Shown: piece by piece, positions 1 to 64,000 of the stretch
Position numbering within the stretch: position 1 is the first letter of the stretch
How the letters are laid out: each line of letters starts with the position of its first letter
DNA from: Pyrenophora tritici-repentis
Taxonomy: Eukaryota; Ascomycota; Dothideomycetes; Pleosporales; Pleosporaceae
Length of the DNA: 64,000 bases
Direction: 5' to 3'
NCBI RefSeq assembly: GCF_003171515.1
Contig: NC_089392.1
Span: 1,116,001-1,180,000, forward strand
The notes under the pieces: model-generated
The model's database searches: none
Seen by the model: only the letters and a program-made list of their open reading frames with translations
Told to the model about the DNA's origin: nothing
Program-made: the position numbers and the translations under genes

Positions 1-564
1 TGGCCGGATGCCTGGTGGCGCACGTTAATATAGATTAGTAATACTATGTAAGGGGCTGCGCTCCAGGGAGCAATCGTGAGGTATACGAGAGGTTGTATTC
101 GATAAGGAGCTATCTAGTTACTCTACTTGCGTGATGTTTATTTACTTGTCGGAAAAGAGTTATGCCGAAGTGTCTGAGCGCACTGTCTGAACGCTGCTCG
201 GACGGTAAGCAGAATCTGGGTACTTGTAACGGGCTGAACGCCCTTCGCCTCCCATACTTGTCTACGATCTCGTTTATTTTACTTGCCCGGCCCGATGGTT
301 GCTCTAGCAACTAGCATTGTATGTAGATAGCTACGTAGCCGAGAGCTTAGCTCTCTATCGAATACAATCTTGTTACCTTGGCCTGTCCGATTGTGCTCCC
401 GAGCTTAAGACTGCCCCCCGGGGTTGCGCCCCTTATAGGTACATAGAATTGCGGTGAGGTGCCCCTTCGAATCTTCCGGCCCGATTACCTGTTGTTAGGC
501 TGACAACTCACCGTCTGGAAGTCACTGTCCGTAACAGCTAACCGCCGGATATCTAATAATAAGG
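1..564. other. Left-edge region without a recognisable gene
   Basis: No open frame here resembles a known protein; the reading frames are short and lack coding character. A weak inverted similarity exists between about 89-115 and 346-372 (both contain a version of tatcgaataca in opposite orientation), which could be remnants of a mobile element's ends, but I could not define borders or a target duplication. Confidence 0.3.
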
Positions 565-624
565 AACCGACAGAACCGACAGAACCGACAGAACCGACAG
601 AACCGACAGAACCGACAGAACCGA
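565..624. repeat. 9-bp minisatellite (aaccgacag)n
   Basis: Six perfect tandem copies of aaccgacag run from 565 to 618, followed by a partial copy. Read on the minus strand it would give a Gly-Ser-Val repeat, but that frame runs into the adjacent LTR and is not a credible protein. The array ends about 70 bp left of the copia element. Confidence 0.9.
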
Positions 625-696
625 TGGACATTTCTGATCCAAGTAGGTATCTTACAAGATTTTTAGCTGAGCCTTCGCCACTCAAATGATAGAAAG

Positions 697-893
697 TGTT
701 GGAAGGCCTTGTACGATCGTACGGTGAATAACAGTAGCTAAGGTAATCTTGTGTATTGGTATTCTGGTGTATGATGATTCTACGAATGTGGGGGCTACGA
801 AGGTATACATAGCGTTGGGTCCGAGTTGGGCCGAAGTAGGATCGAGGCGGTACATTGGGCCTTATTAGGCGACACACCGTGTGTATGCCGACA
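697..893 (-). repeat. 3' LTR of the copia element
   Basis: This 197-bp repeat matches 6495-6691 without a difference that I could find. On the coding (minus) strand it is the downstream LTR. A purine-rich stretch (aagaaaaga on the minus strand, about 903-911) lies just inside it and could be the polypurine tract. Confidence 0.92.
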
Positions 894-987
894 CTGGCAA
901 TCTTTTCTTATTGTAACGACTGATGTAAGGAAAAACGGGTCTTCTAAAAAGGGCACAATGAGAGGGATTCCAAATAGGCATATGTGC

Positions 988-3900
988 CTACTCCGTAGGT
1001 CGCTGCACAGATCCCTCTACTCGGATTGACAGCTTGTTGCTTTCGATGAAACGTTCTAACGCGCGATTTGGTGTTGCTTTCGTGAATGCGTCCGCGGGTT
1101 GTCCTCTCCGTTGATCCAGCGGATCTCAGTGATCTCGCGACGCTCGTATGACTGCCGAAGCGCCATGATGTCGATCATCAGTCGCTTCTCAGCAGTTGTT
1201 CCGAGTTTGACGAGGCATTCATACAAGGAGTATGAATCCGTACACACAATAAGTGGGATCGGTGGTAGACCTAGGCGTCCTGTAATTATCTTGAGGGTTG
1301 TTAGGATAGCGATAGCGATGTCGACACCGCTAACCATGCCGTACGTTTCTGAGGCAAGAACGCTCCGGGTAACGCGTTTGCATTTGGTCGAACTCCAATG
1401 GATTACGTTACCACGAATATCAAACGTGCTGTCTTGTCGACTCGACTCATTCGCAAGGATAAGTAGGTACCCTAGCTGTGAGCTAAGGTCTTGGTTGTTC
1501 GCGAAGGATCCGTCTGTGAACACTACCAGCTTTGCTGTAGCGAGGTCGAGAGGACGTATCGCAGGCCTCGTTGTATGCTCTCAGATTGCCACTGCAGCCG
1601 GCGGTTAAGCTTCACGTATTCTGTGTCCTTAGGTTGTTGTATTTGCGCAGCCGCGGAAAGATCGAACGATGCTTCAGGTTGGCATATCGACGCAATGTAC
1701 GCCCACGCGCGCGCTGCTCCATGTACTTCTGTGCTCGGTTTGCTGCCTTCGGATCAATGATTTCGATCTTGGCACCTTGTCCCTTCTGCGTAAGTAGAAT
1801 CGTGTCTCCGCGCAACGTTAGAGTACATCCGTTGAACTCGAGTGATACTTCTTTGGACAGTCTCTCCTTGGGCTTAGCTCGAAAATTGGCTTTCTGGAGC
1901 GCAGCGTCTTCTGCACCAGAGAATGCAGGCGTCCCAATCGCGAGAGTATCGTCTGTCTGCAGGCCCACTATTCCAAACGCTTCCCGTCTCCCGTTCGTGA
2001 TCAGGAGGCACGGGTCATACGTTGATGTAGCCATGTCGAGCTCTTGCAGTGGTGTCCTTGGTACGTAGCAAACCAGTGGACTCCTGCTTCCGCGATTCCA
2101 TAGAGTGGCTTGATTACGCGAATAATTGTTCCCTTGGGATACTTTGTTATAAGCTCCTTTGGGAGGTGCGCTAAAACGTGCGGAATAGCTCTGTTTGTGC
2201 CTGTGGGTACGCTTGCGTGATATCTCGTAGTTCCACAACCATGCCCTCATCGAGTAATGCAGGCGCTAGGGCTAGAATCAGGCGCTGGCTGGCTCGTTGG
2301 ATGGTTGGCGACTGCGTCAGGATCTCGTGTTTGCCCTCGTCATTGTAACCTTGAACAACGAGGCGTGATTTCTCGTACGGGACCATGGTCTTGCCTTTGA
2401 CTTCGCGGACCATGCGCGATTTGAAGATACGATACCCGCCGTGTAGAGTTGGATCAAACAGCTCAAAACTGAATACTCCACGGCCGACGAGGTCGTCGAT
2501 CTCCTTCTGATCGGATGCTTCGAATGGAGCGCCCGGGACGTTAATCACGCCGTCATTGCGTAGCTTGACGGCCAGGGCGTAATCGTCCTCCTCCTTCTTC
2601 GACAGGTACTGCACCTTGGGCTTGTTCTTTGATCCAGGTGGGCGGCCCCGCTTGCGCGGCTGAGCCGCTTGGTTGGCTTCCGCCGGTGGTACCGGTAGTG
2701 GCGGTTCATCAGCAATCGCTTCGTCTGTGGTCGGAGATCCACCTGTGCCTTGATCTGCGCCGTCTATCGCTGTAGTCAGATCGCGATAGTACGGTTTTAC
2801 GACAGTGGATCGGAACGTCGTTGGGCCGTTGATCATGTCTACAGTAACATCGTGGTCCTTCATATCGATGACTCTATACGGCCCTTGCCATCCATTCTTC
2901 TCGCGCCATACCATCACCTCACTCTGAAGAGGCAGTGACAGTACCCCGTCTGTAGTAGGCCCATTCCTGGTACCAAGTGCGTTGCTCACCGCATGTTCCG
3001 CTGAGGCCTTCCGCAGCGCCCTCATCGCTTTCTGGATTGCCTCCGCGCGATGGGTTATCGAGGGAGATGGTGGTGAATCCATGGATATCCGGGGGTATGC
3101 ACCGAAGACGAGCAGCGTGGGTACGAGCCCGTCTGGGCCTGCGGTGTCGTTGACGGCCTTGACTGCCATCTGCAACACTGCGGCGTCGCTGGTGCCAGTG
3201 TCAAGCTCTGTCCTCAGGATCTCGTACGCGCGTCTGAGCGGTGCGTGGTATCTTTCTACCTTGCCGATAGACCAATGGGCCTCGGTTGGCACTTGTTTAC
3301 ATGTGATTCCCATGATCTTCGCCTCTGATCTGAATTCGACTGACGCGAAGTTGGTGCCGGCGTCGTGGGTGACGATATCTGGCGGCCCTTGGTATGTATC
3401 AATCCAGAGCAGGCGGAGTGCTTCCCAGGTGTCTTTCGCGCTCATAGACGGTAGAAATCGCGCGCCGTTGAATGTTGTAGCCGAATCGATCACGTGAAGC
3501 ACTGGTTTCCCACTCAGATACATCACATCTACGAGGATCTCGAAGTTGAATTCCCGATCATCTTTCAGCCTAAACTTGAATCGGCGCGGCGCTGGATCAT
3601 GCGCTTGGCAGTGATGGCAGAACGTTTGGATCTCTCGGAGCAGCCGTTCATCCACGTCCTCGTGTCCTGCGCGTTTGAGCAATCGTATCAGCCGTTCGAC
3701 GGCTGGATGCCCGAACCTCCGGTGTAAGCGTCGGAGCTCAGTCTCCGTAAGGAATACGCGCGCGCGCTCTGCCTTGCTTAGGTGGAACCACGGGTGTCCC
3801 CATTTGCGAATCACTGGAAAGGTAGCTTTTCCTTGTACCAGCTGGTCCGTAGTATTGTTGAAGTACACGTGGAGCCGGTCCATGTCTTTCAGACAGAGGA

Positions 3901-4261
3901 GAAACGGGGTGGGTGCGTTCAAGACCTCAAATTTGATCTTTCCAATCTGTGTCGATACATGTGCGGTTCCAATCGAAGTAGTGACGCTTCCTTTGCCAAA
4001 TTGCACAGATGCGTTTCCAGCAGTAGACGTATCTAGAGTTACGGTGGGGTCCTCAGTTTGGAGCGCCCAGAACTGCTCCTTTCCGGCTGTCGATACATTT
4101 GAGGCACCAGTGTCAGGAAGAATGCCTTGGTACGTGATTCGCGAGTATCGATCCTCGATAAGGAACTGCGTTGCGGGCGTAATAGGCTCCTTGCACCTGT
4201 AGACGTCTTCTCCAGTCACGTGGTGCAAAAAGGCCTGATCTGTGAGGTACTTAACTGCCAA
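988..4261 (-). pseudogene. copia pol (protease-integrase-RT-RNase H), frame-broken
   Basis: The first segment (4261-2171) carries the protease signature DTGAS, an integrase HHCC zinc site (HRRFGHP...CHHC), and integrase acidic residues in LVDVMYL, THDAGTNF and GKVERYH. The RT begins with YEKSRLVVQGYN and the first catalytic Asp in RDITQAY. The frame is lost near 2180. RT continues in other frames through 2250-1612, where GLQTDDTL supplies the paired Asp. RNase H follows at 1523-1056 (FTDGSFAN, LASETY, CTDSYSL); another one-base loss near 1100 diverts its C-terminus, and the displaced frame would stop at 988-990. The start lies in a frame -1 to gag and is open upstream across the gag stop, so translation could depend on frameshifting or on a one-base error in the GGGG run near 4325. 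At least three breaks are needed to explain the frames, so as written pol is not functional. Confidence 0.85.
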
Positions 4262-4293
4262 TCTTTGGTCCTCATCATCTTCGTCTTGCTCCT

Positions 4294-6270
4294 CTAGGAA
4301 GAACTGGTCGACTTCTTCCCCTCGTACGCGACGAGAAATGTGCTAAACTCCATTTGCTCTCCCGTAATCGCGCAGTGTGTGATGTACTGCGCTTTTGAGC
4401 GTTTTCTTTCTTCAAGCGTGTGGTTTGTGGACCAACAGCCTGTCTTGCCGCAGACGTAACATTTCTTGTCGATTTGTGTGTTGACTCCAGAGCGGTGCTG
4501 AAGCCCACCGCGTCCGCGGGTGAATCCGCTGCGTCCACCGCGAGGGTTGTAATTCCCTCGCAATCTTCCAGAGCTGTTGTTGTTGTACCGACGATCCAAG
4601 TAGTACTGGCTATCCGTATCCGCCTCAGTGAAGTTGACGGAGACGGTCATGGCGAGTGAGTTTTCGATTGACGATCGCAGATCTCCAAACAGAACCTCGC
4701 ATTCTAGAGACGGCTTGTAGAGTGCCATCTCGAGCTCCTTCACGCCTCGGCATGCTGTGATTACAGTCGTTCGGAGCGCGTATTCTCCCATGTACTGCTG
4801 TCCAAGTGCTCTTTGACACAATTGGAGCTTGTCCAGCATGATGTCAAGGACCTCGTGGAGGTTCTTTTCGGGGTTCTCCCTGCGGACTTTGACAAACGAT
4901 GTCGTCGTCCAGTCCGCGTAGTAATGGCCGTGGTTGACGTCTGTGTCGAAGTGGTTCTTGAGCTTTGTGTAGGCAGTCAAGAACGTATCCATCCGCTGAT
5001 CGACGAAGTGGAGGTAATACTCCTCTGCGCGGCCGTCGAGAATCCGTGGAAAGACTGCATGGAACTGCCCTGGCTCGATGTCTGCGTGATAACAGATGCT
5101 GTAGAAGATCTTCAATTTATCGTCTAGGAGGTCGTACGGCTTTCCCGTATACTTTTTGTCTCGGTCCCACATTTTCACGAAGACATTGATCGTCTTAGGA
5201 TCCAGTTTCTCATTGCCAAACTCGATTGGTGGAACTGCCTTGTACGGGTCTGTTTCACCAGAGGGCACAATTGGGGGAACGCTCAGTCCCTTCGGACGTT
5301 GCGGGTATGCTGGTGTATACTCGCGGAATCGGTCGAAGTTGTTGTAGGTGAGGGGAGGTTGCTGACTTTGGACGCGCTGATAGGCTGGCTGCGGTGCGGA
5401 TTCAGTTGTCTCTACAGGCTGGCTTCGGATTGGTTGGTTTTGGGCTTTCTCGATCGTTTTTGCTAGCTGGTCCTGAATCTGTTGTTCTTCCTCAACGGTC
5501 TCCTGTCGTCCTTGCACACGGGCGTGGGTCTGGTCTTGATCGCGGGTTTGCCGACTGTCTACGTCTCGGCCTCTTGTCCTTACAGGCGTTTGGGTTCGGC
5601 TCTGGGCCTGGCTTGATAATCTCCTGTCTGTGGACTGTACTGATCCTTCACTGCGTTGTTGCCGTAGTGCCCGCTCTTGCAACATGTGCGCAGCTGATCG
5701 TGTGTCAAACACAGCCGACTGGAATACGTCCTGAGGCCATTCTAGGTACTCCTCCATGCGTAATAACCTAGCTAGAGACTCACTAGGTGCCATATTAATA
5801 CGGCCAGTATACACTCCCTTAAAGCGGAGGATCCGCTTTAGTTCCTTTGTGTATATTGGCTGGGCACGTAGGAACATTGCCTCTGTCCATCCTTCAAAGT
5901 CCTGACGGAACTCCCAAAAGAGTTCTTCATCTGCTGTTGGTCGATCTGTATAGTCCGCAATCGCACGCGCAATGTACGTTGTTGCTGTAGTAATCCCTAC
6001 CTCATCGTCTGGAGCTTCAACGTTGTCCTCCCAAATCTCTGGATCGATGTGATGCCATTCTCTTGGTTTTATGTTTGTGGTCCCTAGTAGCGCCTCTAGT
6101 GTGGGTACCACTCTTCTACTACTGCTCGCCATTCCTACTGCCGGTGTCCTGGCTACCGGTGCTCTTTCCGATGATGTTCTCTCTCCTGCTATTGTGTTCT
6201 TGTTGACGCTTGTTGCGCTAGCTGCGTTCGCTAGAGATGCGTCGGTGGTCGTGGGTTGTACACGGGTCAA
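4294..6270 (-). CDS. copia gag-like polyprotein
   Basis: This 658-residue open frame precedes pol and would form the particle shell that packages element RNA. The N-terminal third is Gln/Arg/Thr-rich and low in complexity. The middle (about residues 330-560) is a typical gag core with motifs such as VFVKMWDRDKKYTGKPYDLLD. Near residue 615 is a zinc knuckle CYVCGKTGCWSTNH with spacing C-x2-C-x4-C-x4-H; the usual order is CCHC, so the third ligand is Cys here. An Arg/Gly-rich stretch precedes it, fitting RNA binding. The frame is intact, unlike pol. Confidence 0.8.
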   Translation of the reverse strand: MTRVQPTTTDASLANAASATSVNKNTIAGERTSSERAPVARTPAVGMASSSRRVVPTLEALLGTTNIKPREWHHIDPEIWEDNVEAPDDEVGITTATTYIARAIADYTDRPTADEELFWEFRQDFEGWTEAMFLRAQPIYTKELKRILRFKGVYTGRINMAPSESLARLLRMEEYLEWPQDVFQSAVFDTRSAAHMLQERALRQQRSEGSVQSTDRRLSSQAQSRTQTPVRTRGRDVDSRQTRDQDQTHARVQGRQETVEEEQQIQDQLAKTIEKAQNQPIRSQPVETTESAPQPAYQRVQSQQPPLTYNNFDRFREYTPAYPQRPKGLSVPPIVPSGETDPYKAVPPIEFGNEKLDPKTINVFVKMWDRDKKYTGKPYDLLDDKLKIFYSICYHADIEPGQFHAVFPRILDGRAEEYYLHFVDQRMDTFLTAYTKLKNHFDTDVNHGHYYADWTTTSFVKVRRENPEKNLHEVLDIMLDKLQLCQRALGQQYMGEYALRTTVITACRGVKELEMALYKPSLECEVLFGDLRSSIENSLAMTVSVNFTEADTDSQYYLDRRYNNNSSGRLRGNYNPRGGRSGFTRGRGGLQHRSGVNTQIDKKCYVCGKTGCWSTNHTLEERKRSKAQYITHCAITGEQMEFSTFLVAYEGKKSTSSS

Positions 6271-6494
6271 ATCTCAACCGGTCGGTTGGCGCGTGTATAG
6301 ACGGCGTCTTGGAACGCTTCTGATACGGCTGTAACGGTCGGTCGCTAGCCACGAACGACGCCTGATATAGCTAACAGTGAGCTTAGCATAGATAACTCCG
6401 CCTTGCTGATATAGGCAATCTAGGGAACGCGCGGGTAAAGAATCTATCTCTTCTTAACCTAACTGTCTGTGACTGCCGTGCAATCACTGATCAG

Positions 6495-6691
6495 TGTTGG
6501 AAGGCCTTGTACGATCGTACGGTGAATAACAGTAGCTAAGGTAATCTTGTGTATTGGTATTCTGGTGTATGATGATTCTACGAATGTGGGGGCTACGAAG
6601 GTATACATAGCGTTGGGTCCGAGTTGGGCCGAAGTAGGATCGAGGCGGTACATTGGGCCTTATTAGGCGACACACCGTGTGTATGCCGACA
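6495..6691 (-). repeat. 5' LTR of the copia element
   Basis: This is the partner of 697-893. On the minus strand it precedes gag, so it should carry the element's promoter. I did not recognise a classical tRNA-3'-end primer site immediately inside it; copia elements often use an internal tRNA fragment, which I could not identify. Confidence 0.92.
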
Positions 6692-6696
6692 GAAAG

Positions 6697-7312
6697 AGCT
6701 AATTAAGGCTCTGTGGGAGGCTAACAGAAAGAACGAACTCGTTGGTTCCTACGGAGGTGCCCGTCAAATATCTTCGCCCACCTTGGCGGGCAGGGGTTTC
6801 TGAGCCATTCCCAATCTAGTTAGATCATCCTCCGGCAGCTCTGGCTCTAGCTCTGGCTTCCTAATGATTGATTGATTGATTTCAGCCTACTCTGTTTCAG
6901 CCGTGATCTCCACAGCTATGCCCGGATGACAGACATGGCAGACAGCCGACGCGATGCGGACGTGAATCTGCACCGCCCCACTTCACTCTCGAAAGAGTCA
7001 TTTGTCCCCAGAGGCTTGTCGTTGTCTGGCTTCTATTCATGACTAATTAACCTGTAAATACACTGTTCTTTACGGGTACGCTGGAATCTATATCCGAAGG
7101 CTTCGGGTATCGGATTATGGGATAGATGCCACTTCCACAGGGATCTAGCTAGGTAGGCTCTAGCGTCTAGCTAAACATATCTTGGCTAGTAATCTGTACA
7201 GTTCCACTGCTCCTGGATGCTCCGGATATTCGCTGCGCGGGCTAGCTAACTACTAACAGTACCGGTTTTCCAAACATTCCGTACCCTCGATTGCTTTCGC
7301 ATGAGAACCAAT
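6697..7312. other. Upstream region of the NRPS, no gene seen
   Basis: About 0.6 kb of mixed-composition DNA lies between the copia right-hand target duplication and the TATA-like element of the NRPS. It contains a short (attg)n run near 6865-6880. I see no conserved open frame or RNA gene. It is the likely promoter of the NRPS and has probably been shortened or altered by the retrotransposon insertion. Confidence 0.4.
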
Positions 7313-7326
7313 CTGGATATATATAT
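7313..7326 (+). promoter_or_regulatory. TATA-like stretch upstream of the NRPS
   Basis: The run ggatatatatatat sits about 80 bp before the ATG at 7404 but only 6-18 bp before the ATG at 7332. A TATA box that close to 7332 would place transcription start downstream of that codon, which favours 7404 (atcATGtct, A at -3) as the real start. This is inference from spacing only. Confidence 0.4.
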
Positions 7327-7403
7327 CCGCAATGCCCGTCAAGACTAAATCCAACACGCAACGCACAGTAACATTCATCCTCAATCAAACAAGCAACATT
7401 ATC

Positions 7404-8137
7404 ATGTCTCAAACAAGCATTTTTCCTGCTCTCTATGCAGAGTCTTCGCGTATAGCAACCGACCAAAAAGAAAAAATCACGCATATTGCAACCGGATCGT
7501 ACGTGGAACTAACGAAACTTTCCAATGGAATAAAAGTCCACATTTCTCAACTAGTTCAACTGGCTCTTAGCCTTGTTCTCTCGGCATATCTAGGAGTGGA
7601 CGAAATGACTTTCGTATACGCCTACACTTTCGATGGCAATAGTTCTGTCAGTCCTTCAATCTGCTCCATTTCTCTAGACCAGGAGGAATCAATTGTCCGT
7701 TCCCTCCACGCCATCACCGAAACTTCCCTTCAGAAACATCAAGAAGAAATGGATGATAGTGTTGCCAGTGAGGCAGACGGGATCGCACTACTTCTACATA
7801 TTGGAAACAATAGTTCAATGTCCTGTCAAGTAGGATCTTTTTCTAGCTTGAAAAAGTTTAAGGTATAATAGAAAGCACTAAAGATGCCTACGAAAGCCAT
7901 TAACTAACGGATCATTAGGTTCTTATTCACATAACTATGGACCAAGTGATACGCATCAGAATAGAATATTCGACCTCTGTTCTTGGCATGGAACAAGCGC
8001 GCAGAGTGGCTGAAACTCTCGAACACGTCCTCTTTACGATTGCGCGGAATCCGAATAGCCCTTGTAAAGAGATTGATCTTTGCAGTTCGCGATGCAAATC
8101 AGACCTTAGTGGGTGGAACAAGCAACCTCCAGAGTTT
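7404..8137 (+). other. N-terminal half condensation domain (inactive)
   Basis: This N-terminus resembles only the C-terminal half of a C domain, with SQLVQLALSLVLSAYLGVDE matching the usual latch/floor region, and IRIEYSTSVLGMEQA the end of the fold. The HHxxxDG catalytic motif is absent, so it cannot condense. Half C domains at the N-terminus are known in fungal NRPSs that make cyclic peptides. A 56-bp intron interrupts it. Confidence 0.7.
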
Positions 8138-11100
8138 TTACCTCGTTGTATACACAAAGTAATTGAAGAGCAATGCAGAAATCGAGGTGATAACACTGCC
8201 ATCTGTGCTTGGGACGGAAATTTATCCTACAGAGAACTGAACCTATATGCTTCACGTGTAGCAGTTCACCTTCAACAGCTGGGTGTTTGTCCAGAGGTAT
8301 ATGTGCCGATATATCTGGAAAAATCGATGTTTGCCATCGTAGCTGTTCTTGGTGTTCTCAAGGCCGGAGGGGCATATATTTTTCTGGATCCTTCGTACCC
8401 AGTAGCACGATCGAAGAGTATTTGCGACCAACTAGGTGCAGAACTTGTGATCGTTTCAGTAAAAAACAAAAAGATTGGGAAAGAATTAGGCCGCAAAGCT
8501 ATAAACCACAGCCCCGCCTTACAAGAGACTATAAGCATTCCGGTATTGCCAAAGAATCCCATATATGCTGTTTTCTCCTCCGGATCAAGTGGAAAACCAA
8601 AGGGTGTTACTATGGAGCACGGAGCCTTTTATGCAGCTGCTATGGCAAACGGACCTGCCTTACGCTTGGGTACACAATCAAGGGTCTTGCAGTTTGCTAG
8701 CTTTTTCTATGATGTCAGCAACCGAGACATTCTAATGACGCTTATTTATGGGGGCTGTCTCTGTATCCCTTCAGAGCAGGAACGCCTAAGCGATCTCCAT
8801 GGTTTTATAAACCGTTATCAGGTCAATTGGGCTAGTTTGACCCCAGCCGTGGCGAGACTCTTGAACGGGAAAGATCTCACCAGCCTTTGTCATATGGTTT
8901 TGGGTGGAGAAGCTATGGATATAGGTGTTAAAACTGCATGGGAAAACCGCGTTCAGCTGATGAACGCATATGGACCTTGCGAATGTGCAGCAGTGAGTTC
9001 GTTGCAAACTTTTTCAACAGCAAGCTCGGATCACCGGAATATTGGTCACGGCCTTGGGACAGTACTCTGGATCGTCGATGAACGAAACCATGGAAGACTA
9101 GCGCCAGCAGGAGCTGTTGGGGAAATTGTAATAGAAGGCGCAAGTATAGGTCGAGGATACATTGGCCATCAAGAGAAGGACGAAGATTTATTTTTCGAAT
9201 CGATGCCCTGGATTAACCAAGTCCGGCCAGGACCCCACAACCGCTTTTACAAAACGGGAGACATCGGTCGTCAACTTCCAGATGGTAGTATCATCTACCT
9301 AGGTCGTAGGGATTATCAAGTCAAAATGCGCGGACGTCGGGTCGAGCTAGGTGAAATCGAGCACCACATCCGGAATTTCATGCCCGCGGTGCAGCTGATG
9401 GCAATTGAGAAGATACAACCGGCAGGAAGGCAGGAGAGTGCACTACTCGCAGCATTTTTACAGCTCAACGATGATACATGCAGCGAGCTTCTTCTGCCAA
9501 CTGTCGCTAGTAATGATTCGATGGCGCAAGTAGTATACCCAGCAAACATGGACGAAAAGTTGTCTAGATTTTTGCCTAGCTATATGCTGCCTGACGTATA
9601 CTTTTCTGTAGCACGATTTCCGATGACAGTTTCAGGAAAAATAGACAGGAAGCGGCTGCGCGAGATTGGGGCTACATTCTCAGCCCAGCAGCTGGCGGAG
9701 CTGCGCACGCGCAGCCAGGGACCAAAGCGGCAGCCGTCGACAGACAAGGAGAAGGCAATGCAGCAGCTGTGGGCGCAGGTGCTCAACATCGACGCAGACA
9801 GCATCGGGCTGGACGACAGCTTCTTCCGCCTGGGCGGCGACTCGATCGCAGCCATGAAGCTGGTGGCCGAGGCACGCAAGCAGAATGTTCACCTTACCGT
9901 CGCAGCCACTTTCCAGCATCCCAGGCTCGTCGATTTGGCCGCTTGGGCTGGCGGAGTAGATCCAGCTGTGGCGCAGAGCATTGTGCCCTTCTCCCTTCTG
10001 AACATCAACTCCGACGTCGACACAGCACGTATCCAGGAGGAAGTCGCTGCTGGCTGCAACATAGACAAGGACCTGGTGGAAGACATCTACCCGTGCTCGC
10101 CGCTTCAGGAGGGCCTGATGTCGCTCACGTCAAAGCGGGCGGGTGACTATATTATGCAGAGTGTACTAGAGCTGTCAGTCAGCATGGATGAAAGCGCTCT
10201 ACGGGCGCGTGGGAGCAGGTTGTGAAGCAATCGATGATGCTACGCACGCGCATCGTGCAGCACAGCAGGTTGGGCCTTCTGCAGGTGGTGGTAGCAGGCG
10301 ATATACAGTGGATGGAAGCAGACCATCTGGGAACGTACCTGGCAGAGGACAAAGCGGCGTCTATGCAGCCGGGCGACTGTCTGGCACGCTACGCTTTTGT
10401 CAAGGAGAGAGACGGTGGAAGGCGCTGGTTTGTGTGGACAATGCACCACGCTCTCTACGACGGCTGGTCTCTGCCTCGCATCCTGGGCGCTGTAGAGAAA
10501 GCATACAATGGTGGTGTTCTTGAAGAGCGGCCAGGCTTTAACGCTTTCGTCCAGTACCTTAGTCAGCAAGATCAGGAGGCCACTACCAACTACTGGCACT
10601 ACACTCGCCGGCTGCGAGGCGACAATGTTCCGCCACTTCCCCCATCAATACATCAGCCAGTGGCAAATGCAATGTTAGAGCACCAATGCCCGCCGCTCCC
10701 CAGGACAATGGCATCCGATACCACTACATCAACGCTGATCCGCGCGGCGTGGGCTATTGTTGCGGGTAACTACACCAGCTCAGACGACGTCGTCTTTGGC
10801 GCCACGGTGACGGGCCGCAACGCGCCGGGGCAGGCATTGAGATATAGTGGGCCCGGCAATTGCGACGGTGCCTGTGCGGGTGCGTTTACCAAGAGACTGG
10901 ACCGTACCAGCCCTCCTTGCTGCTGTGCAACAACAGGCAACCGAGATGATCCCATACGAGCAGACAGGATTGCAGCGGATCGCCAAGATGGGAGCGGATG
11001 CGCAGCACGCCTGTGGCTTCCAGACGCTGCTGATAGTGCAGCCAGCTGATGACGGTCTAGAGAGCGACAAGTCACTAGGAAGATGGCAGACCAAGTCAGA

Positions 11101-14100
11101 GCTGCAGGACTTCACGACTTACGCACTGATGGTGCAGTGCACGCTAGCTACGGAGCGAGTGCAGATCACGGCCAGCTTTGATCCACAGATCATCGAGCAG
11201 TGGCAAGTGCAGAGGATGCTGGGCCAGCTTGGCTTCGTCGCGCAGCAGCTGGCGGAAGCCGGTGGCAAGACGACAGTTGCTGAGATTGATACGCTCACTC
11301 CGAGGACAGACAACAGCTGTGGAAGTGGAATGGAGAGGTTCCTCCGGTGGTGGAGCGGTGCGTGCACGAGCTGTTTGTGGAGCAGGCGCGGGCACGACCT
11401 GACGCGGCGGCCATCTGCGCGTGGGACGGCGAGATGAAGTACGGCGAGCTGGACGAGCTGTCGTCCAGGCTGGCCGGCTACCTAGTGGGTTTGGGCGTCG
11501 GGCCCGAAGCCATTGTTCCTCTGTGCTTCGAGAAGTCGATGTGGACGGTGGTGGCCATGCTGGCAGTGCTCAAGGCTGGCGGCGCCTTCGCTCCCCTGGA
11601 CCCAGAACACCCAGCAAGTCGGCACGAGGAGATCTTCCGGCAGACTGGCGCCAGAGTGGTGCTTGCTTCGGCACAGCACTCGACGCTCTGCAGCGGCGGC
11701 AACCGCACCGTCGTGGTGGTCAGCGAGGCTGCCATGCGTGAGCTGCCCAGCGAGGCCAGCGAGGCCAGCACAACCGACAAAAGGACGACAACTCGCACAA
11801 AGGCACAGCCAGACAACCCTGCCTATGTGCTGTTCACGTCTGGGAGCACGGGAAAGCCCAAGGGCGTGGTGATTGAGCACAGGGCAATATTGACCAGCTG
11901 CTTGGGTCACGGAAAAGCCTTTAACCTTACAAGCGACTCGCGCTTTCTCCAATTCTCTTCTTACACGTTCGACGTTAGCATTATCGAGATATGGACTATG
12001 CTTCTAGTGGGTGGCTGTACTTGCGTCCCATCAGAAAGCGACAAGAAAGATGATCTTTCGAAAGCAATAAATGCTCTGGACGCGAATTGGGCATTCCTCA
12101 CGCCTACTGTTGCGAAGCTTCTCGATCCAGAGCGCATCCCGGGATTACAAAATCTTATCCTCGGAGCAGAACTTGTAACAGATCACGACTGGAACAGATG
12201 GAGCCCATATGCCCTTCAGATAACTGCATATGGTCCTACTGAGTGTTGCGTTCTTTGCATTTTCTACTCCGGTACTCTTGGCTTTTACACAGGCTTGCTC
12301 GGCAAGTCTGTTGCGTCGGTCAGCTGGGTGGTGGACCCCAACGACCACCACAAGCTGGCTCCCCTGGGCGCGGTGGGTGAGCTGCTCGTTGAGGGACCGA
12401 TCCTGGCGCGCGGCTACCTGAACGACGCAGAGAAGACGGCGGCCGCGTTCATCGACGACCCGGCCTGGCTGCTGGAGGGATGCGACCAGCACGCGGGCCG
12501 GCGCGGCCGGCTGTACAAGACCGGCGACCTCGTCTACTACAATGCAGACGGCAATCTAGTGTACGTCAACCGCAAAGATGCGCAGGTCAAGGTACGCGGG
12601 CAGCGGGTGGAGCTTGGGGAGATTGAGCACCACGTGCGCGAGTGCATGCCGGAAGTAGGACGTATGGCAGTAGAAGTGATCATGCCGGGAGACGACAAAG
12701 ACAAGGCGACGGTGGCTGTCTTTGTGGAACAGAAAGAGGAAGAGGTTTCCGATGGAGACGGCTCCTCTGCACGCGTTTTCTTCCCCTCCCAGGTGGACAG
12801 CCAGCTCAGCGAGCGGCTGCCTAGCTACATGGTACCCGGAGTCTACTTTTCAGTCGCGCAGCTTCCCATGACAACGTCGGGCAAGACGGACCGCAAGCGG
12901 CTGCGCGAGATTGGGGCTACATTCTCAGCCCAGCAGCTGGCGGAGCTGCGCACGCGCAGCCAGGGACCAAAGCGGCAGCCGTCGACAGACAAGGAGAAGG
13001 CAATGCAGCAGCTGTGGGCGCAGGTGCTCAACATCGACGCAGACAGCATCGGGCTGGACGACAGCTTCTTCCGCCTGGGCGGCGACTCGATCGCAGCCAT
13101 GAAGCTGGTGGCCGAGGCACGCAAGCAGAATGTTCACCTTACCGTCGCAGCCACTTTCCAGCATCCCAGGCTCGTCGATTTGGCCGCTTGGGCTGGCGGA
13201 GTAGATCCAGCTGTGGCGCAGAGCATTGTGCCCTTCTCCCTTCTGAACATCAACTCCGACGTCGACACAGCACGTATCCAGGAGGAAGTCGCTGCTGGCT
13301 GCAACATAGACAAGGACCTGGTGGAAGACATCTACCCGTGCTCGCCGCTTCAGGAGGGCCTGATGTCGCTCACGTCAAAGCGGGCGGGTGACTATATTAT
13401 GCAGAGTGTACTAGAGCTGTCAGTCAGCATGGATGAAAGCGCTCTACGGGCGGCGTGGGAGCAGGTTGTGAAGCAATCGATGATGCTACGCACGCGCATC
13501 GTGCAGCACAGCAGGTTGGGCCTTCTGCAGGTGGTGGTAGCAGGCGATATACAGTGGATGGAAGCAGACCATCTGGGAACGTACCTGGCAGAGGACAAAG
13601 CGGCGTCTATGCAGCCGGGCGACTGTCTGGCACGCTACGCTTTTGTCAAGGAGAGAGACGGTGGAAGGCGCTGGTTTGTGTGGACAATGCACCACGCTCT
13701 CTACGACGGCTGGTCTCTGCCTCGCATCCTGGGCGCTGTAGAGAAAGCATACAATGGTGGTGTTCTTGAAGAGCGGCCAGGCTTTAACGCTTTCGTCCAG
13801 TACCTTAGTCAGCAAGATCAGGAGGCCACTACCAACTACTGGCAGACTACACTCGCCGGCTGCGAGGCGACAATGTTCCCGCCACTTCCCCCATCAATAC
13901 ATCAGCCAGTGGCAAATGCAATGTTAGAGCACCAATGCCCGCCGCTCCCCAGGACAATGGCATCCGATACCACTACATCAACGCTGATCCGCGCGGCGTG
14001 GGCTATTGTTGCGGGTAACTACACCAGCTCAGACGACGTCGTCTTTGGCGCCACGGTGACGGGCCGCAACGCGCCGGTGGCAGGCATTGAGGATATAGTG

Positions 14101-17100
14101 GGCCCGGCAATTGCGACGGTGCCTGTGCGGGTGCGTTTACCAAGAGACTGGACCGTACCAGCCCTCCTTGCTGCTGTGCAACAACAGGCAACCGAGATGA
14201 TCCCATACGAGCAGACAGGATTGCAGCGGATCGCCAAGATGGGAGCGGATGCGCAGCACGCCTGTGGCTTCCAGACGCTGCTGATAGTGCAGCCAGCTGA
14301 TGACGGTCTAGAGAGCGACAAGTCACTAGGAAGATGGCAGACCAAGTCAGAGCTGCAGGACTTCACGACTTACGCACTGATGGTGCAGTGCACGCTAGCT
14401 ACGGAGCGAGTGCAGATCACGGCCAGCTTTGATCCACAGATCATCGAGCAGTGGCAAGTGCAGAGGATGCTGGGCCAGCTTGGCTTCGTCGCGCAGCAGC
14501 TGGCGGAAGCCGGTGGCAAGACGACAGTTGCTGAGATTGATACGCTCACTCCCGAGGACAGACAACAGCTGTGGAAGTGGAATGGAGAGGTTCCTCCGGT
14601 GGTGGAGCGGTGCGTGCACGAGCTGTTTGTGGAGCAGGCGCGGGCACGACCTGACGCGGCGGCCATCTGCGCGTGGGACGGCGAGATGAAGTACGGCGAG
14701 CTGGACGAGCTGTCGTCCAGGCTGGCCGGCTACCTAGTGGGTTTGGGCGTCGGGCCCGAAGCCATTGTTCCTCTGTGCTTCGAGAAGTCGATGTGGACGG
14801 TGGTGGCCATGCTGGCAGTGCTCAAGGCTGGCGGCGCCTTCGCTCCCCTAGACCCAGAACACCCAGCAAGTCGGCACGAGGAGATCTTCCGGCAGACTGG
14901 CGCCAGAGTGGTGCTTGCTTCGGCACAGCACTCGACGCTCTGCAGCGGCGGCAACCGCACCGTCGTGGTGGTCAGCAAGGCCTCTTTCGATAGACTGTCA
15001 AGCGCAAGCGACAAGGCCAACGTGATATCGAAGCCAAGTAGTATTGCGTACGTCATGTTCACTTCAGGCAGCACAGGAACACCCAAAGGAGTCGTCCTAG
15101 AACACAGAGCAATTTCAACAAGCTGTCTCACCCATGGAGAGGCGTTTGGCTTCTCGCCTAGCACTCGAAGCCTTCAGTTTGCTGCCTACACCTTTGACGC
15201 GTGCATCACGGAGATCATCACGGCCCTTTTGTTTGGCGCATGCATTTGCGTTCCCTCCGAGCTGGACAGACGTAACGACTTGTCGAACATTTCAAACACC
15301 TTGAAAGTAAGTTGGGCATTGCTTACGCCAACGGTTGCACGAACACTTGACCCCAAAACAATTCCATCGCTCAGAACCTTGGTACTTGGGGGGTGAGCAG
15401 GTGAGCCGCGTTGACTGGGAAAGGTGGAGTCATCTTGAAAAGCAGATCAATACGTATGGTCCTACAGAATGCAGCGTTTGGTGCACATCACACTCTAATG
15501 TTGCTGGTTTCACGTCAGGAACGATTGGAAAGTTGATTGCTTCTGTGGGCTGGGTGGTGGATCCAAACGACCACAACAGGCTTGCGCCGCTCGGGTCGGT
15601 GGGCGAGCTGCTCGTTGAGGGACCGATCCTGGCACGCGGCTACCTGAACGACGCAGAGAAGACGGCGGCCGCGTTCATCGACGACCCGGCCTGGCTGCTG
15701 GAAGGCTCCAAAGAGCACGCGGGCCGGCACGCGGGCCGGCACGGCCGGCTGTACAAGACCGGCGACCTGGTGCACTACGATGCAGACGGCAATCTAGTGT
15801 ACGTAGGGCGCAAGGACGGGCAGGTCAAGGTACGCGGGCAGCGGGTGGAGCTTGGGGAGATTGAGCACCACGTGCGCGAGTGCATGCCGGAAGTAGGACG
15901 TATGGCAGTAGAAGTGATCATGCCGGGAGACGACAAAGACAAGGCGACGGTGGCTGTCTTTGTGGAACAGAAAGAGGAAGAGGTTTCCGATGGAGACGGC
16001 TCCTCTGCACGCGTTTTCTTCCCCTCCCAGGTGGACAGCCAGCTCAGCGAGCGGCTGCCTAGCTACATGGTACCCGGAGTCTACTTTTCAGTCGCGCAGC
16101 TTCCCATGACAACGTCGGGCAAGACGGACCGCAAGCGGCTGCGCGAGATTGGGGCTACATTCTCAGCCCAGCAGCTGGCGGAGCTGCGCACGCGCAGCCA
16201 GGGACCAAAGCGGCAGCCGTCGACAGACAAGGAGAAGGCAATGCAGCAGCTGTGGGCGCAGGTGCTCAACATCGACGCAGACAGCATCGGGCTGGACGAC
16301 AGCTTCTTCCGCCTGGGCGGCGACTCGATCGCAGCCATGAAGCTGGTGGCCGAGGCACGCAAGCAGAATGTTCACCTTACCGTCGCAGCCACTTTCCAGC
16401 ATCCCAGGCTCGTCGATTTGGCCGCTTGGGCTGGCGGAGTAGATCCAGCTGTGGCGCAGAGCATTGTGCCCTTCTCCCTTCTGAACATCAACTCCGACGT
16501 CGACACAGCACGTATCCAGGAGGAAGTCGCTGCTGGCTGCAACATAGACAAGGACCTGGTGGAAGACATCTACCCGTGCTCGCCGCTTCAGGAGGGCCTG
16601 ATGTCGCTCACGTCAAAGCGGGCGGGTGACTATATTATGCAGAGTGTACTAGAGCTGTCAGTCAGCATGGATGAAAGCGCTCTACGGGCGGCGTGGGAGC
16701 AGGTTGTGAAGCAATCGATGATGCTACGCACGCGCATCGTGCAGCACAGCAGGTTGGGCCTTCTGCAGGTGGTGGTAGCAGGCGATATACAGTGGATGGA
16801 AGCAGACCATCTGGGAACGTACCTGGCAGAGGACAAAGCGGCGTCTATGCAGCCGGGCGACTGTCTGGCACGCTACGCTTTTGTCAAGGAGAGAGACGGT
16901 GGAAGGCGCTGGTTTGTGTGGACAATGCACCACGCTCTCTACGACGGCTGGTCTCTGCCTCGCATCCTGGGCGCTGTAGAGAAAGCATACAATGGTGGTG
17001 TTCTTGAAGAGCGGCCAGGCTTTAACGCTTTCGTCCAGTACCTTAGTCAGCAAGATCAGGAGGCCACTACCAACTACTGGCAGACTACACTCGCCGGCTG

Positions 17101-20100
17101 CGAGGCGACAATGTTCCCGCCACTTCCCCCATCAATACATCAGCCAGTGGCAAATGCAATGTTAGAGCACCAATGCCCGCCGCTCCCCAGGACAATGGCA
17201 TCCGATACCACTACATCAACGCTGATCCGCGCGGCGTGGGCTATTGTTGCGGGTAACTACACCAGCTCAGACGACGTCGTCTTTGGCGCCACGGTGACGG
17301 GCCGCAACGCGCCGGTGGCAGGCATTGAGGATATAGTGGGCCCGGCAATTGCGACGGTGCCTGTGCGGGTGCGTTTACCAAGAGACTGGACCGTACCAGC
17401 CCTCCTTGCTGCTGTGCAACAACAGGCAACCGAGATGATCCCATACGAGCAGACAGGATTGCAGCGGATCGCCAAGATGGGAGCGGATGCGCAGCACGCC
17501 TGTGGCTTCCAGACGCTGCTGATAGTGCAGCCAGCTGATGACGGTCTAGAGAGCGACAAGTCACTAGGAAGATGGCAGACCAAGTCAGAGCTGCAGGACT
17601 TCACGACTTACGCACTGATGGTACAGTGCACGCTAGCTACGGAGCGAGTGCAGATCACGGCCAGCTTTGATCCACAGGTCATCGAGCAGTGGCAAGTGCA
17701 GAGGATGCTGGGCCAGCTTGGCTTCGTCGCGCAGCAGCTGGCGGAAGCCGGTGGCAAGACGACAGTTGCTGAGATTGATACGCTCACTCCCGAGGACAGA
17801 CAACAGCTGTGGAAGTGGAATGGAGAGGTTCCTCCGGTGGTGGAGCGGTGCGTGCACGAGCTGTTTGTGGAGCAGGCGCGGGCACGACCTGACGCGGCGG
17901 CCATCTGCGCGTGGGACGGCGAGATGAAGTACGGCGAGCTGGACGAGCTGTCGTCCAGGCTGGCCGGCTACCTAGTGGGTTTGGGCGTCGGGCCCGAAGC
18001 CATTGTTCCTCTGTGCTTCGAGAAGTCGATGTGGACGGTGGTGGCCATGCTGGCAGTGCTCAAGGCTGGCGGCGCCTTCGCTCCCCTGGACCCAGAACAC
18101 CCAGCAAGTCGGCACGAGGAGATCTTCCGGCAGACTGGCGCCAGAGTGGTGCTTGCTTCGGCACAGCACTCGACGCTCTGCAGCGGCGGCAACCGCACCG
18201 TCGTGGTGGTCAGCGAGGCTGCCATGCGTGAGCTGCCCAGCGAGGCCAGCGAGGCCAGCACAACCGACAAAAGGACGACAACTCGCACAAAGGCACAGCC
18301 AGACAACCCTGCCTATGTGCTGTTCACGTCTGGGAGCACGGGAAAGCCCAAGGGCGTGGTGATTGAGCACAGGGCAATATTGACCAGCTGCTTGGGTCAC
18401 GGAAAAGCCTTTAACCTTACAAGCGACTCGCGCTTTCTCCAATTCTCTTCTTACACGTTCGACGTTAGCATTACCGAGATATGGACTACGCTTCTAGTGG
18501 GTGGCTGTACTTGCGTCCCATCAGAAAGCGACAAGAAAGATGATCTTTCGAAAGCAATAAATGCTCTGGACGCGAATTGGGCATACCTCACGTCCACTGT
18601 TGCGAAGCTTCTCGATCCAGAGCGCATCCCGGGATTACAAAATCTTATCCTCGGAGCAGAACTTGTAACAGATCACGACTGGAACAGATGGAGCCCTTAT
18701 GCCCGTCAGATAACTGCATATGGTCCTACTGAGTGTTGCGTTCTTTGCACTTTCTACTCCGGTACTCTTGGCTTTTACACAGGCTTGCTCGGCAAGTCTG
18801 TTGCGTCGGTCAGCTGGGTGGTGGACCCCAACGACCACCACAAGCTGGCTCCCCTGGGCGCGGTGGGTGAGCTGCTCGTTGAGGGACCGATCCTGGCGCG
18901 CGGCTACCTGAACGACGCAGAGAAGACGGCGGCCGCGTTCATCGACGACCCGGCCTGGCTGCTGGAGGGATGCGACCAGCACGCGGGCCGGCGCGGCCGG
19001 CTGTACAAGACCGGCGACCTCGTCTACTACAATGCAGACGGCAATCTAGTGTACGTCAACCGCAAAGATGCGCAGGTCAAGGTACGCGGGCAGCGGGTGG
19101 AGCTTGGGGAGATTGAGCACCACGTGCGCGAGTGCATGCCGGAAGTAGGACGTATGGCAGTAGAAGTGATCATGCCGGGAGACGACAAAGACAAGGCGAC
19201 GGTGGCTGTCTTTGTGGAACAGAAAGAGGAAGAGGTTTCCGATGGAGACGGCTCCTCTGCACGCGTTTTCTTCCCCTCCCAGGTGGACAGCCAGCTCAGC
19301 GAGCGGCTGCCTAGCTACATGGTACCCGGAGTCTACTTTTCAGTCGCGCAGCTTCCCATGACAACGTCGGGTAAGACAGACCGCAAGCGGCTGCGCGAGA
19401 TTGGGGCTACATTCTCAGCCCAGCAGCTGGCGGAGCTGCGCACGCGCAGCCAGGGACCAAAGCGGCAGCCGTCGACAGACAAGGAGAAGGCAATGCAGCA
19501 GCTGTGGGCGCAGGTGCTCAACATCGACGCAGACAGCATCGGGCTGGACGACAGCTTCTTCCGCCTGGGCGGCGACTCGATCACAGCCATGCAGGTCTCT
19601 TCGACCGCGCGGTCGCTCCAAATCTCAGTCACTACAGCCGATATCCTCGAACAGAAAACCATTTCCCGTTTGGCTCACCGCATGTCGCGGAATCACTTCT
19701 CTTCCAATCTTGTGATGGAAGACCCAGTGAACAGGCACTTTAGTCTGACGCCGATTCAGGAGCTATATCTCCGGCTCGAGAGCACTGGCAGCGCTTGCTT
19801 TGACCAGAGCTTTTTCCTAGAGCTCAGCAGCTTGACAAACCTCGAATCGCTGCGCGCAGCGTTCAAAACCCTTGTTCGACGGCATTCCATGCTCCGAGCT
19901 TTGTTCAGCCAGACGGCTGGAGGTAGGTGGCAGCAACATATATCCGATCGCGGTAGTGCCTCCTTTACGGTGGACTATGTGCGGTGCATCGACAGCAAGG
20001 ACGTTAGTGAAGCGATCCGACAGAGCCGAGACGGGCTGGATGTACAGAATGGTCCTGTGCTGGCAGCAGTCCTGTGCGATCAGGGTCAGCGCCAACTGCT

Positions 20101-23100
20101 GTTTATCGCCATTCACCACTTGGTGATCGATCTGGTTTCGTGGCGTGTGCTTCTCGAAGAGTTGGAGGACCTGCTTCTCTCGCGGAAGCTTCCCGCTGTG
20201 CCCGCCGTCCCCTTTCAAGCCTGGCAGGCTCTCCAAACGGAACATGCTACCAAGCACAAATGCCCTAGTGGCGTGGCTCAAGACGAGGTGGCTTCTGGGG
20301 AGTCACTGTCCTACTGGGGCATAGAACCTGATGCTGTCAAACGCGGGAGTGTGGTATCGAAACAGTTTGCACTCAACGAACAGACAACCTCGGCCCTGCT
20401 CGGACCCTGCAACGATGTATTTCAGACGCGTCCTGTGGAGCTTATGCTTGCCGCTCTAGCTCATTCTTTTGCTATTGCCTTCTCCGACCGAGCTCCGCCC
20501 ACCATCTTTAACGAGAGCCACGGCCGCGAGCCTTGGGATGCCGGCATTGATCTCTCTCGCACTGTGGGATGGTTCACGAGCATGCTCCCCATTCAGGTGC
20601 CGAGTCACACCAGAGGCGACCTGCTTGAGGTCATCCGGCACACCAAAGATGGCATGCGCAAGTTCCCTGACAACGGCCGATCCTATTTTGCCTCGCGGTT
20701 TGCCGATGCTGACACTTCGGATGTGTTCGCGTCCATGTTCCCTGTGGAAGTAATATTCAATTATCAAGGCGTGTACCAGCAGCTCGAGCGCACAGACTCG
20801 CTGTTCAAAACCCTGCCAGCTCCGGACGGATGTGAGCCAGCATCGATGTTAGAGGCCCCGAGGTTCGCTTTGTTCGACGTATCTGCGGTTGTCGAAAAGG
20901 GGCGCATGCACGTGACTGTTACAAGCGACAGCAAAGCGAAGCGCCAGCAGCAAGTAGCCAACTGGATCGAGCGCTACGAGATGGCCCTGGTTGAGATGGC
21001 GACTCTCCTGCAGAAGAAGCATAAGCAATGGACGCTGAGCGACCTGCCACTCGCGTTCAAAACCTACGAAGATCTGGACAGCTTCCAGAACGATACACTT
21101 GCAGAGCTTGGCGTCCAACCTGAAGAGGTCGAGGACGTCTTTCCGTGTCTGCCCATGCAGGAGGGGATCCTCATCAGCCAGAGCAGAGATCCAGATGCAT
21201 ATCGGGTATCGTCTATCTTTGAAGTCATACCGACGCAGCAAAACCAGGTCAATTGCACTCGGCTGCAGCAAGCTTGGGAGGCTGTGGTACGCCGGCATTC
21301 GCTATTGCGGGCACTGCTGGTCGATAACGTGCCTGGAAGTTTAGGAACCACGAACGTAGTGCTGAAAGATCCACAACCCAGCATATCATTCTTCCGAGCA
21401 GCGGGAGACACAGCAACTCTTGCCATGTTCCGCGCCCACCAGGACACTTTAGCTCAGCAAGACAGTGGCCTGCAGCATCGCATGTTCATTTGCCAGCTTG
21501 ATAATGGAAAGGCCTATCTATGCCTAGATATTAACCACGCCATCTTTGACGCCCACTCTCGCGGCGTCATCTTGCGCGACTTGCAAAGTGCATACAGTGC
21601 CAACCTTAATCCAGACAGCGGGCGGTTCCGAGATGTCGTTTCGTATCTAACCCAACAGGAACAGGAGGAGACGCATGCTTACTGGGCAAGGTACCTTGAT
21701 GGCGTCGAGCCATGCTTTTTCTCTTCGATGGCAGAGCCTCAAGATGTATGCTACAGAGATGGAACAGTGCATGTGCCTGACATTGACGCAAATGCCGTCC
21801 ATACATTTTGCCAGACATGGGACATCACCATAGCTACTATCATACAGACAGCATGGGCCCTGGTCCTAAGCCGATACACTGGAGCGACGACCCCGTGCTT
21901 TGGAAATCTCTCCTCGAGACGGGACTTGCCGGTCGAGGATGTCGCCAATATCTTTGGCCCGCTTATTACAACGATTGCATGCAGAGTGCAGCTGGATGAA
22001 CATAAGACTGTGATGGATGTGCTGAGGGCAGTGCAGAGCGACTATACAAACAGCCTGCCGCATCAGAACATCTCTCTCGCGAGCGTGCACAGCATGCTTG
22101 GGCTGGGGGCGAACGCTTTGTTCAACACAATCCTATCGCTTCAACGGATCGATGACACAATGGCTGTTAACGATTCTGAGATTGATTTCCGCGGTCAGAG
22201 CGGATCGGATCCGACTGAGGTGAGTTCATGTATGAGCGGTGATGCATGGCCCCTTACTAACCTGCTGGATGTAGTATGCTATTAACATAGGGGCTGGATA
22301 CAATCGCTCTGTGATGGAGATCGAAATCCATTATCAGACCCGCTGCATTGACGATGCCCAAGCCGCCAATCTTGCAGAGAGCTTGAGCCAAGCGATCTAT
22401 GGCATCATCACAAAAACGACATCCACGATAGGCGACCTGCAGATCCTCTCAAAGAGACAGCAGCAACAGCTGTGGAAGTGGAATGGAGAGGTTCCTCCGG
22501 TGGTGGAGCGGTGCGTGCACGAGCTGTTTGTGGAGCAGGCGCGGGCACGACCTGACGCGGCGGCCATCTGCGCGTGGGACGGCGAGATGAAGTACGGCGA
22601 GCTGGACGAGCTGTCGTCCAGGCTGGCCGGCTACCTAGTGGGTTTGGGCGTCGGGCCCGAAGCCATTGTTCCTCTGTGCTTCGAGAAGTCGATGTGGACG
22701 GTGGTGGCCATGCTGGCAGTGCTCAAGGCTGGCGGCGCCTTCGCTCCCCTAGACCCAGAACACCCAGCAAGTCGGCACGAGGAGATCTTCCGGCAGACTG
22801 GCGCCAGAGTGGTGCTTGCTTCGGCACAGCACTCGACGCTCTGCAGCGGCGGCAACCGCACCGTCGTGGTGGTCAGCGAGGCTGCCATGCGTGAGCTGCC
22901 CAGCGAGGCCAGCGAGGCCAGCACAACCGACAAAAGGACGACAACTCGCACAAAGGCACAGCCAGACAACCCTGCCTATGTGCTGTTCACGTCTGGGAGC
23001 ACGGGAAAGCCCAAGGGCGTGGTGATTGAGCACAGGGCAATATTGACCAGCTGCTTGGGTCACGGAAAAGCCTTTAACCTTACAAGCGACTCGCGCTTTC

Positions 23101-26100
23101 TCCAATTCTCTTCTTACACGTTCGACGTTAGCATTACCGAGATATGGACTACGCTTCTAGTGGGTGGCTGTACTTGCGTCCCATCAGAAAGCGACAAGAA
23201 AGATGATCTTTCGAAAGCAATAAATGCTCTGGACGCGAATTGGGCATACCTCACGTCCACTGTTGCGAAGCTTCTCGATCCAGAGCGCATCCCGGGATTA
23301 CAAAATCTTATCCTCGGAGCAGAACTTGTAACAGATCACGACTGGAACAGATGGAGCCCTTATGCCCGTCAGATAACTGCATATGGTCCTACTGAGTGTT
23401 GCGTTCTTTGCACTTTCTACTCCGGTACTCTTGGCTTTTACACAGGCTTGCTCGGCAAGTCTGTTGCGTCGGTCAGCTGGGTGGTGGACCCCAACGACCA
23501 CCACAAGCTGGCTCCCCTGGGCGCGGTGGGTGAGCTGCTCGTTGAGGGACCGATCCTGGCGCGCGGCTACCTGAACGACGCAGAGAAGACGGCGGCCGCG
23601 TTCATCGACGACCCGGCCTGGCTGCTGGAGGGATGCGACCAGCACGCGGGCCGGCGCGGCCGGCTGTACAAGACCGGCGACCTCGTCTACTACAATGCAG
23701 ACGGCAATCTAGTGTACGTCAACCGCAAAGATGCGCAGGTCAAGGTACGCGGGCAGCGGGTGGAGCTTGGGGAGATTGAGCACCACGTGCGCGAGTGCAT
23801 GCCGGAAGTAGGACGTATGGCAGTAGAAGTGATCATGCCGGGAGACGACAAAGACAAGGCGACGGTGGCTGTCTTTGTGGAACAGAAAGAGGAAGAGGTT
23901 TCCGATGGAGACGGCTCCTCTGCACGCGTTTTCTTCCCCTCCCAGGTGGACAGCCAGCTCAGCGAGCGGCTGCCTAGCTACATGGTACCCGGAGTCTACT
24001 TTTCAGTCGCGCAGCTTCCCATGACAACGTCGGGCAAGACGGACCGCAAGCGGCTGCGCGAGATTGGGGCTACATTCTCAGCCCAGCAGCTGGCGGAGCT
24101 GCGCACGCGCAGCCAGGGACCAAAGCGGCAGCCGTCGACAGACAAGGAGAAGGCAATGCAGCAGCTGTGGGCGCAGGTGCTCAACATCGACGCAGACAGC
24201 ATCGGGCTGGACGACAGCTTCTTCGCCTGGGCGGCGACTCGATCGCAGCCATGAAGCTGGTGGCCGAGGCACGCAAGCAGAATGTTCACCTTACCGTCGC
24301 AGCCACTTTCCAGCATCCCAGGCTCGTCGATTTGGCCGCTTGGGCTGGCGGAGTAGATCCAGCTGTGGCGCAGAGCATTGTGCCCTTCTCCCTTCTGAAC
24401 ATCAACTCCGACGTCGACACAGCACGTATCCAGGAGGAAGTCGCTGCTGGCTGCAACATAGACAAGGACCTGGTGGAAGACATCTACCCGTGCTCGCCGC
24501 TTCAGGAGGGCCTGATGTCGCTCACGTCAAAGCGGGCGGGTGACTATATTATGCAGAGTGTACTAGAGCTGTCAGTCAGCATGGATGAAAGCGCTCTACG
24601 GGCGGCGTGGGAGCAGGTTGTGAAGCAATCGATGATGCTACGCACGCGCATCGTGCAGCACAGCAGGTTGGGCCTTCTGCAGGTGGTGGTAGCAGGCGAT
24701 ATACAGTGGATGGAAGCAGACCATCTGGGAACGTACCTGGCAGAGGACAAAGCGGCGTCTATGCAGCCGGGCGACTGTCTGGCACGCTACGCTTTTGTCA
24801 AGGAGAGAGACGGTGGAAGGCGCTGGTTTGTGTGGACAATGCACCACGCTCTCTACGACGGCTGGTCTCTGCCTCGCATCCTGGGCGCTGTAGAGAAAGC
24901 ATACAATGGTGGTGTTCTTGAAGAGCGGCCAGGCTTTAACGCTTTCGTCCAGTACCTTAGTCAGCAAGATCAGGAGGCCACTACCAACTACTGGCAGACT
25001 ACACTCGCCGGCTGCGAGGCGACAATGTTCCCGCCACTTCCCCCATCAATACATCAGCCAGTGGCAAATGCAATGTTAGAGCACCAATGCCCGCCGCTCC
25101 CCAGGACAATGGCATCCGATACCACTACATCAACGCTGATCCGCGCGGCGTGGGCTATTGTTGCGGGTAACTACACCAGCTCAGACGACGTCGTCTTTGG
25201 CGCCACGGTGACGGGCCGCAACGCGCCGGTGGCAGGCATTGAGGATATAGTGGGCCCGGCAATTGCGACGGTGCCTGTGCGGGTGCGTTTACCAAGAGAC
25301 TGGACCGTACCAGCCCTCCTTGCTGCTGTGCAACAACAGGCAACCGAGATGATCCCATACGAGCAGACAGGATTGCAGCGGATCGCCAAGATGGGAGCGG
25401 ATGCGCAGCACGCCTGTGGCTTCCAGACGCTGCTGATAGTGCAGCCAGCTGATGACGGTCTAGAGAGCGACAAGTCACTAGGAAGATGGCAGACCAAGTC
25501 AGAGCTGCAGGACTTCACGACTTACGCACTGATGGTGCAGTGCACGCTAGCTACGGAGCGAGTGCAGATCACGGCCAGCTTTGATCCACAGATCATCGAG
25601 CAGTGGCAAGTGCAGAGGATGCTGGGCCAGCTTGGCTTCGTCGCGCAGCAGCTGGCGGAAGCCGGTGGCAAGACGACAGTTGCTGAGATTGATACGCTCA
25701 CTCCCGAGGACAGACAACAGCTGTGGAAGTGGAATGGAGAGGTTCCTCCGGTGGTGGAGCGGTGCGTGCACGAGCTGTTTGTGGAGCAGGCGCGGGCACG
25801 ACCTGACGCGGCGGCCATCTGCGCGTGGGACGGCGAGATGAAGTACGGCGAGCTGGACGAGCTGTCGTCCAGGCTGGCCGGCTACCTAGTGGGTTTGGGC
25901 GTCGGGCCCGAAGCCATTGTTCCTCTGTGCTTCGAGAAGTCGATGTGGACGGTGGTGGCCATGCTGGCAGTGCTCAAGGCTGGCGGCGCCTTCGCTCCCC
26001 TAGACCCAGAACACCCAGCAAGTCGGCACGAGGAGATCTTCCGGCAGACTGGCGCCAGAGTGGTGCTTGCTTCGGCACAGCACTCGACGCTCTGCAGCGG

Positions 26101-29100
26101 CGGCAACCGCACCGTCGTGGTGGTCAGCGAGGCTGCCATGCGTGAGCTGCCCAGCGAGGCCAGCGAGGCCAGCACAACCGACAAAAGGACGACAACTCGC
26201 ACAAAGGCACAGCCAGACAACCCTGCCTATGTGCTGTTCACGTCTGGGAGCACGGGAAAGCCCAAGGGCGTGGTGATTGAGCACAGGGCAATATTGACCA
26301 GCTGCTTGGGTCACGGAAAAGCCTATAACCTTACAAGCGACTCGCGCTTTCTCCAATTCTCTTCTTACACGTTCGACGTTAGCATTACCGAGATATGGAC
26401 TACGCTTCTAATGGGTGGCTGTACTTGCGTCCCATCAGAAAGCGACAAGAAAGATGATCTTTTGAAAGCAATAAATGCTCTGGACGCGAATTGGGCACAC
26501 CTCACGCCTACTGTTGCGAAGCTTCTCGATCCAGAGCGCATCCCGGGATTACAAAATCTTATCCTCGGAGCAGAACTTGTAACAGATCACGACTGGAACA
26601 GATGGAGCCCTTATGCCCGTCAGATAACTACATATGGTCCTACTGAGTGTTGCGTTCTTTGCACTTTCTACTCCGGTACTCTTGGCTTTTACACAGGCTT
26701 GCTCGGCAAGTCTGTTGCGTCGGTCAGCTGGGTGGTGGACCCCAACGACCACCACAAGCTGGCTCCCCTGGGCGCGGTGGGTGAGCTGCTCGTTGAGGGA
26801 CCGATCCTGGCGCGCGGCTACCTGAACGACGCAGAGAAGACGGCGGCCGCGTTCATCGACGACCCGGCCTGGCTGCTGGAGGGATGCGACCAGCACGCGG
26901 GCCGGCGCGGCCGGCTGTACAAGACCGGCGACCTCGTCTACTACAATGCAGACGGCAATCTAGTGTACGTCAACCGCAAAGATGCGCAGGTCAAGGTACG
27001 CGGGCAGCGGGTGGAGCTTGGGGAGATTGAGCACCACGTGCGCGAGTGCATGCCGGAAGTAGGACGTATGGCAGTAGAAGTGATCATGCCGGGAGACGAC
27101 AAAGACAAGGCGACGGTGGCTGTCTTTGTGGAACAGAAAGAGGAAGAGGTTTCCGATGGAGACGGCTCCTCTGCACGCGTTTTCTTCCCCTCCCAGGTGG
27201 ACAGCCAGCTCAGCGAGCGGCTGCCTAGCTACATGGTACCCGGAGTCTACTTTTCAGTCGCGCAGCTTCCCATGACAACGTCGGGTAAGACAGACCGCAA
27301 GCGGCTGCGCGAGATTGGGGCTACATTCTCAGCCCAGCAGCTGGCGGAGCTGCGCACGCGCAGCCAGGGACCAAAGCGGCAGCCGTCGACAGACAAGGAG
27401 AAGGCAATGCAGCAGCTGTGGGCGCAGGTGCTCAACATCGACGCAGACAGCATCGGGCTGGACGACAGCTTCTTCCGCCTGGGCGGCGACTCGATCACAG
27501 CCATGCAGGTCTCTTCGACCGCGCGGTCGCTCCAAATCTCAGTCACTACAGCCGATATCCTCGAACAGAAAACCATTTCCCGTTTGGCTCACCGCATGTC
27601 GCGGAATCACTTCTCTTCCAATCTTGTGATGGAAGACCCAGTGAACAGGCACTTTAGTCTGACGCCGATTCAGGAGCTATATCTCCGGCTCGAGAGCACT
27701 GGCAGCGCTTGCTTTGACCAGAGCTTTTTCCTAGAGCTCAGCAGCTTGACAAACCTCGAATCGCTGCGCGCAGCGTTCAAAACCCTTGTTCGACGGCATT
27801 CCATGCTCCGAGCTTTGTTCAGCCAGACGGCTGGAGGTAGGTGGCAGCAACATATATCCGATCGCGGTAGTGCCTCCTTTACGGTGGACTATGTGCGGTG
27901 CATCGACAGCAAGGACGTTAGTGAAGCGATCCGACAGAGCCGAGACGGGCTGGATGTACAGAATGGTCCTGTGCTGGCAGCAGTCCTGTGCGATCAGGGT
28001 CAGCGCCAACTGCTGTTTATCGCCATTCACCACTTGGTGATCGATCTGGTTTCGTGGCGTGTGCTTCTCGAAGAGTTGGAGGACCTGCTTCTCTCGCGGA
28101 AGCTTCCCGCTGTGCCCGCCGTCCCCTTTCAAGCCTGGCAGGCTCTCCAAACGGAACATGCTACCAAGCACAAATGCCCTAGTGGCGTGGCTCAAGACGA
28201 GGTGGCTTCTGGGAGTCACTGTCCTACTGGGGCATAGAACCTGATGCTGTCAAACGCGGGAGTGTGGTATCGAAACAGTTTGCACTCAACGAACAGACAA
28301 CCTCGGCCCTGCTCGGACCCTGCAACGATGTATTTCAGACGCGTCCTGTGGAGCTTATGCTTGCCGCTCTAGCTCATTCTTTTGCTATTGCCTTCTCCGA
28401 CCGAGCTCCGCCCACCATCTTTAACGAGAGCCACGGCGCGAGCCTTGGGATGCCGGCATTGATCTCTCTCGCACTGTGGGATGGTTCACGAGCATGCTCC
28501 CCATTCAGGTGCCGAGTCACACCAGAGGCGACCTGCTTGAGGTCATCCGGCACACCAAAGATGGCATGCGCAAGTTCCCTGACAACGGCCGATCCTATTT
28601 TGCCTCGCGGTTTGCCGATGCTGACACTTCGGATGTGTTCGCGTCCATGTTCCCTGTGGAAGTAATATTCAATTATCAAGGCGTGTACCAGCAGCTCGAG
28701 CGCACAGACTCGCTGTTCAAAACCCTGCCAGCTCCGGACGGATGTGAGCCAGCATCGATGTTAGAGGCCCGAGGTTCGCTTTGTTCGACGTATCTGCGGT
28801 TGTCGAAAAGGGGCGCATGCACGTGACTGTTACAAGCGACAGCAAAGCGAAGCGCCAGCAGCAAGTAGCCAACTGGATCGAGCGCTACGAGATGGCCCTG
28901 GTTGAGATGGCGACTCTCCTGCAGAAGAAGCATAAGCAATGGACGCTGAGCGACCTGCCACTCGCGTTCAAAACCTACGAAGATCTGGACAGCTTCCAGA
29001 ACGATACACTTGCAGAGCTTGGCGTCCAACCTGAAGAGGTCGAGGACGTCTTTCCGTGTCTGCCCATGCAGGAGGGGATCCTCATCAGCCAGAGCAGAGA

Positions 29101-32100
29101 TCCAGATGCATATCGGGTATCGTCTATCTTTGAAGTCATACCGACGCAGCAAAACCAGGTCAATTGCACTCGGCTGCAGCAAGCTTGGGAGGCTGTGGTA
29201 CGCCGGCATTCGCTATTGCGGGCACTGCTGGTCGATAACGTGCCTGGAAGTTTAGGAACCACGAACGTAGTGCTGAAAGATCCACAACCCAGCATATCAT
29301 TCTTCCGAGCAGCGGGAGACACAGCAACTCTTGCCATGTTCCGCGCCCACCAGGACACTTTAGCTCAGCAAGACAGTGGCCTGCAGCATCGCATGTTCAT
29401 TTGCCAGCTTGATAATGGAAAGGCCTATCTATGCCTAGATATTAACCACGCCATCTTTGACGCCCACTCTCGCGGCGTCATCTTGCGCGACTTGCAAAGT
29501 GCATACAGTGCCAACCTTAATCCAGACAGCGGGCGGTTCCGAGATGTCGTTTCGTATCTAACCCAACAGGAACAGGAGGAGACGCATGCTTACTGGGCAA
29601 GGTACCTTGATGGCGTCGAGCCATGCTTTTTCTCTTCGATGGCAGAGCCTCAAGATGTATGCTACAGAGATGGAACAGTGCATGTGCCTGACATTGACGC
29701 AAATGCCGTCCATACATTTTGCCAGACATGGGACATCACCATAGCTACTATCATACAGACAGCATGGGCCCTGGTCCTAAGCCGATACACTGGAGCGACG
29801 ACCCCGTGCTTTGGAAATCTCTCCTCGAGACGGGACTTGCCGGTCGAGGATGTCGCCAATATCTTTGGCCCGCTTATTACAACGATTGCATGCAGAGTGC
29901 AGCTGGATGAACATAAGACTGTGATGGATGTGCTGAGGGCAGTGCAGAGCGACTATACAAACAGCCTGCCGCATCAGAACATCTCTCTCGCGAGCGTGCA
30001 CAGCATGCTTGGGCTGGGGGCGAACGCTTTGTTCAACACAATCCTATCGCTTCAACGGATCGATGACACAATGGCTGTTAACGATTCTGAGATTGATTTC
30101 CGCGGTCAGAGCGGATCGGATCCGACTGAGGTGAGTTCATGTATGAGCGGTGATGCATGGCCCCTTACTAACCTGCTGGATGTAGTATGCTATTAACATA
30201 GGGGCTGGATACAATCGCTCTGTGATGGAGATCGAAATCCATTATCAGACCCGCTGCATTGACGATGCCCAAGCCGCCAATCTTGCAGAGAGCTTGAGCC
30301 AAGCGATCTATGGCATCATCACAAAAACGACATCCACGATAGGCGACCTGCAGATCCTCTCAAAGAGACAGCAGCAACAGCTGTGGAAGTGGAATGGAGA
30401 GGTTCCTCCGGTGGTGGAGCGGTGCGTGCACGAGCTGTTTGTGGAGCAGGCGCGGGCACGACCTGACGCGGCGGCCATCTGCGCGTGGGACGGCGAGATG
30501 AAGTACGGCGAGCTGGACGAGCTGTCGTCCAGGCTGGCCGGCTACCTAGTGGGTTTGGGCGTCGGGCCCGAAGCCATTGTTCCTCTGTGCTTCGAGAAGT
30601 CGATGTGGACGGTGGTGGCCATGCTGGCAGTGCTCAAGGCTGGCGGCGCCTTCGCTCCCCTAGACCCAGAACACCCAGCAAGTCGGCACGAGGAGATCTT
30701 CCGGCAGACTGGCGCCAGAGTGGTGCTTGCTTCGGCACAGCACTCGACGCTCTGCAGCGGCGGCAACCGCACCGTCGTGGTGGTCAGCGAGGCTGCCATG
30801 CGTGAGCTGCCCAGCGAGGCCAGCGAGGCCAGCACAACCGACAAAAGGACGACAACTCGCACAAAGGCACAGCCAGACAACCCTGCCTATGTGCTGTTCA
30901 CGTCTGGGAGCACGGGAAAGCCCAAGGGCGTGGTGATTGAGCACAGGGCAATATTGACCAGCTGCTTGGGTCACGGAAAAGCCTTTAACCTTACAAGCGA
31001 CTCGCGCTTTCTCCAATTCTCTTCTTACACGTTCGACGTTAGCATTACCGAGATATGGACTACGCTTCTAGTGGGTGGCTGTACTTGCGTCCCATCAGAA
31101 AGCGACAAGAAAGATGATCTTTCGAAAGCAATAAATGCTCTGGACGCGAATTGGGCATACCTCACGCCACTGTTGCGAAGCTTCTCGATCCAGAGCGCAT
31201 CCCGGGATTACAAAATCTTATCCTCGGAGCAGAACTTGTAACAGATCACGACTGGAACAGATGGAGCCCTTATGCCCGTCAGATAACTGCATATGGTCCT
31301 ACTGAGTGTTGCGTTCTTTGCACTTTCTACTCCGGTACTCTTGGCTTTTACACAGGCTTGCTCGGCAAGTCTGTTGCGTCGGTCAGCTGGGTGGTGGACC
31401 CCAACGACCACCACAAGCTGGCTCCCCTGGGCGCGGTGGGTGAGCTGCTCGTTGAGGGACCGATCCTGGCGCGCGGCTACCTGAACGACGCAGAGAAGAC
31501 GGCGGCCGCGTTCATCGACGACCCGGCCTGGCTGCTGGAGGGATGCGACCAGCACGCGGGCCGGCGCGGCCGGCTGTACAAGACCGGCGACCTCGTCTAC
31601 TACAATGCAGACGGCAATCTAGTGTACGTCAACCGCAAAGATGCGCAGGTCAAGGTACGCGGGCAGCGGGTGGAGCTTGGGGAGATTGAGCACCACGTGC
31701 GCGAGTGCATGCCGGAAGTAGGACGTATGGCGGTAGAAGTGATCATGCCGGGAGACGACAAAGACAAGGCGACGGTGGCTGTCTTTGTGGAACAGAAAGA
31801 GGAAGAGGTTTCCGATGGAGACGGCTCCTCTGCACGCGTTTTCTTCCCCTCCCAGGTGGACAGCCAGCTCAGCGAGCGGCTGCCTAGCTACATGGTACCC
31901 GGAGTCTACTTTTCAGTCGCGCAGCTTCCCATGACAACGTCGGGTAAGACAGACCGCAAGCGGCTGCGCGAGATTGGGGCTACATTCTCAGCCCAGCAGC
32001 TGGCGGAGCTGCGCACGCGCAGCCAGGGACCAAAGCGGCAGCCGTCGACAGACAAGGAGAAGGCAATGCAGCAGCTGTGGGCGCAGGTGCTCAACATCGA

Positions 32101-35100
32101 CGCAGACAGCATCGGGCTGGACGACAGCTTCTTCCGCCTGGGCGGCGACTCGATCACAGCCATGCAGGTCTCTTCGACCGCGCGGTCGCTCCAAATCTCA
32201 GTCACTACAGCCGATATCCTCGAACAGAAAACCATTTCCCGTTTGGCTCACCGCATGTCGCGGAATCACTTCTCTTCCAATCTTGTGATGGAAGACCCAG
32301 TGAACAGGCACTTTAGTCTGACGCCGATTCAGGAGCTATATCTCCGGCTCGAGAGCACTGGCAGCGCTTGCTTTGACCAGAGCTTTTTCCTAGAGCTCAG
32401 CAGCTTGACAAACCTCGAATCGCTGCGCGCAGCGTTCAAAACCCTTGTTCGACGGCATTCCATGCTCCGAGCTTTGTTCAGCCAGACGGCTGGAGGTAGG
32501 TGGCAGCAACATATATCCGATCGCGGTAGTGCCTCCTTTACGGTGGACTATGTGCGGTGCATCGACAGCAAGGACGTTAGTGAAGCGATCCGACAGAGCC
32601 GAGACGGGCTGGATGTACAGAATGGTCCTGTGCTGGCAGCAGTCCTGTGCGATCAGGGTCAGCGCCAACTGCTGTTATCGCCATTCACCACTTGGTGATC
32701 GATCTGGTTTCGTGGCGTGTGCTTCTCGAAGAGTTGGAGGACCTGCTTCTCTCGCGGAAGCTTCCCGCTGTGCCCGCCGTCCCCTTTCAAGCCTGGCAGG
32801 CTCTCCAAACGGAACATGCTACCAAGCACAAATGCCCTAGTGGCGTGGCTCAAGACGAGGTGGCTTCTGGGGAGTCACTGTCCTACTGGGGCATAGAACC
32901 TGATGCTGTCAAACGCGGGAGTGTGGTATCGAAACAGTTTGCACTCAACGAACAGACAACCTCGGCCCTGCTCGGACCCTGCAACGATGTATTTCAGACG
33001 CGTCCTGTGGAGCTTATGCTTGCCGCTCTAGCTCATTCTTTTGCTATTGCCTTCTCCGACCGAGCTCCGCCCACCATCTTTAACGAGAGCCACGGCCGCG
33101 AGCCTTGGGATGCCGGCATTGATCTCTCTCGCACTGTGGGATGGTTCACGAGCATGCTCCCCATTCAGGTGCCGAGTCACACCAGAGGCGACCTGCTTGA
33201 GGTCATCCGGCACACCAAAGATGGCATGCGCAAGTTCCCTGACAACGGCCGATCCTATTTTGCCTCGCGGTTTGCCGATGCTGACACTTCGGATGTGTTC
33301 GCGTCCATGTTCCCTGTGGAAGTAATATTCAATTATCAAGGCGTGTACCAGCAGCTCGAGCGCACAGACTCGCTGTTCAAAACCCTGCCAGCTCCGGACG
33401 GATGTGAGCCAGCATCGATGTTAGAGGCCCCGAGGTTCGCTTTGTTCGACGTATCTGCGGTTGTCGAAAAGGGGCGCATGCACGTGACTGTTACAAGCGA
33501 CAGCAAAGCGAAGCGCCAGCAGCAAGTAGCCAACTGGATCGAGCGCTACGAGATGGCCCTGGTTGAGATGGCGACTCTCCTGCAGAAGAAGCATAAGCAA
33601 TGGACGCTGAGCGACCTGCCACTCGCGTTCAAAACCTACGAAGATCTGGACAGCTTCCAGAACGATACACTTGCAGAGCTTGGCGTCCAACCTGAAGAGG
33701 TCGAGGACGTCTTTCCGTGTCTGCCCATGCAGGAGGGGATCCTCATCAGCCAGAGCAGAGATCCAGATGCATATCGGGTATCGTCTATCTTTGAAGTCAT
33801 ACCGACGCAGCAAAACCAGGTCAATTGCACTCGGCTGCAGCAAGCTTGGGAGGCTGTGGTACGCCGGCATTCGCTATTGCGGGCACTGCTGGTCGATAAC
33901 GTGCCTGGAAGTTTAGGAACCACGAACGTAGTGCTGAAAGATCCACAACCCAGCATATCATTCTTCCGAGCAGCGGGAGACACAGCAACTCTTGCCATGT
34001 TCCGCGCCCACCAGGACACTTTAGCTCAGCAAGACAGTGGCCTGCAGCATCGCATGTTCATTTGCCAGCTTGATAATGGAAAGGCCTATCTATGCCTAGA
34101 TATTAACCACGCCATCTTTGACGCCCACTCTCGCGGCGTCATCTTGCGCGACTTGCAAAGTGCATACAGTGCCAACCTTAATCCAGACAGCGGGCGGTTC
34201 CGAGATGTCGTTTCGTATCTAACCCAACAGGAACAGGAGGAGACGCATGCTTACTGGGCAAGGTACCTTGATGGCGTCGAGCCATGCTTTTTCTCTTCGA
34301 TGGCAGAGCCTCAAGATGTATGCTACAGAGATGGAACAGTGCATGTGCCTGACATTGACGCAAATGCCGTCCATACATTTTGCCAGACATGGGACATCAC
34401 CATAGCTACTATCATACAGACAGCATGGGCCCTGGTCCTAAGCCGATACACTGGAGCGACGACCCCGTGCTTTGGAAATCTCTCCTCGAGACGGGACTTG
34501 CCGGTCGAGGATGTCGCCAATATCTTTGGCCCGCTTATTACAACGATTGCATGCAGAGTGCAGCTGGATGAACATAAGACTGTGATGGATGTGCTGAGGG
34601 CAGTGCAGAGCGACTATACAAACAGCCTGCCGCATCAGAACATCTCTCTCGCGAGCGTGCACAGCATGCTTGGGCTGGGGGCGAACGCTTTGTTCAACAC
34701 AATCCTATCGCTTCAACGGATCGATGACACAATGGCTGTTAACGATTCTGAGATTGATTTCCGCGGTCAGAGCGGATCGGATCCGACTGAGGTGAGTTCA
34801 TGTATGAGCGGTGATGCATGGCCCCTTACTAACCTGCTGGATGTAGTATGCTATTAACATAGGGGCTGGATACAATCGCTCTGTGATGGAGATCGAAATC
34901 CATTATCAGACCCGCTGCATTGACGATGCCCAAGCCGCCAATCTTGCAGAGAGCTTGAGCCAAGCGATCTATGGCATCATCACAAAAACGACATCCACGA
35001 TAGGCGACCTGCAGATCCTCTCAAAGAGACAGCAGCAACAGCTGTGGAAGTGGAATGGAGAGGTTCCTCCGGTGGTGGAGCGGTGCGTGCACGAGCTGTT

Positions 35101-38100
35101 TGTGGAGCAGGCGCGGGCACGACCTGACGCGGCGGCCATCTGCGCGTGGGACGGCGAGATGAAGTACGGCGAGCTGGACGAGCTGTCGTCCAGGCTGGCC
35201 GGCTACCTAGTGGGTTTGGGCGTCGGGCCCGAAGCCATTGTTCCTCTGTGCTTCGAGAAGTCGATGTGGACGGTGGTGGCCATGCTGGCAGTGCTCAAGG
35301 CTGGCGGCGCCTTCGCTCCCCTAGACCCAGAACACCCAGCAAGTCGGCACGAGGAGATCTTCCGGCAGACTGGCGCCAGAGTGGTGCTTGCTTCGGCACA
35401 GCACTCGACGCTCTGCAGCGGCGGCAACCGCACCGTCGTGGTGGTCAGCGAGGCTGCCATGCGTGAGCTGCCCAGCGAGGCCAGCGAGGCCAGCACAACC
35501 GACAAAAGGACGACAACTCGCACAAAGGCACAGCCAGACAACCCTGCCTATGTGCTGTTCACGTCTGGGAGCACGGGAAAGCCCAAGGGCGTGGTGATTG
35601 AGCACAGGGCAATATTGACCAGCTGCTTGGGTCACGGAAAAGCCTATAACCTTACAAGCGACTCGCGCTTTCTCCAATTCTCTTCTTACACGTTCGACGT
35701 TAGCATTACCGAGATATGGACTACGCTTCTAATGGGTGGCTGTACTTGCGTCCCATCAGAAAGCGACAAGAAAGATGATCTTTTGAAAGCAATAAATGCT
35801 CTGGACGCGAATTGGGCACACCTCACGCCTACTGTTGCGAAGCTTCTCGATCCAGAGCGCATCCCGGGATTACAAAATCTTATCCTCGGAGCAGAACTTG
35901 TAACAGATCACGACTGGAACAGATGGAGCCCTTATGCCCGTCAGATAACTACATATGGTCCTACTGAGTGTTGCGTTCTTTGCACTTTCTACTCCGGTAC
36001 TCTTGGCTTTTACACAGGCTTGCTCGGCAAGTCTGTTGCGTCGGTCAGCTGGGTGGTGGACCCCAACGACCACCACAAGCTGGCTCCCCTGGGCGCGGTG
36101 GGTGAGCTGCTCGTTGAGGGACCGATCCTGGCGCGCGGCTACCTGAACGACGCAGAGAAGACGGCGGCCGCGTTCATCGACGACCCGGCCTGGCTGCTGG
36201 AGGGATGCGACCAGCACGCGGGCCGGCGCGGCCGGCTGTACAAGACCGGCGACCTCGTCTACTACAATGCAGACGGCAATCTAGTGTACGTCAACCGCAA
36301 AGATGCGCAGGTCAAGGTACGCGGGCAGCGGGTGGAGCTTGGGGAGATTGAGCACCACGTGCGCGAGTGCATGCCGGAAGTAGGACGTATGGCAGTAGAA
36401 GTGATCATGCCGGGAGACGACAAAGACAAGGCGACGGTGGCTGTCTTTGTGGAACAGAAAGAGGAAGAGGTTTCCGATGGAGACGGCTCCTCTGCACGCG
36501 TTTTCTTCCCCTCCCAGGTGGACAGCCAGCTCAGCGAGCGGCTGCCTAGCTACATGGTACCCGGAGTCTACTTTTCAGTCGCGCAGCTTCCCATGACAAC
36601 GTCGGGTAAGACAGACCGCAAGCGGCTGCGCGAGATTGGGGCTACATTCTCAGCCCAGCAGCTGGCGGAGCTGCGCACGCGCAGCCAGGGACCAAAGCGG
36701 CAGCCGTCGACAGACAAGGAGAAGGCAATGCAGCAGCTGTGGGCGCAGGTGCTCAACATCGACGCAGACAGCATCGGGCTGGACGACAGCTTCTTCCGCC
36801 TGGGCGGCGACTCGATCACAGCCATGCAGGTCTCTTCGACCGCGCGGTCGCTCCAAATCTCAGTCACTACAGCCGATATCCTCGAACAGAAAACCATTTC
36901 CCGTTTGGCTCACCGCATGTCGCGGAATCACTTCTCTTCCAATCTTGTGATGGAAGACCCAGTGAACAGGCACTTTAGTCTGACGCCGATTCAGGAGCTA
37001 TATCTCCGGCTCGAGAGCACTGGCAGCGCTTGCTTTGACCAGAGCTTTTTCCTAGAGCTCAGCAGCTTGACAAACCTCGAATCGCTGCGCGCAGCGTTCA
37101 AAACCCTTGTTCGACGGCATTCCATGCTCCGAGCTTTGTTCAGCCAGACGGCTGGAGGTAGGTGGCAGCAACATATATCCGATCGCGGTAGTGCCTCCTT
37201 TACGGTGGACTATGTGCGGTGCATCGACAGCAAGGACGTTAGTGAAGCGATCCGACAGAGCCGAGACGGGCTGGATGTACAGAATGGTCCTGTGCTGGCA
37301 GCAGTCCTGTGCGATCAGGGTCAGCGCCAACTGCTGTTTATCGCCATTCACCACTTGGTGATCGATCTGGTTTCGTGGCGTGTGCTTCTCGAAGAGTTGG
37401 AGGACCTGCTTCTCTCGCGGAAGCTTCCCGCTGTGCCCGCCGTCCCCTTTCAAGCCTGGCAGGCTCTCCAAACGGAACATGCTACCAAGCACAAATGCCC
37501 TAGTGGCGTGGCTCAAGACGAGGTGGCTTCTGGGGAGTCACTGTCCTACTGGGGCATAGAACCTGATGCTGTCAAACGCGGGAGTGTGGTATCGAAACAG
37601 TTTGCACTCAACGAACAGACAACCTCGGCCCTGCTCGGACCCTGCAACGATGTATTTCAGACGCGTCCTGTGGAGCTTATGCTTGCCGCTCTAGCTCATT
37701 CTTTTGCTATTGCCTTCTCCGACCGAGCTCCGCCCACCATCTTTAACGAGAGCCACGGCCGCGAGCCTTGGGATGCCGGCATTGATCTCTCTCGCACTGT
37801 GGGATGGTTCACGAGCATGCTCCCCATTCAGGTGCCGAGTCACACCAGAGGCGACCTGCTTGAGGTCATCCGGCACACCAAAGATGGCATGCGCAAGTTC
37901 CCTGACAACGGCCGATCCTATTTTGCCTCGCGGTTTGCCGATGCTGACACTTCGGATGTGTTCGCGTCCATGTTCCCTGTGGAAGTAATATTCAATTATC
38001 AAGGCGTGTACCAGCAGCTCGAGCGCACAGACTCGCTGTTCAAAACCCTGCCAGCTCCGGACGGATGTGAGCCAGCATCGATGTTAGAGGCCCCGAGGTT

Positions 38101-41100
38101 CGCTTTGTTCGACGTATCTGCGGTTGTCGAAAAGGGGCGCATGCACGTGACTGTTACAAGCGACAGCAAAGCGAAGCGCCAGCAGCAAGTAGCCAACTGG
38201 ATCGAGCGCTACGAGATGGCCCTGGTTGAGATGGCGACTCTCCTGCAGAAGAAGCATAAGCAATGGACGCTGAGCGACCTGCCACTCGCGTTCAAAACCT
38301 ACGAAGATCTGGACAGCTTCCAGAACGATACACTTGCAGAGCTTGGCGTCCAACCTGAAGAGGTCGAGGACGTCTTTCCGTGTCTGCCCATGCAGGAGGG
38401 GATCCTCATCAGCCAGAGCAGAGATCCAGATGCATATCGGGTATCGTCTATCTTTGAAGTCATACCGACGCAGCAAAACCAGGTCAATTGCACTCGGCTG
38501 CAGCAAGCTTGGGAGGCTGTGGTACGCCGGCATTCGCTATTGCGGGCACTGCTGGTCGATAACGTGCCTGGAAGTTTAGGAACCACGAACGTAGTGCTGA
38601 AAGATCCACAACCCAGCATATCATTCTTCCGAGCAGCGGGAGACACAGCAACTCTTGCCATGTTCCGCGCCCACCAGGACACTTTAGCTCAGCAAGACAG
38701 TGGCCTGCAGCATCGCATGTTCATTTGCCAGCTTGATAATGGAAAGGCCTATCTATGCCTAGATATTAACCACGCCATCTTTGACGCCCACTCTCGCGGC
38801 GTCATCTTGCGCGACTTGCAAAGTGCATACAGTGCCAACCTTAATCCAGACAGCGGGCGGTTCCGAGATGTCGTTTCGTATCTAACCCAACAGGAACAGG
38901 AGGAGACGCATGCTTACTGGGCAAGGTACCTTGATGGCGTCGAGCCATGCTTTTTCTCTTCGATGGCAGAGCCTCAAGATGTATGCTACAGAGATGGAAC
39001 AGTGCATGTGCCTGACATTGACGCAAATGCCGTCCATACATTTTGCCAGACATGGGACATCACCATAGCTACTATCATACAGACAGCATGGGCCCTGGTC
39101 CTAAGCCGATACACTGGAGCGACGACCCCGTGCTTTGGAAATCTCTCCTCGAGACGGGACTTGCCGGTCGAGGATGTCGCCAATATCTTTGGCCCGCTTA
39201 TTACAACGATTGCATGCAGAGTGCAGCTGGATGAACATAAGACTGTGATGGATGTGCTGAGGGCAGTGCAGAGCGACTATACAAACAGCCTGCCGCATCA
39301 GAACATCTCTCTCGCGAGCGTGCACAGCATGCTTGGGCTGGGGGCGAACGCTTTGTTCAACACAATCCTATCGCTTCAACGGATCGATGACACAATGGCT
39401 GTTAACGATTCTGAGATTGATTTCCGCGGTCAGAGCGGATCGGATCCGACTGAGGTGAGTTCATGTATGAGCGGTGATGCATGGCCCCTTACTAACCTGC
39501 TGGATGTAGTATGCTATTAACATAGGGGCTGGATACAATCGCTCTGTGATGGAGATCGAAATCCATTATCAGACCCGCTGCATTGACGATGCCCAAGCCG
39601 CCAATCTTGCAGAGAGCTTGAGCCAAGCGATCTATGGCATCATCACAAAAACGACATCCACGATAGGCGACCTGCAGATCCTCTCAAAGAGACAGCAGCA
39701 ACAGCTGTGGAAGTGGAATGGAGAGGTTCCTCCGGTGGTGGAGCGGTGCGTGCACGAGCTGTTTGTGGAGCAGGCGCGGGCACGACCTGACGCGGCGGCC
39801 ATCTGCGCGTGGGACGGCGAGATGAAGTACGGCGAGCTGGACGAGCTGTCGTCCAGGCTGGCCGGCTACCTAGTGGGTTTGGGCGTCGGGCCCGAAGCCA
39901 TTGTTCCTCTGTGCTTCGAGAAGTCGATGTGGACGGTGGTGGCCATGCTGGCAGTGCTCAAGGCTGGCGGCGCCTTCGCTCCCCTAGACCCAGAACACCC
40001 AGCAAGTCGGCACGAGGAGATCTTCCGGCAGACTGGCGCCAGAGTGGTGCTTGCTTCGGCACAGCACTCGACGCTCTGCAGCGGCGGCAACCGCACCGTC
40101 GTGGTGGTCAGCGAGGCTGCCATGCGTGAGCTGCCCAGCGAGGCCAGCGAGGCCAGCACAACCGACAAAAGGACGACAACTCGCACAAAGGCACAGCCAG
40201 ACAACCCTGCCTATGTGCTGTTCACGTCTGGGAGCACGGGAAAGCCCAAGGGCGTGGTGATTGAGCACAGGGCAATATTGACCAGCTGCTTGGGTCACGG
40301 AAAAGCCTATAACCTTACAAGCGACTCGCGCTTTCTCCAATTCTCTTCTTACACGTTCGACGTTAGCATTACCGAGATATGGACTACGCTTCTAATGGGT
40401 GGCTGTACTTGCGTCCCATCAGAAAGCGACAAGAAAGATGATCTTTTGAAAGCAATAAATGCTCTGGACGCGAATTGGGCACACCTCACGCCTACTGTTG
40501 CGAAGCTTCTCGATCCAGAGCGCATCCCGGGATTACAAAATCTTATCCTCGGAGCAGAACTTGTAACAGATCACGACTGGAACAGATGGAGCCCTTATGC
40601 CCGTCAGATAACTACATATGGTCCTACTGAGTGTTGCGTTCTTTGCACTTTCTACTCCGGTACTCTTGGCTTTTACACAGGCTTGCTCGGCAAGTCTGTT
40701 GCGTCGGTCAGCTGGGTGGTGGACCCCAACGACCACCACAAGCTGGCTCCCCTGGGCGCGGTGGGTGAGCTGCTCGTTGAGGGACCGATCCTGGCGCGCG
40801 GCTACCTGAACGACGCAGAGAAGACGGCGGCCGCGTTCATCGACGACCCGGCCTGGCTGCTGGAGGGATGCGACCAGCACGCGGGCCGGCGCGGCCGGCT
40901 GTACAAGACCGGCGACCTCGTCTACTACAATGCAGACGGCAATCTAGTGTACGTCAACCGCAAAGATGCGCAGGTCAAGGTACGCGGGCAGCGGGTGGAG
41001 CTTGGGGAGATTGAGCACCACGTGCGCGAGTGCATGCCGGAAGTAGGACGTATGGCAGTAGAAGTGATCATGCCGGGAGACGACAAAGACAAGGCGACGG

Positions 41101-44100
41101 TGGCTGTCTTTGTGGAACAGAAAGAGGAAGAGGTTTCCGATGGAGACGGCTCCTCTGCACGCGTTTTCTTCCCCTCCCAGGTGGACAGCCAGCTCAGCGA
41201 GCGGCTGCCTAGCTACATGGTACCCGGAGTCTACTTTTCAGTCGCGCAGCTTCCCATGACAACGTCGGGTAAGACAGACCGCAAGCGGCTGCGCGAGATT
41301 GGGGCTACATTCTCAGCCCAGCAGCTGGCGGAGCTGCGCACGCGCAGCCAGGGACCAAAGCGGCAGCCGTCGACAGACAAGGAGAAGGCAATGCAGCAGC
41401 TGTGGGCGCAGGTGCTCAACATCGACGCAGACAGCATCGGGCTGGACGACAGCTTCTTCCGCCTGGGCGGCGACTCGATCACAGCCATGCAGGTCTCTTC
41501 GACCGCGCGGTCGCTCCAAATCTCAGTCACTACAGCCGATATCCTCGAACAGAAAACCATTTCCCGTTTGGCTCACCGCATGTCGCGGAATCACTTCTCT
41601 TCCAATCTTGTGATGGAAGACCCAGTGAACAGGCACTTTAGTCTGACGCCGATTCAGGAGCTATATCTCCGGCTCGAGAGCACTGGCAGCGCTTGCTTTG
41701 ACCAGAGCTTTTTCCTAGAGCTCAGCAGCTTGACAAACCTCGAATCGCTGCGCGCAGCGTTCAAAACCCTTGTTCGACGGCATTCCATGCTCCGAGCTTT
41801 GTTCAGCCAGACGGCTGGAGGTAGGTGGCAGCAACATATATCCGATCGCGGTAGTGCCTCCTTTACGGTGGACTATGTGCGGTGCATCGACAGCAAGGAC
41901 GTTAGTGAAGCGATCCGACAGAGCCGAGACGGGCTGGATGTACAGAATGGTCCTGTGCTGGCAGCAGTCCTGTGCGATCAGGGTCAGCGCCAACTGCTGT
42001 TTATCGCCATTCACCACTTGGTGATCGATCTGGTTTCGTGGCGTGTGCTTCTCGAAGAGTTGGAGGACCTGCTTCTCTCGCGGAAGCTTCCCGCTGTGCC
42101 CGCCGTCCCCTTTCAAGCCTGGCAGGCTCTCCAAACGGAACATGCTACCAAGCACAAATGCCCTAGTGGCGTGGCTCAAGACGAGGTGGCTTCTGGGGAG
42201 TCACTGTCCTACTGGGGCATAGAACCTGATGCTGTCAAACGCGGGAGTGTGGTATCGAAACAGTTTGCACTCAACGAACAGACAACCTCGGCCCTGCTCG
42301 GACCCTGCAACGATGTATTTCAGACGCGTCCTGTGGAGCTTATGCTTGCCGCTCTAGCTCATTCTTTTGCTATTGCCTTCTCCGACCGAGCTCCGCCCAC
42401 CATCTTTAACGAGAGCCACGGCCGCGAGCCTTGGGATGCCGGCATTGATCTCTCTCGCACTGTGGGATGGTTCACGAGCATGCTCCCCATTCAGGTGCCG
42501 AGTCACACCAGAGGCGACCTGCTTGAGGTCATCCGGCACACCAAAGATGGCATGCGCAAGTTCCCTGACAACGGCCGATCCTATTTTGCCTCGCGGTTTG
42601 CCGATGCTGACACTTCGGATGTGTTCGCGTCCATGTTCCCTGTGGAAGTAATATTCAATTATCAAGGCGTGTACCAGCAGCTCGAGCGCACAGACTCGCT
42701 GTTCAAAACCCTGCCAGCTCCGGACGGATGTGAGCCAGCATCGATGTTAGAGGCCCCGAGGTTCGCTTTGTTCGACGTATCTGCGGTTGTCGAAAAGGGG
42801 CGCATGCACGTGACTGTTACAAGCGACAGCAAAGCGAAGCGCCAGCAGCAAGTAGCCAACTGGATCGAGCGCTACGAGATGGCCCTGGTTGAGATGGCGA
42901 CTCTCCTGCAGAAGAAGCATAAGCAATGGACGCTGAGCGACCTGCCACTCGCGTTCAAAACCTACGAAGATCTGGACAGCTTCCAGAACGATACACTTGC
43001 AGAGCTTGGCGTCCAACCTGAAGAGGTCGAGGACGTCTTTCCGTGTCTGCCCATGCAGGAGGGGATCCTCATCAGCCAGAGCAGAGATCCAGATGCATAT
43101 CGGGTATCGTCTATCTTTGAAGTCATACCGACGCAGCAAAACCAGGTCAATTGCACTCGGCTGCAGCAAGCTTGGGAGGCTGTGGTACGCCGGCATTCGC
43201 TATTGCGGGCACTGCTGGTCGATAACGTGCCTGGAAGTTTAGGAACCACGAACGTAGTGCTGAAAGATCCACAACCCAGCATATCATTCTTCCGAGCAGC
43301 GGGAGACACAGCAACTCTTGCCATGTTCCGCGCCCACCAGGACACTTTAGCTCAGCAAGACAGTGGCCTGCAGCATCGCATGTTCATTTGCCAGCTTGAT
43401 AATGGAAAGGCCTATCTATGCCTAGATATTAACCACGCCATCTTTGACGCCCACTCTCGCGGCGTCATCTTGCGCGACTTGCAAAGTGCATACAGTGCCA
43501 ACCTTAATCCAGACAGCGGGCGGTTCCGAGATGTCGTTTCGTATCTAACCCAACAGGAACAGGAGGAGACGCATGCTTACTGGGCAAGGTACCTTGATGG
43601 CGTCGAGCCATGCTTTTTCTCTTCGATGGCAGAGCCTCAAGATGTATGCTACAGAGATGGAACAGTGCATGTGCCTGACATTGACGCAAATGCCGTCCAT
43701 ACATTTTGCCAGACATGGGACATCACCATAGCTACTATCATACAGACAGCATGGGCCCTGGTCCTAAGCCGATACACTGGAGCGACGACCCCGTGCTTTG
43801 GAAATCTCTCCTCGAGACGGGACTTGCCGGTCGAGGATGTCGCCAATATCTTTGGCCCGCTTATTACAACGATTGCATGCAGAGTGCAGCTGGATGAACA
43901 TAAGACTGTGATGGATGTGCTGAGGGCAGTGCAGAGCGACTATACAAACAGCCTGCCGCATCAGAACATCTCTCTCGCGAGCGTGCACAGCATGCTTGGG
44001 CTGGGGGCGAACGCTTTGTTCAACACAATCCTATCGCTTCAACGGATCGATGACACAATGGCTGTTAACGATTCTGAGATTGATTTCCGCGGTCAGAGCG

Positions 44101-45957
44101 GATCGGATCCGACTGAGGTGAGTTCATGTATGAGCGGTGATGCATGGCCCCTTACTAACCTGCTGGATGTAGTATGCTATTAACATAGGGGCTGGATACA
44201 ATCGCTCTGTGATGGAGATCGAAATCCATTATCAGACCCGCTGCATTGACGATGCCCAAGCCGCCAATCTTGCAGAGAGCTTGAGCCAAGCGATCTATGG
44301 CATCATCACAAAAACGACATCCACGATAGGCGACCTGCAGATCCTCTCAAAGAGACAGCAGCAACAGCTGTGGAAGTGGAATGGAGAGGTTCCTCCGGTG
44401 GTGGAGCGGTGCGTGCACGAGCTGTTTGTGGAGCAGGCGCGGGCACGACCTGACGCGGCGGCCATCTGCGCGTGGGACGGCGAGATGAAGTACGGCGAGC
44501 TGGACGAGCTGTCGTCCAGGCTGGCCGGCTACCTAGTGGGTTTGGGCGTCGGGCCCGAAGCCATTGTTCCTCTGTGCTTCGAGAAGTCGATGTGGACGGT
44601 GGTGGCCATGCTGGCAGTGCTCAAGGCTGGCGGCGCCTTCGCTCCCCTAGACCCAGAACACCCAGCAAGTCGGCACGAGGAGATCTTCCGGCAGACTGGC
44701 GCCAGAGTGGTGCTTGCTTCGGCACAGCACTCGACGCTCTGCAGCGGCGGCAACCGCACCGTCGTGGTGGTCAGCAAGGCCTCTTTCGATAGACTGTCAA
44801 GCGCAAGCGACAAGGCCAACGTGATATCGAAGCCAAGTAGTATTGCGTACGTCATGTTCACTTCAGGCAGCACAGGAACACCCAAAGGAGTCGTCCTAGA
44901 ACACAGAGCAATTTCAACAAGCTGTCTCACCCATGGAGAGGCGTTTGGCTTCTCGCCTAGCACTCGAAGCCTTCAGTTTGCTGCCTACACCTTTGACGCG
45001 TGCATCACGGAGATCATCACGGCCCTTTTGTTTGGCGCATGCATTTGCGTTCCCTCCGAGCTGGACAGACGCAACGACTTGTCGAACATTTCAAACACCT
45101 TGAAAGTAAGTTGGGCATTGCTTACGCCAACGGTTGCACGAACACTTGACCCCAAAACAATTCCATCGCTCAGAACCTTGGTACTTGGGGGTGAGCAGGT
45201 GAGCCGCGTTGACTGGGAAAGGTGGAGTCATCTTGAAAAGCAGATCAATACGTATGGTCCTACAGAATGCAGCGTTTGGTGCACATCACACTCTAATGTT
45301 GCTGGTTTCACGTCAGGAACGATTGGAAAGTTGATTGCTTCTGTGGGCTGGGTGGTGGATCCAAACGACCACAACAGGCTTGCGCCGCTCGGGTCGGTGG
45401 GCGAGCTGCTCGTTGAGGGACCGATCCTGGCACGCGGCTACCTGAACGACGCAGAGAAGACGGCGGCCGCGTTCATCGACGACCCGGCCTGGCTGCTGGA
45501 AGGCTCCAAAGAGCACGCGGGCCGGCACGCGGGCCGGCACGGCCGGCTGTACAAGACCGGCGACCTGGTGCACTACGATGCAGACGGCAATCTAGTGTAC
45601 GTAGGGCGCAAGGACGGGCAGGTCAAGGTACGCGGGCAGCGGGTGGAGCTTGGGGAGATTGAGCACCACGTGCGCGAGTGCATGCCGGAAGTAGGACGTA
45701 TGGCAGTAGAAGTGATCATGCCGGGAGACGACAAAGACAAGGCGACGGTGGCTGTCTTTGTGGAACAGAAAGAGCCGATTCAGGAAGGCGAGTCTACGCC
45801 GCCAAAGATGAAGGGCTCTGCTATGCTGGTTAGAGCGCGGACGCGTGAGGAGGTAGTTGAGCGGCTTAAGAACGATATCTATGTTTCCGAAGGCGTGTGG
45901 GACTGGGACAAAGCGCAAATCTTTCCATTCAAGAGCACGCTGAGGAAGGCATTGTAG
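7404..45957 (+). CDS. Giant multimodular non-ribosomal peptide synthetase, C-terminally fused to a YCII fragment
   Basis: One locus encodes a cytosolic assembly-line enzyme that activates amino acids as adenylates, loads them on 4'-phosphopantetheine arms and condenses them. Read through six predicted introns it is about 12,700 residues. Domain order: half-C, A1-T1, C2-A2-T2, C3-A3-T3, C4-A4-T4-E4, C5-A5-T5, C6-A6-T6-E6, C7-A7-T7-E7, C8-A8-T8-E8, C9-A9-T9-E9, C10-A10(truncated)-YCII'. Two C-domain types occur: one always follows a plain T, the other always follows E. There is no terminal condensation, thioesterase or reductase domain. Indels relative to sister copies lie near 10206, 10598, 10630, 10829, 10841, 11300, 15390 (an insertion), 24224, 28212, 28436, 28769, 31167 and 32675; all the others are deletions. 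They could be assembly errors or real damage. An alternative start is ATG 7332. Confidence 0.88.
7863..7918 (+). other. Predicted intron 1 of the NRPS (56 bp)
   Basis: GTATAA donor, a taactaac branch site and a ttag acceptor. It is phase 0: removal joins ...KKFK to VLIHITMDQV and avoids the in-frame TAA at 7866. The resumed frame is the one carrying A1. Confidence 0.8.
8138..9960 (+). other. NRPS module 1: A1-T1 (divergent A domain)
   Basis: A1 differs from all other A domains until its last core motif. A3 is SSGSSGKPKG, A5 is NAYGPCECA (usually YGPTE), A7 YKTGD, A8 GRRDYQVKMRGRRVELGEIE, and A10 VSGKIDRK. From KRLREIG on (about 9650) the DNA becomes identical to the other modules. My hand-read pocket code (positions 235-517, PheA numbering) is D-V-R-S-V-G-A-A-V-K; I assign no substrate. 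T1 has LGGDSI, phosphopantetheine Ser codon 9842-9844, followed by the non-E sequence AAMKLVAEA. Confidence 0.8.
10057..13190 (+). other. NRPS module 2: C2-A2-T2 (C2 frame-broken)
   Basis: C2 belongs to the type that follows a non-epimerising T; its HHALYDG motif is at about 10444. It carries six small deletions relative to copies at 13300, 16540 and 24455, with no substitutions that I noticed. A2 is the common type with pocket variants; hand-read code D-V-I-F-I-G-A-V-L-K. It has A3 TSGSTGKPKG, A5 AYGPTECC, A8 and A10 (TSGKTDRK) intact. T2 carries LGGDSIAAMK. Confidence 0.82.
13300..16430 (+). other. NRPS module 3: C3-A3-T3 (second A-domain type)
   Basis: C3 is intact. A3 starts with DNA identical to the other modules, then switches near 14978 to a different core (SKASFDRL...; A3 TSGSTGTPKG; A4 FDACITEI; A5 TYGPTECS), and returns to the shared sequence before A8. 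Hand-read code is D-A-T-L-V-G-T-V-W-K, the same as A10. One extra G in a G-run near 15388-15393 shifts the frame relative to the otherwise matching copy near 45185. T3 is the non-E type. Confidence 0.82.
16540..20990 (+). other. NRPS module 4: C4-A4-T4-E4
   Basis: C4 matches C3 with very few base changes (for example A to V-type Ile/Val near 17680). A4 code is D-V-T-Y-I-G-A-V-L-K. T4 has LGGDSITAMQ, the variant that always precedes E. E4 has HHLVIDLVSW, the E-typical NESHGREPWD, VGWFTSMLPI and FNYQGVYQQ motifs. The residue added here should therefore leave as the D-isomer. Confidence 0.85.
21106..24345 (+). other. NRPS module 5: C5-A5-T5
   Basis: C5 is the post-epimerisation type with NHAIFDAHS in place of HHxxxDG, so the first His is Asn. 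A 55-bp intron sits near its end. A5 equals A4 in the pocket. T5 returns to the non-E sequence, and one missing C near 24224 breaks the frame inside FFRLGGDSI, exactly at the carrier motif. Confidence 0.82.
22220..22274 (+). other. Intron in C5 (55 bp)
   Basis: GTGAGT donor, CTTACTAACC branch site and GATGTAG acceptor. Phase 0: removal joins ...SDPTE to YAINIGAGYNRSVMEIE, the expected end of a C domain. Reading through would stop at 22282. Confidence 0.88.
24455..28905 (+). other. NRPS module 6: C6-A6-T6-E6
   Basis: C6 is the intact LCL-like type (HHALYDG at about 24842). A6 differs from A4/A5 at a few residues (AYNL, LLMGG, LLKAI, AHLTP, TTYGPTE); hand-read code D-V-T-H-I-G-T-V-L-K. T6 is the E-type. 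E6 has three one-base deletions near 28212, 28436 and 28769. Their net effect is three bases, so the frame returns after about 28770. Confidence 0.82.
29026..33560 (+). other. NRPS module 7: C7-A7-T7-E7
   Basis: C7 carries the 55-bp intron at 30131-30185. A7 is the A4/A5 version (AFNL, LLVGG, AYLTP, TAYGPTE). A single missing base near 31167 lies in the pocket segment. E7 has a single missing T in a TTT run near 32675, just before its HHLVID motif. One silent G (GCG at about 31731) distinguishes it from the sister copies. Confidence 0.82.
30131..30185 (+). other. Intron in C7 (55 bp)
   Basis: Same sequence as the intron at 22220-22274, phase 0. Confidence 0.88.
33685..38225 (+). other. NRPS module 8: C8-A8-T8-E8
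   Basis: All domains are intact in a continuous frame apart from the intron at 34792-34846. A8 has the A6-type pocket (D-V-T-H-I-G-T-V-L-K). From 34883 the next 4,638 bases encode a protein segment identical to that of the following module, offset 4,663 bp. Confidence 0.87.
34792..34846 (+). other. Intron in C8 (55 bp)
   Basis: Same sequence as the intron at 22220-22274, phase 0. Confidence 0.88.
38348..42890 (+). other. NRPS module 9: C9-A9-T9-E9
   Basis: Exact tandem duplicate of module 8 at protein level, and no base difference was found on spot comparison. Intron at 39455-39509. A9 has the A6/A8 pocket. All core motifs (A3, A5, A7, A8, A10, LGGDSI, E motifs) are present. Confidence 0.87.
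39455..39509 (+). other. Intron in C9 (55 bp)
   Basis: Same sequence as the intron at 22220-22274, phase 0. Confidence 0.88.
43011..45774 (+). other. NRPS module 10: C10-A10, A10 truncated
   Basis: C10 is the post-E type with the intron at 44118-44172. A10 is the second A-domain type, as in module 3. It keeps A3 to A8 (ending RGQRVELGEIE, then VFVEQKE) but lacks LPSYMVP and the A10 TSGKTDRK motif with the catalytic Lys517. No T, E, CT or TE follows. Without that Lys, adenylate formation should be severely impaired (established for the ANL superfamily), and without T nothing could be loaded. Confidence 0.85.
44118..44172 (+). other. Intron in C10 (55 bp)
   Basis: Same sequence as the intron at 22220-22274, phase 0. 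Confidence 0.88.
45775..45957 (+). other. YCII-family C-terminal fragment fused in frame to the NRPS
   Basis: About 60 residues follow the A10 break. They contain PKMKGSAMLV, TREEVVERLKNDIYV, EGVWDWDKAQIFPFKS and end RKAL. This matches the C-terminal half of the small YCII-related (dimeric ferredoxin-like barrel) proteins, including the hallmark GVWDW...PFKS. The N-terminal half, with the usual start, is missing. The sequence before the junction is ordinary A-domain DNA shared with other modules; after it, it is unrelated. The reading frame is kept and ends at a TAG. Fungal YCII proteins are single-domain, so this is a rearrangement product. Function in the fusion is unknown. Confidence 0.75.
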
Positions 45958-46945
45958 GATCGTTGCAGCCAAGGCGTCGGTTCTAAGGCCATACAACTCT
46001 AAAGGTGGTGAGATATAGACCAGCAGACAGAATGAACATACGTTCGTATCCAAAGTGTACTTGACGGACTAAAATAAGCACGTGAATTCATGCTAGGTTT
46101 ACGATTTAACACGATCCCTCAGGACACAGTAACCACTACAGCTCACCTGATATCTGAAAAATCGACGACCATATATTTAGAATGCAGTTGCGCTGGCGTG
46201 ACGGGACGCTACGATCAAGTATTCAAGAGCGTAGTTGCTCAAGCATCGATTACTGTGTCCGTGGACTGAACGTCTATAGGGCACTGACTACCTCAAACCC
46301 CAACACGACACAGCTCCGTCACTACGAGTCTAATGAACAGTGCAACTGAAGCTGCATAAGACTGAAGAACTAGAGAAAGCCAGATACATATCTACCAAGA
46401 CGGATGGACTGAATAATGCTAGGCAGTCCACATGGCCACGGAGATATCAAGCCGTACCGGTACCGGTAGTGTTTCTAACCCCATCTCTGTAAATTTGAGG
46501 CCGCCAGCCGCTGGATTGGCTGGTGCAATCTTGAATCCAGTCTGTTTGACTGACAGGACTCCCACATAGCTACATGGTAGTAAGTTGAAAAGTAGCTTGC
46601 AAGGAGTTAGACTCAAGGGGATGTAGCTGATAGCAGGGGCGGGTAAAATAGGCCTGTATTTGGCAAAGAACTGGCTATCTGCTTATGCAGTTATTTATCT
46701 ACTCGCCGGTTAGAGATTTATTGGTAGGGACCTGACCGCTGTTCGAGCGAATCGCAGATTCCGGGTGCATAGGACCTCACCCAGAATCTGAGACTTACCG
46801 AGACAATACCAAAGTACATTCAGTCCGTTACAATGTCAGGGTAGCTGGTTCGGTTTGTTATATTAGTACAGTCCTGAATAGTCAACTCGCCACTGAGACT
46901 GCCCGGAAACAGGCCTGCTATCTTCACCCTGGAGCCATTCCTAGA
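45958..46945. other. Downstream of the NRPS, no gene seen
   Basis: Roughly 1 kb with no open frame resembling a known family. A short imperfect hairpin lies near 46753-46787 (agattccgggtg / cacccagaatct). It could include the outer end of the hAT element whose transposase starts at 52416, because both pogo elements appear to have inserted between them, but I could not find matching terminal repeats. Confidence 0.35.
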
Positions 46946-46947
46946 TA

Positions 46948-49002
46948 ACGTGTCCGTGCACGCCGAACACTATCTTAGCGATCTCAAAAATGAGGCTGTA
47001 CAACGCCACATAATAGCTCAATATTAATAAAAACGTAGTATAGCAGTAATCAGATGCTTGCGATCAACTTGTACTATCTATATTTTTGTGGGAGGTTGAC
47101 GTTGCGGCCACGTGATGTGACTTGGGCTGGAGTAGCAGATAGCTCATCTCGAGCTTGAACACCAGCGTGAGCAGCGCCAGCGCGTTTTTGACGCTTGTTA
47201 CTTGGTGAGAGTACTTGTGAGGCTTTACGCTTGCGTTTTTGAGCTTGTTGGATATATTTTTTCTGGTGTTGAGCTTCAACTTTGCGCGCGCGTTCAGCTG
47301 CTTTCTCAGCTCGCTCAACCTCCCTCATCTCCTTGAGCCTCTGCCTCTCTACACGCTTCTCCTCGAGCTCAACTTGACGCTGCAGTTGAGCCTCCTTACG
47401 CTGCTTCTTGGCCCATGCTTTTTGGAGTTTCTCCTCCGTCTCATCTCGCTCCCGTACTGCTTCTCTAGCTCGAGCCTCACGCAACTTGCGAGGAGACCAG
47501 AAGACAGAGCCACCGTGACACTCCTGGCGCTGTTGAAGGTCAAGAGCTTTGCCCTTCTTCCTGTGCTTCTTTTTGTGTTGAAGAGCCTCCTTTAAGCCCT
47601 CATTCTCATGCTTTAAAAGCTCATTCTGAACAGAGAGATGGTGGACGCTTGAACGCAGCTTTCTTGCCTCATACTGATGGCTATCAGTGACAGCAGCTCG
47701 AACTAATCGATCTATCTTTCTCCAATCATGATCAGAGAGCCCTAATGATGAGCTTCTCTCAGCTTCTGGCGTGCTGGCAAATCTACGAAGGATAACGTTG
47801 GCATCTATCGGCCAGATCCCAGTAACTTCGAAGGCCTTCAATATAAGGTTCTCTGTGAAGGAGGATATCCATGCGCTCCAGAAGAGTGGGAAGAAGTCTC
47901 CTTTCTTGATTGGGACGAGGCCTTGAGCCTTATGGAGATGATTGATGAGCTCGTTGGAGTAGGCTTGAGAGAGTGGCTTAAATAGCACTACATCGAGCGG
48001 CTGGAGCGTGTGAGTCGAATGGGGAGGAAGGATCATGAGGAGAATCCTATGGCGATCGCAGTATTTGATAAACTCCATCGTGACATGAGATCCATGGCCA
48101 TCAAGGATGAGTAATCTCCATCTCCCTGATCGCTGCTTTGTACAGCGATCAAACACCTGCTCAAGCCAAGCTAGACCAATGTTATTGTTTGACCAGCCTG
48201 TCGGAGATGATGAGACAAAGATATCATGTTCTCCTGCCTTAATATCCTCTACCCAACTTGATCGTATAGCTCCTTTCGCAGATGCGTAGATGAGGCTTGG
48301 GGGCAGCGAGCTCCCATCGGCGCAGCAGCAGGCCAGGACTGTCAGAAACTCGCGTGATCCATCCTGGAAAGATGCTCGAACCTCCTTCTTCTCCCATTGA
48401 CGCCTGCTGAATATTCTCTTGCTTCTGCCTATCAAGCCAATCAAGAAGCCCTTCTCATCCATATTGTATATATCTCGAGCCTCAAGGTGGTATTCGGTGA
48501 TCTTTCGATGCAGCAGCTCGAAGTAGAGTCTATACTTTGACTCAGAATCAGCCAGGTGGCGCGTACGATCCATGGCGCTGGTCCACTTTGAGATGAGATG
48601 GATCTCGTGTCGGTTGATGAAGCGAGTAACCCAGCTCTCGCTGAGCTGCTGATGGGCTACTTCTGATGAGAAATTCCTGATCATCTCTCTTGTAGGAGGA
48701 AGGCCTCTCTCTGTGAGCGTTTTGATATATCTCACAAGCTCTAGCTCTTGTTGTGGGCTGATAGCTTGCTGCTGAGCGTATCCATACTCCTAGGCCCTGT
48801 CACGCGCCTCCACCTCCGCGATAGAGTTGCGCGGCTGACACCCCATTTCCTCGCAAACTCTGCTAATACAAGTTTTTCTTCGGGCTCTTGCGACTCTAAA
48901 TCTGCAATCGCATCATCAATTGGAGCCATGGTTGTTGAGTTATAGCGCGTTGAAGTTATGACGCTGAGACGCGCGTTTGGTGTTCAGCGTGCACGGACAC
49001 GT
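46948..49002 (-). mobile_element. Fot1/pogo-type DNA transposon (copy 1)
   Basis: The element is 2,055 bp with terminal inverted repeats ACGTGTCCGTGCACGC... (about 22 bp, one mismatch: CCGAACA against CTGAACA) and TA on both sides (46946-46947 and 49003-49004), as expected for Tc1/mariner/pogo insertion. It encodes one transposase on the minus strand. It abuts a second, related element in opposite orientation only a few bases away. Confidence 0.88.
47074..48929 (-). pseudogene. pogo-type transposase, one frameshift
   Basis: A DDE-1 superfamily transposase that would cut and paste the element at TA sites. The first 62 residues (48929 down) carry a psq-like helix-turn-helix (EFARKWGVSRATLSRRW). 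The frame then shifts near 48795. The rest (48735-47074, 553 residues) holds the CENP-B-type HTH (TREMIRNFSSEVAHQQ), catalytic Asp in NMDEKGFLIG, LLILDGHGSH and LQPLDVVLF, and a long charged coiled-coil tail (about residues 420-520). Compared with the plus-strand copy at 49111, one base change in length would restore continuity; it could be a sequencing error. Confidence 0.85.
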
Positions 49003-50927
49003 TAACCTACTAACGTGTCCGTGCGCGTGATGCGCGGATTCGCGTGATGCGCGGGGAACACCAAAACACGTCAAACCCCTTCACCTTCAACACACGTTAA
49101 CTCCACCAATATGGACCCAATTCAAGCTGCGATTGAAGATATTGAAAATCTAGAGCCAGGAGAACAGTTCTCGTATACTAAAATTGCTGCTAAGCATGGT
49201 GTTGTGAGATCTACGTTGACCCGAAGGCACCAGGGCCAGACAAGCTCAGAAAGAGACAAGAACTTCAACCAGCAGAAACTCAACCCACAACAAGAGCTAG
49301 AGCTTGTGAGATATATCGAAAAGCTCACAAAGCGAGGCATTCCTCCTACACGAGAGATGATCAGGAATTTCTCATCAGAAGTAGCCCATCAGCAGCTCAG
49401 CGAGAGCTGGGTTACTCGCTTCATCAACCGACACGAGATCCATCTCATCTCAAAGTGGACCAGCGCCATGGATCGTACGCGCCACCTGGCTGATTCTGAG
49501 TCAAAGTATAGACTCTACTTCGAGCTGCTGCATCGAAAGATCACCGAATATCACCTAGAGGCTCGAGATATATACAATATGGATGAGAAGGGCTTCTTAA
49601 TTGGCTTGATAGGCAGAAGTAAGAGGATATTCAGCAGGCGTCAATGGGAGAAGAAGGAGGTTCGAGCATCTCTCCAGGATGGATCACGCGAGTTTCTGAC
49701 AGTCCTGGCCTGCTGCTGCGCTGATGGGAGCTCGCTGCCTCCAGCCCTTATCTACGCAGCTAAAAATGGAGCTATACGATCGAGTTGGGTAGAAGATATC
49801 AAGGCAGGAGAACATGAGGTCTTTGTCTCATCATCTCCAACAGGCTGGTCAAATGATAACGTAGGCCTAGCTTGGCTGGAGCAGGTGTTTGATCGCTCTA
49901 CAAAGCAACGATCAGGTAGATGGAGATTGCTCATCCTTGATGGCCATGGATCTCACCTCACGATGGAGTTTATTAAGTACTGCGATCGCCATAGGATCCT
50001 CCTCATGATCCTTCCTCCCCATTCGACCCATACGCTCCAGCCGCTAGATGTAGTGCTGTTCAAGCCACTCTCTCAAGCCTACTCTAACGAGCTCACTAAC
50101 CATCTCCATAAGGCTCAAGGCCTTATTCCAATCAAGAAAGGGGACTTCTTCCCGCTCTTCTGGAGCGCCTGGATATCCTCCTTCACAGAGAGCCTCATAT
50201 TGAAGGCCTTCGAAGCCACTGGGATCTGGCCGATGGATGCCAACGTTATCCTTCGTAGATTTGCTAGCACGCCAGAAGCTGAGAGAAGCTCATCGTCAGG
50301 GCTCTCTGATCATGACTGGAGAAAGCTCGATCGGCTAGTACGAGCTGCTGTTAATGATAGCCATCAGTATGAGGCAAGAAAGCTGCGCTCAAGCGTTCAC
50401 CATCTCTCTGTGCAGTATGAGCTTTTAAAGCATGAGAACGAGGGCTTAAAGGAGGCTCTTCAACATAAAAAGAAGCACAGGAAGAAGGGCAAAGCTCTTG
50501 ACCTTCAACAGCGCCAGGAGTATCACGGTGGCTCTGTCTTCTGGTCTCCTCGCAAGCTGCGTGAGGCTCGAGCTAGAGAAGCAGTACGGGAGCGAGATGA
50601 GACGGAGGAGAAACTCCAAAAAGCACGGTCCAAGAAGCAGCGCGAGGAGGCTCGACTGCAGCGTCAAGATGAGCTCGAGGAGAGGCGTGTGGAGAGGCAG
50701 AGACTCAAGGAGATGAGGGAGCTTGAGCGAGCTGAGAAAGCAGCTGAACGCGCGCGCCAGAAGGAGGAGAGAGACGCTGCTAAAGCTATACAACTACCCC
50801 AAAAGGGAAAGAGGAGAGCTTCAGCAGCTACCTCATCGAACAACAAGCGTCAAAAACGCGTTGAGGCTGCTCGCGCTGGTGCTCAAGTTCAAGAAGAGCC
50901 TCCAGCTCCTCCATCAAAGCTCACATC

Positions 50928-52158
50928 CAGGGCCAGGCCGCCGTGGCGACTGGACAAGGCTCACTAAATGCCCTTAGCCACGTCTTCGATGCGGAGGCTA
51001 TAGGCGCGTGCAGAGGACTCAAACACGCACTACAACTCTCACTGCCTAGCCAGAGGGAGATCGTACTTTGCATAGACAGCACTTCGGTAATATGGGGCAT
51101 ACGCGGAACCGCCCCTACCTCCTCCCAATGGGCGTTCCTCCAAATCCATGGAGCTATGGAGGCCTACAACGTGAAAACGCGGTGGGCGCCGGGACACATG
51201 AAGATTGTTGGAAACGAACTCGCCGACCAGCTGGCTGACAACGAGGCCAAAGACCCGCACCAGCCATACGGCATGGCCGCCTCCCCCACAAGATCTGGTA
51301 TACGAACAGTAGGCCGCCGCCTCCTCGAACATACAAGGGACACTTGGTGGAAGGATAAGAGCAGTAGGCTATCAGCATGGTACACGCAATGGCAGCTGCC
51401 ATACGATACTAGGCGCACGCCCGCAGCGCTATGGCTACCCCGAAGGATACTCGCGAAAGTCCTTATGATACGCTCAACGCACGGCGACTTTGAATGGTAC
51501 CACCGAAAATTCAACCACGAGGATACCTCGAAATGCCTATGCGGCAGGCCCAAGACGCCAGAACACCTAGTGTTCTGCAAGAGAGCCACAACACACTTCA
51601 AGAAGTGGCCTCTACGCCCCATCGTGCCCCTCGCACAAGACAGGAAGGCCTAGCGTACCTCGCGCAATTAATAGACCAGCCACAAGAGTTCGAGACCTTC
51701 GTGAAGGTAACGAACTCCTTCTATGACGAGTGATTTCTATTTTTGAATTTCACAAAGACCCGCTGAATTCCTTGGCATTATTCAGTGTAGGATTCGCGGC
51801 AAAACGCCGCATAGATGCCACAACCCACACGCTCTCTTTTAAAACTTTCATTGTATCTTAAATTGCCTCTTGTTACTTTTTCGTTTCTCTCTCTAAAAAG
51901 CAGTTATTGTACTGCATCGATCAAAGGCGCAAGCCACGAAATACTAGAATATTGTAGGAAAACGGCTTCAAATGGCGGGAGTCCTTTTCACGAACATGTA
52001 TATAGGCAGGACATCACTCCCCTTAGATACAAAACACCTAGGAATAGGTTCCACGAGGCAAGTGCGACAGCACTATAAGACCACGGCGGGACCCGCCCGA
52101 ATACCCTATGGGAGGTTACAGATAGGGCGTTAAACCATAATCAACATCAACATCAACA
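50928..52158 (+). mobile_element. 5'-truncated non-LTR retrotransposon (Tad1-like) fragment
   Basis: The insertion is flanked by a perfect 15-bp target duplication, atcaaagctcacatc, at 50913-50927 and 52159-52173. It ends in an (atcaac)n-like tail (about 52138-52158). Both are hallmarks of target-primed reverse transcription. It encodes only the 3' end of the element, about 236 residues up to 51653. That includes an RNase H domain (FDAEAIGA, CIDSTSVIW, WAPGHMKIVGNELAD) and a CCHC-like C-terminal motif (CLCGRPKTPEHLVFC). The reverse transcriptase is missing. Confidence 0.88.
50943..51653 (+). pseudogene. LINE ORF2 3' fragment: RNase H plus zinc motif
   Basis: This is the coding part of the truncated LINE. 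RNase H residues visible are Glu in DAEAIGA, Asp in CIDSTS, and the His/Asp pair in WAPGHMKIVGNELAD. The first catalytic Asp of RNase H lies at or beyond the truncation, so it is inactive. The stop TAG is at 51651-51653. Confidence 0.8.
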
Positions 52159-52415
52159 ATCAAAGCTCACATCACGTGGCCGCAACGTCAACCTCCCATC
52201 AAAATATAGATAGTACAAGTTGATCGCAAGCATCTAATTACTCCCCCTCTATAAATTCGTATAATAACAGCTTATATACGTGGCTTAATAGCTTCATTTT
52301 TGAAGTAGTGGATATGGTGTTCCCCGCGCATCACGCGAATCCGCGCATCACGCGCACGGACACGTTATCACGTCACTTTTTTTGCTTCCGTCGCCCTTAT
52401 CATATTTCCACCGCC

Positions 52416-54848
52416 ATGCCTCCTACGAAACGCGCCTCTGATGACCTTACTCGCCCCAAAAGACGCGTTAAATCGTCCACCGCCCGCGGCACTGTTAGCC
52501 AGCCTATAGCCGTTGATAGTCAGCTATCGCCTCGCAGAGCTCTCGTAGAGGCGTCCCAGGCTTCAACTTTTGAGTCGCAACTACGCGAGTCGCGGCCTGA
52601 AGACGCTATCGTCGCGCCTACCGAGGGCAGCGAGAGGGTAACAGCAGCCCCAGACAATGAGACCTTGCAAGAGGCTCTGGACGCGAGCCTTATGGACGAC
52701 TTTGAGGGAATTGATTGGGGGCGTTTACGCATGTATATAAAGCCGCTCTCGTCGCAGAAGTCGCGCAAGAGCTGGATCTATCGCTATGGCTACCGCGTTG
52801 CGCTGCTGAAGGACCCGAGTAAGCTATACTTCGTGTGCCGTTACTGCTACGAGCATAAGTACACAGATACCGGCGTCGGGATATATGAGACGACGCTCTC
52901 AACGTCGTCAGCGCAGCGACACTTAGAGCTGCCTAAGCGCGGCCATGGCCACAGCAAGTCGGCCGTCGCTGCAAAACCCACCTGGCTACAACGTCTGCTT
53001 AAGGACGGCAACAACAGCGTGTCGCAGAAGGTCGCTAACGAGCTCGCTGGCTTCAATACCCAGCGCTTCCGGCTAGCAGCGGTTAGCTGACTTGTTGAGA
53101 ACAATCACCCTCTCTCTGAGTTTGAAACACCAGCTTTTCGACGCCTCCTTGAAGCTGCCAACCCACTAGCAGAACGAGCGCTCTGGACGTCTCATGTAAG
53201 CGTCTCCCAGTACGTTGCGCGCTTGTACAAGCACCTAAAGCCGCGCGTTATCTTGCAACTGTCGCAGGCGCTCAGCAAAGTACACCTTAGCTTTGATGGA
53301 TGGACGACAAAGGGCGGCAAGCGTGGCTTTCTAGGCGTCGTTGCGCACTTTGTCGACAGCAGAGGCGACCTGCAGGACTTGCCTATAGCGCTGCCCCAGC
53401 TGACAGGCGCTCACAGTGGCGAGAGGATGGCCGAGGTTGTTATAAAAACGCTGCAGGACTTTAAGATCACGTCGCAGTCAATTGGTTACTTCGTGCTTGA
53501 TAACGCCCCTAACAACGACAGTACTGTTGCAATATTAGCTCAAGAGTACGGTTTTAATGCCACCCACCGGCGCCTCCGCTGCGGACCTCACACGCTCAAC
53601 CTCATCGGCCAGACGCTCCTCTGGGGCAAGGGTAGCGCCGCCTTGTTCGACAACGACGTACAAGAGCTCACCGACGAGCACGACTTCATAGAGGAGTGGA
53701 GACGCGTAGGCCCACTCGGCGTACTGCTCAGTATCATGAACTACATCAAAACGCCACAACAGCATAAGCTCTTCGAGGACTTCCAGCGCCTCGCCCACAC
53801 TGAGCTGCCGTCTAGCGCGTCAGCGGACGATCGCAAGATCCTCGAGCCCGTTAAACCCGTCGTCACGCGGTGGAACTCGTACTACTCATGCTTTGAGCGT
53901 GCCGTAAAGCTGCAATTTGCAGTCAACGCCTACGCCACTCACCATATACAGCGGGTGCAAAGGGAGGACACGTTTGCGCAAAGTCGCGGCAATAAGCTGT
54001 CAGTTGCGCAACCGTGGATGCGATCAGACGGCCTTACAGGTGCTGATTGGGCAGTAATTACAGAGTACATGGACATCTTAAAACCGCTCAAGACTTCTAC
54101 AAAGCGCCTCGAAGGGCGCGGCAAAAGCGGCAGCTTTGGGGCTATTGCTGAGATAATTCCAATATTCGAATACCTCCTTACCTACTACGAGCAGCGCGTC
54201 AACGCGTATGAGGCGGTTAACTACAACGAGCACGATGAGTCGCCTGAGGATCACATTGCAATCAACTTGCGCGCAGCTTGGCAGAAGGCCGATGACTACT
54301 ACTCTAAGCTGGACGACTCGCCCGCGTACTACGCTGCTACAATACTCCATCCGATGTATAAGTAAAACACCTCACCGCGCGCGGCAAGGCCGTCGGCAGT
54401 GATCCCAAGCGATATAGACGACGCAATCGATAGTATACTCAATCCTAGTACTGCTAGCAGCCTTACCGATGACGAGGATGAGTTTAAGAGGTGGAAGCGC
54501 AGCGAGCCGGCAGCTAAGAGAGGTACAGAACACGCAGATAACCCTATTAAGTACTGGGTGAGCATGCGCGATTGCTACCCTAGCCTTAGTAAGCTTGCGC
54601 TTGACGTACTCTCTATCCCAGCGTCGAGCTGTGAGTGTGAGCGCCTGTTTAGTGACCTGGGCGACCTCTTAGAGCCGCGACGACGACGTCTAGGACCTCA
54701 ACTTCTAGCGGCAATACAGTGCGTACGACGGTGGCAAAGAGCTGGCCTCGGAGGCGACGACGAGGTAGTAGAGGAGGAGGCAGCAAACGACGACAATATG
54801 GAGCTTTTGTGCGGGCTGGCGACTTGGGACGACGAAACTCAACACTAA
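52416..54848 (+). pseudogene. hAT transposase, two in-frame stops
   Basis: The frame starts MPPTKRASDD and can be followed to 54848 with stops at 53088-53090 (TGA) and 54363-54365 (TAA). A basic N-terminus is followed by a BED-like zinc region (FVCRYCYEHKY). The catalytic region contains LSFDGWTTKGGKRGF and YFVLDNAPNND. The C-terminus has the hAT dimerisation motif SIPASSCECERLFSDLGDLLEPRR. At the first stop the related copy on the minus strand has Trp, so TGG to TGA is a likely change. Near the second stop about 20 residues seem lost. The element's own terminal repeats were not found; the two pogo elements sit immediately upstream. Confidence 0.85.
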
Positions 54849-55001
54849 GGCTAGCGCTAGTACAGGTTATCAAGCCGATCAATCAAGCCTCAATCAAGCT
54901 CACAATCTCAGCTTGTTAGCCCTAGCAATCCAAGCTGACGCTCTCAAAAAACGAGCAATCCAATCTGACGCCTCAGCTTGGATTGGCTTGATTATTGACA
55001 A
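54849..55001. other. AT-rich spacer with repeated caatcaagc-like words
   Basis: The sequence is made of recurrent words such as caatcaagc and caatctgacg, typical of transposon untranslated ends in this window. No gene is seen. Confidence 0.3.
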
Positions 55002-55151
55002 CTATGACTCCTTTAAAGCCTCACAGAATCCTTCCCACTCCTCTGTAGCTATGCTATAGTTGTTGTATTGGGGATAATGCTTAAACATGCGCTTCTTGAG
55101 ATGCCACCAAAGGTGCTCCATTGGATTGAGGTCTGGTGAATAAGGTGGCAT
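55002..55151 (-). pseudogene. Tc1/mariner-type transposase C-terminal fragment
   Basis: A 49-residue open frame on the minus strand reads MPPYSPDLNPMEHLWWHLKK and ends in EGFCEALKES. The PYSPDLNPxEHLW motif, with the third catalytic Glu, is diagnostic of DD34E Tc1-like (DDE_3) transposases. Everything upstream of it is missing, so this is a relic. Confidence 0.82.
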
Positions 55152-55440
55152 TCACTTCTCACCAGCTAGCTCTCCCCTTATAGGACTAGCTCCTTCTGCT
55201 TAGGGGCTAGCCTCTTCTAGGCCTTACCCTGCACTTATATAGCTAGTCCTTCACTGTTCTCAATACAACAACGATTTCGCCCACTCAGTTCCCCGATAGT
55301 ACCAAACTGGGAGCGCTTTTACAGGAAAAGAATGGTTGAGATAAAGTCTCTTTATCATAACATGGTTGGCAAGCGAGCGGCGCAGGCAAGCGAGCGGCGC
55401 ACCCCACCAACTTTACTCACCTTACTAATCTCAATCTACA
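55152..55440. other. Non-coding spacer with a 17-bp tandem duplication
   Basis: No gene is seen. The word ggcaagcgagcggcgca occurs twice in tandem near 55369-55402. The segment probably is the 5' untranslated end of the pogo-like fragment that follows. Confidence 0.3.
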
Positions 55441-55956
55441 ATGGCTCAACGCAGCGCTACTCAATTACTATCAAATGAAGCAGATATTCAGCTTGCTATC
55501 TCATCTATCAATGCGCACCAGATCCAAGGTACCCGTACTGCTGCAGTAGTCTACAACGTAGCCGAAACAACGCTCCGCCGCCGACGCGCTGGTATACCTG
55601 CCCGACGCGATTGCCGACCCAACTCAAGGAAGCTTACCCAGAGAGAAGAGGAGGTGATTGTCAGCTATATACTTCACCTCGATCAGCGCGGGTTTGCGCC
55701 TACCTACGCAGCTGCACGTGATATGGCTGATAAGCTGCTGGCTGCACGCGGCGCTGGCCAGGTTGGGCAGAAGTGGCCAGCCAACTTTGTTAAGCGTACA
55801 GACAGTCTTCGGACGTGTTTCAACCGAGCGTACGATAGGCAGAGAGCTATGTGTGAGGATGCGACATTAATAAAGAGGTGGTTTAAGCTTGTAGAAGAGA
55901 TAAAGGCTGCTAGTTACACGGAGCTATCAGATATTACTCAATGTTACACGGCGTAA
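55441..55956 (+). pseudogene. N-terminal fragment of a third pogo-like transposase
   Basis: The 171-residue frame starts MAQRSATQLL. It has a psq-type HTH (ATQLLSNEADIQLAISSINAHQ; TAAVVYNVAETTLRRRR), then a CENP-B-type DNA-binding region (KLTQREEEVIVSYILHLDQRG...FVKRTDSLRTCFNRAYDRQR). The DDE catalytic domain that should follow is absent: the frame leaves the family after about residue 160 and stops. It belongs to a different subfamily from the two pogo copies at 46948-52365. Confidence 0.75.
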
Positions 55957-56194
55957 CTAAAGCACCAAAAAAAGCTCAGTATAGAGCTTTTACAGCTATC
56001 CAAGCTGCCTCATGGGCTGCCTCATCACCGAAATCTACTATATACTTAAGGCAATCAAGCTATCAATCTGAATCAAGCTCACGGAAAAGCTCAGCTGGAT
56101 TGATTGCGTTTTTATATGAGGTTTGGCTGGATTGATTGAATTGGCTTGGCATCAATCTTCCAATCAAGCTATCAAGCTAGCTTGATTGATCTCA
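55957..56194. other. AT-rich transposon-derived spacer
   Basis: Repeated words such as aatcaagctatcaagc suggest the end of a mobile element. It abuts the monooxygenase relic at about 56195, so the missing N-terminal part of that gene was probably lost at this border. Confidence 0.3.
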
Positions 56195-56419
56195 GGTGTG
56201 GTACACGCTTCTTATGTTATTGCCGCCGACGGGGGGCGATTGGTCACAAACAAACTTGGAATTGAATTGCATGGGGAGAAGGACATAGTCGACATGGTGA
56301 CTGCTCACATTCGAGCACCAATAGCTGCCCAACATCCTGAACCAGAAGCTTTTATAACTTGGTTCATCAACCCAGAGATGGGCGGAAGTATTGGGACTGG
56401 CTATATGTACCACCTCGGT

Positions 56420-59400
56420 CAGACATGCCAACAAGCAAGTCAATCAATCTGAGAGCTCAGATTGATCTTGAATTGATCGCGTTATAGATTGTGTTGTTTT
56501 GGAATTGAATTGATTGATATATTACGTGCTAGATTGAAGATTGATTGGAGTTTTGATCCGATTGATCCTTCTTGACATAGTATTTTGATCAATATCGACC
56601 TAGTCGCTGTCGCTATCAGTATCCCAATCGTCTATATCGTATATCCGGATCAACTCAGCCTCTGATAGATTGTTTTGGTGTTGACTTTGAGGCTGAAATC
56701 CAGCCTGCCTCCAACTCCGAGTACACTGTATTGCAGCTAGCAGTTGAGCTCCAATCTTCCTCCGCCGAGGCTCTAGTAGATCGCCAAGCTCGCTGAACAG
56801 ACGCTCACATTGACAGCTACTAGCTGGTATAGTGATCGTATCAAGGGCCATCTGAGACAGATGGGGATATTGCAATCTCATCCCAAGCCAGTACGTTACT
56901 GGATCACCCTCACCAAGCTGCTGTTCTGTCCACGGTAGCTCATATCGACGCCAGCGATCTAGCTCATCTAACTCAGTGATATCAAGCGCGGGCTCGCCGA
57001 TGATCGCAGCGATTGCCTCGTCAATACCGCTCGATCGAGGCGGACGTACGCGGGAGTTTGGTGGTGTTGTAGGCCTGTACTCCGTCCATAGTTGCTTCAA
57101 TCTAGCCTCGTTTTCGTGTATCCACTGAGGTTTATCGCGCCAGGCTCTCGCGCAGTAGCCTCGATAAAAGGGATGGAGGGAGGTCGCGGTGTAGTAGGCA
57201 GGCGATAGATCGAGCTTAGCGTAGTATGAGGAGGCTTTTGACCACGCGGCCTAGAGGTTAATTGCGAGGTGGTCTTCTGGAGACGCAGCGTGAGCGTTAA
57301 AGTCAACATCGCGATACGATTCAACTATAGCCTCGTAAGCTCCAAGGACGTACTCAAATATAGGTATAACCTCATAGATCGCGCCATGTTTGCCTTGTTT
57401 GCCGCGAGCCTCAAGGCGTTTAGTAGCCTCCTTGAGAGGCTTCAACACCTTAATATACTCAGTTACCACTGCCCAATCAGCTGCATTAAGGCCAGTTGAC
57501 CTCATCCACAATGGTACAACAGGCTTCTTCTTGTTGTGGATAGTCGCGTAAGCGTCGTCACGAGCAGTACGCTCAATATGGTGGGCGGCATATAGGTTGA
57601 TCGCGTCAGATAGCTGTACAGCGCGTACAAAAGCGTCATAGTAGCTATTCCATCGTGTAACGACAGGTTTGATAGGCTCTAATATTGGCGCGTTGTGTGT
57701 GTGCGATTGCTCGTTAACTGAGCGCTGAAGTGAGGCAAACAGATCGTATTGGAGAGGCGTTTTGATATAGTTAATGATATCAATCAGCACACCAAGTGGA
57801 CCGTGTTTCCGCCAATTTTGCAGGTATTTTGTCTCTATAGTATACTCGTGTACGTCGTCGTTGTTGTACGCGTCCTCGTCGATGCCGAACATGATCATTT
57901 GGCCAATAAGATTGAAGATATGGGGTGAGCAGCGTAGGCGACGCTCAGGAGCTGCATACTGATATTGCTCAGCCATGTGGGCAACTGCTCGATCGTTTGA
58001 GTACGCGTTATCGAGGACAAAGTAACCGAGCTTAGTGTGGCTAATATTAAACTCCTCCAGCGTTCGTGCGATCGTATCACCGATCCTATCGCCCGAGTGT
58101 GAGCCTGTCAGCTGTGGTAGAGCGATTGGTAGGTCTATAACGACACCAGATTCGTCGGCGTAGTGAGCAACAACGCCAAAGAAGCCTCGTTTGCCACCTT
58201 TTGTCGTCCAGCCGTCAAAGCTTACATGTATTTTGCTAGTAGCTTGCGACAGGGCCTCGACAACCTGCGGCTGGAGCTCGCGATAGAGCCTCATAACGTA
58301 GCTTTTGACGCTTGTTCGACTGGTCCACAGCGCGTCAACTGCCTCTGGATTAGCGTATGCAACCATCTCTCGGAAACTAGCTGTCTCTATCTCTCGGAGC
58401 GGGTGGTTGTTCTTAATCAGCCAGCTCACTACCGCATATCGAAATGCCTGTACGTTGAAGTTTCCGATCGCGTTAGCGATTGCTTGTGGGACAACAGCAC
58501 CGCTCTCGCCTAGTACTCGCAGTGTCATCTGCCCATGAGATAGTATAGCTTGGGTAGACTGCCCTTGGCGGTTGAGGCGGTGGCCAGCTCGGTTCTGGCC
58601 CATGTGAGATATCGCTGATGTGGTGGAGCGCGTCACCTCAAGAGCCTGCCTCCCATCAACTCGGCGGTGTTGATAACAGTGTTGGCAGATCCAGAAAGTA
58701 CGGGATGGCTCGGATATCAATGCGACGCGATAGCCGTGTGCAAACACCCAGCTTTTTCTGCCTTTGAGCGTTCTCAGCGGCTTCATATATCGTGGTATAT
58801 CTAGCCAATCAAGGCCTTCATATCGATCTTCGAACCGGCCGTTGAGATCAGTGAAATCGCTCGCGTCGGTAGCTAGAGGAGTTGATGCCTGTGTACCATC
58901 GCGCGATAGATCGACTGCTGTATCGACTGCAGCATCAGCGATCTGACTAAGCAGCCGGTACTCAAAACTCTCCTCCACAGTACCGAGATCGCGAGACGAC
59001 GATAGTATAGGTGTATGCTGCTCAGGCTGTTCGGGCTGCTCAGGCTGCGATAGCTGCGACGCGCTGCTGTTTTTGACGCGCTTTTTTGGTCCAGTAGATC
59101 GATCAGACGAGCGTTTAGGCGGCATAGTGTGTAGGATAGTATTAAGATACAGATGAGACAATAGCTGATGGATATAGACTGGCGATATAGGTAGGTTGAA
59201 CAGGAAATGAAGTGGCTACTGTGGCTAGTGTGGCTAGTGTGGCTGGATGAGATATACAGGCAGCCAATCAGATGAGATTGCGGGAAACTCAACACTAAAA
59301 AATTGACACTAAAGCTATCACGATCGCGATCGCGATCGCAATCAAAAACGTCAATCAAGTCAATCAATCTACAACTACAACTTGATCTTGACTTGATAGA

Positions 59401-59498
59401 ACGGCGCTAAGGATTTTTACAAATTGATCTTGAATTGATTGACGTTTGGATCAATCTTCAATCAAGTCAATCAATCAGCTTGCTTGTTGGCATGTCTG
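56420..59498 (-). mobile_element. Complete hAT DNA transposon inserted in the monooxygenase gene
   Basis: The element is 3,079 bp. Terminal inverted repeats are perfect over 20 bp (cagacatgccaacaagcaag) at 56420-56439 and 59479-59498. The 8-bp target duplication acctcggt occurs at 56412-56419 and 59499-59506. Eight-base duplications and CAG-starting ends are typical of hAT. Both subterminal regions are rich in tcaatcaa-type words, possible transposase-binding repeats. Confidence 0.95.
56600..59125 (-). pseudogene. hAT transposase with one in-frame stop
   Basis: The frame starts MPPKRSSDRS at 59125 and is continuous to the stop near 56600 except for TAG at 57251-57253. Features in order: basic N-terminus; BED-like Cys/His region (FWICQHCYQH...SAISHM); catalytic region (HVSFDGWTTKGGKRGFF, GYFVLDNAYSND); C-terminal dimerisation region (IPASSCQCERLFSELGDLLEPRRRKIG); acidic tail. 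Length would be about 841 residues. The related plus-strand copy has Arg near the stop. A single transition such as CAG to TAG could explain it. With perfect ends this copy could still be moved by a transposase supplied in trans. Confidence 0.88.
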
Positions 59499-60557
59499 AC
59501 CTCGGTCCATATCCTAACAGACCAGACACAGAAGAGTGGATGTTCGCTTGCTGCATTCTCCCGGACGACCCCAAGAAATTCGACAATGACGCAATGATCA
59601 GGCGATTGAAGAAGAGCATCAACATACCTGACTTGCAAGTTGAAGTAATTAGCTTGAGCCACTGGTATGTGAACGCTATTTCAGCCGAGCGTTATCGTAG
59701 CAGAAACGGCCGCACTTTCCTTGTTGGTGATGCCGCACATCGTATACCGCCTTGGGGTGCTCTCAGACTCAACACCGGTATCCAAGATGCCAACAACCTT
59801 GTTTGGAAACTAGCCTTGATGCTTCAGGACAAGCTTGGGAAAGGCAACTTTCTCGATACCTACGATGAAGAACGTCGCCCAATTAGAGAAAAAGTAGCGC
59901 AATCGAGCCTGGCCAATATGCAGAGTCACAATATGATCATGGACAAGGCTTTGGGGATCGGCAAAAACACTTCAGTCGCAGAGAATAAAAGTGCGATTCA
60001 AGCACTGGTGGACGAAAGTCATCCATGTCATTCTCAAGTGCATGCAGATGTGCAGAGAGCACAATTCGTCCTCGATAGCGAGTTCAAGGCACTAGGGGCA
60101 GAGATTGGCTGGTTTTACCCAACTGCTGATATCCACAATGAGGGTCGGAATAACTTCCACGATGGTCAATTAGACAGTAATGGAAAGCTGAACACTACGG
60201 AATACCACCCTTCAACAATACCTGGGCACCACTTTCCCCACATGCGGCTTAGGAAAGGATATCATGTTGTTGTCTCATCCCGTGATCTTCTGTGCTAGGA
60301 CCGGTTCGTTCTCTTTACGACAGACCTTACTGCCTGGAGCCGAGTTGAACATGAACTGATTCACGTTGTTACTATCGATGGTAAAAAGCTGGAAGATATT
60401 GATGGAAAATGGGGTCAGCTTTCAGGAGTGGAAGGCAAAGGGGCTGTTCTAGTAAGGCCAGACGGTATTGTAGCCTGGAGAAGCAAACCCGCTGAAGAGA
60501 ACAACGTGGATAGACTGTATGCAGTTCTTGCGAAGATACTTTGACAATAGTTAAAGT

Positions 60558-60745
60558 TGTTGGTAGGCCTTGTACGATCGTACGGGTGAATAACAACAAC
60601 GAGGTTCTTCTGGTGACTGGTATTGGTATTGGTTCTCTACGAACATAGGTGCTACGAAGGTATACCTAAGCTCTGCGCAAGGTGGGCCGAAGTCGGGCCG
60701 AAGTGTCAAGCAGCCGACGTCTCTACCGATACTCACGATCCGACA
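60558..60745 (+). repeat. Divergent solo LTR related to the copia family
   Basis: The 188-bp segment starts TGTTGG, ends CCGACA, and shares long words with the LTRs at 697 and 6495 (ggccttgtacgatcgtacg, ggctacgaaggtatac or close variants, gtgggccgaagt). It differs by many substitutions and small gaps, so it belongs to an older or sister family. No internal region and no matching target duplication are present. It lies 14 bp after the monooxygenase stop codon. I give the strand as that of the TG start; the true orientation is opposite if it follows the full element. Confidence 0.8.
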
Positions 60746-60807
60746 GAGGTGATCGTTATCGTTGAGGTGATCGTTATCGTTGAGGTGATCGTTATCGTTG
60801 AGGTGAT
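60746..60807. repeat. 18-bp tandem repeat (gaggtgatcgttatcgtt)3.4
   Basis: Three perfect copies and a partial fourth begin at the base after the solo LTR end. Confidence 0.92.
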
Positions 60808-61295
60808 AGGCCCGTGCGAAGCACGGGCAAATTCATTGAAATTCTGCCACAGCAGCCGTTGGGCCCGAGTAAGACTGACATCTTGGGTCTTTGGAAAAAA
60901 ATTGTGTGGCCAGACTCGTTCCGTGATCATTGACTCATCTCGCATTTTTTCCACCACACCATCATCTAGAACTATAGGTTTTTTGTTCCTGAAATTAACA
61001 CGTCGAAAGATATACCGCTTGAGGTGAACATTGGTAGCCAGAAACAGAAGGCTAGGAGGTAGACCTTGTTTAGGCATCATCTTTAGAACGATTAGCTTAG
61101 CCAAATGAGTATTTTGCGGCACAGGCGACCACCTTACAAGGTAGTTTACCAAATCGTTACTCTAAGTATGCAAACGTATGATTTAATCCGTCGGTATGTA
61201 AAATTCATAAAGGAAAATGCTGCTAGCCGCAGAATTTGTCGCATACATGTGAGAACCTTAGACAGTCTGTGGGCTGACATTATATATGTGACATA
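60808..61295. other. Intergenic stretch with a GC-rich hairpin
   Basis: A perfect hairpin CCCGTGC-gaa-GCACGGG lies at 60811-60827. The rest has open frames on both strands without recognisable similarity. The minus-strand frame through 60733-61152 runs into the tandem repeat, so I do not call it. Confidence 0.4.
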
Positions 61296-61420
61296 AGGTC
61301 CGTCACTGTGTGCCAAAAAACCCTATGTGCCGAAAATGACCAATCAGATCTCAAGGATCATGGACTTCTCTCTAGCCGTTGCGATCCGGTTGGTCATTCT
61401 CAGCACACAGTAACGGACGT
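61296..61420. mobile_element. MITE, 125 bp, TA-flanked
   Basis: The ends are imperfect inverted repeats: AGGTCCGTCACTGTGTGC at the left and, reverse-complemented, ACGTCCGTTACTGTGTGC at the right. Inner parts also match (aatgaccaa). TA is present at 61294-61295 and 61421-61422. No coding capacity. Probably a non-autonomous Tc1/mariner-pogo derivative. Confidence 0.75.
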
Positions 61421-61447
61421 TACATCCACATTCTGCACGCTACAGTA

Positions 61448-61641
61448 CAGTCATTAGCGATTGCGGCTTCACCCTTCCACGCAGCTGCGCAGCGGTTTCG
61501 AACAGCCCCACCTTCCATACATAGCTTAGCGCAAGAAGCCAGCCACAGAATCATCGATATGATTGGTCAATTCTCAATGTTATGATGACTGGACTTTTGA
61601 GATGCTGCGTGCGGAGGTGAAGACGCAATCGCTAATGACTG
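61448..61641. mobile_element. MITE, 194 bp, TA-flanked, long inverted repeats
   Basis: The terminal inverted repeats extend about 38 bp with few mismatches (CAGTCATTAGCGATTGCG at the outer ends) and TA flanks at 61446-61447 and 61642-61643. No coding capacity. A different family from the neighbour at 61296. Confidence 0.82.
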
Positions 61642-61933
61642 TATAAATATAACGACATATTTTTGCTATTCCGTGCCTAAATAATCCCTTATCGTTCTAG
61701 TCCACTTGAGACAGCAATGGTCATGAGTAACATGACTGCAGAGACCTGACATTCCGAGTCCGCATTCACATCTATACATGGGCAAATCGGTTAACCACTC
61801 AAACTTATGGACCGAGGCAACCGACCGGGTTGATTAAGAAACCAGAACAACCAACCGGTTTGACCGATTGGTTATCATCACGTGACTGTCTACCAATCCA
61901 ACTCAGCCTCAACACATTTAATTAGCTGTTGGT

Positions 61934-62224
61934 CTAGCTCCAGTGCAGTACCTCATACAGGCAGGGATCTAGTGTGATGGGAAGTCCTATTCCATTTGTT
62001 CGGACTGGCTTGATGTGGCCTTTTAGCCAATTACCCATGCACTCAATAATCTCAATATTTTGAGGTGTTAGCCGGAGACGAGTCCATGAACATGTTCTTC
62101 GAGCTCCTGAGAATACTCTTTCAGGATTTGCCGACGCTGTAGGAATTAGGAGAATTGTGATAGCTATCCGAGAGAGACAAGGAGGGTAGAACCGTCTTTG
62201 GGTAGGTTGACACCACCACTCTAG
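61934..62224 (-). pseudogene. hAT transposase dimerisation-domain relic (second hAT clade)
   Basis: An open stretch of 96 codons on the minus strand contains EWW, YPPCLSRIAITILLIP, SANPERVFSGARRT, and IEIIECMGNWLKGHI. This is the conserved C-terminal hAT domain of the clade with ARRT and NWL motifs, distinct from the SCECERLF clade elsewhere in the window. Upstream parts of the transposase are missing or unreadable. Confidence 0.8.
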
Positions 62225-62347
62225 TCATATAGGTAGCGCTTGAGCCTTCTTCACGTATCTCCCTCACAATCTCTTCTCTCTCGTTTTCCGGTTCTTAACC
62301 AGCCCTTTGGACGTAACTTATTACAGCCAATTCAACACTGTCCCAAA

Positions 62348-62393
62348 GCTTGGTTGCCTAGTCGGTAAAGGCTTGGTTGCCTAGTCGGTAAAG
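62348..62393. repeat. 23-bp tandem duplication
   Basis: The word gcttggttgcctagtcggtaaag occurs twice in tandem (62348-62370, 62371-62393), directly next to the SINE target duplication. Confidence 0.9.
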
Positions 62394-62401
62394 GCATGGT
62401 T

Positions 62402-62958
62402 GTTGTTGTTGTTGTTGTAGTATCCATTAACGTCCTTTTTCAGTCAGAGACTATGTAGGACGGTGGCCTAGGGCTGTTTGACTAGTTTTTTCCCTCTATA
62501 CCCGTAGGATTTCGTTTCTTTGGTCGAGTTTGACTATGGGGGTTTGGGTTTTTTGCTTCTATACTGGAAAGAGAGAGAGACCTTGTAATAGACACCCGTT
62601 TATCTCCACCTTTGTGACCAATCCCTTTGCTATAATAACCCCGTGCTCCTAAGACTGAAAAAACCTCGTAGGGGAAAAAGTCATGGGACCTTGAACGTTT
62701 GTTGTATATAGCGGCAGTTGCGGCATATTTTCGTCTCGGCGGTACTTTGTGGCTCGGTTGTACGGCGGCGGCTAGCGTTAAGCGTGCGGGGTATTGGTGA
62801 AAAACTTTCCAGGTTTCGAAAGGAGCCGTTCGATGTTTTTTGGTAAAGCTAGAATAATAGAATTATTATAGCGGTGAGGGGAGAAGGATTCGAACCTTCA
62901 ACCTCTGCGAGCAGGCTAGCAGAAGCAACCAGGCGCACTACCACTGCGCCATCCCCCC
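62402..62958 (-). mobile_element. tRNA-derived SINE with 13-bp target duplication
   Basis: On the minus strand the element begins GGGGGGATGGCGCAGTGGTA (A box region), has a B box GGTTCGAATCC, an acceptor-type pairing GGGGGGA/TCCCCTC and a 5-bp T-arm stem. It continues as an unrelated body of about 470 bp and ends in an (aac)n tail (plus strand gttgttg... at 62402-62417). A 13-bp direct repeat, taaaggcatggtt, flanks it (62389-62401 and 62959-62971). Head, simple-repeat tail and target duplication together define a SINE. The anticodon arm is not a clean one, which fits a tRNA-related head rather than a working tRNA gene. Confidence 0.85.
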
Positions 62959-62971
62959 TAAAGGCATGGTT

Positions 62972-63687
62972 ATACTTTCGCCAAAGCTGCTCTGGCAATA
63001 CATTCTCTGAACGACTTGCAGGATGCCGGTAACGGAAATATCCCTTAACGGAATCAAAAAATTGCGCACAGAACGAAGTAGACGATTGCTTATATCCAAG
63101 TGTCTTTGTTTCTCCAATCGAATCAACTACTATTTTGCATCGGTTGATCGGTAGTATGGTCTCCTCTTATTCTGAATACTGACCGGACGTAATTTTGTGG
63201 CCTTCCTTGGCCCCTACTGACTACCTCGCCTCCCCGGTAGGCACCAATGGCGTTCTGGATTCCGTCCTTAAGTCGGCCTCCCAAACAGGTGATCAACCGG
63301 AGTGTCCGGCTAAAACTGGCGGTAACCGACAAGGTCCTGACTCAACCCGGAATCTTCTACGTTTCGGCTTCTTTCTCTCGATTTAGTTATACATTCACAT
63401 GTTCTACATGTAAACACAGTTATTTGGAGTCAGACGGTTCTTTTTCATCATCAACTGAATCGCAGTACGAGTTATCATGTCAACATCACATGCGCAAGAG
63501 AACTCTAACCAGACTTGTCATTAAGCAAATCAAACAAACTTTGGACGCTGATTTGATTTGTTTGTACAAAACTTAAGATTGTATTTGAGTTGTTTAGTTT
63601 GATAGTGTTTTAGGAGGCCGTTTGTTTGAAAGTTTGATAGATTTGATACTGTTTAGGTGCTGATCTAATCGTATATCGTATATATTA
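62972..63687. other. Right-hand intergenic region, no gene seen
   Basis: Short open frames here (for example 63247-63576) lack recognisable motifs. From about 63515 the sequence turns rich in gtttg/caaac words, which probably marks the outer end of the hAT element whose transposase begins at 63688. Confidence 0.35.
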
Positions 63688-64000
63688 CTAAGCTTCGCTG
63701 TCCCACTTGCATATTTCGTATATTGCAGCTACCTCAGCGTCAGTTACATCGCCTGAGTTGTAATCAGATGGAGGCTTAAAGCCAGCGTCGCGCCAGCTTC
63801 GTATACACTGTATTGCTGTAAGCAGTTGTGACCCAATTTTGCGTCGCCTTGGCTCTAATAAATCACCGAGCTCGCTGAACAGCCGCTCGCACTCACAACT
63901 TGAGGCTGGTATTGTTAATATATCGATCGCCATACGCGCTAGGTTAGGATACTTTGGGCGTAGGCTTATCCAATAGCTAACAGGATTACTACCTTGTTCG
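63688..64000 (-). pseudogene. hAT transposase C-terminal end, runs off the window
   Basis: The minus-strand frame is open to the window edge and contains NPVSYWISLRPKYPNLARMA, IPASSCECERLFSELGDLLEPRRRKIG and an acidic end (EICKWDSEA). It is the dimerisation region of the same hAT clade as at 52416 and 56600. Whether the full gene is intact cannot be seen, so calling it a pseudogene is provisional. Confidence 0.75.

Follow-up and report, generated by a model that had tools for sequence, protein, structure and literature searches.

Clustered pocket variation among near-identical A domains of a multimodular NRPS in Pyrenophora tritici-repentis

How NRPS assembly lines gain new substrates without breaking the contacts between their domains is an open question, which tandem arrays of near-identical A domains allow us to address. 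In this study, we analyzed a window of 64,000 nucleotides (C3:1116001–1180000) on a contig of 3,658,030 bp from Pyrenophora tritici-repentis, the tan spot fungus of wheat. The genome under study is taken to be that of isolate M4 (40.9 Mb in 41 contigs). From the nucleotides of the window, it had been predicted that the scaffold of the sister A domains is homogenized while the specificity segment changes. Our data support this prediction in the NRPS gene of the window (gene 1), more weakly in a second array on the same contig (gene 2), and in the form of block exchange in a third array on another contig (C2). We consider it probable that these are expanding arrays in which the scaffold is kept near-identical and the substrate-binding part is diversified by block exchange and substitutions.

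Gene 1 was read as several open frames with introns and frame breaks between them. Matches above the cut-offs for the Pfam AMP-binding, Condensation, and PP-binding families identify it as a multimodular fungal NRPS, and AA-adenyl-dom (TIGR01733) scored above its cut-off in all four ORFs given (A1, A3/A4, A8, and A10). The modules are of two types, short (approximately 3.25 kb; A2, A3, and A5) and long (4658–4663 bp; A4 and A6–A9). Each long module contains two condensation-family stretches, which we take to be a presumed epimerization domain and a condensation domain (A-T-E-C). Unit coordinates start at window position 34883, with the A8 module as the reference (Table 1). The identity of A8 and A9 includes a putative intron, predicted from the nucleotide sequence, at 39455–39509 (GTGAGT and TAG ends). 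Past 45774, the frame of A10 enters sequence without further match to the unit; no PP-binding match was found in the A10 ORF, nor any unit match downstream of A10 within the window.

Table 1 Features of gene 1 in window coordinates, with the evidence used to place them.
Feature	Position	Strand	Evidence
Gene 1, multimodular NRPS with ten A domains (A1–A10)	7937..45957	+	ORFs, Pfam, repeat map, tblastn
Short module A2 (A-T-C)	11160..14411	+	
Short module A3	14412..17649	+	repeat map
Long module A4	17650..22310	+	repeat map
Short module A5	22311..25563	+	repeat map
Long module A6, 0 substitutions vs A8 over 4.5 kb matched, several indels	25564..30221	+	
Long module A7	30222..34882	+	repeat map
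Long module A8 (A-T-E-C, E presumed), 4663 bp, coordinate reference	34883..39545	+	Pfam, repeat map
Long module A9, 0 differences vs A8 over 4663 bp	39546..44208	+	repeat map
A2 pocket segment, haplotype H3, DVIFIGAVL	11921..12260	+	
A4 pocket segment, haplotype H1, DVTYIGAVL	18411..18750	+	
A5 pocket segment, H1, DVTYIGAVL	23074..23413	+	
A6 pocket segment (unit 764–1103), haplotype H2, DVTHIGTVL	26325..26664	+	
A7 pocket segment, H1 with frame-breaking 1-nt deletion at unit 946–948	30985..31323	+	
A8 pocket segment, H2, DVTHIGTVL	35646..35985	+	
A9 pocket segment, H2, DVTHIGTVL	40309..40648	+	
A3 exchanged block, unit 568 to ~1424, code in two pieces from frame break	14977..15819	+	
A10 exchanged block, almost identical to that of A3, DATLVGTVW	44776..45617	+	

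Seven of the ten A domains in the window (A2 and A4–A9) form the sister set of gene 1 and are approximately 99–100% identical in DNA. Their nucleotide alignment contains 15 variable sites in the 1571-bp A core (unit 154–1724), at 441, 764, 827, 842, 850, 902, 937, 938, 946, 948, 1050, 1058, 1069, 1103, and 1512. The substitutions are not evenly spread: 13 of the 15 fall in a segment of 340 bp (unit 764–1103), whose limits are the outermost sites seen. When sites were placed uniformly, 13 of 15 fell in any 340-bp window in 2 of 200,000 simulations. Among the long modules A4 and A6–A9, 10 sites vary over 4.5 kb, seven inside the segment and none within 1513–4663, a clustering matched by 50 of 500,000 simulations. 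Unchanged flanks had been predicted as well, and only two of the 15 sites lie outside the segment, although these two (441 and 1512) do vary, silently. The predicted motif differences are present, with AFNL, LLVGG, LSKAI, AYLT, and TAYGPTE in A4, A5, and A7 (the last in two pieces), AYNL, LLMGG, LLKAI, AHLTP, and TTYGPTE in A6, A8, and A9, and IIEIW, AFLTP, and CVLCIF in A2. Within the segment, the three haplotypes H1, H2, and H3 differ by 6 to 9 amino acids. Two further points of the original prediction needed amendment. Its sister set holds for A2 and A4–A9, whereas A3 and A10, which it left out, differ far more, by block exchange; A7 has the H1 sequence of an ordinary A4/A5-type domain but has lost 1 nt within the segment, and its frame is broken there.

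The same modules occur in gene 2, approximately 33 kb downstream of gene 1 and outside the window (modules B1–B10; C3:1194533–1228424, window coordinates 78533–112424), which starts inside an A domain at unit ~1577. In pairwise and 30-sequence alignments, codons 276, 313, and 357 correspond to PheA positions 239, 278, and 322. As predicted, the changed residues at these code positions would lie within the pocket, judging from sequence alignment to 104 PheA residues with the numbering checked against 1AMU. The sisters have T or I at 239, Y, H, or F at 278, and A or T at 322; no variation was seen at the other six of the nine code positions tested. The nine changed codons in the PheA-aligned stretch cover three of the nine code positions (P = 0.03). 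The codes consist of the nine positions 235–331, with position 517 not included. H1 (DVTYIGAVL) is carried by A4, A5, B3, and B6, and by A7 when read as two pieces; H2 (DVTHIGTVL) by A6, A8, and A9; and H3 (DVIFIGAVL) by A2, B2, and B9. B4 and B5 have the H3-type I at 239, F at 278, and other alleles elsewhere. The remaining codes are DATLVGTVW in A10, the same in A3 in two broken pieces (DATLVG / YGTVW) apart from the shifted residue, DATLVGGVL in B10, DALLVIGVL in B7 and B8, and DVRSVGAAV in A1.

Amino-acid-changing and silent sites were compared in 13 sister domains (A2, A4–A9, B2–B6, and B9), which occupy 13 of the 20 A positions of the two C3 genes. A1, A3, A10, B1 (C-terminal piece only), B7, B8, and B10 were left out because their core or block differs. 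Gapped codons were treated as missing, and the class of each site was set by hand from the codon table. Codons 255–368 contain 11 changing and 2 silent sites, as against 4 and 7 in the rest of codons 52–648, and these counts remain unchanged when the indel-rich B4 and B5 are dropped. Per site, changing sites are 11 times denser in the segment than outside (0.0416 vs 0.0037), whereas silent sites are about equally dense (0.0259 vs 0.0198). In binomial tests of location, the 11 of 15 changing sites in the segment gave P = 9e-6 and the 2 of 9 silent sites P = 0.67. Since the segment limits came from the data, the analysis was repeated with limits set by motifs: A3–A5, A3–A6, and PheA 235–331 enclosed 10, 12, and 9 of the 15 changing sites (P = 0.0004, 0.0001, and 0.0001) and 2, 3, and 2 of the 9 silent sites (P = 0.40–0.62). 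Direct Fisher tests of changing against silent sites were weak (P = 0.033, 0.056, and 0.057; 0.089, 0.036, and 0.105 with the motif-set limits). Changing sites thus cluster in the pocket segment over a flat background of silent ones. Within the segment, the density of changing sites (0.0416) is higher than that of silent sites (0.0259), but the ratio of 11 to 2 is compatible with neutrality, being expected in 41% of neutral draws (P = 0.41).

The near-equal density of silent sites speaks against both a cold spot for recombination and a hot spot for mutation, and on this ground a cold spot or an older coalescence of the segment found no support. RIP seems an unlikely source of the changes, the site columns showing mixed transitions and transversions; few RIP-affected regions are described in the consulted parts of the M4 genome paper (PMC5913888). 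Homologues outside P. tritici-repentis were used as outgroups only. In these outgroup NRPSs, the patch diverges in amino acids approximately 1.6 times faster than the flanks do (52% vs 70% identity, both set by eye), a rate that predicts 27% of the changes in the segment against the 11 of 15 seen (P = 0.0003). Together with the flat silent sites, this excess indicates that the clustering is not simply that of a fast, old, or mutation-hot region. In gene 2 alone, the sites are less concentrated, with 9 of the 16 in unit 154–1724 falling in the segment (P = 0.003), and the counts are 8 changing and 1 silent inside the segment vs 4 and 4 outside.

The first alternative to be weighed is relaxed constraint, in which the pocket drifts neutrally in redundant or decaying modules and the rest of the domain is held by purifying selection and conversion. 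The ratio of changing to silent sites within the segment is compatible with such drift, the frame break of A7 and B4 lies in the segment, and no T domain follows A10. We nevertheless find this explanation somewhat unlikely, given that six of the nine code positions do not vary, that the outgroup rate falls well short of the share of changes seen in the segment, and that the pocket types recur in the records of another isolate. The weaker concentration in gene 2 alone slightly lowers our confidence in a diversified pocket on a conserved scaffold and slightly raises the standing of relaxed constraint.

A second kind of change affects whole blocks of the A core. A3 and A10 are 97–100% identical to A8 in unit 146–565, 47–70% in 566–1165, and 82–98% up to 1465. 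A3 is back to 97–100% from unit 1466, and A10 departs from A-domain sequence after unit 1581; inside the block, the two have only 2 differences. B10 has the same left edge and is back to the sister type at 1059–1065, beside motif A5 (97–100% identical to A8 in unit 146–565 and 93–100% from 1106). The right end of the block thus differs by copy, from motif A5 to beyond A6. The C-A linker and the Asub-T junction of the recipient are kept in A3 and B10, and A10 is without the Asub end. In B7 and B8, the whole A core is replaced, as shown for B7 from unit 189 to ~1653. The third array (C2:580001–600000, on a contig of 5,077,074 bp) has four A domains, Ci–Civ. In 60-bp bins, Ci and Cii are 98–100% identical in 206–565, 35–97% in 566–1165, and 100% in 1226–1885, and Ciii corresponds to Ci on its left and to Cii on its right, with the switch within 939–1003. 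The 60-bp profiles had suggested a common internal breakpoint of B10 and Ciii, which was discarded in view of these two switch positions.

The blocks and their flanks have discordant ancestry, as found in Acore subdomain exchange. The A3 block is 90% identical to the Ci and Civ blocks, whereas in the left scaffold the identity between A3 and Ci is 72–85%. Trees were built from 13 sequences, in which the sisters are represented by A2, A4, and A8 only; the alignment outgroups were up to two A domains from each of 16 proteins. In the scaffold tree, A3, A10, and B10 are grouped with A2, A4, and A8 (0.996), but in the patch tree they join Ci, Ciii, and Civ (1.000). In the right-part tree, B10 falls among the sisters and Ciii beside Cii. 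In both the C3 and C2 arrays, the left edge of the block is at unit 564–573, approximately 35 codons before motif A3. This edge stands directly after the common string GTCGTGGTGGT.

We propose a route by which such arrays may change, based on these patterns. Module scaffolds would stay almost the same through duplication, unequal exchange, and gene conversion. Some 35 codons upstream of motif A3 begins a block of the A core that would be exchanged between A domains and also across loci, as in A3, A10, B10, and the C2 array. Substitutions that change amino acids of the pocket or its surroundings (PheA 239, 278, 322, and their neighbours) would be kept, giving rise to H1, H2, and H3. The type of recombination named here is presumed from the pattern, the substitutions may alter the residue that is activated, and selection for altered activation may be what preserves them. 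Sisters that are near-identical and differ mainly at the pocket make cause and effect directly testable with purified A domains. The arrays also display natural exchange boundaries in a fungus, with concerted evolution and diversification on the same 1.5 kb. In a bolder reading, which we think unlikely, the arrays are a specificity-diversifying repertoire, in which conversion keeps the scaffold, pocket blocks are copied in with a preferred left exchange point at 564–573, selection keeps new pockets, and broken modules serve as donors. If it were true, almost identical DNA would come to yield different peptides in different isolates.

Exchange could in principle account for the haplotypes as well, if H1–H3 had arisen through short tracts converted from diverged A domains acting as donors and the clustering reflected tract length instead of selection on single residues. 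Block exchange between A domains is evident, and B4 and B5 combine haplotype alleles. Inside the sister segment, there are eight four-gamete pairs, all of them dependent on B5 and none without it, and recombination among H1–H3 inside the segment is weakly indicated by B5 and one protein variant of isolate 86-124. However, a donor of 47–70% identity would bring many silent changes, and the segment has two silent sites; among the matches listed in a genome search with the A8 core, all near-identical copies belong to the two C3 arrays. We regard short tracts as quite improbable and substitutions kept in the pocket as the more probable source of the haplotypes.

Pocket types were scored in five of the eight matches listed as P. 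tritici-repentis (P0003, P0018, P0121, P0122, and P0123), of which P0018 is M4 itself (PtrM4_078100) and P0123 is a more distant NRPS; P0001 (presumably C2 family), P0002 (A domain B7-like by eye), and P0019 were not scored. The types recur outside M4. P0121 from isolate 86-124 contains H3, an H2 pocket with F for Y at codon 255, and an A10-type code, and P0122 from the same isolate contains H1 together with a copy resembling H1 whose reading is shifted as in A7. P0003, from another P. tritici-repentis contig, contains H3 and then the start of an A3-type block. Among the records scored, the full H2 set with Y255 is seen in M4 only. According to the consulted parts of the M4 paper (PMC5913888), 86-124 was sequenced with short reads, and the P0121 and P0122 records may stem from that assembly. 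It is very improbable that errors of assembly or polishing in these long, near-identical repeats produced the pattern: M4 is reported, in the same parts, as a PacBio assembly polished by Pilon with short reads (PMC5913888), many 1-nt GG/CC losses in A6, B4, and B5 resemble residual errors, and the A8/A9 identity and the module order could be affected, but the pocket alleles, except the full H2 set, are present in 86-124 and the other contig, and errors would not favour amino-acid-changing pocket sites.

As assembled, with nothing mended, gene 1 does not give a single intact reading frame after splicing, and has frame breaks in A3, A5, the A6 module, and A7. Many of the indels remove a single nucleotide from a GG or CC run, a pattern expected from long-read errors, and others lie outside such runs. 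The A7 deletion (unit 946–948) is outside a GG/CC run, and the same shift is implied in P0122, ruling out sequencing error as the source of all indels. This deletion looks real by sequence comparison, in which 21 A domains with identities of 58% or more, drawn from the 15 sequences given, served as outgroups. A7 and B4 have the same frame-breaking deletion on different pocket backgrounds, which may trace to one null allele that has spread or to two separate losses of T; one event and two are indistinguishable, because H1 and H3 give the same string after the loss. A reading of A7 as a mosaic at 946 was dropped in favour of H1 with a deletion. A6 and B4 also have in common a 1-nt loss in a G run at unit 2650, either a systematic error or a real common loss. 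Part of the array may be decaying, to judge from the A7/B4 frame break and the lack of a T domain after A10. Given the frame breaks and the missing T domain, any product of the gene is hypothetical.

That domains of this NRPS family have been duplicated and swapped was published in 2013, and the pattern at the level of the pocket is the addition of the present study. Manning et al. (2013; PMC3538342) reported PTRG_10433 and its relatives PTRG_10437 and PTRG_11809 from P. tritici-repentis BFP. In the consulted parts of their account, PTRG_10433 is the largest NRPS, with duplicated near-identical domains, a new T-E-C combination, two newly introduced A domains, a link to transposable elements, and EST support (unpublished data). 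Gene 1 is of the same species and gene family and is likened to PTRG_10433 by that description only. PTRG_10433 has six A-T-C modules and a last A domain, with two sequence gaps, whereas gene 1 has ten A domains. The parts of the 2013 account consulted treat whole domains, whereas pocket residues and the comparison of changing and silent sites are found only here.

Exchange of the Acore subdomain is described in bacterial NRPSs by Baunach et al. (2021; PMC8097286), with an intragenomic case in PMC9205934, both consulted in part. As in those accounts, exchange in the P. tritici-repentis arrays is confined to the A core, the native C-A linker and Asub-T junction are kept, and conserved motifs serve as exchange points. 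In contrast to the bacterial case as described there, gene 1 is fungal, exchange is between tandem modules and between arrays on two contigs, and the close likeness of the scaffolds in DNA allows the left edge to be placed within a few bp. In the microcystin synthetase A domains McyB1 and McyC, the consulted parts of PMC2564945 describe positive selection that includes pocket residue 278, within purifying selection overall and alongside recombination; position 278 also varies in our sisters. That comparison was between strains, with likelihood tests of site models and known products, whereas ours is between modules of one genome. Among open-licence PMC articles, available mostly as the starts of abstracts, we found no report of pocket-confined variation among sister fungal NRPS modules.

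Several further features of the region were recorded. Gene 1 exits A-domain sequence at about unit 1581 (45770–45780), and gene 2 enters it at about unit 1577 (78529–78535, beyond the window), with AAGAG common to the gene 1 end and the gene 2 start. The two genes are possibly one locus split by a 33-kb insertion or rearrangement. At 46946–52367, there are two head-to-head genes for DDE_1/Tc5-type transposases, presumably pogo/Fot1-like, whose arms are 94% complementary over 1478 nt and have short inverted repeats starting TAACGTGTCCGTG. A minus-strand ORF with a hAT family dimerization domain lies at 56600–57100. An ORF at 59435–60298, 13 kb past the NRPS, has the C-terminal part of a FAD_binding_3 domain and could be a cluster gene. 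A tRNA-Arg (tct) is encoded on the minus strand at 62873–62958.
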